64,000 bases of DNA from Sacculina carcini. Lineage: Eukaryota; Arthropoda; Thecostraca; Sacculinidae. Location of the stretch: NCBI GenBank assembly GCA_916048095.2, contig OU696573.1, positions 4,467,535 to 4,531,534 on the forward strand. The letters run 5' to 3'. The notes beneath the pieces were generated by a model. It made no database searches, was not told where the DNA came from, and saw only the letters and a list, made by a program, of their open reading frames with translations. Each line of letters opens with the position of its first letter. Position 1 is the stretch's first letter. Both the position numbers and the translations under genes were made by a program. This document shows positions 1 through 64,000 of the stretch, piece by piece.

Positions 1-2275
1 ATTACTCATACTTCAGGCCACACTCTCGATCTTCTCATTTGTACAGCTTCATCCGCAAATTTAATTCTTCCCGGTCTGCATACTTTCCCACCTGATGCCA
101 CCACATCCGATCATAGCTTCATTTCATTTGCTTTAAAACATCACAAACTGGCTTCTACACACTCACCAAAAACCTACTATGCACGTGATTACAGTAACTT
201 CGACTCTTCGTATTTCTCTCTCCTCGTTTCTTCTTCTCTCTCTCCCACTATTTACAATTTTATTCCCCCTTCAGCCATCTCACACTTCATAAATGAATCT
301 TTGTGTGATATTAATGAGGTTCTGTTCCCACTGCGCCGCCGCGTGATAAAGTCCTCTGTCTCGCCACTTCCGTGGTTAAATTCGGACTTACGCCACTTAC
401 GTGCAGAGACCCGTGCCCATGAACGACGTTGGCGCCGATTTCGCACTGAGTCCAACTGGCTATCTTTTTGCGACTCTCGCCATACTTTTCTTTCCTCTCT
501 CGATCTTGCAAAGTCTGTATATTATAAAGATAAGCTTTCATCCCGCTCAAATTCCTCTGACTCCAGGTGGCACACCCTGAAATCTATCACCGGTTTTTCC
601 AAATCGGCTCCTTGCTCTATTTCTGCGTCATGTTTTTCATCTTTTTTTCTGCGATAAACTTATCTTCGCCAGATCAAAGCTTCCTTCATCCTCCCTTCCT
701 CTAACTTTTTCGTCCTCAAATACTTCCCTCGATGCCTTCTCACCTATCACACCTGCGATGACAATCAAGCTTCTAACTAAGCTACAAAAATCCAGGTGCC
801 CCTCCGATCCAATCAACTTTCGTGTTCTCTCTGACTCCATCTTTCTGCTTGCTCCTTTGCTTACCCATCTTGTAAATACTTCTTTTCTTCATGGTAATTT
901 CCTAGCATCTAAACACGCCATTGTCTCACCTATTCTAAAAAAAACTTCCCTTGAATCCTCCATCCCCAGCAATTTCAGACCTATTTCTTTGCTTCCTCTT
1001 CCTTCCAAGCTTCTTGAGGCTGCCATTCTTCCTCAGCTCCGTCCTTGCATATATTCGGCCCTAGATCCATGTCAATCTGGTTTCGTTTCCGGGCACTCAA
1101 CTGAAACTCTGCTCCTCTCTCTGCTTAATGATATACTTGCTTCTTTTTCCGTGGGTAATTCTGTGCTTTTCATTTCGCTTGACTTTTCTTCCGCTTTTGA
1201 CCTTGTGAACCACTCCATCCTCCGCCAGGATCTACGGCATGCCGGTCTTTCTTCCTCCGCGCTGTCTCTATTGTCATCCTATCTTGCTGATCGGTCATTT
1301 TCGGTACGCTGTAACTCTGAATATTCATCTTCTTCTCCTATTATTTCGGGTGTTCCCCAAGGCTCTCTTCTCGGTCCTCTTTTGTTTAATCTTTATGTTT
1401 CTTCTCTTTGTCCGATCCTCCGCACCTATCCTATATCCTTCCACATTTATGCGGATGATATCCAAATTTATTTCCCTTTTTCGTCCTCTAACAGTTATCT
1501 CATTGACCAACTTCTATCCAACATTGCTGCCTGGGCGACCTCCAGAGATCTCCTCTTGAATCCCGATAAGACAGAGTATATTTTATTTCACCCTCCTAGG
1601 ATATCTCCGAACTGTCTTCATTTGTCCCTCTCCTCTCATATTCGTAGTTTGGGCATTGTCTTTGATCCTTCACTTGATTTCTCCAAACATCTTTCAAACC
1701 TTACCCGATCCTGTCGATTCATCTTGCGCCAACTCTACCCTATACGCCGACACATCGACGAATCGTCCGCACTGCTTCTTGTTAATTCCTATATCTTCTC
1801 CCGTCTCGACTATTGCAATTCTCTATTTTTTCACCTACCTCAAAAATCTCTTCGATCCCTTCAGTCAATCATTAACCTTTCCTGTCGATTCGTTTTGCGT
1901 CTTCCACCTAGGACACCAACCTCTGTACATATTCGGCAACTAGGCTGGCTGCCAGTCCCTTCGAGGATCCATCATAAGCTCTGCTGTCTTGTATATAAAC
2001 TTCTTCACTCGCCTTCTCCCCCTTCCTACTTACTTACCCTCCTACAGTGTAGCGAGCGACCTTCCAGTCGTCGTCCTGTACCTCTTGTTTCTCCTCCTGC
2101 TCTTCATGAGTCAAACTGGTCAGCCAAGTCTTTCTACTTTTCTGCTCCCCGTCTTTACAATCAACTTCCTCCTCATGTCCTGAAGCAAAAATCATACTCC
2201 TCATTCTCTTCTGCTCTGCAAAATTTTTTGCTATCTTTGCCCACACCTCTAACTCCTCCATTCCGACAGCACTAA
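1..2275 (+). pseudogene. LINE ORF2: endonuclease end plus reverse transcriptase, frameshifted
   Basis: ORF2 of the LINE, which nicks target DNA and copies the element RNA in place. Frame 1 is open from base 1 to a stop ending at 657 and carries the endonuclease C-terminal motifs SGHTLDLLI and SDHSFI. The RT continues in frame 2 to 2275 with FRPISLLPLPSKLLE, a GHSTETLL motif, SGVPQGSLLGPLLF, the catalytic YADDIQIY, and the thumb region. The two frames can be joined by one indel in the poly-T/pyrimidine stretch around 630-650, so this copy is broken unless that run is a sequencing error. The L2-like RT motifs agree with the 3' tail. The frame-2 part may begin upstream of 758, because no stop separates it from about 640. 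Confidence 0.85.
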
Positions 2276-2545
2276 ATCTTGTTCTCTCTACATTCATTTT
2301 TCTTGGTTACCAGTGTTAATCTATGATGTGATGTGTGATGTGATGTTTGTTACTGTGTAAGATATTTCTTTTGCTGTTTTATACTCGTTTTTATCTTTTT
2401 TTATCATGTGTGTTATTTTTGCTGGCTCATTTATTTTCCATCTATGAGCTAATACTCCTTTATATTTTTCGCACCAGTTTATCTCTTTTACGCGCCTCTG
2501 CTCTACTTGGCGCTATATCAAATACATGTTTGTTTGTTTGTTTAA
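1..2545 (+). mobile_element. L2/CR1-type LINE, 5' cut by window edge
   Basis: The 3' part of a non-LTR retrotransposon: end of the endonuclease domain, complete reverse transcriptase and 3' UTR. The 3' end at about 2508-2530 carries a GCGCTATAT motif and is followed by a short TGTT repeat (about 2528-2543), the kind of end seen in L2 and CR1 elements, where the simple repeat is used in target-primed reverse transcription. An 84-bp minisatellite starts directly after it. What lies before position 1 is unknown, so full length cannot be judged. Confidence 0.85.
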
Positions 2546-2935
2546 GTATGGTCTGAATTGACTGCTTTACCAAGAGTCTCTATAATCATGTTTCCTTTTC
2601 ATTTTTGATTATGAGATATATTGGTATTAAGTATGGTCTGAATTGACTGCTTTATCAATACTCTCTATAATCATGTTTCCTTTTCACCTTGATTATGAGA
2701 TATATTGGTATTAAGTATGGTCTGAATTGACTGCTTTATCAAGTCTCTATAATCATGTTTCCTTTTCACCTTGATTATGAGATATATTGGTATTAAGTAT
2801 GGTCTGAATTGACTGCTTTATCAAGAGTCTCTATAATCATGTTTCCTTTTCACCTTGATTATGAGATATATTGGTATTAAGTATGGTCTGAATTGACTGC
2901 TTTACCAATACTATCTATAATCAATTTTCAGCCAC
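2546..2935. repeat. 84-bp minisatellite, about 4.6 units
   Basis: The phrase GTATGGTCTGAATTGACTGC recurs at 2546, 2631, 2715, 2797 and 2881, giving periods of 85, 84, 82 and 84 bp. Each unit also contains ATAATCATGTTTCC and GATTATGAGATATATTGG. The array begins at the LINE tail, so it may be the insertion target or may have expanded from the junction. Confidence 0.9.
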
Positions 2936-3346
2936 CTGATTCATTGTGATCCTGAGGTGCTTATTTGTCACATTAATAGACAGTATTTGTCGTGTTATGT
3001 ATGCTGGTGTTGATATGTAACCTGATCGCATGCCGTCTTTTGTTTTGTTTTTCAGTTGAGTCGCCGGCGCGCTGTGCATGCAGTCTCGGGGCTCATCACA
3101 GTACTTGATCGAGGCTGGGTGGAGGATTGATCATCTCGTCGCCCACATCGAGATTAAGAACGGTCTTGTATCGTGCTGTATGTAGTGTCTGGTTTCTGGA
3201 TGTGGCAGGGCAACTGGCATGTATTCTCACTGCATGCGTGTTCAGCCGACGACGACGGTGATTACTAGTTGTTCAGTTATCACGTCCACGTTTCAATTGT
3301 TTTCTCGTGTGTTGGCTTGCGTGCATGTGCTGTAGTGTTTGGTGAC

Positions 3347-3348
<2 letters not shown>
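2936..3348. other. Non-coding stretch, nothing recognised
   Basis: Mixed-composition sequence between the 84-bp minisatellite and a TG tract. No long frame, RNA gene or recognisable element end was seen. Confidence 0.5.

Positions 3349-3428
<80 letters not shown>
3349..3428. repeat. TG dinucleotide microsatellite, about 80 bp
   Basis: About 40 TG units with a single TC interruption near its middle. Confidence 0.95.
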
Positions 3429-7667
<4,239 letters not shown>

Positions 7668-10293
7668 TGAGATGCCGAAATCAAAATGCGAAATTACAGA
7701 GCATTCAGAGCTGATAGGAAAAACCATCGAAAAAAAGGTGGCGTTTTAACGTATTTGAAGGAACACCTCGCAAAAAAGACTACCGTTATTTATTCTGAGT
7801 CAAATTCATACACAGAGTTACTGATGTTACACATCCGCGCGATTAACGTTATCGCTATTAATATATATAGACCGCCGGCATGTCCGACGAACAAGTTTAT
7901 TGATCAACTGACCAATATCAATAATATTCTAGAGACATTTGCCACACCAACACCTACAATAGTTCTGAGTGGTGATTTAAATTTCCCGCGCATCGACTGG
8001 GATTCAGGGACTGTGTACGGGGGAGCTGCAGATATGAGGACACAGGCGAATGAACTGCTGGTGTTTACCAATGAACATTGTCTACAACAAACCATCCGTA
8101 CACCGACTAGAGCAGCAAACATTCTCGACGTATTCATGACCAACAACAACGATTTTATTCGTGAATACTATACAACCCCGACTGATCTGTCGGACCATTA
8201 CATTATTACTCTGGCTAGCAATATCTCGTGGAAAAAATCATCCATTCGTGTTAACAATAGTTCATGCTTTAATGATTTAAATTTCCGTTCAGATTCAGTT
8301 TGTTGGAGTAACATCAGGGAAGAATTGAGAACAGTTGATTGGCAATCCAACATGAGTAATGCTGGACCGGATGAACAGTATGATTTTCTTACCTCCAAAT
8401 GCTTGCATATATCAATGAAACATGTGCCACATAAAAGACTGTCACCAAAAAACCAAATACCACGAGATCGAAAAATTTACATGAGAAAGAGAAGTAATCT
8501 CTTCAAGAAGTTTTTTTACGCGACAGACGTCCGCGTGAAACTACGTATTGAAAAGAAAATATCCACCATCAATGACAGACTGAAAACCTCAGTAGAAACT
8601 GAACAACGTCGTAGTGAACATGCTGCTGTATCGTGCATCAAAACAAACCCGAAATACTTTTATCGATATGCAGCAAACAAGTCCTCTTTAAGAACAGGTA
8701 TTGGCCCTCTAGTCAGATCAGATGGTGTCGTCATAGATGAACCCAGAGCTGTTGTAGACACACTCCGCTCTCAGTATGAAAATGTGTTCAGCATACCGGA
8801 TGCCGATAAAACTGTAAATACGCCCGTGGAATTTTTATCAAATGAAGACTTGTTGTCGTTGAGGGATATGCACTTGTCAGCCAATATGATTCAGATGGTA
8901 ATAAAGGAGTTGAACGTAAACTCAGCAGCTGGACCTGACCAATTTCCTGCAATATTTTTAAAAAATTGTGCTGTGGAATTAAGTAAACCTTTGCTACTAC
9001 TCTATAAAACCTCTTTAGAAACAGGCACAATTCCTGCAAAGTTAAAAAGTGCAAAAGTAACACCTATACATAAAGGCGGTTCTAAAAATGAGGCCAAAAA
9101 TTACAGACCGGTAGCTCTTACCTCTCATATCATCAAGATGCTGGAAAAACTCATTGTTAGAAAAATGTCCACGTATATAGAGGGGAAAGAAATGATGAAC
9201 ACAAACCAACATGGTTTCCGTTCAGGTCGGTCATGTCTGACCCAATTACTTGGACACTACGAAAGAGTGCTGAATTCGTTGGAAAGCAATGAAGATGTGG
9301 ACGTGATTTACCTTGATTTCGCTAAGGCTTTTGATAAGGTCGATCACGGTATACTTCTTCATAAGCTCCGCCAATTGGGTATCTCAGGAAGACTTGGTAT
9401 TTGGATGCATTGCTTTCTCACTGGCAGAACACAAGTTGTGGCGGCTGACGGGGTGGAATCTGCACCGATGTTGGTCACCAGTGGAGTTCCGCAGGGCACT
9501 GTACTCGGTCCACTATTATTTACCATCTACATATCAGATATAGACGGCCACACACAACACTCTCATGTCGGATGCTTTGCCGACGATACTCGTGTGTCAC
9601 GAGAAGTATCAACATCGTCTGACGCTGAATTACTACAGTCTGATATCGACTCACTGTACCGCTGGGCGAATGATAACAACATGGTCTTCAATCCAACTAA
9701 ATTCGAACACATTAGATATAGTTGGAGAAATAATCACAACCATGCAACCAGTTACGTCTCGCAAGATGGCACAGTGATCACCAAAAAAGATCAGGTCAAA
9801 GATTTAGGCGTAATTCTCAGTAGTGATTGCAGTTTCACTGCCCATATCGAAAATGTCACCAATAAAGCTCGTAGCCAAGCTGCCTGGATCTTACGTACAT
9901 TTGGAACTCGCGAGGCGGAACCTATGCGTGTACGGTTCAAAACATTGGTGCTTCCATTACTAGAATACTGTTGCCAATTGTGGAGTCCATGGAAGGCTCG
10001 TGAGAAACAACTTCTAGAAGGAGTACAGAGATCCTTCACAGCCAAAATAAAATCCGTGAGACATCTAAGTTACTGGGACCGACTCAAGGCACTTCGACTT
10101 TTCTCGTTAGAACGACGCCGTGAGAGATATCATATCATCTACCTGTACAAAATAATGACGGGAAAAGTGATGAACAGTGTAGATATAAAGTTCTACACAC
10201 ACAGACGACTTGGAAAACTCTGTCGCATACATAACATCAACTCAGAAGCGACCACGAGAGTAAGAACCATCAAGAACAATTCTTTCTCCATAA

Positions 10294-10295
<2 letters not shown>
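7668..10295 (+). mobile_element. CR1-like LINE, truncated at both ends
   Basis: A non-LTR element lying between the giant TG tract and a CA tract. It lacks ORF1 and the N-terminus of the endonuclease on the left. On the right the reading frame runs straight into (CA)n without a natural stop or 3' UTR. Both ends at dinucleotide repeats suggest recombination or insertion at microsatellites rather than simple 5' truncation. Confidence 0.85.
7686..10295 (+). CDS. LINE ORF2 protein, partial: endonuclease and reverse transcriptase
   Basis: About 870 residues without a stop. The endonuclease part starts mid-domain and shows GGVLTYLKEH, SGDLNFPRIDW (catalytic Asp/Asn), LDVFMTN and LSDHYII (catalytic His). 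The RT has KVTPIHKGG, NYRPVALTS, HGFRSGRSC, VDVIYLDFAKAFDKVDH (first catalytic Asp), SGVPQGTVLGPLLF and CFADDTRV (catalytic DD pair). The thumb region follows with LLEYCCQLWSPW and LLEGVQRSFT. The motif set matches the Jockey/CR1 superfamily; the clade is not fixed. The true start is missing, so the first Met at 7686 is only the first in frame. The open frame continues into the CA tract as a His-Thr run that is not part of the protein. All catalytic residues are present, but the truncations make it dead as an element. Confidence 0.85.

Positions 10296-10354
<59 letters not shown>
10296..10354. repeat. CA microsatellite joining two LINEs
   Basis: About 29 CA units. The sequence to its left is the 3'-truncated CR1-like LINE; to its right a coiled-coil ORF1 of a different LINE starts without a natural start. 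Confidence 0.95.
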
Positions 10355-10357
<3 letters not shown>

Positions 10358-10366
10358 GAGAGTGAG

Positions 10367-11243
10367 TTGGAACAAGTGCGTTTAAACCAAGGCACGATTG
10401 AAGAAGAAAAGAGACAATTGAAAGAACAGATGACAGAACTATTGGAAAAAGAGTTGGCAAATGTTCGACAAATCAATGAGGATATTATTGAAGAAAACAA
10501 ATGCTTGAGGGAGCAGACGACATCATTGACAAATGAGAACGTAGATCTAAAAAAGAGGTTGAGTAACATCGAAGAAAATGGCAAAAGACAAGTAGAGGAC
10601 CTGAAAAAAATTGAAGTTGAGCAAAAAGGATGGAAGAAGAGTCATGAAGTAAGAGTGCATGATTTAGAACATGTCATGGAAGAGCAGCAAAAAAATAAAC
10701 AGGCCGAGATGGAGAGGGCTTGTGTTCAAGTGTTGAATAAGAAGAGGCAGATGGTGAAACAAATGGTTGAAAAAGATAAAAATGTCATAATATTTGGCAT
10801 TGAAGAAGAAACTATCGCCTTTCGAGGCGATAGTTTATGTTTAGTTAGGAAGGGCGAAAAAGTTGCTAAGTGCTTTAGATGTAGAAGTGAAGGAAGATGA
10901 TATGACAGATATGCATCGAATTGGAAAATACGACGCTAAAAACTCGCGACCCATGAGAATCAAGTACAGGTCAAAGGAAGCAGCTGACGAAGTGTTGAAC
11001 AACACATGGAAGCTGAAAGACCATGCCGAATACAGCAAGGTTTGGATCAAACCAGACTCCACGCAGGAAGAAAGAGCATTAATCAAGGAAAAAGTCCAAC
11101 TAATGAAAGAAAAAAACGAGAAACTGACAGAGGAAGAAAAAAAGGAGTTTCATTGGAAGTTGGTACACGGAAAAATCAAGAAATGGTATCGTATGGCAGC
11201 AACGGATGCGAAGGAACAGACAGAAAGGCACACACAAGCTTAA
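10367..11243 (+). pseudogene. LINE ORF1: coiled-coil RNA-binding protein, frameshifted
   Basis: ORF1 proteins of these LINEs trimerise through a coiled coil and coat the element RNA. From 10367 about 140 residues are Glu/Lys/Gln-rich with heptad spacing, followed by KNVIIFGIEEE, which resembles the start of an RRM-like ORF1 domain. This frame ends at 10900. The C-terminal part (MHRIGKYD, SRPMRIKYRS, ADEVL) lies in another frame, 10863-11243. The break coincides with a perfect 11-bp hairpin at 10810-10835. The ORF1 stop TAA at 11241-11243 overlaps the ORF2 ATG. The real N-terminus was lost at the CA tract. Confidence 0.75.
10810..10835 (+). other. Perfect 11-bp hairpin with TTCG loop
   Basis: AACTATCGCCT and AGGCGATAGTT are exact reverse complements separated by TTCG. 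It lies where ORF1 loses its frame, so it may be a small foldback insertion or a structural element of the RNA. Confidence 0.85.
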
Positions 11244-13665
11244 TGTACACAAACATCGACGGGTATATGTCGAGTAGAATCGAGCTCAATGAATACCTGT
11301 GTGGAAAAAACCCTGACATTGTTGCTATAGTAGAAACAAAACTCAAAGAAGATATTGTAGTTCAAGGCTTGGTTCATAGCAGGTATAACATATACAGAAG
11401 GGATAGAAATAAAAAAGCGGGAGGGGGAGTGATGGTGTTGACAAGAGACGATATTAATGCAAAAGTGGTGTATATTGGAATGAAGGCGGAATTAATAATG
11501 TTAGAGATAAAACTCTTGGACAGTGTGAAACACTTCATGGCGGTTTATGTGCCGCCAAGAAGTAGTTCATGGAAGCTGAACGAGTTTGAAGAAATGCTCA
11601 ATGATACTCTGAATGAACTATGCTATCTGATGAACAAGTACAAAAACTTAACAATTGTAGGAGATTTTAACTGTAAGGAAGTTGACTGGCAAAATTGGAA
11701 CGCAAACGGATCACCGAACTCATGGAATTCAAGACTTATGACACTGATGATGAAAAATTATATGAATCAGTGGGTTCAAGAGAATACTCGATTCAGGGGT
11801 TCAGACGAGCCATCAAAACTAGATTTGGTTTTTACTGATGAAATGGACATAATAAAATCGTTGACGTATAAGAGTCCAATTGGCAAAAGCGACCATGTGC
11901 TGATAGAGGCAGTTTTAGAGTATGGAAAACCTGCAAAAGGTACCTGTAAATACTACGGTGATAAACTGAACTATGACAAAGCCAACATAAAACAGCTTAA
12001 GAGATACTTTGATGAGGTCGACTGGACCGCTATGTTGACAATGACGGATGTTCAACAAAAATTTGATTATTTTGTTGACGTGTACAAGCTCGGTGTTGAA
12101 AGATATGTTCCAAGAATAAAAAGATCATACACCAAGAAAAATGTTTGGTTCAACAAAAGATGTGAAAAAGCAAGAGAGGACAAAGAAAAAGCATGGAACA
12201 TATTGCGAAAGAGAAATACTTATGAGCACCGGAAAGAGTACAAAAGAGCCAGAAACAATTACGTGAAAATAAGACGAGAAGAAACAATGAATTATGAAAA
12301 AAATATAGTTGAAAAATGTGAAAAAGAACCGAAGATGTTCTACAAGTATGTCAACGGAAAGATGAAAAATTACGTGGGCATCGAAAGAATTCAACATGAA
12401 GGCGAGACCGTTACTGAACCAGAGAAAATCTGCGAAATTATGAATTATAGATTTCACATGGTGTTCACTGATGAAAGTCCCTTTGATGGAAGTCGAATCT
12501 TGCCGAAATGTAGGCCTATGGGAGATGTGTATTTATCTAAGAAAGATCTGATCGAGAGACTGTCGAAGTTAAAGAATGGGAAATCGGTTGGACCAGACGG
12601 AATTGAGGGGAGCATTATCAGGGAATGCAGGGAAGAGTTGACGGAGCCATTGTATGACGTCATATGTACTAGCTTGCGCCTGGGTGAAGTTCCTTCACAA
12701 TGGCAATGTTCGAGCATTGTTCCAATTCACAAGAAGGGTTCGAAAGAGGAATCATCCAACTACAGGCCTATATCACTGACCAGCGTGATATGTAAAGTGT
12801 GTGAAAAAATCATCAAGGACCAGTGGGTAAAACACCTGGAGAGGGAAAAGGTTTTGTCAAATGCACAATACGGATTTAGACAATCAAGATCATGTGTGTC
12901 GAGTCTTTTATTCTTTTACAACAAAATTATTGATGTTGTACAGGAGAGGGACAAGTGGGTGGACTGCATATACTTGGACTTGTGCAAAGCTTTCGACAAG
13001 GTCCCATTCAGGAGGCTTCTGTGGAAACTGGAGTATTGTGGAGGAATACAAGGACCACTATTGAAATGGATGGAACATTACTTGACCGATAGAAAAATGA
13101 GTACAACTGTGAGGGGAGCGGCTTCTTCGTGGAAGCGGGTGAAAAGTGGGGTGCCACAAGGCTCTGTGCTCGGACCAATAATGTTTCTCATATATATCAA
13201 TGATATAACGAACGATCTGGACAGCACCGTTCACCTTTTTGCCGACGATGCCAAATTGATGAGAGTCATAACGAGTAAGAGAGACTGTGAACAATTGCAA
13301 TGTGACATCGACAAGATTCAAGAATGGTGTCAAAAATGGTTAATGAGCCTCAACGAAACAAAGTGTCATGTCATGAAATTTGGCAAAAGCGGGAAGAGAC
13401 CATCTGTGGACTATGCACTGGGATGCGTCACGCTGCGAGAGGTGGACAAGGAGCGAGATCTTGGTGTGATTATCCAGAATGATCTGTCACCGCAGGCGCA
13501 CATTGATGACCTTTTCGCTAAGTCGTATGCACTTATTTCAAAAACGAGAGGAGTATTTAACTACATGGATGAGAATATGTTCAGAAAAATCATGATAGCT
13601 CTAATTAGGCCAAAGATCGAATACGCAGCTGTAGTTTGGTCTCCACACGAAGTGAAACATATAAA
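11243..13665 (+). CDS. LINE ORF2 protein: endonuclease and reverse transcriptase, C-terminus lost
   Basis: About 807 residues from the ATG at 11243 to the truncation. The endonuclease has TNIDG at its start, IVETKLK, GGGVMVLTR, VGDFNCKEVDW, SKLDLVFTD and GKSDHVLIEA. The RT has NGKSVGPDG, IVPIHKKGS, NYRPISLTS, YGFRQSRSC, DCIYLDLCKAFDKVP, SGVPQGSVLGPIMF and LFADDAKLM. The thumb is cut after EYAAVVWSPHE. The open frame extends upstream to 11006, but the start is placed at 11243 because the endonuclease begins there and because TAATG joins it to the ORF1 stop. The frame runs on to 14011 through the LTR of the neighbouring Gypsy element; that C-terminal part is not LINE protein. Catalytic motifs are intact. 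Confidence 0.85.
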
Positions 13666-14025
13666 TGTAGTAAAGTCAGATGACAGCAGCACCACGTTTC
13701 ACCTGTATTTTCATGCACCAGCGCTCAGCAATCAAACACCATCCTTCCACAGACAACGCACACATTCAACTCACCCTGCACCGGCTTCTCATGACCATCG
13801 CACACAAGCACACATCAACATACATGTAAATGCACACACACACGCACACACACACACACACACACCACTACCTGCCACAACGCTCAAAAGCAAGTCGAGC
13901 CGAGTCAGCAAGCTGACGCTGCAAACATGCACACACTCGCACACAGACATACATATGCACGCGAATACGACACTCACTCACACCGCTCTGGCTAGATATG
14001 CAGCACTCTAATATACTAACGCACA
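13666..14025 (-). repeat. 3' LTR of family A element
   Basis: 360 bp. Read on the minus strand it starts TGTGCG and ends CTACA. It matches 18013-18370 apart from a few substitutions and CA-tract length. Confidence 0.9.
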
Positions 14026-14034
14026 CTCTCCCCT
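14026..14034 (-). promoter_or_regulatory. Polypurine tract of family A element
   Basis: Minus-strand AGGGGAGAG directly abuts the 3' LTR, as expected for the plus-strand DNA primer, and fixes the LTR edge at 14025. Confidence 0.75.
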
Positions 14035-14165
14035 GATTATATACAAATCACAAAAAACGCAAGTTAACCCAGGACAATAGGGGTAAGAAGAAAAGAAGCA
14101 CAACATGAACATCAAAAGAACAAACCACAAAACCGAACATTCGTGTCAAATAGTCATGACAACAA

Positions 14166-17100
14166 TCATCGGACGGCGCGCTGCCGCTTCTCAATCAGCC
14201 TCGCTGATCTGCGGGGCTGAAAACCCGATAAAGCGTCACATTCCTCGCGACTCCGTCGATGAGGCAGAGTGATGAACATTTCATCATCCGCGTTGTCATC
14301 TAGAACTTCTGGTTGTTCAGCCTCATTATGAGACTGATCACGAGGTCGCAGATCGCGCACGTGGCGCGGAACGTTATCCACCTCCACAGATTGATGCGAA
14401 ACCACACCAGTGACCACACCCTTACCGTATCTCTGATCACATCGCACGTTTGGTGGTTTCACCCACACCAAGTCTCCCTTCTTGTACACACAATCTTCTG
14501 ATTCGCCCGTCAGCGTTGAAACCTTATCAATGCCTCGCACTCTGACTGCGTATTTGTACAGTTCAGCGGCTGGACAACTGTCTGATCCGCTACCACGCGG
14601 CGTCACGTTATACAAGTATACTGCCTCGGCCAGAGAACACCCTTTTCTAGCCGCTATAACCTTCACGGTGCGATGGTTACGCTCCACCACCCCGTTACCA
14701 CTTGGTACATACGCACACCTGAACCTCAGTCTGACTCCCCATCTTTCAGCAAAAGCCGCGAAGAGCTTACTTCTGAAAGCCGTATCGTTATCGCCGAAAA
14801 GCTCTTCCGGAGGTCCACGCTCGCAGAAAACACTCTCAAGTTGCTCGATGACACACGCGGCATTTTGCATGCGCAACGGCCGCCATATTGCAAACCGTGA
14901 CGGTCCACAATCCACCATGGTCAAGCACGACAATCCTTTCCAGTGGGTAATGTCGATAGCAACGCGTTGCCACACGCGCTCCACCTCCAGATGACCAGAT
15001 CTCCATTTTGCCGGCGCTGGATCTACCGATTGACATATTTGGCACCGCTTTAGAGCCTCCCGTACCTCTCGCGAGCTCACATTCCGTCGCGTCCGTCTGA
15101 CACACTGTAACGTCCTCCGAGCTCCAGGATGTCCCATCAGATGATGAACATCACGAATCACCTCTGCTGACGAGCACCCATCGTCTTCACACTCAGCAAT
15201 TCCGCACCCGACGAACGACGTTTTTAAGTCACTGAAGCAGTCAGTTGATAGCTTCAGCCACCGTTGAGGCACGCGCGTCATGCCGTCCGCTCTGTTTAGT
15301 GCCGAAGCCACTAACGTAACTGAAAGATCCAGGTTGTATTCTTCCACCAACGCGGCCACAATGTCAAGTCTCCTTCTCACCAGCAGTTCTCCTGCAGCCT
15401 TCGTTCGCAGTCGTCTCTTACCTGACAAACAATCAGTGACCCATCGATGAACAGTCAAAGAATCGGTAACAATTTCGATTTTCCGCATCTTCCACACCAA
15501 GGCCATATTCAGTCCTTTTATCAGTGCGTCTAATTCCGCCATGTTGATGTGCGTCGCACTGTCAGATCTCAGCCAACTTGCATCCTCAATTATGTTACCG
15601 TCAACGTCAAGACGAACACCCATGGCGAGCGAGCTCGCGTCAACCCAAACCTTCGCCTCGTGTCCTTCCACATTCCATCTGCCACAAACTGGATCATTAT
15701 CCTTTACAACTCTCAGCACCTCCTTTAAACAAGTCTTCACGTGATCGTTCACAACTGGATCGTCCCAGCCCTTCGTGTGCGCATTCGTGAGCCGCTTGAT
15801 AAAAGCTACAGCCACCCTCAGCCATCCACACACGGGGTAGTGACCGACTAATTTCCCACAAAACGAAAACACAGATCTTCTTGTTATCATTTCGGGCATT
15901 TCACAAACCTCCCCGTCTCTCCTCCACGACAGCGCACCACCCTCTCCCCAGACTCTCATTCCCAAGAGTCGCGCACCATCCGTCACCTTCACACTTGCCT
16001 TGCAAACGAGTCCATATCGGTTCAAGTGACTCTCAACTCGCTCCACTTTGACAACATCCTCATTGACCAAGATATCGTCGACGTAAGCCGAAGTGCCTCT
16101 CTCAACTTCGGGGTCGGCTGACAACACAAAGTGCAGCACAGCTCTCATGACTAACGGTGAGACGTTCAATCCAAACGCCAGACGCGTTAGGCAATATCTT
16201 TGACCCTTCACAATCACCGTTTGATATGGCCACATCTTATCAGACACCCGAATCTGCAAGTACGCTTTTTTCAAATCAAGCGTTGACACGTTCCTGCCCT
16301 GTCGTCTCCATTCACGCACTCGATCTGCGCACACATCAGCGTCTCTAGTGTGTACGTCAATGTGCTCGTTCACTTGCCTCAAATCCATCACTGGTCTCAC
16401 TTTGTTTCTTTGTGGCACCGCCATCAGCGGGACAAGACCTTTTGCAGGACCATGCTTCCGCTCATCATATGGAATCAGCCACTCCTCACGTATCCACTCT
16501 TCCAGTTCCTCCTCAAATGCAGACCGGACATCGTGCGACATAGAATACTGCCCGACACGATTGTACAACACTCCGGGCTCTTCAGCATCTGACCACTTCC
16601 ACTCAGCCGTCCACGTGCGTTTGACAGGGTCAAACACCACAACAAAATCTTTCTCTTCAATCCGAACAATTTTTGCATGCGAGACTGGAGCACAGTCCGT
16701 TCTGTTCGACTTGCCATCCCGTTTTCCAGCGCAGTGCTCATGAACTGCACGGCTCAAATCACCGTCACATTCATCTGGAACCTTATCTCTAGCACCGAGA
16801 CACACCCCTAGCGTAGGACGACTCACTACCTCAAGACCTTGGGCTCCGAACCGAACAACACGCGAGGAGCTGACCGTCACACCTCCCAACATTTCAACAC
16901 CGTTCATCCCCATGATAAACTCGAAACCCAAAGGTCGAATGGCCACCACCAACACTTTCAACAGTCGCACCCCATTCACTCCATCAATACATACTCTCAC
17001 ATTTCCAATCCCTTTGCACCTTTGCCGCTGCCCTGACATTGTCACAATTCTTGTTTCTGTGGGTCTGAATTCACTGCAGATAGACACATGAGCTACACAA

Positions 17101-17237
17101 ATCGAACATCCAGTGTCCACCAATGCTGTCGTCCGCTCGCCGTTAACACACATTGAAACAGTAGGAAGCGCAGAATTTAGAGAGCGGGAGAAGACGCTTG
17201 CGCAAACGGCCTCTCCCCTTGGTCGTTTCCCGAACAC
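14166..17237 (-). CDS. Family A pol: protease, reverse transcriptase, RNase H, integrase
   Basis: 1,023 residues in one frame. The protease is at the N-terminus with ALVDTGCSI. The RT has VRPVMDLRQVN, LDLKKAYLQI, RLAFGLNVSPL and the catalytic AYVDDILVN. The RNase H region has VWVDASSLAMG, INMAELDAL and IVTDSL. The integrase has a zinc-binding part (HLMGHPG, then CQICQ), then VAIDITH, FGDNDTAF and GNGVVERNHRTVK, supplying the D, D, E triad. It ends with a basic tail. The frame overlaps gag by 61 bases and lies in the -1 frame relative to gag; the slippery heptamer at 17225-17231 sits at the start of the overlap. No lesion was seen, so the protein could be functional. It differs from typical Mag or CsRn1 pol in its RNase H region (GKRRLRTKAAGEL). 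Confidence 0.85.
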   Translation of the reverse strand: MFGKRPRGEAVCASVFSRSLNSALPTVSMCVNGERTTALVDTGCSICVAHVSICSEFRPTETRIVTMSGQRQRCKGIGNVRVCIDGVNGVRLLKVLVVAIRPLGFEFIMGMNGVEMLGGVTVSSSRVVRFGAQGLEVVSRPTLGVCLGARDKVPDECDGDLSRAVHEHCAGKRDGKSNRTDCAPVSHAKIVRIEEKDFVVVFDPVKRTWTAEWKWSDAEEPGVLYNRVGQYSMSHDVRSAFEEELEEWIREEWLIPYDERKHGPAKGLVPLMAVPQRNKVRPVMDLRQVNEHIDVHTRDADVCADRVREWRRQGRNVSTLDLKKAYLQIRVSDKMWPYQTVIVKGQRYCLTRLAFGLNVSPLVMRAVLHFVLSADPEVERGTSAYVDDILVNEDVVKVERVESHLNRYGLVCKASVKVTDGARLLGMRVWGEGGALSWRRDGEVCEMPEMITRRSVFSFCGKLVGHYPVCGWLRVAVAFIKRLTNAHTKGWDDPVVNDHVKTCLKEVLRVVKDNDPVCGRWNVEGHEAKVWVDASSLAMGVRLDVDGNIIEDASWLRSDSATHINMAELDALIKGLNMALVWKMRKIEIVTDSLTVHRWVTDCLSGKRRLRTKAAGELLVRRRLDIVAALVEEYNLDLSVTLVASALNRADGMTRVPQRWLKLSTDCFSDLKTSFVGCGIAECEDDGCSSAEVIRDVHHLMGHPGARRTLQCVRRTRRNVSSREVREALKRCQICQSVDPAPAKWRSGHLEVERVWQRVAIDITHWKGLSCLTMVDCGPSRFAIWRPLRMQNAACVIEQLESVFCERGPPEELFGDNDTAFRSKLFAAFAERWGVRLRFRCAYVPSGNGVVERNHRTVKVIAARKGCSLAEAVYLYNVTPRGSGSDSCPAAELYKYAVRVRGIDKVSTLTGESEDCVYKKGDLVWVKPPNVRCDQRYGKGVVTGVVSHQSVEVDNVPRHVRDLRPRDQSHNEAEQPEVLDDNADDEMFITLPHRRSREECDALSGFQPRRSARLIEKRQRAVR

Positions 17238-17983
17238 TCTCGAGAGAAATGTCCGACTTCATTGCAGCGATGACACCGCACCACACTGCCACGGGCCACA
17301 GCGCCTCTCCTCATTGTTCTTCCTCTAGAGCTCACAGCTCCATCCCGACAATATCTGGCAAAATGTCCTGTTCCGCCACAAGCAAAACAACGTAGCTGAG
17401 TATTCCTGTTGATTAGCACGGTCGCTGTTCGAGCACCAAGTCCTGATTGCACAAATGACGCCTGAGGGTCCTCCTGCAACAGAATGCGAGCATGAGCCAG
17501 AACTTGATAAGTGTCCAGGACTTCCACGCGTGAGCCCGCCCTCAAAAGCTGACGCACATTGGAAGGCAGCCCTGCAACAAACGCGCACGTGATCGCTGTC
17601 TCTGGTACGCCACCGAATAGCGCAGCCAAACGTCTCAAATCCGCCAGATATATGTCCGGTGACTCGCCAGAGTACAGTTTGCGGCGCGTGAACTGTTCAT
17701 AGGCGGTAAACCGGTCCGCGCCAAATGCAGCTTTCAACTCAGCCTTTAGTTTGTCGCAATTAACCCGATCGAGGGGGTTCATCTGCTGAAACACCGCAAA
17801 CGCCCCTCCTGTCACGCGTAGCGCAATGACAGTTGCGACATCGTCCACATTTTTGAGCTGACATACGAGCTCTACTTTTTCCAGCCATTCCGAAACATCT
17901 TGTTTCCCGGAGCCGTCAAACTCGGGGATGAGCTTGAGATCAAAATTTGACTGCGATCCACTCGATTGATCAGGATTACTCAT
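17177..17983 (-). CDS. Family A gag with two CCHC zinc knuckles
   Basis: 268 residues. The N-terminal two thirds resemble a retrotransposon gag capsid region (PEFDGSGKQDVSEWLEKVE, YLADLRRLAALF, FVAGLP). Two nucleocapsid-type knuckles follow, CFACGGTGHFARYC and CHRCNEVGHFSREC. Directly after the last Cys comes SGN, encoded by the GGGAAAC heptamer. The start Met is 18-30 bases inside the primer-site region and has no upstream rival. The capsid region assembles the particle that packages element RNA. Confidence 0.8.
   Translation of the reverse strand: MSNPDQSSGSQSNFDLKLIPEFDGSGKQDVSEWLEKVELVCQLKNVDDVATVIALRVTGGAFAVFQQMNPLDRVNCDKLKAELKAAFGADRFTAYEQFTRRKLYSGESPDIYLADLRRLAALFGGVPETAITCAFVAGLPSNVRQLLRAGSRVEVLDTYQVLAHARILLQEDPQASFVQSGLGARTATVLINRNTQLRCFACGGTGHFARYCRDGAVSSRGRTMRRGAVARGSVVRCHRCNEVGHFSRECSGNDQGERPFAQASSPAL
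17225..17231 (-). promoter_or_regulatory. Candidate -1 ribosomal frameshift heptamer GGGAAAC
   Basis: On the minus strand GGGAAAC is placed in the gag frame as G GGA AAC, the canonical X XXY YYZ arrangement, and pol continues in the -1 frame. The same heptamer is in the same position after the last knuckle in the copy at 51539-51545. Confidence 0.7.
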
Positions 17984-18000
17984 GATTGAATCAGTAAAAT

Positions 18001-18012
18001 GCCGAAATAGCT
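18001..18012 (-). promoter_or_regulatory. Candidate primer-binding site matching the 5' end of tRNA-Phe
   Basis: The 12 bases touching the 5' LTR read AGCTATTTCGGC on the element's sense strand, the exact complement of GCCGAAATAGCT, which is how eukaryotic tRNA-Phe begins. Ordinary sites pair with the tRNA 3' end instead. The same 12 bases touch the LTR remnant of the copy at 21288-21299. Confidence 0.55.
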
Positions 18013-18370
18013 TGTAGTAAAGTCAGATGACAGCAGCACCACGTTTCACCTGTATTTTCATGCAACAGCGCTCAGCAATCAAACACCATCCTTCCACAGA
18101 CAACGCACACATTCAACTGTCCCTGCACCGGCTTCTCATGACCATCGCACACAAGCACACATCAACATACATGTAAATGCACACACACACGCACACACAC
18201 ACACACACACCACTACCTGCCACAACGCTCAAACGCAAGTCGAGCCGAGTCAGCAAGCTGACGCTGCAAACATGCACACACTCGCACACAGACATACATA
18301 TGCACGCGAATACGACACTCACTCACACCGCTCTGGCTAGATATGCAGCACTCTAATATACTAACGCACA
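18013..18370 (-). repeat. 5' LTR of family A element
   Basis: 358 bp, minus-strand TGTGCG to CTACA. Contains an internal CA tract. Few differences from the 3' LTR, so the insertion is fairly young. Confidence 0.9.
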
Positions 18371-18550
18371 ATGACTGTGTATATGTGCGTGTATGTATGC
18401 TGGCGTGCTGGCTGCTGACATTGAGAGGCCTGGCGAGGAAGGCTATCAGACAGCGTGGCTATGGACATAGTTTAAGAGCGGTGTATGCTAGTTTGTTCTA
18501 TACATTACACTGTTTTATTTTCAAGTGCATACATATTTTTATAATATACG

Positions 18551-19497
18551 TCTACAGTACCATGATTGAACTGATGGACGATGTTAAAATGTGTCTACAG
18601 TATCATGATTGAACTGATGGACGATGTGAAAATGTGTCTACAGTATCATGATTGAACTGATGGACAATGTTAAAATGTGTCTACAGTATCATGATTGAAC
18701 TGATGGATAATGTTAAAATGTGTCTACAGTATCATGATTGAACTGATGGATGATGTTAAAATGTGTCTACAGTATCATGATTGAACTGATGGACAATGTT
18801 AAAATGTGTCTACAGTATCATGATTGAACTGATGGACAATGTTAAAATGTGTCTACAGTATCATGATTGAAATGATGGACAATGTTAAAATGTATCTACA
18901 GTATCATGATTGAACTGATGGACAATGTTAAAATGTGTCTACAGTATCATGATTGAACTGATGGACAATGTTAAAATGTGTCTACAGTATCATGATTGAA
19001 CTGATGGACAATGTTAAAATGTGTCTACAGTATCATGATTGAAATGATGGACAATGTTAAAATGTATCTACAGTATCATGATTGAACTGATGGACAATGT
19101 TAAAATGTGTCTACAGTATCATGATTGAACTGATGGACAATGTTAAAATTTGTCTACAGTATCATGATTGAACTGATGGACAATGTTAAAATGTGTCTAC
19201 AGTATCATGATTGAACTGATGGACAATGTTAAAATGTGTCTACAGTATCATGATTGAACTGATGGACAATGTTAAAATGTGTCTACAGTATCATGATTGA
19301 ACTGATGGACAATGTTAAAATGTGTCTACAGTATCATGATTGAAATGATGGACAATGTTAAAATGTATCTACAGTATCATGATTGAACTGATGGACGATG
19401 TTAAAATGTGTCTACAGTATCATGATTGAAATGATGGACGATGTTAAAATGTGTCTACAGTATCATGATTGAAATGATGGACAATGTTAAAATGTGT
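18551..19497 (+). repeat. 43-bp minisatellite, about 22 units
   Basis: The unit begins TCTACAGTATCATGATTGAA and continues with CTGATGGACAATGTTAAAATGTG. Units differ by a few positions (GGACAATG/GGACGATG, GAACTG/GAAATG). The same unit occurs in reverse orientation at 41497-42560 and 49914-50043. The 180 bases between the LTR and the array hold nothing recognised. Confidence 0.97.
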
Positions 19498-20097
19498 GTT
19501 GCGATCGGCATCATTCTCGAACATATGATCATATATTGTGGATAACTAGATGGTGCCGTTTCAACGTATATTTCAAGAAATTTTTCGTAAGTAGACTGTC
19601 TATCATACTTCTGGAATTAATTGAAAAACACTACTTTGCACCAACACCTCGTCTTCTTTTTTAATTGAACAATTAAGTATATCTCCATTTTCATTGACAT
19701 GCCTGGATTTTACGTCTCGTGGCAAATTCAGGGAACCATAGAGAACGCTCCCAGTTTATACATGCTTGCCGCCGCGAGACAAGCACACGTTGCGGACACA
19801 CGCAAACAGGTAAGCAAATAATCACATAATCATACACCGTAGCGTTCTCACACACTTCACACATCGTACACACGTCAAGTTAGCCTTGACGTGCGTTTTA
19901 CTGGTAGATCCAGGTAGTCGATAGTCTGGCTGCAATAATAAACACGAGTCATCGAAGCCGTGTCAGGTCTGTGACTGTCTCCCGTGTAACCACTGCTTCA
20001 GTTTACGTGCTTATATAGAAGACATTGAAGAACGAAATTATCTGTGTTGTCTTTGGAGAAATATATAATATAATTGGGACCATTTACAATGGTTAGG
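19498..20097. other. Non-coding stretch, nothing recognised
   Basis: No coding frame or RNA gene was seen. Near its right end is GGTTAGGTTAGGTCAGG, which superficially resembles TTAGG-type telomere repeats but is far too short to call. Confidence 0.5.
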
Positions 20098-21300
20098 TTA
20101 GGTCAGGTTATGCGACGGTATTCTCGGAACAGTACCTGCAATCACACTGCACACCGGACCGCCATTAGGCACCGAATATTCTTTAGGCCCCAATATTACA
20201 CCACGTTCGTCCACATATACGCTCCCCAGCCTCGCAACGACGTCCATACCAAGAATCACTTCAACCTCACCCAATAGATCGTTAGCCACTATCACAGGCA
20301 ACCAAAGTTCCACGCCACCTACAGCCACTCGCACCTTGTCCGTATCAGCACACGGCATTCTACGACCATCGACGGTAGTCGCGCTTCAGCTGCCACGCGC
20401 ATTTGCAGCAATCGATCGAGACACGATCGACATTGTGCAGCCCATGTCCATCACAGCATGCACATTTCTACCATTGACTACCGCTGGCACACGCCAAAGC
20501 GCCATTACTGACTGGTCAGTGGGAGAGCTGCTGGCGCACCAGATCTCCCCTCGCCGTTTCCCGTCTGTTGTGTTATTTCTTGTTCGCGAGGACAGTTTCG
20601 CCTTAGATGCGGTCCCCCGCATCCGAAACATTCAATTTGGCGACGTACATTTTGTAATGGACCACCGTTGCTCCGCGCATTGCAGTACATTGCGAGTTGA
20701 GGGCCACCACAATTGAAACACCTTATCTGCGTCGAATATTGTATTTTCTCATTGCGAAAGTGTTGCGTGTTTCGTGCCACCATCGCAGTACTACCCTCGC
20801 CGATCTCTGTCAAAAGGATGCGCGCACGCTCGACGACCGACGCCAAAGCAATTGTTGTCAAATTCGGCATGGTTCTCAATCCTCGTGAGACCTCACGCGG
20901 CAATCCCAACATAAAAGCGTTCTTGAGAACGTTGTCACACTCAATATTAGCAAGCTTAGCAAGTCGCCTCAGGTTCGCCATGTAAACATCGGCTGGTTCT
21001 CCCTTCCACTTGCACGCGGTGAGCATTTCGTATGCCGAGATCCTGTGTGTAGCGAAAGCGTCCAGCAGTGATCTTTTGATCTCCGAATACACACACTTTT
21101 GGACCTCATCCATTTCACAGAACACTGCGTACGCCGGTCCGTCGAAGAAGAGGCACGACGGTCTCGAGGGCGTCGATCTTCCGTAGTTCTGCCACTCTAT
21201 CAAACTTGTCGATCCATTGCACGATATCCTGGCTCCCGTCAAACGGCCGTACAATGTCATGCAGCTTCACATTCGTCATATCTAAGGGCCGAAATAGCTT
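20098..21300 (-). pseudogene. Decayed family A copy: gag and protease fragment
   Basis: Minus-strand remnant of the same family. Gag (20505-21260) has matching blocks (YMANLRRLAKLA, FMLGLPREV) and two degenerate knuckles that have lost their His (CFNCGGPQLAMYC, CFGCGGPHLRRNC). The protease follows in shifted frames (20386-20631 and 20098-20358); its active site reads VMDMGCT instead of D-S/T-G. At 21288-21299 is the same 12-base motif as at 18001-18012, and LTR-like sequence starting TGTAATG follows from 21300. RT and integrase are missing: the copy ends at about 20098. Confidence 0.75.
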
Positions 21301-22334
21301 GTAATGTGAACGATGTATTTAGTGACAATCAAATCCATGATATGAAACTGGAAATAAACGCCGCACAAGAGTTCAGACGACGCCAGCAAAAAACACGGAG
21401 AAGAATAAGGCAGACAATATCCTCTCACACTCGTACGTAAAACCACTAGACACACACATACGCGAAAGCCACTGAAACAACTATCACCGCACACAACCTA
21501 TTCACACTAAACCAACGCCACACTCTCACTGACTCGTTACATTCTCTCCAGGGCTGCCAGGTGTCTCAAGCCATATAAGGCCAAACCGGTGACGAAAAAA
21601 GGCCAAAAAGGCCAGCCTCGAAGCACAGCGAGGTAATTGTATTTGCTGAACGCCAAATATTTCCAAAGCGCCCAACAGAGGCGTCAATTACATTGTGAGA
21701 CATATGAAAGGTACTATTTCACAAAAATATTTGTTTCCACTAGGTACGTTTCAGGCGGAGAAAATAATTATGAAAATATGTTTACAACAACATTTTTACT
21801 GCACTGATACATTTTTTCTCAATTTTCAAATATTTTTAGCGAATTATGGATATTTCCAGTGCGCTGAGGTCAAATATTAATCTAGTTTCTATTAATTCCT
21901 TCTACCGTTTATGCAATTCAACTTTTTGTAGCAGTGTGAAAATACACTCAAAACGCACATTTCGTTCTAATATTCATTTCAAATATCTCACAAAGTAGGG
22001 ACAATCTAACAAGCTAATAATATATCTTATTTGAGCAACATTTAATTACCTGATGAAAATACATTTTGCAAAAACGTGTCATGCGTGTCGTGCACATGCT
22101 CAGTTGGACGCGCATGACATTCGAGGAACCTACAGTAACGTTCCCAATAACAAGTTGCGTGGCGTAAACACTGGCGTGGTTGATGAGCGAATGAATGTAT
22201 TACACAGTGAAGGGTGAACAAACGTACAACGCTACTTGTGTCCAGTGACACTCACACACACACACACATGCACACACGCATACAAACAATATCACACACA
22301 CACTCATACACACACACTCATACACACACACACT
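21300..22334. other. LTR remnant and unassigned sequence
   Basis: The first part is probably 5' LTR of the decayed family A copy (no partner LTR, so its end cannot be fixed). The rest holds no gene. A CA/ACTCAT-rich stretch at about 22250-22334 precedes the CsRn1-type element and contains the left edge of the segmental duplication at about 22293. Confidence 0.5.
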
Positions 22335-23091
22335 TGTAGCGACCCAGTCCATAACAGTTGCGTCGTACTAATACCGCTAGATGGCGCCATGTGTACATAT
22401 TCACTGTTTGTATGCGCGATTTTTGACCTTATAGACTGTGACTGTGCGATAGCGTAGCATAAGTACGTCTGATAGCACGATATACAGCAAATGTTTTTCA
22501 TGATTATATATTAATTATACAATTGATTGCCACACGTTGTACTATTTTACATTGCTATATATGTACGCTTCAAATCCTGGTCGCTGCGCTACGTGTAATA
22601 TTTATATGTGTGTAAACTTGTGCATTTACTATGTGAACATCATGCCCTGCATTAGACCGTTTCAAGTTAAGCACCATTATGGGGTAAATTTCGATGCCTT
22701 GCTTCGTCAAGTCAGTCGAACTTTGTGAAGTGAATACAGTGATACGTGTTACAGTGAAAGTGTTGTGCTATCCCTCTCCTTTCGTTGGGTAATAGGTGGT
22801 AGTTTACGCTGGTAGCTCCGGTATTACCAGTATTGCATTCCACGGACCCGTCTCTTCCTTCTTCCTTGCCTCTCTCCCCTTGGCTCAGGCCTCTCACCCA
22901 CTGGAGGTGAGAGTGCTCGCTCCGGGTGCAGTACGATCCCGGAGCACACCGGTCCTGATTGAGCCCAGGCCTAAACAGGCTAGCAGAGGCGTGGGTTGCC
23001 CTGCATCAAGAAGGGAAATTGTCTGGTCGCGTGTCGGTGAACACAGGCCACATTTGGCCCAATAGAATTGGACTCAAATCCACATTCTACA
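22335..23091 (+). repeat. 5' LTR, CsRn1-type element copy 1
   Basis: 757 bp, TGTAGCGACC to ATTCTACA. Matches 27417-28173 at a constant offset of 5,082. Confidence 0.95.
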
Positions 23092-23092
23092 C

Positions 23093-23110
23093 TGGTGACC
23101 CCGACGTGAT
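23093..23110 (+). promoter_or_regulatory. Primer-binding site for tRNA-Trp
   Basis: TGGTGACCCCGACGTGAT is an 18-base complement of the 3' end of animal tRNA-Trp including CCA. It begins two bases after the 5' LTR. A partial second copy (TGGTGACCCCGAC) lies at about 23129-23141. Confidence 0.85.
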
Positions 23111-23147
23111 CTACACTGGAGCGACACTGGTGACCCCGACAACCGGC

Positions 23148-24050
23148 ATGCTAGAACCCGGAGGCACGACACCACAGGCACAGTCGCCCGACGGTAATGT
23201 GGATCTCACAACCACAGCCAAGCCGTTGACGACATTCCTCCTACCACCGTTCTGCGCTGACGAGCCCGAATTGTGGCTCACACAAGTGGAGTTCGCGTTC
23301 GACGTATCCGGTATCGACGATGGCCGCAGCCGTCTCAAAATGCTCGCGGCGAACCTTCCGATGCCGGTCGCGGTCCAAGTAAAGGACATCATCAGCCGAC
23401 AGACTGCGACATTCACCGAACTCTGCGAAGCACTCCGTTCACGACTGGCTACCTCTCGCGCATCAAAACTCGAAGCACTGCTGCGCCATCAACAGTTAGG
23501 TGATCAGCGACCATCGCAACTGTTGCGCAACATGCGCAACGAAGTGACAGCGGCAGGAGATCCTGGAGACACCGGACTTCTGCGAACGCTATTTCTCCAG
23601 CGATTGCCACAAACAATCCGCACCGCACTGTCTCTCCTTCCAGAGAACAGTGACTTGGACTTGTTGGCTACCGCCGCTGATCGCTTTGCTCAAGCAACTG
23701 ACAATCAATCGGCTACAGTCTGGCCAGAAGTGGCGGCGATTCGGCAAGTAGAGCACGCTGCATCAGCTCCTACAGCACCAACCGTGTCCCACACGGAATT
23801 TTCTCAGCTGATGGGGAAAATGACGGAGCTCATCAGCGAACTGCAGATCTCAAGGAGTCACGCAGCCGAAAGTCGCTCTCGCCCGCCACAGCGGAACCGT
23901 TCGTTGTCTCGTCGCAACTCCAGACCGAGCCAAAACCAGGTGCGCAGTGACGAAAATCGTGTTTGTCGCTTCCACCGCAGATTTGGCTCATCAGCTTACA
24001 GATGCGAGCTTCCGTGTACTTGGACTGCTACAGCCAACTCGGAAAACTGA
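23148..24050 (+). CDS. CsRn1-type gag
   Basis: 300 residues from the first Met after the primer site; the open frame extends upstream into the LTR but that part is untranslated leader by position. Capsid-like blocks include [36 protein letters not shown] and [10 protein letters not shown]. The C-terminus is Arg/Ser-rich and ends with [18 protein letters not shown], a Cys-His-Cys-Cys arrangement in place of a CCHC knuckle, as reported for CsRn1 relatives. The gag stop TGA (24048-24050) follows a GGAAAAC heptamer, and pol lies in the -1 frame. This frame is intact. Confidence 0.85.
24041..24047 (+). promoter_or_regulatory. Candidate -1 frameshift heptamer GGAAAAC
   Basis: In the gag frame it reads G GAA AAC and is followed immediately by the gag stop. 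Slipping back one base continues into the protease frame. It is a near-canonical heptamer, so the assignment is tentative. Confidence 0.45.
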
Positions 24051-27000
24051 TGAGCCTGCGGCGCAGCGCACCAGCGTCGACGGGCGAAATTCACAAACCG
24101 GTGCCTCTCTTCTTTGTACAAGACAGCATAAATACACGACGCTTCTTAGTGGACACCGGTGCCCAGGTGAGTGTTCTGCCTGTGTCAAGCTTGCCAGAAC
24201 CTCCGCCGCAACAGTCTTCCAAGCTGTTAGCGGCAAACGGTTCGCTCGTAAATGTCTATGGCACTCATGAGCTTACATTGACACTCACTCATGGCCCTCC
24301 GTTGCGCTGGAAATTTGTAGTCGCTGACACGACACTTCACATAATCGGCGCTCATTTGCTTGCACATTACCGTCTCATTGTCGATGTGCATCGCATGATG
24401 TTAAGCGATATTTCGGGACGTGTCCGCGCCCGAGGTACTGTGAATACCCTGAAATCTCCTCGGCTACAGTGCCTTGTAGAAATTTCACCGGCGTTTCATT
24501 CGTTACTCGCCGAATTTCCAGGTGTGGTGCGTCCGCCCGATCAGCCATTTCCGCTGCGTCATTCGGTAACGCACCATATCCAAACACACGGTCCGCCGAA
24601 ATTCGATAGACCACGCCGCTTGCCTCCCGACCGACTGAATGTGGCAAAGCAATCATTTTCCGATATGCAAAGGCTCGGAATCATGAGGCCATCGAGCAGC
24701 AGCCGGGCTGCACCACTGCATATGGTGCGCAAGAAACAGCCTGGTGATTGGCGTCCGTGTGGGGACTACCGCACCCTGAACGCGTGTACCGTACCGGACA
24801 AATATCCGATCCCGCACATTCAAGAATTCGTGACTAATCTGGCGGGTTGTCGTGTATTCACCACCTTGGATCTTGTGAGGGCGTACAATCAGATCCCAGT
24901 AGAGCCGAACGACGTCCACAAAACTGCAATTACTACACCGTTCGGGCTCTTCGAGGCTACGCGAATGCCGTTTGGTCTCCGCAACGCGGCCCAAACAATG
25001 CAACGCTTCGTTGATCAAATACTGGCAGGGCTCAACAATGTGTACGCGTACATAGATGATATTCTCATCGCCAGTTCCACCATGGCAGAACATGAAGTTC
25101 ACGTACGCGCAGTCTTACGCCGCTTACAAAAATATGGAGTTATCATCAATACAAGTAAGTGCGTGTATGGGCAAGCCGAAGTATCTTTCCTGGGTCATCG
25201 TCTCACCACCAATGGTATCTCCCCGTTGCCAGACAAAATGGACGCGATCATGTCATTTCCCACGCCAGAAACACAGGCTCAGCTTCGTCGATTTCTCGGA
25301 ATGACAGCGTTCTACAACCGCTTCTTGCCCGCTGCAGCAGAGCAACTGCAGCCGCTGCACAAACTACTGGTGCCAGCCGGTAAGCGTTCTCGCCGACCCG
25401 TAAATTGGACTGGCGATGCACAAGACGCTTTCCAAAACATCAAAGAGAAACTGGTTGCTGCCGTCATGCTGACGCACCCAGTTCGCGACGCTCCAATCAG
25501 CCTACAGGTGGATGCGTCCGACAAAGCTATCGGAGCAGTCCTGCAGCAATATGCACACGACGACTGGAAGCCACTGGCATTCTTTTCAAAAGCGTTGCGT
25601 CCAACCGAGTGCCGCTACAGCACGTTTGGTCGTGAGCTCTTGGCAATCTACTTGGCCATCCGAAGATTCAGGCACGCAGTGGATGGCCGACCATTGATTA
25701 TTTTCACAGACCATCGCCCACTCGTCACCGCTGTGAACTCTCATTCGGACCGCTAGTCTCCACGAGAAATTCGTCATCTGGAGTTCATAACCCAGTTCAC
25801 GACGGATATCAGACACGTGGCGGGCTCCGACAACGTTGTAGCTGATGCTTTATCGCGCACAATCAGCGTTCTGTGTCATCCAAAACCACCACTTCACGAT
25901 TTTGATGCGTTAGCAGCCGCACAGCAAGCCGATGTCGCCTTGCAGCGGTTAGAAGACACAGAACATTCGCTACGGCTACGCAGAATCAAACTCGCAAGCG
26001 GTGCACTCTTGCTATGTGATGAATCGACAGGCCGCCCTCGTCCAATCATACCGACAAGCTTCCGCAGACATTACTTTTCTCTGTGGCACAATATGTCTCA
26101 TCCGGGTGTTCACGCCACACAAAAACTGATCACATCTCGCTGTGTTTGGCCAAATATGAAGCGTGAAATTCAACAGTGGACACGCTCATGCGTATCATGT
26201 CAACGAGCCAAGGTCCACAGACACACACGAGCTCCAATCGGCACCTTTGACGTGCCCAGCGACCGATTCCGACATGTGCACGTCGACTTGGCTGGTCCGC
26301 TGCCTGCATCCAAAGGAATGACGTACGTACTCACATGCATCTGTCGCTTCACAAGGTGGGCAGAAGTGATACCCATTGCTGACATGCGAGCCGAAACAGT
26401 ATGTCGTGCATTTTTTGCTTGGCTGGTTAGCGCTATTTGGTGTCCCTGAAATTGTGACAACAGACAGAGGTACGCAATTCACCGGCACTCGCTGGCAGCA
26501 ATTGTGTGAAGTCATGGGCTTTAAACACAAAACTACATGCAGCTACCATCCGGCAAGCAATGGCCTTGTTGAGCGTCTGCATCGCCAACTTAAGGCATCA
26601 CTGCGAGCGCACATGTCAGTCAATTGGACGGACACTCTGCCAATTGTTCTTCTTGGTTTAAGAACGGCCGTCAAAGCAGACCTGCAAGTGTCATCCGCCG
26701 AACTGGTATACGGCACGCCGCTACGCATTCCATGCGAAATGATTGTGCCTCGTACAGGACGCGCCCAACAGCCGCAAACATCGCTCGCGTATGCAGACAC
26801 ATTGAGGCGATCCATGGCCCATATCAGACCAACGCCACCGCGTCACACGTCTGCCAGATCCCACGTGCCATCCGCCCTTGTATCGTGCAGCCATGTATTT
26901 GTCCGCCATGAAGCGCGTCATACTCCCCTTGATTACCCCTACGACGGTCCTTTTCGTGTTGTCAGCTGGACGGATAAGACAATTACAATTCAGCGCCGTT

Positions 27001-27421
27001 CGAAAACAGACACAGTCTCCATCGATCGAGTCATCCCGGCCGTTGTTGAAAACGTCGAACCATGCATGTCACACACCAGTGATCCGAAATCAGCAACTAA
27101 ACTGTTCCTGTCACAGCCATGCGCGGGACCAGATCCTGTGCTGAGATGCGCGGGACACAACCGGCCGGTAGTGCAACGACAACACGGCCGCAAATCATCA
27201 GATCATCACAAGTGTCACCACAATCTAAACGACCACAGGATCAACAAAAAACACAACCTTCACAACAACGAAACAGGCAAACACATAAACGACAGTTATC
27301 ACCACCAACTGAATCCACACAACCACCATCCATTTTGCAGACTCGTGTAGGACGAATTGTGCGAACTCCCAAACGGTATCGAGTCTCCTTCCTAGTCAAC
27401 TCTGACGGGGGGGTAGTGTAG
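24048..27421 (+). pseudogene. CsRn1-type pol with one stop and two frameshifts
   Basis: Protease [16 protein letters not shown] with [40 protein letters not shown] and the catalytic AYIDDILIA, RNase H with [25 protein letters not shown] and FTDHRPL. An in-frame TAG at 25754-25756 breaks the RNase H end, but the same frame continues with GSDNVVADALSR and the integrase zinc-binding region (HNMSHPG, CVSCQRAK) and VHVDLAGPL. Near 26420 the frame shifts by one; VTTDRGTQF and SNGLVERLHRQLK, completing the D,D,E triad, are in the new frame (to 27350). A second shift between about 27119 and 27300 brings the C-terminal VGRIVRTPKRY block, ending at 27421 on the 3' LTR edge. Without these lesions the order is the usual PR-RT-RH-IN. 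Confidence 0.85.
27402..27416 (+). promoter_or_regulatory. Polypurine tract, CsRn1-type element copy 1
   Basis: GACGGGGGGGTAG-type purine run abutting the 3' LTR start. Confidence 0.8.
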
Positions 27422-28173
27422 CGACCCAGTCCATAACAGTTGCATCGTACTAATACCGCTAGATGGCGCCATTTGTACATATTCACTGTTTGTATGCGCG
27501 ATTTTTGACCTTATAGACTGTGACTGTGCGATAGCGTAGCATAAGTACGTCTGATAGCACGATATACAGCAAATGTTTTTCATGATTATATATTAATTAT
27601 ACAATTGATTGCCACAAGTTGTACTATTTTACATTGCTATATATGTACGCTTCAAATCCTGGTCGCTGCGCTACGTGTAATATTTATATGTGTGTAAACT
27701 TGTGCATTTACTATGTGAACATCATGCCCTGCATTAGACCGTTTCAAGTTAAGCACCATTATGGGGTAAATTTAGATGCCTTGCTTCGTCAAGTCAGTCG
27801 AACTTTGTGAAGTGAATACAGTGATACGTGTTACAGTGAAAGTGTTGTGCTATCCCTCTCCTTTCGTTGGGTAATAGGTGGTAGTTTACGCTGGTAGCTC
27901 CGGTATTACCAGTATTGCATTCCACGGACCCGTCTCTTCCTTCTTCCTTGCCTCTCTCCCCTTGGCTCAGGCCTCTCACCCACTGGAGGTGAGAGTGCTC
28001 GCTCCGGGTGCAGTACGATCCCGGAGCACACCGGTCCTGATTGAGCCCAGGCCTAAACAGGCTAGCAGAGTCGTGGGTTGCCCTGCTTCAAGAAGGGAAA
28101 TTGCCTGGTCGCGTGTCGGTGAACACAGGCCACATTTGGCCCAATAGAATTGGACCCAAATCCAAATTCTACA
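27417..28173 (+). repeat. 3' LTR, CsRn1-type element copy 1
   Basis: 757 bp, same length and ends as the 5' LTR, followed by CACT, which repeats the four bases before the 5' LTR. Confidence 0.95.
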
Positions 28174-28177
28174 CACT

Positions 28178-28525
28178 CATACACACAGTGACGTCAGTGT
28201 GGATAGCCAACACACCGTCCGCTGCCATATATCCATATAAATATACGACGAGCGGGGTCGCTGGCCACAGGTTATTTCCTGAGATGGTCCCGGAAATTCT
28301 GTATATGATGATTCTGATGAATGACGATTAGGAGAGGCTGGGGGCCTATCTTTACGCCTCTTCCTCTTCCTAGCATTCATCTTGTTCGGCTAAACAGACA
28401 AAGGTAGTAGAGAAAACTATGAAAAAATAAAAAAGTTAATAAATTAATATAAGAAAAAAGAAACAAAATGACAATAATTTAAGTGAGAGAAGGCAGTGTT
28501 CTGAGCGTTTCCAAGGAGCAAGACG
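28178..28525. other. Spacer between Gypsy element and LINE
   Basis: About 350 bases with no recognised gene; AT-rich in its second half. It is present unchanged in the duplicate at 60920-61267. Confidence 0.5.
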
Positions 28526-31500
28526 ATGCTTTTAACTTCCTCGTACTTTAGTATTCAGGATTTTAATGTTTTTAGATATGATAATCCCAGCTCGACTATA
28601 GCCCATGGCGGGGTTATGCTGGCTGTTCGCACCAGTGTACCCTGTCGCCGCCTGCATATTCAGTCAGATTTGTCTGACTGTAAAAGACTGACTGACCGTT
28701 GTCTGGTCAGGCTTCGCCCTGCTACTGGTAACCGTGTAATTCCAGTACAACCAGATTCATGGTCGAGTCGTCGGCGACTAAACCGGCTCCCCCACTGTTC
28801 TGCAGTGAGGAGGGTGGCTAGACACCCTACAGGAAAAAAACAAAACCTGTTTCAAGGGCGGATGAGCTATCTGATAGCCAACGGCCATCTAGCATGTTCC
28901 AGTTTGCAAACGTGTTTTCATTTTTCTATTTTTGCCTACTCCCTGCTCGCTGTGATGTTCCTGTCGGTTGTCCTTTTCGCGCCTGTGTATAAATATGTGC
29001 GCTATATTAAATATATGTTGTTGTTGTTGTTGTTGTTGTTGCGGTTCACAAAGTTCTGTGCAAGGTTCGGTGCTGGCTCGGTGCTAGGGAGGTGAGTGTG
29101 TGCTCATTGTACCTGCCGCCTGGTCGCCCGTTCCCAAGGGCTGACGTCGAATTTTTAATCAGTTCACTTACACCCCCTTTTTATGTGTTAGGGGATTTTA
29201 ATGCTCATAGCCCTTTTTGGGGTTGTGATGCATATTGTAGCCGTGGTTATATTATGGAGGATATTTTAACTGTTTTAGACATAGGTATTTTAAACACAGG
29301 CACATATACGCATTGCGCCATGCCATCGGGCAGCATGTCCGCTCTGGACCTCAGTCTGTGCAGTCCCATTCTGCAGGCATCCACGAGCTGGACCGTTGAG
29401 AACAGTCTGTATGGAAGTGACCACTTCCCTATATGGATCTGTCTCAATGAGGTACCTAGGCTGGAAACACGACCACCGAGATGAAATTTCAAACGAGCTG
29501 ATTGGGTCCGCTATGGTTGCTTGACACTGGAAGCCATGGGCAGCCCCACACTTCGACCCAGCGTCGAAGATTTTACTGAGGCTATTGTCACCTGTGCCAA
29601 ACAGAGCATTCCGCGTACGGCATCGCGTCCCCGGCGGCGTCCTGTTCCTTGGTGGACAGACACGTGTTCTGTGGCATTGCGAGAGCAACGTCGTTGCTGG
29701 GGTCGCTTCCGGCGCAACAGCACGTTGGCACACATGCTTTGCTTTCGCCGTGCTCGCGCACAAGCTTGATGGACCTTTCGTGAGGCGAAGCGGGCCTCGC
29801 GGGTGTCCCATGTGTCCAGCATTAATCGGCATTGTCCAATATCCACCATATGGGACCGTATAAAGCGCATCTCTGGGAAGTACCGTCCCACTCCACTGCC
29901 TTCTCTGAAGATCAGTGGCGTGGACGTGATAAATCCGGAGCATGTTGCTGACGAAATTGGCCGATATTTAGCGGAGCGCTGTCGTGCAAACGTAGGCGAC
30001 CCTGATTTTGCGGCGATCAAACAGCAGTGTGAGAGATCACCCGTTGATTTCTCCACCAACTGTCAGCTACCAATCAACAGCGTTTTTTCTGTATCTGAGC
30101 TGAGAACAGCCTTGCGATCGCTTCGCGATGTGGCTGAAGGCCCTGATGAGGCTCACAACCTCATGCTGAAACGTCTGTCGCCCGCAGTGCTGTTCACCTT
30201 GCTGCAGGTCTTCAATGATCTGTGGAATGGTGGTCAGTTTCCAGCCTCCTGGCGACGGGCAATTGTGATACCCATCACGAAACAGGGCAAATCGGGCGAT
30301 CACCCGTCTGACTATCGCCCGATATCGCTGATCTCCAGTCTCTGCAAACTGTTTGTGAAAATGATTTGCAGACGGCTGGTATGGTTTCTGGAACGCGGTT
30401 GGCTGTTAAATGATGCTCAGTGCGGATTTCGCCAGGGTCGCTCAACTTTAGACCACCTGGTGACCATCGACTCTCGCTACGTGAAAGTTTCACGCCAGGT
30501 CACCACGTCGGGGCGATATTCTTTGACATCTAAAAGGCATATGTCACCACATGGCGACATGGAATTCTTCGCAAACTGCATCGCTGTGGTGTTAGAGGCA
30601 ACATGGAGAGGTTCGTACACAATTTCCTTTTGCCCCGCACATTCTGTGTGCGTGTGGGGAACTCCCTGTCTCGTCCGTTCGATCAGGCAGAGGGCGTTCC
30701 ACAGGGTAGTGTGCTCAGCGTGGCACTTTTTGCCATAATGATCAACGACATTGACAATCATTTGCCTCCCTCGATTGGACGGTCTCTCTCTGTGGACGAC
30801 TTCGCCGTATGGTGTTCTTCCCGCAGCACTGCTGCTGTCCATTCGTCAACTGTAGCTGGCGGTGAATAAAATAGAGACTTGGGGAACGCGTAACGGCTTC
30901 CGCTTCTCGACGTCCAAAACGGTCGGTGTACACTTCTGCCGCCGTCGAGGTGCCTGCCCTGACATGGAAATGGAATTGTACGGCAGTGCTGTCTCATTCC
31001 AACGCACGGTTCGGTTTTTAGGGGTCACGCTGGACTCGCGCTTAACCTACAAAGACCATATTTCACAGCTGAGAACCACATGTCTAAAGGCACTGAATGT
31101 GCTGAAAACTGTTTCCCACATGCGGTATGGAGCAGATCGACAGTCTCTTCTCCTTCTGTACCACTCGTTAGTCAAGTCGCGTCTCGATTACGCAAGCATC
31201 GTATATGATCTGGCTTCGCAGTCAGCAAAAAGCCGTTTGAATGTCGTACAACACGCAGGGATACGCATTGCCACTGGCGCGTTTCGCACGTCGCCAATCG
31301 TCAGCCTCCTTGTTGAGGCTGATGAGGCTCCGCTGGCGCTCCGTCGTCAAGAGCTGGGCATGCGTTATTCTTGCATGTTGGCAAGCACCCATGAAAACCC
31401 CGCGTATGACGTGGTATCTTCCCAGCATGTGCCTGAGCAGCAGCACCTTCCAGGACCTCAGTGTTCTGTGCTGTTTTGCAGCAAAATGAGGGCACTGCTG

Positions 31501-32684
31501 GAGTCATGCGGGATGGGTGCTAACGACGTCCTCAGACAAGAATACACGGCGGAGTCACCCTGGAAGTTGGTCACACCCGAGGTCGACGTCTCGCTAGCAG
31601 CTCTGCCGAAACACCGTACAGTGCCCAGTGTGCTTCGCTCAAACACACTGGGGCGAATTCATTCTTAAGGACAGTATACTGCCGTGTACACTGATGGATC
31701 TAAGTCGGTCAGTGGTGTGGGTTGTGCGTTTGTAAGTGGAGGTACGTGCCGTTCGAGCACGCTGCCACCGAGCGCTTCTATTTAATCGGCTGAACTTAAC
31801 GCTATCCTGCTGGCCCTGGTTTTTATTCGCTCATCTTCATTTTCATTGTTTTTAGTTTTATCCGACTCCCTTAGTGCTTTAAATTCATTGTCGTCATTCT
31901 CCTTATATCCTCTTATACAGAGCATTTTTTTCTCTCTTGACATCATCCACTACCAGGACAAGCGTGTAAAGTTCTGCTGGATTCCGGCCCATATTGGTAT
32001 TTTGGGCAACGAGCGAGCTGACAGAGCCGCAAAAAGAGCTGCTGAACGAGACTTTTATTCATTTTATTTTAACTTTCCCATTCCGTATTCGGACTTTTAT
32101 CCTATTATACATCTTTTTTCCGTTCTCGCTGGCAGCTCTCCTGGGACGAATGTGGTACTAACAAACTGAAAGCAGTGAAGCCAGAAATCGGACATTGGAT
32201 GTGCTCTTGTCGCCGGAAGAGGTCCGAGGAAGTTGCGCTCTGTCGTCTGTATGTGGGTCACACGTACGACACGCATCGCCATCTTCTACTCGGACAACCT
32301 GAACCCACGTGCAGCGCATGTAATGCACGTCTCTCCGTGCAGCACATCCTGGTGGAATGTCCAGCATTCTCAGAGGCGCGTCAACGTTTTCTTGGATCCG
32401 TTCGGACTATTGACGAGGTTCTTGGACAGGAGCAATCGGCGGTCATTGACGGCCGCATTTATAAATTGTTACGGCTTTTGCCTTTTAAAATTATATATTT
32501 ACTTTTATTCTTCTAATTTTCATATTCATATCACTCACCCTCACGCATATTTATTTCATCGCTCCATTACGTCCATTACGTTCATATGCATAGTTTTTGT
32601 TTAATTTAGACAGACTGGGGGGTGCCATATGGTCCTAGAGGCCGGTGCACCCCAAAAACTCAATAAACAAACAAACAATCATCT
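28526..32684 (+). pseudogene. I-type LINE with C-terminal RNase H, decayed, copy 1
   Basis: Endonuclease pieces: FRYDNPSSTIAHGGVM (28526 onward) and, after a SINE-like insert, VCSLYLPPGRPFP, YVLGDFNAHSPFWG and GSDHFPIWI (to 29484). RT pieces in several frames: DYRPISLISSLCK and CGFRQGRSTLDHLV (29803-30738), EGVPQGSVLSVALF and LSVDDFAVWC (30603-30869), then VRFLGVTLDSRLTYKDHI and LDYASIVYD (30862-31668). After that come RNase H remnants: YTDGSKS near 31690, DSLSALNSL near 31866 and WIPAHIGILGNERAD near 31980. A zinc-binding CSACNARLSVQHILVECP block ends near 32370. The 3' end at about 32684 is AAACA-repeated. RNase H after RT places it with I-group LINEs. At least four frame breaks and the absence of ORF1 and the endonuclease start make it inactive. 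Confidence 0.8.
28735..29041 (+). mobile_element. SINE-like insert with L2-type tail, inside the LINE
   Basis: About 300 bases interrupt the endonuclease of the I-type LINE. The insert ends with TGCGCTATATTAAATATATG followed by (TTG)8. That end closely parallels the 3' end of the L2/CR1-type LINE at about 2510-2543 (GGCGCTATATCAAATACATG then TGTT repeats), as expected of a SINE mobilised by that LINE. The head was not matched to a specific tRNA, and the left edge and target duplication could not be fixed. Confidence 0.5.
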
Positions 32685-33411
32685 CTTCAATTCGAATAAT
32701 AGCGATGGAAAATTCAATAAACTCAGTTGTTACATAAAAGTGAATGCCAAGAGGTCATTAGAAACAAAAATAAAGTTATTTGAATTGATAATAACACGCA
32801 TTCGTTCTTCTGTCCGACATTTGGAATTCAACTTGGCAACTCTTCCATTCCCCACCAGTGACACATCTTGCACAGATTTAGAACCACTGCCGTATCGCTC
32901 ATATTATCGCACGCGGCAGCCACTGCTAATAGAAATGATAAATGTGTTGAAGGTTGTAGGAATTTTTGCTTTCAATAATTCAATTTTCATCGTCCAGTGA
33001 TATATGATTGGCTTAAACCGCGACCAGCCAATTCTACGAAGCCTTGTTGATGAGCTGCAATAATGAAAAAACGTTGAATATTTGTTTGAATGTATTGAAT
33101 TGCACCCAATATGTGTACAAGGTTTATATAATACACATGGGGACAATTGTGTTGTCCATGTAGTTGTATTCTTGTTCATGTAGCTACGTGTACATTGTGG
33201 GTGCATGTTGATGTTGTCGTGGCGGTGTTGGTGACCTAGATGGTGATGGTAATTAGGAATGTTCTGGTCATTATGATTTGGATGATGGCGAACATAATAT
33301 GGATAATGATGGTGGTAATATCCTTACAAGCAAGCAACCCGCCCACACACAGTCAACCGCGACGACAAGAGAACAGCGTATGCCGGTTGGTGGTAACACG
33401 CGGTGCTCGAG
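32685..33411. other. Intergenic stretch downstream of the kinase gene
   Basis: About 730 bases between the LINE 3' end and the ancestral end of the kinase gene. No gene or element recognised; GAT-type trinucleotide runs begin near its right end (33235-33330). Confidence 0.5.
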
Positions 33412-33480
33412 CTACATCATCAACGGGTTCACATAATTGAAGCCGTCAAACTGTCTCTGGTCGATTTGTTCGACAGACAT
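33412..33480 (-). pseudogene. Ancestral aPKC C-tail end, out of frame
   Basis: In the frame next to the long one, the minus strand reads [19 protein letters not shown] and then TAG at 33412-33414. This is a clear variant of the tail end found after each kinase domain ([16 protein letters not shown]). The long frame enters it shifted, through a TCA-repeat junction, and stops at 33429-33431. It is probably the original gene terminus left behind by module amplification. Confidence 0.8.
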
Positions 33481-36400
33481 GATGATGATGATAATGGAGA
33501 TGGGAGTCGTGCAGATGGTGGGGATGATGGCGGTGATAGCGATATTAGCAACGGGTTGACATAATCAAAACCGTCAAATTGGCTCTGGTCAATTTTTTCA
33601 ATGGTGCTTGTGTTGTCGGGTGTTAGCCGCGCCGGCTCGTCTGTGAAGAGGGACGGAAAGTTGGCCAGATCATGTTCGCTCTTGACGCGTGGCTTGTACG
33701 GCGGCTTCAATTGCTTCCGCACCAAAAGCTGCCAGTCAACACTGTTGAAGAACTCATGCCCAACGATGTCTTTGAAGCCGGTGTTCGGATGGCAGCCCAG
33801 TCGCTCTATCGGGTTCTTTTTTAGAAGACCTCTCAGGATTTTGCGCGCATTCGCCGACAAAGAGGGCGGAATGCGGATGGTCTTTTCGAGAATTATCCGA
33901 TACAGATGGTTCTTGGTTTTCTCATTGGGTGCTTTAGAATGATGACCAATTTCGAACGGAATGCGATTAGTGAGCATCTCAAACATGAGCACGCCCAGCG
34001 ACCACCAATCAACACTGAAGTTATATTTCTTGCCAAGCAATATCTCCGGCGCGATGTAGTGGGGTGTGCCGCAGAAGGTGGACGTTGTTTTGCCTGGTCG
34101 CATTCCTTCCTTGCAAAGGCCGTAGTCGATAAGCTTAATATGTCCCTCGTGGTCGATCAGCACATTTTCCAGCTTCAGATCACGATGGATAATGCCGTTA
34201 TCATGCAGAAAATTAAGCGCCAGGCACAGCTCCGCCGAGTAGAACTTGACGTGCTCCTCCGGTAGTTTGCCGTGACGCTCCATATGATTCATGAGGTCGC
34301 CGCCGCGCACAAACTGAATCACGAAGAACAGCCGACTGGGACTTTGGAAGCACGAGTGCAGTCCCACCAGGAACGGGTGGTTGAACGCCATCTTGAACAC
34401 GTGTGTCTCGGTCTGCACGCAGCCGATATCCTTGGCATTCTTGATCAGCTTCTTCTTGATCGCCTTCATGGCGTAGAGGCGCCGAGTGCGTCGTAACTCC
34501 ACCATCATCACTTTGCCGAATCCTCCGCGTCCAATCACGCGGATCAGATCAAAATCGGCCAGCGAATACTGATTTGGGAGAATGGCCGCGGCCCCAGCAG
34601 GAACCAGGTCCACACTGGCCGATTTAGTAATGGTAGGGACGACGACGAGAGCCGGCTCAACCGCGTCAACTCCTACTTTGGCCGGTATCTTCATCGACTT
34701 AGTGGTGGTGTTGGTGTGGAGTTTACCGTTGATTGGGTCACAGCGCAGATGCTTCTGCGCCAGTGGCTTGCCAGTGTGCTTTCCCTTCAATAACTTGTTA
34801 CGCGAAACAAGACTCAATGTAGGGTGACGAGCAAACGGCGTCGGTTGTAGCGGAGATGAATGTCGTGATGGTGATGATAAGGGAGATGGGAGTCGTGCAT
34901 ATGGTGGGGATGATGGCGGTGATAGCGATATTAGCAACGGGTTGACATAATCAAAACCGTCAAATTGGCTCTGGTCAATTTTTTCAATGGTGCTTGTGTT
35001 GTCGGGTGTTAGCCGCGCCGGCTCGTCTGTGAAGAGGGACGGAAAGTAGGCCAGATCATGTTCGCTCTTGACGCGTGGCTTGTACGGCGGCTTCACTTGC
35101 TTCCGCACCAAAAGCTGCCAGTCAACACTGTTGAAGAACTCATGCCCAACGATGTCTTTGAAGCCGGTGTTCGGATGGCAGCCCAGTCGCTCTATCGGGT
35201 TCCTTTTTAGAAGACCTCTCAGGATTTTGCGCGCATTCGCCGACAAAGAGGGCGGAATGCGGATGGTCTTCTCGAGAATTATCCGATACAGATGGTTCTT
35301 GGTTTTCTCATTGGGTGCTTTAGAATGATGACCAATTTCGAACGGAATGCGATTAGTGAGCATCTCAAACATGAGCACGCCCAGCGACCACCAATCAACA
35401 CTGAAGTTATATTTCTTGCCAAGCAATATCTCCGGCGCGATGTAGTGGGGTGTGCCGCAGAAGGTGGACGTTGTTTTGCCTGGTCGCATTCCTTCCTTGC
35501 AAAGGCCGTAATCGATAAGCTTAATATGTCCCTCGTGGTCGATCAGCACATTTTCCAGCTTCAGATCACGATGGATAATGCCGTTATCATGCAGAAAATT
35601 AAGCGCCAGGCACAGCTCCGCCGAGTAGAACTTGACGTGCTCCTCCGGTAGTTTGCCGTGACGCTCCATATGATTCATGAGGTCGCCGCCGCGCACAAAC
35701 TGAATCACGAAGAACAGCCGACTGGGACTTTGGAAGCACGAGTGCAGTCCCACCAGGAACGGGTGGTTGAACGCCATCTTGAACACGTGTGTCTCGGTCT
35801 GCACGCAGCCGATATCCTTGGCATTCTTGATCAGCTTCTTCTTGATCGCCTTCATGGCGTAGAGGCGCCGAGTGCGTCGTAACTCCACCATCATCACTTT
35901 GCCGAATCCTCCGCGTCCAATCACGCGGATCAGATCAAAATCGGCCAGCGAATACTGATTCGGGAGAATGGCTGCGGCCCCAGCAGGAACCAGGTCCACA
36001 CTGGCCGTTTTAGTAATGGTAGGGACGACGACGAGAGCCGGCTCAACCGCGTCAACTCCAACTTTGGCCGGTATCTTCATCGACTTAGTGGTGGTGTTGG
36101 TGTGGAGTTTACCGTTGGCTGGGTCACAGCGCAGATGCTTCTGCGCCACTGGCTTGCCAGTGTGCTTTCCCTTCAATAACTTGTTACGCGAAACAAGACT
36201 CAATGTAGGGTGACGAGGAAATGGCGACGGTTGTAGCGGAGATGAATGTCGTGATGGTGATGATAATGGAGATGTGAGTCGTGCATATGGTGGGGATGAT
36301 GGCGGTGATAGCGATATTAGCAACGGGTTGACATAATCAAAACCGTCAAATTGGCTCTGGTCAATTTTTGCAATGGTGCTTGTGTTGTCGGGTGTTAGCC

Positions 36401-38510
36401 GCGCCGGCTCGTCTGTGAAGAGGGACGGAAAGTTGGCCAGATCATGTTCGCTCTTGACGCGTGGCTTGTACGGCGGCTTCAATTGCTTCCGCACCAAAAG
36501 CTGCCAGTCAACACTGTTGAAGAACTCATGCCCAACGATGTCTTGGAAGCCGGTGTTCGGATGACAGCCCAGTCGCTCTACCGGGTTCTTTCTTAGAAGA
36601 CCTCTCAGGATTTTGCGCGCATTCGCCGACAAAGAGGGCGGAATGCGGATGTTCTTCTCGAGAATTATCCGATACAGATGGTTCTTGGTTTTCTCATTGG
36701 GTGCTTTAGAATGATGGCCAATTTCGAACGGAATTCGATCAGTCAGCATCTCGAACATAAGCACGCCCAGCGACCACCAATCAACACTGAAGTTATATTT
36801 CTTGCCAAGCAATATCTCCGGCGCGATGTAGTGGGGTGTGCCGCAGAAGGTGGACGTTGTTTTGCCTGGTCGCATTCCTTCCTTGCAAAGACCGTAGTCG
36901 ATAAGCTTAATATGTCCCTCGTGGTCGATCAGCACATTTTCCAGCTTCAGATCACGATGGATAATGCCGTTATCATGCAGAAAATTAAGCGCCAGGCACA
37001 GCTCCGCCGAGTAGAACTTGACGTGCTCTTCCGGTAGTTTGCCGTGACGCTCCATATGATTCATAAGGTCGCCGCCGCGCACAAACTGAATCACGAAGAA
37101 CAGCCGACTGGGACTTTGGAAGCACGAGTGCAGTCCCACCAGGAACGGGTGGTTGAACGCCATCTTGAACACGTGTGTCTCGGTCTGCACGCAGCCGATA
37201 TCCTTGGCATTCTTGATCAGCTTCTTCTTGATCGCCTTCATGGCGTAGAGGCGCCGAGTGCGTCGTAACTCCACCATCATCACTTTGCCGAATCCTCCGC
37301 GTCCAATCACGCGGATCAGATCAAAATCGGCCAGCGAATACTGATTTGGGAGAATGGCCGCGGCCCCAGCAGGAACCAGGTCCACACTGGCCGTTTTAGT
37401 TATGGTAGGGACGACGACGAGAGCCGGCTCAACCGCGTCAACTCCAACTTTGGCCGGTATCTTCATCGACTTAGTGGTGGTGTTGGTGTGGAGTTTACCG
37501 TTGGCTGGGTCACATCGCAGATGCTTCTGCGCCACTGGCTTGCCAGTGTGCTTTCCCTTCAATAACTTGTTACGCGAAACAAGACTCAATGTAGGGTGAC
37601 GAGGAAATGGCGACGGTTGTAGCGGAGATGAGTGTCGTGATGGTGATGATAATGGAGATGGGAGTCGTGCAGATGATGGGGATGATGGCGGTGATAGCGA
37701 TATTAGCAACGGGTTGACATAATCAAAACCGTCAAATTGGCTCTGGTCGATTTTTCCAATGGTGCTTGTGTTGTCGGGTGTTAGCCGCGCCGGCTTGTCT
37801 GTGAAGAGGGACGTAAAGTTGGCCAGATCACGTGTGGCCGCGTCTTTCGCCTCGGTCGCGGTCCCAACAGGAACCAGGTCCACACTGACCGTCCCTTTGC
37901 TGGTGGGGGCGACCACAAGAGCCGGCTCCACTGCGTCAACACCAACATTGCCCGACTTAGTGGTGGTGTCGGTGTGGGGTTTACCGTTGGTTGAGTCAGA
38001 GCGCAGATGCATCTGTGCGGCTAGCTTTCCGCTAGCTGTGCCGCTATTCCGCTTTCTCTTCAATAACTTCTTAGGCGTACCGTGACGAAGAAATCGCCAC
38101 GGCTTAAGTAGCGGAGATGATGGCGATGATGATACTGGTGATGATGGTGGCGATAGTGTGACCGCTTCCATCGACTCGGTCGCTGTCCCAGCAGGAACCA
38201 GGTCCACACTGACCGTCCCATTGCTGGTGGGGAAGACCACGAGAACCGGCTCCACCGCGTCAACACCAACATTGCTTGACATCTTCATCGACTTAGTGTT
38301 GGTGTCTTTGTGAAGTTCACCATTGGTTGAGTCAGAGCTCAGATGTGTCTGCGCCACTATCTTGCCTGTGCGTTTTCTCTTCAATAACTTATTATGCGAA
38401 ACAAGACTAAACGTAGCGTGACGAATATATCGCGTCGGTGGAAGTAGCGGAGATGATGGTGGTGATGTTGACGATTGTGGTGATAATGGTGATGATGATG
38501 ATTGTTGTGG

Positions 38511-38542
<32 letters not shown>

Positions 38543-40277
38543 GTCGTGATAATGGTGATGATGATGATTGTGCTGGTGATGATGATGATGATGATGATGA
38601 TTGTGGTAATAATGGTGATGATACTGATTGTGGTGATGATAATGATGATGATGGTGATTGTGGTGACGATGGTGATGATAGTCGTGGTAATTGTTGTGGA
38701 GATGGTGACGGTAGGGTCCGAACGTCCTCGGTTTGCACGCGGTTGGACTGCAGCATACCTAGAGAGACTCTGCTCAAATCATGTAAATCTCTCCCGCATC
38801 CAAAATCTGGAGGCCCTGCATCATTTTTTGTGTCGGTCGACCTGCGCGTGCCGGAGCGTGACCGGTGAACTTCATCTGCCTCGCCGGTGACGTTGAGGAG
38901 AATCCGGGACCCTCGACATGTCAGATATGTAGTGGAACAGTACCGCATCTGTTCCGATGTCCAAACATGCCCACGGTTCTTCAGCTGGAGGACCTGTGGC
39001 GATGCCCGGTCGAGATGACCGGTCCGCTGGTCGCCTGGGAGCATCGGCTTGGCTGGTCCGAGGTAGGGCTGCGGGTCTCCTCGGTACACAACAGCTGATG
39101 GGAGGGTCGACGACGATGGTGATGATGGTGGTAGTGGTGAAGGTGATGGTAGTGGTTGTGGTTGTGGTAGTAATGATAGTGATTGTGATGATGGCGGTGG
39201 TATTATCAAATCACTGGACATTGACAGTGAGACGTCACTTTTTACACAAACCACTTTATCGGCTGCATTTCTGCTCTTTCTACCGATATCGTTGTTCGTA
39301 GATTTCCTAACGTCTTCGTTGGCTTGATGTTTGTTCATTACACTGTCTTGACATATGATTTCTATCAGATCTGCCTTTAACATTTCACTGGAGATCATTA
39401 CTGTTCTGCTTATTGGCTGTATGTCACACTGACGGCTAGATATTCCGATATCCTCACAAACATTCCAGTTGAGTATCCGAGGAATATCAGAATAATCGAT
39501 GTATGGTGATCGAGGTCCAGGCTCATGGAAATTCGTGACTAGTTTGCTTAACTGACCAATCTCACGCGTGCTGATATCCATGTAGCGAACTTCTTGAATT
39601 GCTGCGCTGACATACGGGTTGATTTTGGCCAGCTTTTTCAAAATGCCCATAATGGTCGTTGCAGTGGCCTCTTGCTGGATAAAGTCCACGCAACGGACCA
39701 GTACCAGGGTATTATCCCGATCCAGCACAATTTTGCTGAGTGTTTGCCTCTCGCTGACTATTGCTTTGAGGCAGAGTACACATTCGTTTAACACCTGTTG
39801 TGCATTGGCCATCCGAGTGGTCTTTTTGGTGTTTGATGTTTTGAAGATCTGCATAAAGCAGTTTTGAACGGCTGTTTTCTCTTTTTGGTCAACTCGTTCT
39901 TTGGCCGACACTACAATATTCATGTAGTCGAGCAGAACAATGACCCCTTGTTGCTGCTGTACAAACTCTAATTGCCACCATCTGGTGTACATACGTAGCG
40001 AAATCTCCAAATCTTTAAGCAGAGTGGTGTGCTTGCCACACATGTCGAGAACTTTGCTGGGCTTCTGGGTGATCATTTTCGCCGAGTAGATCTTGATATA
40101 GCGCACATAGTACGCGGGACACTGGCGGATGGTCTTCCTCCAGTTGGAAAGCATGCTCCACTTTGAAGAGATGTTGTAGTGGACACATAGCTTTGCTGCC
40201 TCTTCGGTAACACCGATCCAGGCTAGGTGTTTGATGAATGCTTCATCAATATCGCTTTTGCTGTGCATTGCTTGCAT
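33429..40277 (-). CDS. Chimeric formin-like N-terminus with three aPKC-like kinase domains
   Basis: 2,282 residues in one uninterrupted frame from ATG at 40275-40277. Residues about 10-250 resemble the GTPase-binding/FH3 armadillo region of FMNL formins ([57 protein letters not shown]). Residues about 395-510 are antisense to a LINE fragment. Ser/Pro-rich stretches and linker modules with basic LLKRKR motifs follow. A kinase-less C-tail is at about 816-857. Kinase domains start near residues 984, 1446 and 1908, each ending in its tail within 340 residues. Each has GRGGFGKV, the lysine of YAMKAIKKK, alpha-C Glu in [17 protein letters not shown], aPKC-style [17 protein letters not shown], turn motif LTPDN and hydrophobic motif [12 protein letters not shown] with an acidic phosphosite substitute, all diagnostic of aPKC. 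PB1, pseudosubstrate, C1, FH1 and FH2 are absent. The last 16 residues are out of frame. Whether it is expressed is unknown. Confidence 0.75.
33545..37336 (-). repeat. Three tandem 1,386-bp kinase modules
   Basis: Corresponding positions are 1,386 bp apart (462 codons): kinase starts at about 37328, 35942 and 34556; kinase-tail blocks at 36317-37328, 34931-35942 and 33545-34556. Each module is linker, kinase domain and AGC tail. Modules differ by only a handful of residues: TDRIPFE in the first and TNRIPFE in the others, [18 protein letters not shown] and [16 protein letters not shown] and RKQVKPP. This means recent amplification or ongoing homogenisation. Confidence 0.95.
38440..39215. repeat. 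GAT-type trinucleotide runs encoding Ser-rich segments
   Basis: Imperfect GATGATGGT-type repeats (about 38440-38710 and 39100-39200) on either side of the LINE fragment. On the coding minus strand they give long Ser and Pro runs. Similar shorter runs mark every linker and the terminal junction near 33480. Confidence 0.85.
38745..39100 (+). mobile_element. LINE 5' fragment encoding a 2A peptide, antisense within the kinase gene
   Basis: On the plus strand 38865-38912 encodes [15 protein letters not shown], an exact match to the 2A ribosome-skipping consensus D-V/I-E-x-N-P-G-P, followed by [11 protein letters not shown] and further Cys residues. 2A peptides followed by a Cys-rich domain are known at the start of ORFs in some CR1/L2-type LINEs, for example in sea urchin. 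A stop lies directly upstream in frame (38859-38861), and the surrounding plus-strand sequence is short, so it is only a fragment. The minus strand of the same bases is read through as residues about 395-510 of the kinase gene. Confidence 0.75.
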
Positions 40278-41366
40278 GGTGTCTTCAGGTATTCACCTTC
40301 GACGCTAGATCAAAATTGACAGTGTGTGAAAACGATGATTCACTACCGCAATTCAGTTCGGGAATGACTGCGTCAACCACAACCACTATACTCTTAATCT
40401 CGTAAATATTATTCCCGATGAAAACTCGTGGAAAACAGGTATTGGGCACTTGAGGTTAAAATAATTCGGTCAAATTAATGATATAAAAATGTTTGTTTCA
40501 CAGTTTTCAGGAGAACATATTACTCACAAAACCCAGATTTTGCTGTTTTTTAATTCATCCAAAAAACTATTTATTTCGTAAAAATATTCCCAATGAAAAC
40601 TCGTGAAAAATAACTAATGGACACTTGCGGTTAGAACAATTCGGGCAAAATTAATCATATACAGAAATGTTTGTTTCAAAGTTTTTGTTGAGTATATAAA
40701 TCTATATTTTACTCACAAAAACCAATTTTTGTATGTTTTATGTTAAAGACAATTTCTTTGCCATTCATAAAAAAATATATCGAAGATAAACGTCGAAATG
40801 GACTGAACTGCTTCATATTGTGATAGCCGTAATACTTTATGATCATCTCATCGATTGAAATATCCCTGGTAAAACCCCCAATGCCAGCCTCAACCTAGAA
40901 GAATGTGAACCGTAACCTCATTGACAGCGAGGTCAAGGCCGTCCAGGAAGGACACAGCCTCGTGCATAGTTAGATCACATTGTGCAGACATCATATTGAA
41001 TAATAAGACATTTGAAATACATCCACTATACACGGTGTACCCTACGGCGCTCTCAGGCAGTGATCTATTTTTAGATCACCATGAATATCCTAGAAAATAA
41101 CAGTAAATTTTTTATTCCAATTTCATCATGTATAATGGACTTTTATTTACGAACATGATCTAATTTCAATGAGTCAACTTCATTAATTTTATCGTGGCCG
41201 ATTAATGTGTTAAACTCAGCCATATGTTTATGACCTCTACGATAGTCTTGTGTAATTTGTCATCCAGGTTTCAAGGAAAAACCGTACTTTTTATATCTTT
41301 TGCTTCCTGATTTTATGAGCTTGTGACCTTACCACCTTCTTTTTTCTTGCCTTATCAATCCTGCAT

Positions 41367-41371
<5 letters not shown>
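40278..41371. other. Region upstream of the kinase gene
   Basis: AT-rich, without coding frames. It holds a diverged direct duplication: 40401-40560 resembles 40577-40735 (shared blocks ATTCCCxATGAAAACTCGTG, ATTCGG, ATGTTTGTTTCA, ACTCACAAAA), period about 177 bp. No promoter element can be named with confidence. Confidence 0.55.

Positions 41372-41420
<49 letters not shown>
41372..41420. repeat. TG microsatellite, about 49 bp
   Basis: About 24 TG units just before the inverted-orientation minisatellite. Confidence 0.95.
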
Positions 41421-41421
<1 letters not shown>

Positions 41422-41496
41422 TAGGTGTACGTCTCTCCCTCTCTCTCTGAAAATTTTCTTGTCTACACTTTAAACTAAATTTTAAATTTTAAAAAT

Positions 41497-42560
41497 TAAC
41501 ATTGTCCATCAGTTCAATCATGATACTGTAGACACTTTTTAACATCATCCATCAGTTCAATCATGATACTGTAGACACATTTTAACATTGTCCATCAGTT
41601 CAATCATGATACTGTAGACACATTTTAACATTGTCCATCAGTTCAATCATGATACTGTAGACACATTTTAACATCGTCCATCAGTTCAATCATGATACTG
41701 TAGACACATTTTAACATCGCTCATCAGTTCAATCATGATACTGTAGACACATCTTAACATTGTCCATCAGTTCAATCATGATACTGTAGACACATTTTAA
41801 CATTGTCCATCAGTTCAATCATGATACTGTAGACACATTTTAACATTGTCCATCAGTTCAATCATGGTACTGTAGACACATTTTAACATTGTCCATCAGT
41901 TCAATCATGATACTGTAGACACATTTTAACATTGTCCATCAGTTCAATCATGATACTGTAGACACTTTTTAACATCATCCATCAGTTCAATCATGATACT
42001 GTAGACACATTTTAACATTGTCCATCAGTTCAATCATGATACTGTAGACACATTTTAACATCGTCCATCAGTTCAATCATGATACTGTAGACACATTTTA
42101 ACATTATCCATCAGTTCAATCACGATACTGTAGACACATTTTAACATCATTCATCAGTTCAATCATGGTACTGTAGACACATTTTAACATCGTCCATCAG
42201 TTCAATAATGATACTGTAGACACATTTTAACATCATCATCAGTTCAATCATGATACTGTAGACACATTTTAACATTGTCCATCAGTTCAATCATGATACT
42301 GTAGACACATTTTAACATTGTCCATCAGTTCAATCATGATACTGTAGACACATTTTAATATTGTCCATCAGTTCAATCATGATACTGTAGACACATTTTA
42401 ACATCATCCATCAGTTCAATCATGATACTGTAGACACATTTTAATATTGTCCATCAGTTGAATCCTGATACTGTAGACACATTTTAACATCATCCATCAG
42501 TTCAATCATGATACTGTAGACACATTTTAACATCGTCCATCAGTTCAATCATGATACTGT
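41497..42560 (-). repeat. 43-bp minisatellite, reverse orientation, about 25 units
   Basis: Unit CATGATACTGTAGACACATT plus TTAACATTGTCCATCAGTTCAAT, the reverse complement of the array at 18551-19497. It is interrupted at 42560 by a Mag-type element and resumes at 49914. Confidence 0.97.
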
Positions 42561-42737
42561 TGTGGCATGTGTATAAGTGCTGTACCGTATGTCGTCATGT
42601 CAGAGAGTGTAGAGTGTGACAGGCTTATTCACAGAACTCTGTTGCAACCCGATCCTGTGCACCTGCAGCCATGTATGTCAGTATTGTATGTATCAATAGC
42701 AGTCATGTGTGTGCAATAAACCAGACAACACGTTACA
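42561..42737 (+). repeat. 5' LTR of Mag-type element
   Basis: 177 bp, TGTGGCATG to CGTTACA, with AATAAA near its 3' end as a likely polyadenylation signal. Confidence 0.95.
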
Positions 42738-42755
42738 TGGTGTCAGAAGCTTCGG
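42738..42755 (+). promoter_or_regulatory. Primer-binding site of Mag-type element
   Basis: TGGTGTCAGAAGCTTCGG follows the LTR directly. The first 12 bases resemble the complement of tRNA-Leu 3' ends, as in several Gypsy elements; the match to a specific tRNA cannot be verified here. Confidence 0.6.
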
Positions 42756-42806
42756 ACCTGCGTCCCATTATTATCGTTATTGTGTTGGTGGTATCGTGGA
42801 GTAACT

Positions 42807-43715
42807 ATGTCGTGCAGACAGCCGGATGAGCTAGATCTCAGCTCTCCAACGTTGGCGAATACGTGGCGCACCTGGAAAAGAGATTGGACGTATTATGCGT
42901 CCGCTAGGGAGTTATCCAGCAAGCCAATGGCGATGCAAATTGGCACTTTTTTTAATTGTGCCGGGAAAGCTGCACAAGAAGTGGCTTCTCATTTTTTGTG
43001 GTCGGAGGAGGGCGGCACTCTCGACGAATTGATTGCCGAGTTCGAGAATTACTGTGCGCCACACAAGAACGTGATTATGGAGAGGTTCAAATTCTACAAC
43101 CGTGCTCAACAGCCAGGGGAAAGCGTCACGGCGTTCGTCGCTGCGTTGCGAAATCTCAGTGCTAGCTGTGAGTTCACTAACACTGATGAAATGATTCGCG
43201 ACAGAATATGCATCGGTGTATACGACAAATCAGCGCAACAAACGCTGTTGAAAATCTCGTCCCTGACGTTGGCCTCAGCTATTTCAACGGCGCTGACGGA
43301 GGAGGCGTCGCGTCAAGATCAACTGCTCATGACCAACGTGCATTCTCCAGTTTCAGGCGTGTGTGCTGCTGCTTCATCATCAACATCATCATCTGCAGCC
43401 GGTGGTCGTCCAACTGGTGGAAGTGAGTGCCGTTTTTGTATGCGCAGGCACGAAATGAGACGGTCCGAGTGTCCTGCGTGGAACCGCCTCTGCCGAGTCT
43501 GCGGACGCCGTCACCATTTTGCAGGCAGTATCGAGTGTCGCGCTGCACGTGCTGGCGAGAGCGGTGAGCGTCGCAGTGCACCCACCAGGGAAAGAGCGGT
43601 CGCTCAGAGCGATAGCCCTGCAGCACGAGACAGTCGAGCGATGAGTCATAGACGTGACGTGCAGACACTGCAGGACAATGAGCTGCAAGATTCGCTGTCA
43701 GTGGGTATGGAGTAG
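42807..43715 (+). CDS. Mag-type gag, cut off from pol by a hAT insertion
   Basis: 302 residues from the first Met after the primer site. The capsid region has WRTWKRDWTYY, FNCAGKAAQEV, FKFYNRAQQPGESVTAF and ALRNLSASCEF. A Cys-rich segment follows (CRFCMRRHEM, CRVCGRRHHFAGSIEC), as in Mag-family nucleocapsids. The stop TAG is supplied by the first bases of the hAT terminal repeat at 43713-43715. In the uninterrupted element gag and pol share one frame, because hAT plus its duplicated target measures 2,769 bp, a multiple of three. Confidence 0.85.
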   Translation: MSCRQPDELDLSSPTLANTWRTWKRDWTYYASARELSSKPMAMQIGTFFNCAGKAAQEVASHFLWSEEGGTLDELIAEFENYCAPHKNVIMERFKFYNRAQQPGESVTAFVAALRNLSASCEFTNTDEMIRDRICIGVYDKSAQQTLLKISSLTLASAISTALTEEASRQDQLLMTNVHSPVSGVCAAASSSTSSSAAGGRPTGGSECRFCMRRHEMRRSECPAWNRLCRVCGRRHHFAGSIECRAARAGESGERRSAPTRERAVAQSDSPAARDSRAMSHRRDVQTLQDNELQDSLSVGME

Positions 43716-46473
43716 GGCTGGGCAGGAACCGGTTCCGGAACCGGTTCTGACGGTTCTGCTACGTGGGTATTGGAACCGGGTCCGAGACTCGGAACCGGTT
43801 CTGGAACCGGGTCCACACGGATCCGATTCTCGGATCCGAGTCCACACGGATCCGAGTCCACACGGTTCCGATTCTTGGACCCGGGTCCACACGGATCCGA
43901 GTCCACACGGTTCCGATTCTCGGACCCGGGTCCACACGAATCCGAGTCCACACGGTTCCGATTCTCGGACCCGGGTCCACACGGATACGAGTCCACACGG
44001 TTCCGATTCTTGGACCCGGGTCCACACGGATCCGAGTCCACACGGTTCCGATTCTTGGACTCGGGTCCACACGGATCCGAGTCCACACGGTTCCGATTCT
44101 CGGACCCGGGTCCACACGGATCTTAGTATCAGGACTGACAGGAAAATGTATGCGCCTTGCGCACACACTACATGAACACTACGGTGCGTTTTAGAATTAA
44201 CGCTAATATGAAATTGCGGTGAATGCAGTTTTTCACGTGTATTTAAAAAATGCGTATTATATTGTCTTCTTTTTTCTTAAATACATGTACATTATTTGCA
44301 AGTAAGTCTGTGCGCGCAGTCATATTACACGAGGTATAATACTAAATTTAATACATATTATTTATTACGCTTATTTTATTAAATATATTATTAATATATT
44401 ATTTTTGGCGTATGATTACCGGAATTTGATTAAATAACCTCATTTTCAGCTAATTTGAGCGAAAAAGTATCGCATGAATGTTGATACAACATTTTTATAA
44501 ATCTGCGTGAAAACTGCATCCTTTCCATGGTGACTTCAATTACAATTCCACAATCAAACAAACAAACAAACAACAATAATTTTAAAATCAAAGGCAGCCA
44601 ATTAAACGCTACACGATCGCAATTTCACGATGAAACGGATGTTTCAACTTGACTTCCGGAAAAGGTTTTCTCATTGAATCCAATGAAATATACATTTTCG
44701 GAATCAGCATGAAAAAATGTATCTACCGCAACTTGGTACTAGTTAAACTTTTGGAAAAGTAAAGAATCCACACATTCTAATACACACAAGCATACATGAC
44801 CAAAGCTGTGATCACGGCACATCGATCACATTTGACGTGTCGCCCACAAAGAATGTGAAAACCCATACAGGTGTGAACCAGGCGAGAAAGATGCCTGCTA
44901 AGTTTGTTTGTATCGAACGAAATGTGCGTGAAAATCCTGGATGGAAGTCAGATTGTGTGGACATTGATGAATCCTGTCATATTTGTGTGGAAACCGTGTT
45001 TTCACTCAGAATCTGTTATGACTGAAATCAGCAGGCTGCCTTGGTTGTATGCGGCTAAGGACAAATATTTTGTCAGTCAAACTGCCAGCGCCAACATCTC
45101 AACTAGTGTTTGAGCTGTTTAGTTGAATCTAGTGAGGTCCACCGTGTACACTTGAGTGGTGAGTAAAATTTGATTTTGCTTTATTTCTATACATTATCAT
45201 GCATAAATGTTTAATATTAGAAATTGTTTCTACTTATTAAAATGACATTTTTATCAATTTCCCTCTTATTTTTTAGTTTCAATTTATTCTTGTAGTGCTC
45301 CAACATTAGTAGCGTAGCAGAGGGCCTTAGAAACCTTGCGATTATTACGAAAATGTTGACAATATTCATAACTGAATCTAATAATTATCACTCAATGAGG
45401 TCGTTAAGGGGAAAATCACTCTTTTATTGAACTCGGCGTATACTTTATCATTTAATCATTTAGTCATACTAATAACTAACATACTTCTTCCCAAATGTAA
45501 CTTTTTTACCCGAGAACGCCCATTATATCGCTAATATGGAATTATTGTGAAATTGCCAATATGCCTCGATATATAACTATTCAAATTCATATTTTTCATA
45601 TTTTCGATTTCACGTCTCCCGAGAAGTGAATCCATTATCATGGTGGAGGGACCGAGCGTTGTTACTGCCTCGACTACATGAAGTGGGACAAAATATTTGT
45701 GCACACCGGCATCTTCCGTTCCATCTGAACGTTTATTTTCAAAAGCCGGTGAATGGATATCACACAGACGGAACAGTCTCAAAAAAGAAAACATAAATAT
45801 GATTCTCTTTTTAAATAAAAATGTGTAATATATACGCGTTTTGTGTATGTGTGTGTGAACGTGTGCGTTACGGAATAAGCGAACGTTTTCGGGCAATAGC
45901 CGAAATCAAATTATTGTTTGTTTGAGATATTATGTAACAGGTGATACGCAAACATTGTTTATATTGGAAAGTACATTGACTAATTAGCACATTTTTGCAG
46001 CATTAGCCACATTATTGTGTCAGCATTGTATGCATTTTTCTGTTGTTAAATATAGAGATGTTAATGCCTTGTACATGTCTTCATTGAATATTAAAGCTTT
46101 TCTTCAAATTACAGGGCCGTAGTCAAGAGTTATATGTCACCCAAAAAAACAAAAGGAGGATCCCCCACAAAAATGAAATTTATGAAATGTTGAATTAAAT
46201 TTTGTGAGAATACCCACTATAATGAAACTGATAGAACTTTGACTTTGAATATAATTTTGAATTTATATAAACATTTGTTATTTTCCCAGTCACACGTTCA
46301 TATATGCCAACTCTCTTTTGTGTCTTTTCCCTTTGGGTGATCTCTAAACATGCCCACAGAAAACATATTTTTTCATCCAAGCGGAACCGGTTCCGGAACC
46401 GGTTCCAGCGGTTCTTCTGCCCTACGGATCCGGAACCGTGAGTATCAATTTTCACGGTTCCTGCCCAGCCCTA
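43713..46473. mobile_element. Non-autonomous hAT-type DNA transposon, 2.76 kb
   Basis: The ends are inverted (TAGGGCTGGGCAGGAACC left; GGTTCCTGCCCAGCCCTA right) and flanked by an exact 8-bp duplication GTATGGAG (43705-43712 and 46474-46481), which is diagnostic of hAT. Near both ends lies the palindrome AACCGGTTCCGGAACCGGTT. No transposase-like frame was seen. The middle is AT-rich with only short frames, for example 121 residues at 45531-45896 on the minus strand, which matched nothing I recognise. Confidence 0.9.
43840..44126. repeat. 45-bp tandem repeat inside the hAT element, about 6 units
   Basis: GGTTCCGATTCT recurs at 43864, 43909, 43954, 43999, 44044 and 44089, exactly 45 bp apart, with GTCCACACGGATCCGAGTCC between. 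Because 45 is a multiple of three, all six frames give 15-residue repeat peptides that are not genes. Confidence 0.95.
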
Positions 46474-49400
46474 GTATGGAGAGTCGCAGTGTCGGTAGTA
46501 AAGTATTCAAAACATTGATCACGCAGAACGGTAAACTGATCAAATTTCTCGTTGACTCAGGGTCTCAACTAAATGTAGTTTCTGTTGAGTCCTATAAACA
46601 ATTTTCTGGTGATGTTGAAATGGTCAGTTTAAAACCGTCAAAAATGCTGCTTCGAATGTATAACGGTGCTCTCATATCCACTGTGGGTAAAATATCGGTC
46701 CCAGTTAAGAAACATGTAAATGATAATCTGCAAAATATGTTGTGTTATGTAGTGGACGCTGATGTTTTTCCGGTCCTCAGTCTGCAGACTTCGGTTAGCA
46801 TGCGTATTATATCAGTGCTCGATTGTGACCCACTTGATTACGTGCCCGGGCCCAGCATGGTACACAACTCGCAGAATAATTCACCGTCTGCAACCACACT
46901 GTCAGGTTTGACACAATCGCCTATGACAGCCGGAAATAAGCAAGACGTAATGCATAAATTCGCTGATGTTTTCGATGACAATACAGTTGGGCTGATTTGC
47001 CAGGACTTTGAAATTCAAGTAGACCCCACGGTTGTTCCTGTGGTTGAACCTCCTAGGCGTGTGCGTATACATGTGAGAGAAAAACTTCGAGATAAGCTGA
47101 ATAGCCTCGAAAATCAAGGAATAATTGCCAAAGTGGTCGAGCCAACAGAATGGGTATCCAACATAGTTATTGTGCCCAAGGCTTCAGGCGATATCAGGTT
47201 GTGTCTTGATCCCAGATCTTTGAATAAGGCGATTCGCCGGGCTCATTACCCCACACCAACGGTAGATGAGGTTGCGTATCGACTTTCAAAGGCGAAAGTT
47301 TTCTCTCTCATTGATGTACATTCAGCGTTTTTACATGTAGGATTGTCAGAACAATCTTCCAGGTTATGCTGTTTTCACACACCGTTTGGTAGGTACAGGT
47401 GGTGTCGTCTGCCTTATGGAACATCTTGCGCACCCGAAATTTGGCAACGATTAATGCACGAAATGATCACTGACTTGGCAGGAGTAGAAGTTATAGCCGA
47501 TGACTTTCTAGTCTCGGGAAAAGGGGACACATATGAGGAAGCAGTAGCAGACCACGATAAAAACCTAGTTGCGTTTCTCCAGACAGCCCGTTCGCGAAAT
47601 TTGAAACTGAATACAGCGAAATTCAGATACCAACTGAAGGAAGTAGAGTGGATGGGACATGTGTTTAATGATAGTGGCATGAGTCCGAGTCCAAGAAAGG
47701 TTGAAGCCGTTGCTAAATATCCGCAACCTACCTGTTTGGCAGAGTTGAAGCGATTTTTGGGAATGGTGGCATACCTCTCGAGATATATCCCTGACGTGTC
47801 GTCGGTAGTTGCTCCTCTTAGGCAGCTTACGAAACCGAAATATGAGTGGTATTGGAGTACGGAGTGTGAGAAGTCATTTGACAAGATAAAACATATTTTG
47901 ATCAGAGCCCCGGTGCTCACGTATTACCGACCCGAGCTTCCCGCTACTGTACAATGTGATGCTTCGAGCACAGGACTAGGGGGAGTACTACTACAGGAGG
48001 GACGCCCCGTAATTTATTGCAGCAGATCACTGACGTCAGCTGAGCGTGCGTATTCACAAATAGAAAAAGAATTGCTGGCAGTCAGTTTTACAATGAACCG
48101 ACTGGATCAATTTGTCTATGGCAGATCTGTTTTGGTGCAAACAGATCACAAACCGTTAGTTGCAATTCAACAAAAAGCGTTGTGTGACGCCCCACTCCGG
48201 CTCCAAAGAATGTTGTTATCGTTGCAACGCTATAATTTCACATTGGTGTATTGTCCAGGTGCAAGTGTTCCAGTGGCTGATGCTTTGAGTCGCAGCACTA
48301 ACGCGAGTAATAGTGTTCAGAGCGTGGCAAGTGTTGAAGTTGAGAATATAAACTTGAGTTCAGGGCTAGCTGTTTCTCCAGAACGTAAACAGGTCTATCA
48401 GGAGGCAACGAACAATGATCATTCGCTCCGACAAGTAATTGAGTACACCAAATCGGGGTGGCCGTCTCGTAGATCCATGTTACCTGCTGATGTCGCTCAG
48501 TACTGGCCATTTCGTTTAGAAATGACGTCCCAGGACGGATTAGCGTTTAAGTATGGTAAGCTAGTGGTTCCCAAGTCGCTACGGGCAGGTGTCCTCTCCA
48601 GGCTTCATCGCGCTCATATTGGCTTGGCGTCAATCATGAGGTATGCCAGAGAGAACGTGTTTTGGCCGGGCATGGCGTCTGAGGTTAGAAACATGATATT
48701 GAACTGCACTGTTTGCATGTCCTATAGACAGGAGCAACCATCTGAGCCCATGATGCCACACACTATAGCGGAACGTCCGTGGCAAAAATTAGCGGCAGAT
48801 CTCTTTGAATTGAGCGGAAAGTGTTATCTTGTAACCGTTGATTATTTTAGTAATTATGTAGAAGTCGATCTCCTTCATCGTGTGACAACTGCAGCAGTTG
48901 TCTCGTGTTTAACTACTCAGTTTGCTCGTCACGGGGTGCCAGAAGTATTGATCACGGACAATGGTCCACAGTTTTCGTCCCAGGAGTTCAAACAATTCAT
49001 GCATCAAACAGACGTAGTACATATCACGTCAAGTCCGAGGTACCCCCAATCAAACGGGAAGGCTGAAAATGCTGTAAAAACGGTAAAACAACTCTTCCGT
49101 AAAGCCAGCGCTTCTCATGAAAATCCACTTTGGGCATTGATGATCTGGCGTAACACACCCAGTGAGGGTACGAAATACTCGCCAAGTCAGATACTGTTCG
49201 GGCGTAGATGCAGAACGTTACTACCGACACATCGCGATTCTCTTTCACCTGCAACGGCAGTCGGTGTGCGAGAGAAGTTAGAAGAGCAGAAAAGGCGCCA
49301 ACAGCAGGCGTACGACACTAGAGTGGGTCATCATCCGCTGGTACCACTGTCTATCGGCTCAGCAATACGAATGAAATTACCGGGTTCAACAACATGGTCT

Positions 49401-49646
49401 TCCGGTATTTGCCTACGTTATTTAGGACACCGTTCATATGAAGTCCTTGTGAATGGAGTAAGATACAGGCGTAATCGCAGGCAGCTGATGCTCGACAGTC
49501 AAACTCAGCCAGATTTGTACAGTGGCGTCAGCTCTCCTGCTCAAGATATCAGTGAGCCGAAGCTGAGTCCGGTTCTTCAACGACCTGTACGAAGATCGTC
49601 GCGTCAGACCAGGCGTCCAGCGTACCTTGATGATTATGTTTGTTAA
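46474..49646 (+). CDS. Mag-type pol: protease, RT, RNase H, integrase
   Basis: 1,057 residues without a lesion; the open frame begins at 46350 inside the hAT end, but element sequence starts at 46474. Protease FLVDSGSQLNVVS. RT with VEPTEWVSNIVIVPK, DIRLCLDPRSLNKAI, FSLIDVHSAFLHVGL and an unusual catalytic VIADDFLVSG (ADD where many Gypsy elements have YxDD, as in K02A2.6-type Mag relatives). RNase H with VQCDASSTGLGGVLL, IEKELLAV and QTDHKPLV. Integrase with a zinc-binding region ending CTVCMSYRQ, then LAADLFEL, ITDNGPQFSS and QSNGKAENAVKTVKQL. A basic C-terminus follows. It would be translated as a gag-pol fusion in the uninterrupted element; here it lacks its own start. Confidence 0.9.
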
Positions 49647-49720
49647 ACCAATATGTGTGTGTGTGATTCATTATTTATATCAACTTGTCACTTGAAATGT
49701 TTTAAAACATATATGTTTTT

Positions 49721-49736
49721 TTGGGGGAAGAGGAGA
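49721..49736 (+). promoter_or_regulatory. Polypurine tract of Mag-type element
   Basis: GGGGGAAGAGGAGA-type purine run ending at the 3' LTR. Confidence 0.8.
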
Positions 49737-49913
49737 TGTGGCATGTGTATAAGTGCTGTACCGTATGTCGTCATGTCAGAGAGTGTAGAGTGTGACAGGC
49801 TTATTCACAGAACTCTGTTGCAACCCGATCCTGTGCACCTGCAGCCATGTATGTCAGTATTGTATGTATCAATAGCAGTCATGTGTGTGCAATAAACCAG
49901 ACAACACGTTACA
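49737..49913 (+). repeat. 3' LTR of Mag-type element
   Basis: 177 bp, apparently identical to 42561-42737. Confidence 0.95.
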
Positions 49914-50043
49914 ACTGTAGACACATTTTAACATCGTCCATCAGTTCAATCATGATACTGTAGACACATTTTAACATCGCTCATCAGTTCAATCATGATA
50001 CTGTAGACACATTTTAACATTGTCCATCAGTTCAATCATGATA
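49914..50043 (-). repeat. Remaining part of the 43-bp minisatellite
   Basis: About three units in the same orientation as 41497-42560; the first five bases are the target duplication. Confidence 0.95.
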
Positions 50044-50799
50044 CCATTGCTTTTTCACATGCTTGATTATATATAAAAAAGACTGTATGCAAAAACATAT
50101 ATAATTGAGCAATATAGCAAAATATAACACATTCATTAACGTTTCAGGAGATATCACCATAATGGATGATTTTTAGTTATATGCATTTTGCATATAGGCT
50201 GTTATTTAAAAATGAAAGAACCGATTCAATTTTCTGAGATAAACCGATGAAAATATTATTGCTTGTCGTTGGATGAGGACTGTGTTTTTATTGTCGATTC
50301 ACAGATGCGGTAGATTTGCTTGTATTAATGTATTAAATTAAACACTTTAATAATTATAACACAGGATGCCTAATATTAGAATCCCAATATTAAATTTTAT
50401 GATTAAATTATAATCCTGATTTGATCGAAGCAGACCATGATTAAATTCAATAAATCATGATTAAAAGCATAATCATTACATATAATGACAACTCATATCT
50501 TGTTGGTTTGAATCGCGATGTTTGATTTGTGTATAATTTGGGGTCCAAAATAGTTGGGAATAATTGATTTAAGTTTAGCTTCGTTGGTATTACTTTGCAG
50601 ATAACCGGATCTTATGAGCTGCTGCCGTACGTTTGCTAGTGTCCAGTCACAACAAATATCTTGTTCACTTATTTTGTATACTTATTCCAGTCACGATCGG
50701 TGTGTATTTGAAAGCTGTACAACTTATGGAAATAATGATGAAATTTATTGATGATATAATGGTATTTGCTGTATTCAACTAGGTGCAAATAATCAACTC
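50044..50799. other. AT-rich stretch, nothing recognised
   Basis: No coding frame, RNA gene or element end seen. It includes repeated ATTAAATT/AATCATGATTAAA words around 50330-50470. Confidence 0.5.
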
Positions 50800-51378
50800 T
50801 CAGAGATTAAGAATGACGGATGAGGCTGCTACTATCATTGAAATCTGTACAGAGAGCAAGTAATGCCGAATTGTTTCGTGCGGCTGATAAACTTGCTCGA
50901 AGCTGCCCATTACTCGCTCATGTATCGGTTTCAACAGCAATACCGTCGATAACGTGTAAGCTAACAATATAATATGCCAGTTTCTGGCCATTTTCTTGAT
51001 ATACTTATACACGATAAGTATGGTGCTTTTTTTCTCGTAATTTCCACCTGCCATTTTCGCTGAAGGACGCAGGCGATTTTTTCCACTCACTCGTTTGCGT
51101 CTTTTTCTGTTTTCTTTAGGTAATTCATATATGGAAATATCGGAAGATCCTGGCCTGTCGGCTTGCTGACGTTGAGAATTTAGATTTCGTCTTTTTTTGA
51201 ACGTTTTCTCTCGATGTATGCCATAGGGTGTTACTGGCAATGAATCATCTGCAATATAGCCTTTGCCATCAATCTGCAGTTTTTTGTTTGATTGAACACT
51301 TGTTACACTTATTCTTTCCCAATCCTTGTTTCGATCTATACTTGTAGTACACCTGCCATTGTGGCAGTTGTTCCTGTG
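50800..51378 (-). CDS. Unrecognised frame, possible exon
   Basis: An open minus-strand frame from just below a stop at 51379-51381 to a stop ending at 50800, about 192 codons. The N-terminal half is polar and basic (KENRKRRKRVSGKNRLR); the C-terminal half has one hydrophobic stretch (WHIILLAYTLSTVLLL) and ends ISMIVAASSVILNL. The first ATG lies well inside (before AGGNYEKK), so if real it is likelier an exon than a whole gene. Its upstream end runs opposite the gag remnant of the neighbouring family A copy. No family was recognised; it may be spurious. Confidence 0.25.
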   Translation of the reverse strand, partial: HRNNCHNGRCTTSIDRNKDWERISVTSVQSNKKLQIDGKGYIADDSLPVTPYGIHREKTFKKRRNLNSQRQQADRPGSSDISIYELPKENRKRRKRVSGKNRLRPSAKMAGGNYEKKSTILIVYKYIKKMARNWHIILLAYTLSTVLLLKPIHERVMGSFEQVYQPHETIRHYLLSVQISMIVAASSVILNL

Positions 51379-51566
51379 TCAATGCTACCAAAGAACAGTC
51401 ATTCAAATGCGCACAAACGTGCAATCAGTTGAGTGAGAAAAGCCACAAGTCAAATACGCGTTATAATAGCCGTCATAAGCCGAGAAATGTTTACTGCTTT
51501 AAATGTGGCGTTAAAGGACATTTTGCTGCACAATGCTCGGGAAACGGACAGCGAGAAGACGCGTGA
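51346..51566 (+). pseudogene. Family A gag C-terminus
   Basis: Frame open after a TAG at 51343-51345. It holds an irregular Cys cluster (CHCGSCSC) and a proper knuckle CFKCGVKGHFAAQC, then SGN and a TGA at 51564-51566. The heptamer GGGAAAC (51539-51545) is in the same place as in the intact copy. Confidence 0.75.
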
Positions 51567-54559
51567 GCGTCGGCGTCTTCTCGTTTGCCAATGACGCGTT
51601 ACCCACGACACTCATGCGAGTAAATGATTGTGAGAAATTTGTACTCGTCGACTCAGGCTGTTCCAAGTGTATAATTCATCAGTCGTGCTGTGGTTCATGG
51701 GAACCATATGTTTGCACTATTGTAACTGTAGACGGCACCAAGCATAGGAGTCTTGGCAGGACAATGGTATGCTTACAAAGTGCTGCTCATTCACCAAAAT
51801 TTGTTGAAGCCATGGTTGTCAGCTTCAAACCGTTGAATTTTGAATTTGTGTTGGGTATGAATGGCGTATCGTCCTACGGTGGTGTGTGCATCAGTGGCGA
51901 GGGTAATGTGAGACTTGGTGTGCATTGTGACGCTACAGCAGGAACTCAGTACACGGCTGGAGCGGCTGATGCTTCTGGTTGAATGCCGGGTAAACTGACC
52001 GACCTTGTCATTGAACGACAAGACTTTACAGCAAAATTCAGTGCTGACAAGAAACAGTGGACAGCTGCGTGGAAGTGGGCGGACGGACGGCCACCAGGTG
52101 CTCTAAAAAACAAAGTTCGTGAATACGCCATGAAGCCCAGTGTTCGAATGGAATACCGTAGAGAAGTATTGGACTGGATCAAGCGTGGCTGGCTGCAACG
52201 ATATGATGAACGAGAGCACGGACCTGCGAAAGCGTTAATTCCCCTAATGGCTGTCGTTCAAAATAATAAGCAAAAAACCAGGCCAGTCCTTGACTTCAGA
52301 GAGCTCAATGACTTCATAAATCCATTCACTGCCAACAGTGACGTTTGTGCCGACAAAATTCGCCTGTGGAGACGTGTTGGAGGCAGTGCGGTGTTGATCG
52401 ATTTGAGGAAGGCTTACTTGCAAATCGCCGTGAGCTCCGACTTGTGGCCTTTTCAAACCGTCAATTTCGAGGGCCGCCGTTTTTGTCTCACTAGACTCGG
52501 ATTCGGTCTCAATGTCGCCCCATTGGTGATGCAAGCCGTACTGGAGACTGTGTTGAAACAGGACCCGACCGTGTTTCAGGGTACGTCTTCCTACATCGAC
52601 GATGTGCTTGTGAACGCGAATGTCGTTGGTGTGGACAAGGTGGTTGCACACCTGGAAAAATACGGCCTCGTGTGCAAAGCTCCCGAGCGACTGCGAGACG
52701 GCGCTCGTGTCCTTGGTGTCAGAGTGGACAGCCATGGTCGTCATCTGCGTTGGCGCCGTGACAACTGTGTTGGTGACATACCGGATGTTCTCACACGGCG
52801 GAACGTGTTTTCAGTTTGTGGCAAACTGACAGGGCACATGCCAGTGTGTGGCTGGTTGCGTGTGGCGGCAGCATACATCAAGCGTCGAGCAAATGCTGCA
52901 ACTGCAAGCTGGGATGACAAGCTGCGTGATGGTGGAGAAGTCCGCAAAATGCTGGAGGAAATATTGGCCCGTGTGAAAGATGCTGATCCTGCAACTGGAC
53001 GCTGGGATGTGGTTGATGGAGACGCCACTGTTTGGACCGATGCTAGTTCATTGGCCATGGGTGCGGTATTGGAGATCGGCGGGTCAGTGATTGAAGACGG
53101 ATGCTGGTTGCGCACTGAGGATGCGGCTCATATTAATATGGCGGAACTCGACGCTGCTGTCAAAGGTGTGAACCTGGCGCTTATTTGGAAGCTGAAAAAA
53201 TTCCGTCTAGTTACTGATTCCCGCACAGTCTTCCACTGGATAAGCAACGCATTGAGTGGGCAATCGAGACTTCAAACAAAAGCCGCCAGTGAAATGCTTA
53301 TTCGCAGGAGGTTATCTGTTCTCACGTCTCTGGTGGCAGAGTACCAGTTGGACGTTAACGTCGCATTCGTCAGCTCAAGTTGCAATCTGGCGGACCAGCT
53401 GACTCGTGTGCCCACCGCCTGGCTGAGAAAGCAACCTAATGCAGCCGTGTCAGTGGCAGCAGCAGCGGCAGCACCGTGTACTTCACCGCATGATCCTCTC
53501 GCTGTCGTGCGAGCCGTGCATGAGGCCTCTGGTCACCCTGGTGTGAGGCGAACACTGTATTTCTCGAAGAAGAAAGACCCGTGTGTGAGCAGAAGGATGG
53601 CCCAAACGGTGGTGAGAAATTGTGATGCATGCCAGTCAGTTGATCCTGCTCCTGTGCGGTGGGCAGCAGGCAAGTTGCACGTAAAGCGCAACTGGCATCG
53701 TCTGGCCATCGACGTGACGCACGCAGGGCTTCACCATTACCTCACTGTGATCGACTGTGGCCCGTCGCGATTCTCACTGTGGCGTCACCTGAGACAGCAA
53801 GACAGTGTGAATGTCATCTTGCACTTGGAGAACATTTTTTATGAGCGCGGTCCACCAGCGGAAGTTCTGGCCGATAACGCAACTGTGTTTCGCAGCGCTG
53901 CTTTCAAAAGCATGCTCGAAAAATGGGGTGTCAATTTGATTTTTCGGTGCGCATATGAGCCCACTGGAAATGCCATCGCTGAGCGCAGCCATCGCACCAT
54001 CAAAACAATCGCTGCTAGGTCGAACTGTTCTGTATCGGAAGCTGTACATTGGTACAACATGACTCCAAAGGACAGCCGCACAGACAGTTCCGCGCCTGCC
54101 ATGCAGATATATAAATATCGCGTGCGGTCGCGGCCAATCCCGACGCCGCCACATTCTGGCAACGCTCAAGTTAACAACGCTTCTGTGCGCTGCAAGTTCA
54201 AACTTGGAGATGTTGTGTGGGTTCGGCAGCGAGGTGCAAGTTGTCACACCAGGTCACACATCGGCACTGTGACTGGTGTGACCTCTCAGCTCAGCGTCGA
54301 AGTCGACGGAGTGCCTCGTCACGTGAGAAGTCTGAGGCCGTGCAATCGACGCGTGGCTGTCAGTGTGCCGCCTGGTGTGCAGCAGCAGCAGCAGCAGGAA
54401 GAAGAGCGTCGTCCGGCTCTCGTGACAGTTCCGCCTGCAGCAGTTCAGCCTGAAAGAGTTGTTGAACCGGTGCAGATGAGTGAACAGCCGAATGACTTGC
54501 CTAGTCGCTCTGCTGTGCGTTTATTACGGGCCAATCCTGCGCCGCGTCAATTATTTTAA
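51533..54559 (+). pseudogene. Family A pol with one in-frame TGA after the protease
   Basis: The protease part (51533-51982) has VLVDSGCSKC and FVLGMNGV and ends with TGA at 51980-51982. The same frame resumes at once with ATG and runs 858 residues: TRPVLDFRELN, LIDLRKAYLQI, RLGFGLNVAPLVMQ, catalytic SYIDDVLVN, RNase H VWTDASSLAMG and LVTDSR, integrase GHPGVRRTL and CDACQ, LAIDVTHAG, LADNATVF and GNAIAERSHRTIK, and a basic, Gln-rich C-terminus. Everything else looks intact, so the TGA is either a fresh null mutation or a programmed stop separating protease from RT. The intact copy at 14166-17237 has sense codons across this junction, which argues for mutation. Confidence 0.8.
51539..51545 (+). 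promoter_or_regulatory. Candidate -1 frameshift heptamer GGGAAAC
   Basis: Reads G GGA AAC in the gag frame, two codons after the knuckle's last Cys; the protease frame is -1. Conserved with the element at 17225-17231. Confidence 0.7.
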
Positions 54560-55034
54560 TATTGATGTTCATGCTATTGTGTGAGTGCGTGTGAGTATGC
54601 ATGTGTGAGTGCGTGTTCAGTCGATACGCATTTGTCATTGTTATTGTCATGTGTTTGTCTGTGTAGCGTTTCCACTTTACCGCATATTGTAGATTTATAC
54701 GTTTAGTTGGCTCTTGAAGCCAGGTGTGCATGTAGTGTTATGTGCATGGAGTGTTAGTGTGTGTGTGTGTGTGTTATTCGCGTTTGTGCTCGTGTTGTGT
54801 ACTATGTTTGTATGTATGTATGTATGTACTAGTATGACTGACACGCCGTGAATTGTTCATGCCCGCGGCGGCGGCGAGTGACCGGCTCGCTGCTGATTGG
54901 TTGCTGCGGCGGGTGAGGCTTGGTGTGTGTGCGTGTGTGTGTGTGTGTGTGTCACGGTGTGAGCGAGGAGTCGTGTTTGTGGTTTGACGGTTGGAGGAGA
55001 TACTCTGCTGTGCGAGTTTAGCGTCTGTGCGTTT
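54560..55034. other. Possible 3' LTR remnant and GC-rich patch
   Basis: Several TG-rich patches, then GCGGCGGCGGCG with an ATTGG box at about 54865-54900. No gene. Its right end is the left edge of the duplicated segment (about 55035). Confidence 0.4.
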
Positions 55035-55889
55035 ATTTCACACACTCATACACACACACTCATACACACACACACTTGTAGCGACCCAGTCCATAACAGT
55101 TGCGTCGTACTAATACCGCTAGATGGCGCCATGTGTACATATTCACTGTTTGTATGCGCGATTTTTGACCTTATAGACTGTGACTGTGCGATAGCGTAGC
55201 ATAAGTACGTCTGATAGCACGATATACAGCAAATGTTTTTCATGATTATATATTAATTATACAATTGATTGCCACACGTTGTACTATTTTACATTGCTAT
55301 ATATGTACGCTTCAAATCCTGGTCGCTGCGCTACGTGTAATATTTATATGTGTGTAAACTTGTGCATTTACTATGTGAACATCATGCCCTGCATAAGACC
55401 GTTTCAAGTTAAGCACCATTATGGGGTAAATTTCGATGCCTTGCTTCGTCAAGTCAGTCGAACTTTGTGAAGTGAATACAGTGATACGTGTTACAGTGAA
55501 AGTGTTGTGCTATCCCTCTCCTTTCGTTGGGTAATAGGTGGTAGTTTACGCTGGTAGCTCCGGTATTACCAGTATTGCATTCCACGGACCCGTCTCTTCC
55601 TTCTTCCTTGCCTCTCTCCCCTTGGCTCAGGCCTCTCACCCACTGGAGGTGAGAGTGCTCGCTCCGGGTGCAGTACGATCCCGGAGCACACCGGTCCTGA
55701 TTGAGCCCAGGCCTAAACAGGCTAGCAGAGGCGTGGGTTGCCCTGCATCAAGAAGGGAAATTGCCTGGTCGCGTGTCGGTGAACACAGGCCACATTTGGC
55801 CCAATAGAATTGGACTCAAATCCACATTCTACACTGGTGACCCCGACGTGATCTACACTGGAGCGACACTGGTGACCCCGACAACCGGC

Positions 55890-56792
55890 ATGCTAGAACC
55901 CGGAGGCACGACACCACAGGCACAGTCGCCGGACGGTAATGTGGATCTCACAACCACAGCCAAGCCGTTGACGACATTCCTCCTACCACCGTTCTGCGCT
56001 GACGAGCCCGAATTGTGGCTCACACAAGTGGAGTTCGCGTTCGACGTATCCGGTATCGACGATGGCCGCAGCCGTCTCAAAATGCTCGCGGCGAACCTTC
56101 CGATGCCGGTCGCGGTCCAAGTAAAGGACATCATCAGCCGACAGACTGCGACATTCACCGAACTCTGCGAAGCACTCCGTTCACGACTGGCTACCTCTCG
56201 CGCATCAAAACTCGAAGCACTGCTGCGCCATCAACAGTTAGGTGATCAGCGACCATCGCAACTGTTGCGCAACATGCGCAACGAAGTGACAGCGGCAGGA
56301 GATCCTGGAGACACCGGACTTCTGCGAACGCTATTTCTCCAGCGATTGCCACAAACAATCCGCACCGCACTGTCTCTCCTTCCAGAGAACAGTGACTTGG
56401 ACTTGTTGGCTACCGCCGCTGATCGCTTTGCTCAAGCAACTGACAATCAATCGGCTACAGTCTGGCCAGAAGTGGCGGCGATTCGGCAAGTAGAGCACGC
56501 TGCATCAGCTCCTACAGCACCAACCGTGTCCCACACGGAATTTTCTCAGCTGATGGGGAAAATGACGGAGCTCATCAGCGAACTGCAGATCTCAAGGAGT
56601 CACGCAGCCGAAAGTCGCTCTCGCCCGCCACAGCGGAACCGTTCGTTGTCTCGTCGCAACTCCAGACCGAGCCAAAACCAGGTGCGCAGTGACGAAAATC
56701 GTGTTTGTCGCTTCCACCGCAGATTTGGCTCATCAGCTTACAGATGCGAGCTTCCGTGTACTTGGACTGCTACAGCCAACTCGGAAAACTGA
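55890..56792 (+). CDS. CsRn1-type gag, copy 2
   Basis: 300 residues, same as 23148-24050 at the protein level, with the Cys-His-Cys-Cys motif at its C-terminus and the GGAAAAC heptamer (56783-56789) before the stop. Confidence 0.85.
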
Positions 56793-59700
56793 TGAGCCTG
56801 CGGCGCAGCGCACCAGCGTCGACGGGCGAAATTCACAAACCGGTGCCTCTCTTCTTTGTACAAGACAGCATAAATACACGACGCTTCTTAGTGGACACCG
56901 GTGCCCAGGTGAGTGTTCTGCCTGTGTCAAGCTTGCCAGAACCTCCGCCGCAACAGTCTTCCAAGCTGTTAGCGGCAAACGGTTCGCTCGTAAATGTCTA
57001 TGGCACTCATGAGCTTACATTGACACTCACTCATGGCCCTCCGTTGCGCTGGAAATTTGTAGTCGCTGACACGACACTTCACATAATCGGCGCTCATTTG
57101 CTTGCACATTACCGTCTCATTGTCGATGTGCATCGCATGATGTTAAGCGATATTTCGGGACGTGTCCGCGCCCGAGGTACTGTGAATACCCTGAAATCTC
57201 CTCGGCTACAGTGCCTTGTAGAAATTTCACCGGCGTTTCATTCGTTACTCGCCGAATTTCCAGGTGTGGTGCGTCCGCCCGATCAGCCATTTCCGCTGCG
57301 TCATTCGGTAACGCACCATATCCAAACACACGGTCCGCCGAAATTCGATAGACCACGCCGCTTGCCTCCCGACCGACTGAATGTGGCAAAGCAATCATTT
57401 TCCGATATGCAAAGGCTCGGAATCATGAGGCCATCGAGCAGCAGCCGGGCTGCACCACTGCATATGGTGCGCAAGAAACAGCCTGGTGATTGGCGTCCGT
57501 GTGGGGACTACCGCACCCTGAACGCGTGTACCGTACCGGACAAATATCCGATCCCGCACATTCAAGAATTCGTGACTAATCTGGCGGGTTGTCGTGTATT
57601 CACCACCTTGGATCTTGTGAGGGCGTACAATCAGATCCCAGTAGAGCCGAACGACGTCCACAAAACTGCAATTACTACACCGTTCGGGCTCTTCGAGGCT
57701 ACGCGAATGCCGTTTGGTCTCCGCAACGCGGCCCAAACAATGCAACGCTTCGTTGATCAAATACTGGCAGGGCTCAACAATGTGTACGCGTACATAGATG
57801 ATATTCTCATCGCCAGTTCCACCATGGCAGAACATGAAGTTCACGTACGCGCAGTCTTACGCCGCTTACAAAAATATGGAGTTATCATCAATACAAGTAA
57901 GTGCGTGTATGGGCAAGCCGAAGTATCTTTCCTGGGTCATCGTCTCACCACCAATGGTATCTCCCCGTTGCCAGACAAAATGGACGCGATCATGTCATTT
58001 CCCACGCCAGAAACACAGGCTCAGCTTCGTCGATTTCTCGGAATGACAGCGTTCTACAACCGCTTCTTGCCCGCTGCAGCAGAGCAACTGCAGCCGCTGC
58101 ACAAACTACTGGTGCCAGCCGGTAAGCGTTCTCGCCGACCCGTAAATTGGACTGGCGATGCACAAGACGCTTTCCAAAACATCAAAGAGAAACTGGTTGC
58201 TGCCGTCATGCTGACGCACCCAGTTCGCGACGCTCCAATCAGCCTACAGGTGGATGCGTCCGACAAAGCTATCGGAGCAGTCCTGCAGCAATATGCACAC
58301 GACGACTGGAAGCCACTGGCATTCTTTTCAAAAGCGTTGCGTCCAACCGAGTGCCGCTACAGCACGTTTGGTCGTGAGCTCTTGGCAATCTACTTGGCCA
58401 TCCGAAGATTCAGGCACGCAGTGGATGGCCGACCATTGATTATTTTCACAGACCATCGCCCACTCGTCACCGCTGTGAACTCTCATTCGGACCGCTAGTC
58501 TCCACGAGAAATTCGTCATCTGGAGTTCATAACCCAGTTCACGACGGATATCAGACACGTGGCGGGCTCCGACAACGTTGTAGCTGATGCTTTATCGCGC
58601 ACAATCAGCGTTCTGTGTCATCCAAAACCACCACTTCACGATTTTGATGCGTTAGCAGCCGCACAGCAAGCCGATGTCGCCTTGCAGCGGTTAGAAGACA
58701 CAGAACATTCGCTACGGCTACGCAGAATCAAACTCGCAAGCGGTGCACTCTTGCTATGTGATGAATCGACAGGCCGCCCTCGTCCAATCATACCGACAAG
58801 CTTCCGCAGACATTACTTTTCTCTGTGGCACAATATGTCTCATCCGGGTGTTCACGCCACACAAAAACTGATCACATCTCGCTGTGTTTGGCCAAATATG
58901 AAGCGTGAAATTCAACAGTGGACACGCTCATGCGTATCATGTCAACGAGCCAAGGTCCACAGACACACACGAGCTCCAATCGGCACCTTTGACGTGCCCA
59001 GCGACCGATTCCGACATGTGCACGTCGACTTGGCTGGTCCGCTGCCTGCATCCAAAGGAATGACGTACGTACTCACATGCATCTGTCGCTTCACAAGGTG
59101 GGCAGAAGTGATACCCATTGCTGACATGCGAGCCGAAACAGTATGTCGTGCATTTTTTGCTTGGCTGGTTAGCGCTATTTGGTGTCCCTGAAATTGTGAC
59201 AACAGACAGAGGTACGCAATTCACCGGCACTCGCTGGCAGCAATTGTGTGAAGTCATGGGCTTTAAACACAAAACTACATGCAGCTACCATCCGGCAAGC
59301 AATGGCCTTGTTGAGCGTCTGCATCGCCAACTTAAGGCATCACTGCGAGCGCACATGTCAGTCAATTGGACGGACACTCTGCCAATTGTTCTTCTTGGTT
59401 TAAGAACGGCCGTCAAAGCAGACCTGCAAGTGTCATCCGCCGAACTGGTATACGGCACGCCGCTACGCATTCCATGCGAAATGATTGTGCCTCGTACAGG
59501 ACGCGCCCAACAGCCGCAAACATCGCTCGCGTATGCAGACACATTGAGGCGATCCATGGCCCATATCAGACCAACGCCACCGCGTCACACGTCTGCCAGA
59601 TCCCACGTGCCATCCGCCCTTGTATCGTGCAGCCATGTATTTGTCCGCCATGAAGCGCGTCATACTCCCCTTGATTACCCCTACGACGGTCCTTTTCGTG

Positions 59701-60163
59701 TTGTCAGCTGGACGGATAAGACAATTACAATTCAGCGCCGTTCGAAAACAGACACAGTCTCCATCGATCGAGTCATCCCGGCCGTTGTTGAAAACGTCGA
59801 ACCATGCATGTCACACACCAGTGATCCGAAATCAGCAACTAAACTGTTCCTGTCACAGCCATGCGCGGGACCAGATCCTGTGCTGAGATGCGCGGGACAC
59901 AACCGGCCGGTAGTGCAACGACAACACGGCCGCAAATCATCAGATCATCACAAGTGTCACCACAATCTAAACGACCACAGGATCAACAAAAAACACAACC
60001 TTCACAACAACGAAACAGGCAAACACATAAACGACAGTTATCACCACCAACTGAATCCACACAACCACCATCCATTTTGCAGACTCGTGTAGGACGAATT
60101 GTGCGAACTCCCAAACGGTATCGAGTCTCCTTCCTAGTCAACTCTGACGGGGGGGTAGTGTAG
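56790..60163 (+). pseudogene. CsRn1-type pol, copy 2, same three lesions
   Basis: Protease, RT, RNase H and integrase as in copy 1. The in-frame TAG at 58496-58498, the frameshift near 59162 and the C-terminal frameshift are all shared, showing they predate the duplication. Confidence 0.9.
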
Positions 60164-61267
60164 CGACCCAGTCCATAACAGTTGCATCGTACTAATACCG
60201 CTAGATGGCGCCATTTGTACATATTCACTGTTTGTATGCGCGATTTTTGACCTTATAGACTGTGACTGTGCGATAGCGTAGCATAAGTACGTCTGATAGC
60301 ACGATATACAGCAAATGTTTTTCATGATTATATATTAATTATACAATTGATTGCCACAAGTTGTACTATTTTACATTGCTATATATGTACGCTTCAAATC
60401 CTGGTCGCTGCGCTACGTGTAATATTTATATGTGTGTAAACTTGTGCATTTACTATGTGAACATCATGCCCTGCATTAGACCGTTTCAAGTTAAGCACCA
60501 TTATGGGGTAAATTTCGATGCCTTGCTTCGTCAAGTCAGTCGAACTTTGTGAAGTGAATACAGTGATACGTGTTACAGTGAAAGTGTTGTGCTATCCCTC
60601 TCCTTTCGTTGGGTAATAGGTGGTAGTTTACGCTGGTAGCTCCGGTATTACCAGTATTGCATTCCACGGACCCGTCTCTTCCTTCTTCCTTGCCTCTCTC
60701 CCCTTGGCTCAGGCCTCTCACCCACTGGAGGTGAGAGTGCTCGCTCCGGGTGCAGTACGATCCCGGAGCACACCGGTCCTGATTGAGCCCAGGCCTAAAC
60801 AGGCTAGCAGAGTCGTGGGTTGCCCTGCTTCAAGAAGGGAAATTGCCTGGTCGCGTGTCGGTGAACACAGGCCACATTTGGCCCAATAGAATTGGACCCA
60901 AATCCAAATTCTACACACTCATACACACAGTGACGTCAGTGTGGATAGCCAACACACCGTCCGCTGCCATATATCCATATAAATATACGACGAGCGGGGT
61001 CGCTGGCCACAGGTTATTTCCTGAGATGGTCCCGGAAATTCTGTATATGATGATTCTGATGAATGACGATTAGGAGAGGCTGGGGGCCTATCTTTACGCC
61101 TCTTCCTCTTCCTAGCATTCATCTTGTTCGGCTAAACAGACAAAGGTAGTAGAGAAAACTATGAAAAAATAAAAAAGTTAATAAATTAATATAAGAAAAA
61201 AGAAACAAAATGACAATAATTTAAGTGAGAGAAGGCAGTGTTCTGAGCGTTTCCAAGGAGCAAGACG

Positions 61268-62366
61268 ATGCTTTTAACTTCCTCGTACTTTAGTATTCAG
61301 GATTTTAATGTTTTTAGATATGATAATCCCAGCTCGACTATAGCCCATGGCGGGGTTATGCTGGCTGTTCGCACCAGTGTACCCTGTCGCCGCCTGCATA
61401 TTCAGTCAGATTTGTCTGACTGTAAAAGACTGACTGACCGTTGTCTGGTCAGGCTTCGCCCTGCTACTGGTAACCGTGTAATTCCAGTACAACCATATTC
61501 ATGGTCGAGTCGTCGGCGACTAAACCGGCTCCCCCACTGTTCTGCAGTGAGGAGGGTGGCTAGACACCCTACAGGAAAAAAACAAAACCTGTTTCAAGGG
61601 CGGATGAGCTATCTGATAGCCAACGGCCATCTAGCATGTTCCAGTTTGCAAACGTGTTTTCATTTTTCTATTTTTGCCTACTCCCTGCTCGCTGTGATGT
61701 TCCTGTCGGTTGTCCTTTTCGCGCCTGTGTATAAATATGTGCGCTATATTAAATATATGTTGTTGTTGTTGTTGTTGTTGTTGCGGTTCACAAAGTTCTG
61801 TGCAAGGTTCGGTGCTGGCTCGGTGCTAGGGAGGTGAGTGTGTGCTCATTGTACCTGCCGCCTGGTCGCCCGTTCCCAAGGGCTGACGTCGAATTTTTAA
61901 TCAGTTCACTTACACCCCCTTTTTATGTGTTAGGCGATTTTAATGCTCATAGCCCTTTTTGGGGTTGTGATGCATATTGTAGCCGTGGTTATATTATGGA
62001 GGATATTTTAACTGTTTTAGACATAGGTATTTTAAACACAGGCACATATACGCATTGCGCCATGCCATCGGGCAGCATGTCCGCTCTGGACCTCAGTCTG
62101 TGCAGTCCCATTCTGCAGGCATCCACGAGCTGGACCGTTGAGAACAGTCTGTATGGAAGTGACCACTTCCCTATATGGATCTGTCTCAATGAGGTACCTA
62201 GGCTGGAAACACGACCACCGAGATGAAATTTCAAACGAGCTGATTGGGTCCGCTATGGTTGCTTGACACTGGAAGCCATGGGCAGCCCCACACTTCGACC
62301 CAGCGTCGAAGATTTTACTGAGGCTATTGTCACCTGTGCCAAACAGAGCATTCCGCGTACGGCATC
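61268..62366 (+). pseudogene. I-type LINE, copy 2, endonuclease only
   Basis: Duplicate of 28526-29624 including the SINE-like insert (61477-61783). It stops at 62366, where the deletion junction lies; RT and RNase H are missing. One difference, GGCGATTTT for GGGGATTTT at 61937, leaves GDFN unchanged. Confidence 0.9.
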
Positions 62367-62387
62367 TGAACCACCACCTTGCCATTG
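62367..62387. other. 21-bp filler at a deletion junction
   Basis: Sequence belonging to neither side, between LINE position 29624-equivalent and kinase position 34345-equivalent. It matches net offsets exactly (4,720 bp lost, 21 gained, 32,742 minus 28,043). Confidence 0.85.
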
Positions 62388-64000
62388 TGGAAGCACGAGT
62401 GCAGTCCCACCAGGAACGGGTGGTTGAACGCCATCTTGAACACGTGTGTCTCGGTCTGCACGCAGCCGATATCCTTGGCATTCTTGATCAGCTTCTTCTT
62501 GATCGCCTTCATGGCGTAGAGGCGCCGAGTGCGTCGTAACTCCACCATCATCACTTTGCCGAATCCTCCGCGTCCAATCACGCGGATCAGATCAAAATCG
62601 GCCAGCGAATACTGATTTGGGAGAATGGCCGCGGCCCCAGCAGGAACCAGGTCCACACTGGCCGATTTAGTAATGGTAGGGACGACGACGAGAGCCGGCT
62701 CAACCGCGTCAACTCCTACTTTGGCCGGTATCTTCATCGACTTAGTGGTGGTGTTGGTGTGGAGTTTACCGTTGATTGGGTCACAGCGCAGATGCTTCTG
62801 CGCCAGTGGCTTGCCAGTGTGCTTTCCCTTCAATAACTTGTTACGCGAAACAAGACTCAATGTAGGGTGACGAGCAAACGGCGTCGGTTGTAGCGGAGAT
62901 GAATGTCGTGATGGTGATGATAAGGGAGATGGGAGTCGTGCATATGGTGGGGATGATGGCGGTGATAGCGATATTAGCAACGGGTTGACATAATCAAAAC
63001 CGTCAAATTGGCTCTGGTCAATTTTTTCAATGGTGCTTGTGTTGTCGGGTGTTAGCCGCGCCGGCTCGTCTGTGAAGAGGGACGGAAAGTAGGCCAGATC
63101 ATGTTCGCTCTTGACGCGTGGCTTGTACGGCGGCTTCACTTGCTTCCGCACCAAAAGCTGCCAGTCAACACTGTTGAAGAACTCATGCCCAACGATGTCT
63201 TTGAAGCCGGTGTTCGGATGGCAGCCCAGTCGCTCTATCGGGTTCCTTTTTAGAAGACCTCTCAGGATTTTGCGCGCATTCGCCGACAAAGAGGGCGGAA
63301 TGCGGATGGTCTTCTCGAGAATTATCCGATACAGATGGTTCTTGGTTTTCTCATTGGGTGCTTTAGAATGATGACCAATTTCGAACGGAATGCGATTAGT
63401 GAGCATCTCAAACATGAGCACGCCCAGCGACCACCAATCAACACTGAAGTTATATTTCTTGCCAAGCAATATCTCCGGCGCGATGTAGTGGGGTGTGCCG
63501 CAGAAGGTGGACGTTGTTTTGCCTGGTCGCATTCCTTCCTTGCAAAGGCCGTAATCGATAAGCTTAATATGTCCCTCGTGGTCGATCAGCACATTTTCCA
63601 GCTTCAGATCACGATGGATAATGCCGTTATCATGCAGAAAATTAAGCGCCAGGCACAGCTCCGCCGAGTAGAACTTGACGTGCTCTTCCGGTAGTTTGCC
63701 GTGACGCTCCATATGATTCATAAGGTCGCCGCCGCGCACAAACTGAATCACGAAGAACAGCCGACTGGGACTTTGGAAGCACGAGTGCAGTCCCACCAGG
63801 AACGGGTGGTTGAACGCCATCTTGAACACGTGTGTTACGGTCTGCACGCAGCCGATATCCTTGGCATTCTTGATCAGCTTCTTCTTGATCGCCTTCATGG
63901 CGTAGAGGCGCCGAGTGCGTCGTAACTCCACCATCATCACTTTGCCGAATCCTCCGCGTCCAATCACGCGGATCAGATCAAAATCGGCCAGCGAATACTG
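62388..64000 (-). pseudogene. Second kinase locus, 3'-truncated, runs off the window
   Basis: Offset 28,043 from 34345 onward. Reading leftward from the window edge: one whole aPKC-like kinase domain (63997 to about 63180), its tail and a linker identical to the one before module 3, then the N-lobe of the next kinase, cut after VGLHSCF at 62388. The frame continues into filler and LINE antisense to a stop ending at 62330. The whole domain is a mosaic: bases near 63686-63723 match module 1 (CTCTTCCGG, TTCATAAGG), while those from about 63550 leftward match module 2 (GGCCGTAATCGAT). Its alpha-C Glu is replaced by Val (VQTVTHVF; codon 63836-63838), which should disable the Lys-Glu pair. The frame is open at 64000. 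Confidence 0.85.

Follow-up and report, generated by a model that had tools for sequence, protein, structure and literature searches.

Organization of the locus

The window (the whole 64-kb stretch of Sacculina carcini DNA that was analysed) was found to carry a minus-strand open reading frame of 2,282 codons, which runs uninterrupted from ATG to stop, as a previous sequence-only reading had reported, and encodes a protein of 2,282 aa. The frame joins a formin-type N-terminus to three atypical PKC (aPKC) units (Table 1), whose kinase-and-tail parts form a tandem repeat with a period of 1,386 bp. The frame closes with 16 residues that derive from an aPKC-type tail translated in the wrong frame, and the terminal tail at this position is in frame in the copies on contigs C30 and C20. 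The final ~190 bp of the 5' flank also match an intronless formin of the same genome, L011 (73.8% over 187 bp). Upstream of unit 1 lie an orphan fourth tail and two kinase-less hinge remnants, which were overlooked in the sequence-only reading, as were the out-of-frame terminal tail and the second copy described below.

A second copy of the gene breaks off at 62384 within its second kinase, and its first 340 codons, which lie outside the window, are identical to those of the window gene. The window is full of retroelements.

Table 1. Features of the fusion gene, its flank and its neighboring copy within the window
Feature	Position	Strand	Basis
Whole gene, 2,282-codon open frame	33429..40277	(-)	ORF translation; many genomic loci of the same family
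Formin-type GBD/FH3 N-terminus, Drf_GBD, residues 5-216	39630..40265	(-)	Pfam, PDB, profile
Low-complexity linker, Ser/Pro-rich, residues ~330-628	38394..39290	(-)	Translation; simple TCA/ATG-type repeats
Kinase-less aPKC hinge remnant, residues 629-704	38166..38393	(-)	Canonical exon, 57% over 76 residues
Kinase-less aPKC hinge remnant no. 2, residues ~728-815	37833..38096	(-)	Canonical exon, 45% over 101 aligned positions
Orphan aPKC C-terminal tail, residues 816-855	37713..37832	(-)	73% over 40 residues; extra Pkinase_C stretch
aPKC unit 1 (C1 end, hinge, kinase, tail), residues 903-1317	36327..37571	(-)	Pfam, exon alignment, motifs
aPKC unit 2, residues 1365-1779	34941..36185	(-)	Pfam, exon alignment, motifs
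aPKC unit 3, residues 1827-2241	33555..34799	(-)	Pfam, exon alignment, motifs
Terminal aPKC-type tail, out of the gene's frame	33412..33480	(-)	Sequence reading; weak frame-shifted matches
5' flank common to C19, C24 and C31 copies	40278..41390	(-)	Nucleotide comparison
Second gene copy, partly in window (runs off window; truncated)	62384..64000	(-)	

Kinase units, formin-like N-terminus and their origin

A Pfam search of the window protein listed 18 families at E up to 1, with Pkinase found in three stretches and Pkinase_C in four. In a PDB search with the kinases PKC iota ranked first (E 7.5e-155), and all nine kinase motif patterns searched were present in 3/3 units, upholding the earlier proposal of three complete aPKC units. 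The kinase, activation loop, turn motif and acidic hydrophobic motif are as in aPKC (PKC iota/zeta). The protein differs from aPKC in its formin front and its three tandem units; in addition, neither PB1 (PF00564) nor C1 (PF00130) gave a Pfam row at E up to 1, in agreement with the loss of PB1/C1 previously suggested for the fusion, and both the string and the pattern of an aPKC-type pseudosubstrate were absent in a simple text search. The units match the canonical aPKC exon of the same genome at 70%, and in a kinase tree of 12 chimeric and 6 canonical rows 12/12 chimeric kinases formed one clade adjoining the canonical copy, with branch support of 100/100. By these comparisons the window units descend from aPKC. 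The canonical aPKC of this genome was itself nearest to that of a goose barnacle among the named proteins compared. The S. carcini 12S primer (PMC4222215) matched at two sites on C6 with one mismatch each, which may be nuclear copies of mitochondrial DNA; the COI primer matched nowhere with up to 2 mismatches, a result without weight in either direction if the assembly lacks the mitochondrial genome.

The N-terminus matched Drf_GBD with 27.5 bits (E 2.7e-6) when the whole protein was searched, which is under the Pfam cut-off of 30.1, and with 34.4 bits, over this cut-off, when residues 1-300 were searched alone. A PDB search with residues 1-330 returned FMNL2 (1.2e-8) and FMNL1 (1.3e-7), followed by two unrelated chains (0.77 and 1.1), and a profile of 12 family members returned FMNL1 (1.1e-14) and FMNL2 (6.9e-14), with a telomere-binding protein third (0.047). 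The FMNL2 chain was aligned from residue 30 onward, GBD helices included, and the alignment ends at about the second armadillo repeat, taking in only the first part of FH3. An AlphaFold2 single-sequence model of residues 1-310 had a mean pLDDT of 33.9. The FMNL-like N-terminus of the sequence-only reading is thus borne out by Pfam, PDB and profile in agreement; an N-terminus without a formin match, which that reading had held to count against it, was not what was found, the profile and PDB matches being FMNL1 and FMNL2.

A GBD/FH3 N-terminus is also that of the FMNL-type and MWH-related (MWHF) Diaphanous-related formins. These formins carry FH2, whereas the 18 families that Pfam listed for the window protein do not include it. 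A further difference is that FMNL2 myristoylation depends on an N-terminal Gly (G2A; available part of PMC4432619), while the window protein starts with MQ.

The sequence-only reading had taken the lack of introns to suggest that at least the kinase part arose through a retrocopy. In the canonical aPKC (L038) a single terminal exon (C8:6619770-6621170) was found to encode everything between a point within C1 and the stop, and this exon aligns to all three window units from exon residue 38. As the units begin inside this exon, a retrocopy is unnecessary for the kinase half, and the argument from intron lack falls away, although a retroposed step may have taken place.

Two intronless formins of the same genome, L011 and L012, possess GBD and FH2, and the N-terminus of L011 is 57% identical to that of the window gene. 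The FH2 of L010-L012 carries the FMNL/MWHF lasso signature as defined in the available part of PMC5047451; the branch of L011 is not fixed by the N-terminal tree. Two candidate donors are thus present in this genome, namely an FMNL/MWHF-type formin that is intronless and retains FH2, and the canonical aPKC's terminal exon. We infer that the aPKC exon displaced the FH1-FH2 region, or 3' half, of a formin of this type, and likewise infer which formin was the donor and in what order the steps took place. An intron-loss step, if either half needs one, would belong to the formin half, because a multi-exon formin locus on C9 has its GBD region split across two exons (C9:4597229-4597937). A fragment on the same contig (L052) is presumably Diaphanous-like, judging by eye, and no multi-exon FMNL orthologue was found in this genome.

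A family of fusion genes

The fusion architecture described for the window recurs at many loci. The genome (264 Mb) was found to contain 123 near-complete GBD matches on 25 contigs, at least 56 of which share an open frame with 1-4 Pkinase_C tails (17 contigs; frames of 765 to 2,897 codons). These 56 loci keep the order N-terminus, linker, kinases in one frame, and the single-kinase member L036 is one frame of 1,331 aa. This argues against two genes or a spliced product, with the low-complexity stretch serving as intron or spacer and the N-terminus and kinases made as separate proteins, a reading which is suggested by the length of the Ser/Pro-rich linker and which we find hardly credible.

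Among 21 loci that were read in the closest subfamily, an open frame (1,331-2,892 codons) spans the gene from its start to the tail in 15, and 6/21 are broken or truncated. All nine motif patterns were present in 38/45 kinase units and at least one was missing in 7/45. The N-terminus had dN/dS values of 0.17-0.36 in 16 pairs of diverged kinase-bearing members; values of 0.5-1.1 were found in some pairs, reaching 1.1 in young ones. As dN/dS is mostly well below 1, both halves are, on this measure, under purifying selection, and this together with the recurrence of the one-frame architecture at many loci excludes a chance fusion. It could also be that much of the family consists of duplication debris, young segmental copies accumulated in a genome rich in repeats, and that only a few members, perhaps excluding the window copy, are functional. 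The arrays, near-identical copies and shared flanks, the broken loci, the young pairs and the retroelements filling the window would fit this, but the long open frames, the low dN/dS of diverged members and the intact motifs make it quite improbable.

Comparison of the loci shows a formin-type GBD/FH3, kin to that of an intronless FMNL/MWHF-type formin, in frame with pieces of the genome's own aPKC exon. It likewise shows that tandem amplification of the aPKC unit gave rise to 1-4 kinases per gene and that the most similar copies spread as stretches of DNA, flanks included.

Public proteins gave 253 matches to residues 1-1340 with E of 0.001 or lower, scoring being confined to the 7,999 candidates with the most shared words, and among the best 120 of these the best local match covered at most 26% of the query; for residues 1-330, none of 1,693 candidates reached an E of 1 or lower. 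The best public aPKC match was only 87% to the canonical exon of this genome, so the species seems to be absent from the protein set; these negatives are thus silent on expression, and the fusion may occur in relatives. No description of a formin-aPKC fusion came up in the literature searches.

Predicted control of the kinases and meaning for the barnacle

The reading which we consider probable is that of a real protein-coding gene in a large, lineage-specific, intronless family, in which the formin GBD/FH3 recruits or gates the aPKC units. The GBD/FH3 would bind an active Rho-family GTPase and so position, and perhaps gate, kinase units from which PB1, the pseudosubstrate and most of C1 are gone and into which the acidic hydrophobic motif is built. 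The product would be a multivalent kinase brought to the membrane or cortex. It would act like the Rho-effector AGC kinases (ROCK, PKN, MRCK, citron), which also combine a GTPase-binding module with an AGC kinase, with other parts: their modules are of the HR1, CRIB or coiled-coil types, and the 18 families that Pfam listed for the window protein contain no HR1, CRIB or Rho-binding coiled coil.

The GTPase contacts named for FMNL2 in the available part of PMC4432619 include K73, E111, H222, R261, E311 and D360. The E111 position is E in 12/12 family members, the K73 position R in 10/12 and the H222 position H in 7/12, with N in the window copy and its subclade; R261, E311 and D360 fall in regions outside the recovered alignments. 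The substituted H222 position and the three contacts not recovered would suit a fusion that is real and selected but whose GBD/FH3 no longer binds GTPases, serving instead for dimerisation or localisation, with the kinase constitutive or otherwise regulated. Such a role has been proposed for Multiple Wing Hairs (MWH) proteins, which resemble the window gene in having formin N-terminal homology without FH2 and which, in the available part of PMC5047451, retain DID-DD while lacking both G-domain and FH2 (that text does not use the word 'kinase'). MWH proteins are defined by the absence of both; in the window protein FH2 is absent but the GBD helices align to FMNL. This alignment, the invariant E111 position and the low N-terminal dN/dS make loss of GTPase binding unlikely, though a weightier alternative than duplication debris. 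Rho-GTPase control of the fusion kinases is likely, and the combination may represent a re-invented class of GTPase-controlled kinases.

A wider reading, held tentatively and with slightly more doubt than confidence, is that in a crustacean lineage, probably the parasitic barnacles, the formin N-terminus became a shuffled module placed on FH2, on 1-4 aPKC kinases and on a Ulp1/C48 protease in ~100 intronless genes; Rho-effector kinases would thereby have been independently re-invented and have radiated, perhaps in connection with rootlet growth or host interaction. A polarity kinase deprived of its own controls and set behind a formin GTPase-binding front at dozens of loci amounts to a natural domain-swap experiment. 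If the proposed reading is true, the family shows a route by which new Rho-effector kinases originate and provides a panel of paralogues for the study of GTPase specificity and multivalent kinase signalling. In S. carcini the two most strikingly expanded gene families bear protein kinase domains (PMC9582164, the main text of which uses 'formin' and 'GTPase' 0 times each), and the fusion family may supply molecular content for this kinase-family expansion in a parasitic barnacle.

Frame and domains of the window gene

The window gene was found to be a single frame of 2,282 codons from ATG to stop; the window corresponds to C6:4467535–4531534, and the genome searched comprises 264.4 Mb in 43 contigs. 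Its protein (P0001) matched Drf_GBD at residues 5–216, Pkinase in three stretches and Pkinase_C in four, with FH2, PB1, C1, HR1 and CRIB all absent among 18 Pfam families at E up to 1. Drf_GBD scored 27.5 bits in the full-length protein, below the cut-off of 30.1, and 34.4 bits, above it, on residues 1–300 alone, and was matched by all 12 family N-termini (E up to 0.01). The formin likeness was also seen in PDB searches, where residues 1–330 returned FMNL2 (1.2e-8) and FMNL1 (1.3e-7), the next two chains being unrelated (0.77 and 1.1), and a profile built from these 12 N-termini, aligned as A1, returned FMNL1 (1.1e-14) and FMNL2 (6.9e-14), followed by an unrelated chain (0.047). The top PDB match of the kinase part was PKC iota (7.5e-155).

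The kinase units repeat with a period of 1,386 bp, 1,358 of these bases being shared by units 1 and 2. Two aPKC hinge remnants and one tail, all without a kinase, precede unit 1 on its 5' side, so the array has both gained and lost pieces.

Among the papers listed by literature searches, no title or abstract dealt with a formin GBD-aPKC fusion. "Formin" and "GTPase" have no uses in the main text of PMC9582164, nor do "kinase" and "formin" in PMC9664023 or "kinase" and "barnacle" in PMC5047451.

Coordinates of features in the window and, where a contig is named, elsewhere in the genome
Feature	Position	Remarks
Window gene	33429–40277 (-)
Near-identical retroelement pair	22297–27716; 55039–60458	direct repeats spaced by 5,082 bp in both
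Retroelement-type frame	56705–58498	protease, reverse transcriptase, RNase H
43-bp tandem repeat arrays (two)	18413–19615; 41367–42697	oppositely oriented, with 96% complementarity over 742 bp; the latter directly upstream of the 5' flank of the window gene
Reverse transcriptase-integrase frames	14166–17237 (-); 51983–54559 (+)	both with DUF7047
Canonical aPKC	C8:6619770–6621170	505-codon open stretch
Damaged copy L024	C20:3304500–3314400
Two GBD matches in one frame	C9:7484654–7486339; C9:7647465–7649135; C9:7674576–7676261	frames of 996–1,329 codons
Peptidase_C48 (L050)	C18:1619000–1620000	Ulp1-type protease, E 7.2e-16
GBD in frame with L050 Peptidase_C48	C18:1618066–1618698	same frame by coordinate arithmetic
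FH2 C-terminal pieces	C21:5171527–5205956	row of six, equal-scoring, spacing mostly ~5.5 kb
Sacculina carcini 12S primer matches	C6:5667672; C6:5886642	one mismatch each, opposite orientation, 12-Mb contig

The two 12S primer matches are perhaps nuclear mitochondrial copies.

Candidate sources of the two halves

FH2 was located within one long frame at three intronless formin loci, L011 (C16, 687 codons), L012 (C25, 867 codons) and L010 (C9, 3,028 codons). Both FH2 and Drf_GBD were matched in L011 and L012 (Drf_GBD below cut-off in the whole proteins), which share 57 and 24% identity, respectively, with the window N-terminus. A 187-bp part of the window gene's 5' flank matches L011 at 73.8%. 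PMC5047451 describes for FMNL and MWH-related formins a lasso signature in which Pro lies four residues before the first Trp and the second aromatic is Phe; this signature, as described there, was found in the FH2 of all three loci. The N-terminal tree does not fix the position of L011 relative to the kinase-bearing members, so the direction of exchange is inferred.

The canonical aPKC was located with the public protein P0122 (the best aPKC match), to which its exon is 88% identical in the genome search and 87% over 466 residues in the exon comparison. In the 15 rows that best matched this exon, the closest aPKC with a species name comes from Pollicipes pollicipes (80.8%). A rhizocephalan source of the genome is likely. 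This terminal exon (L038) spans from inside C1 to the stop, and a separate frame immediately upstream encodes the pseudosubstrate together with the beginning of C1. All three units of the window gene start past most of C1, contain hinge, kinase and tail, and are each 70% identical to L038 residues 38–457.

The kinase tree held 18 rows, 12 of them chimeric and from 8 loci (short samples L046 and L048 were left out). The chimeric rows all lie on one side of a 100/100 branch, with the canonical copy and five public aPKCs on the other. A second branch (100/97) sets P0122, Pollicipes and three insects apart from the chimeras plus the canonical copy; branching within the chimeras is weak (69/72). 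With insects taken as root, the chimeric kinases in this tree are one clade adjoining the canonical copy. By eye, the chimeric hinge is closer to the canonical exon of its own genome than to P0122. On the basis of the tree and the hinge likeness, the kinase part was probably acquired once, later than the split from the lineage of P0122.

The family across the genome and its integrity

The genome search with PF06371 gave 135 matches (147/147 candidates scored), of which 123 exceed 480 bp and are spread over 25 contigs; two of these contain a stop, and some genes account for two rows. PF00433 gave at least 150 matches (150 of 199 candidates scored). A tail shares the frame in 56 of the 123 GBD rows (17 contigs, frames of 765–2,897 codons), with one tail in 26, two in 16, three in 13 and four in 1. 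Four rows have a neighbouring tail in a different frame and 63 have none among the scored matches. These 63 do not all mean kinase-less genes, as the C4 and C11 arrays, which lack a scored tail, still yield a kinase in the single samples read from them (L046 and L047, respectively). A kinase was also recognized by eye in the C32 sample (L053). As a genome query P0122 gave at least 92 matches (74 of 550 candidates scored), including further contigs.

Some other GBD genes differ. Eight GBD rows (C18, C22, and C9), one of which was read, have the 631-codon frame length of the L050 protease gene. L051, a gene with two GBD rows on C9, has a Pro/Ser-rich end in which no Pfam family was matched. Eight GBD frames on C8 (seven of 320–385 codons and one of 274) are too short to hold both GBD and kinase.

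The C6, C19, C24, and C31 copies have a common 5' flank of 0.7–1.1 kb (94–98%) and a common 3' flank of up to 1.5 kb, the extent compared (95–98%). These shared flanks indicate that the copies moved as DNA segments. Family copies form arrays on C20 (spacing about 20–27 kb), C24, and C31 and a pair on C6. The intact C6, C19, C24, and C31 copies terminate in an out-of-frame tail, whereas an aPKC-type tail terminates the copy on C30 and six of those on C20, which suggests that the former are one derived subclade. The second copy in the window ends within its second kinase at 62384, with unrelated sequence beyond; L024 has a stop at the same kinase Cys-Phe, which arose by base change and not by insertion.

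Twenty-one distinct loci of the closest subfamily were read (L001–L005 and L021–L036; L006–L008 and L037 were dropped as the same places). In fifteen the frame runs unbroken from the N-terminal Met into the tail; the other six (L021, L024, L027, L030, L031, and L032) have a break or a truncation. All nine motif patterns were present in 38 of the 45 kinase units in the 16 longest frames. The departures in the other seven units are an altered helix-C pattern in one L021 unit and truncation of another, HYG instead of DYG in one L022 unit, and LTP missing from four units on C20. The alignment of distant members L040, L041, and L047 has DYH, a Gly-loop change or an altered activation loop.

NG86 dN/dS of the N-terminus was 0.17–0.36 (dS up to 0.86) in the 16 comparisons of kinase-bearing members with either the window copy or the C30 copy, 0.25–0.46, where defined, against FH2 members, and 0.22–0.53 among close copies (residues 1–340, 12 defined pairs). 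Chimeric kinases compared with the canonical exon gave 0.17–0.21 (ten long units) and 0.23–0.38 (four partial samples), values that include constraint on the canonical copy; between chimeras, kinase values were 0.26–0.60 (7 pairs) and 0.25–1.10 (16 pairs). As judged from sequence comparison, both the formin and kinase halves have been maintained by selection, which is relaxed in places.

Proposed recruitment of the kinase

Contacts of FMNL2 named in PMC4432619 include K73, E111, H222, R261, E311, and D360. These were mapped along the PDB alignment as chain number minus 2, so the numbering is inferred. On that numbering, and for the contacts named in that text, E111 is E in 12/12 family members, K73 is R in 10/12 and H222 is H in 7/12, with N in the window subclade; R261, E311, and D360 fall outside the alignment of the family N-terminus to FMNL2. 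Cdc42 specificity is not supported by these sequences.

In the families concerned, GBD/FH3 regions bind Rho-family GTPases, loss of PB1, pseudosubstrate and C1 would take away docking and autoinhibition, and an acidic hydrophobic motif saves one phosphorylation. The domains, motifs, candidate donors and constraint are established at the level of sequence. Recruitment of the kinase units via a GTPase is plausible.
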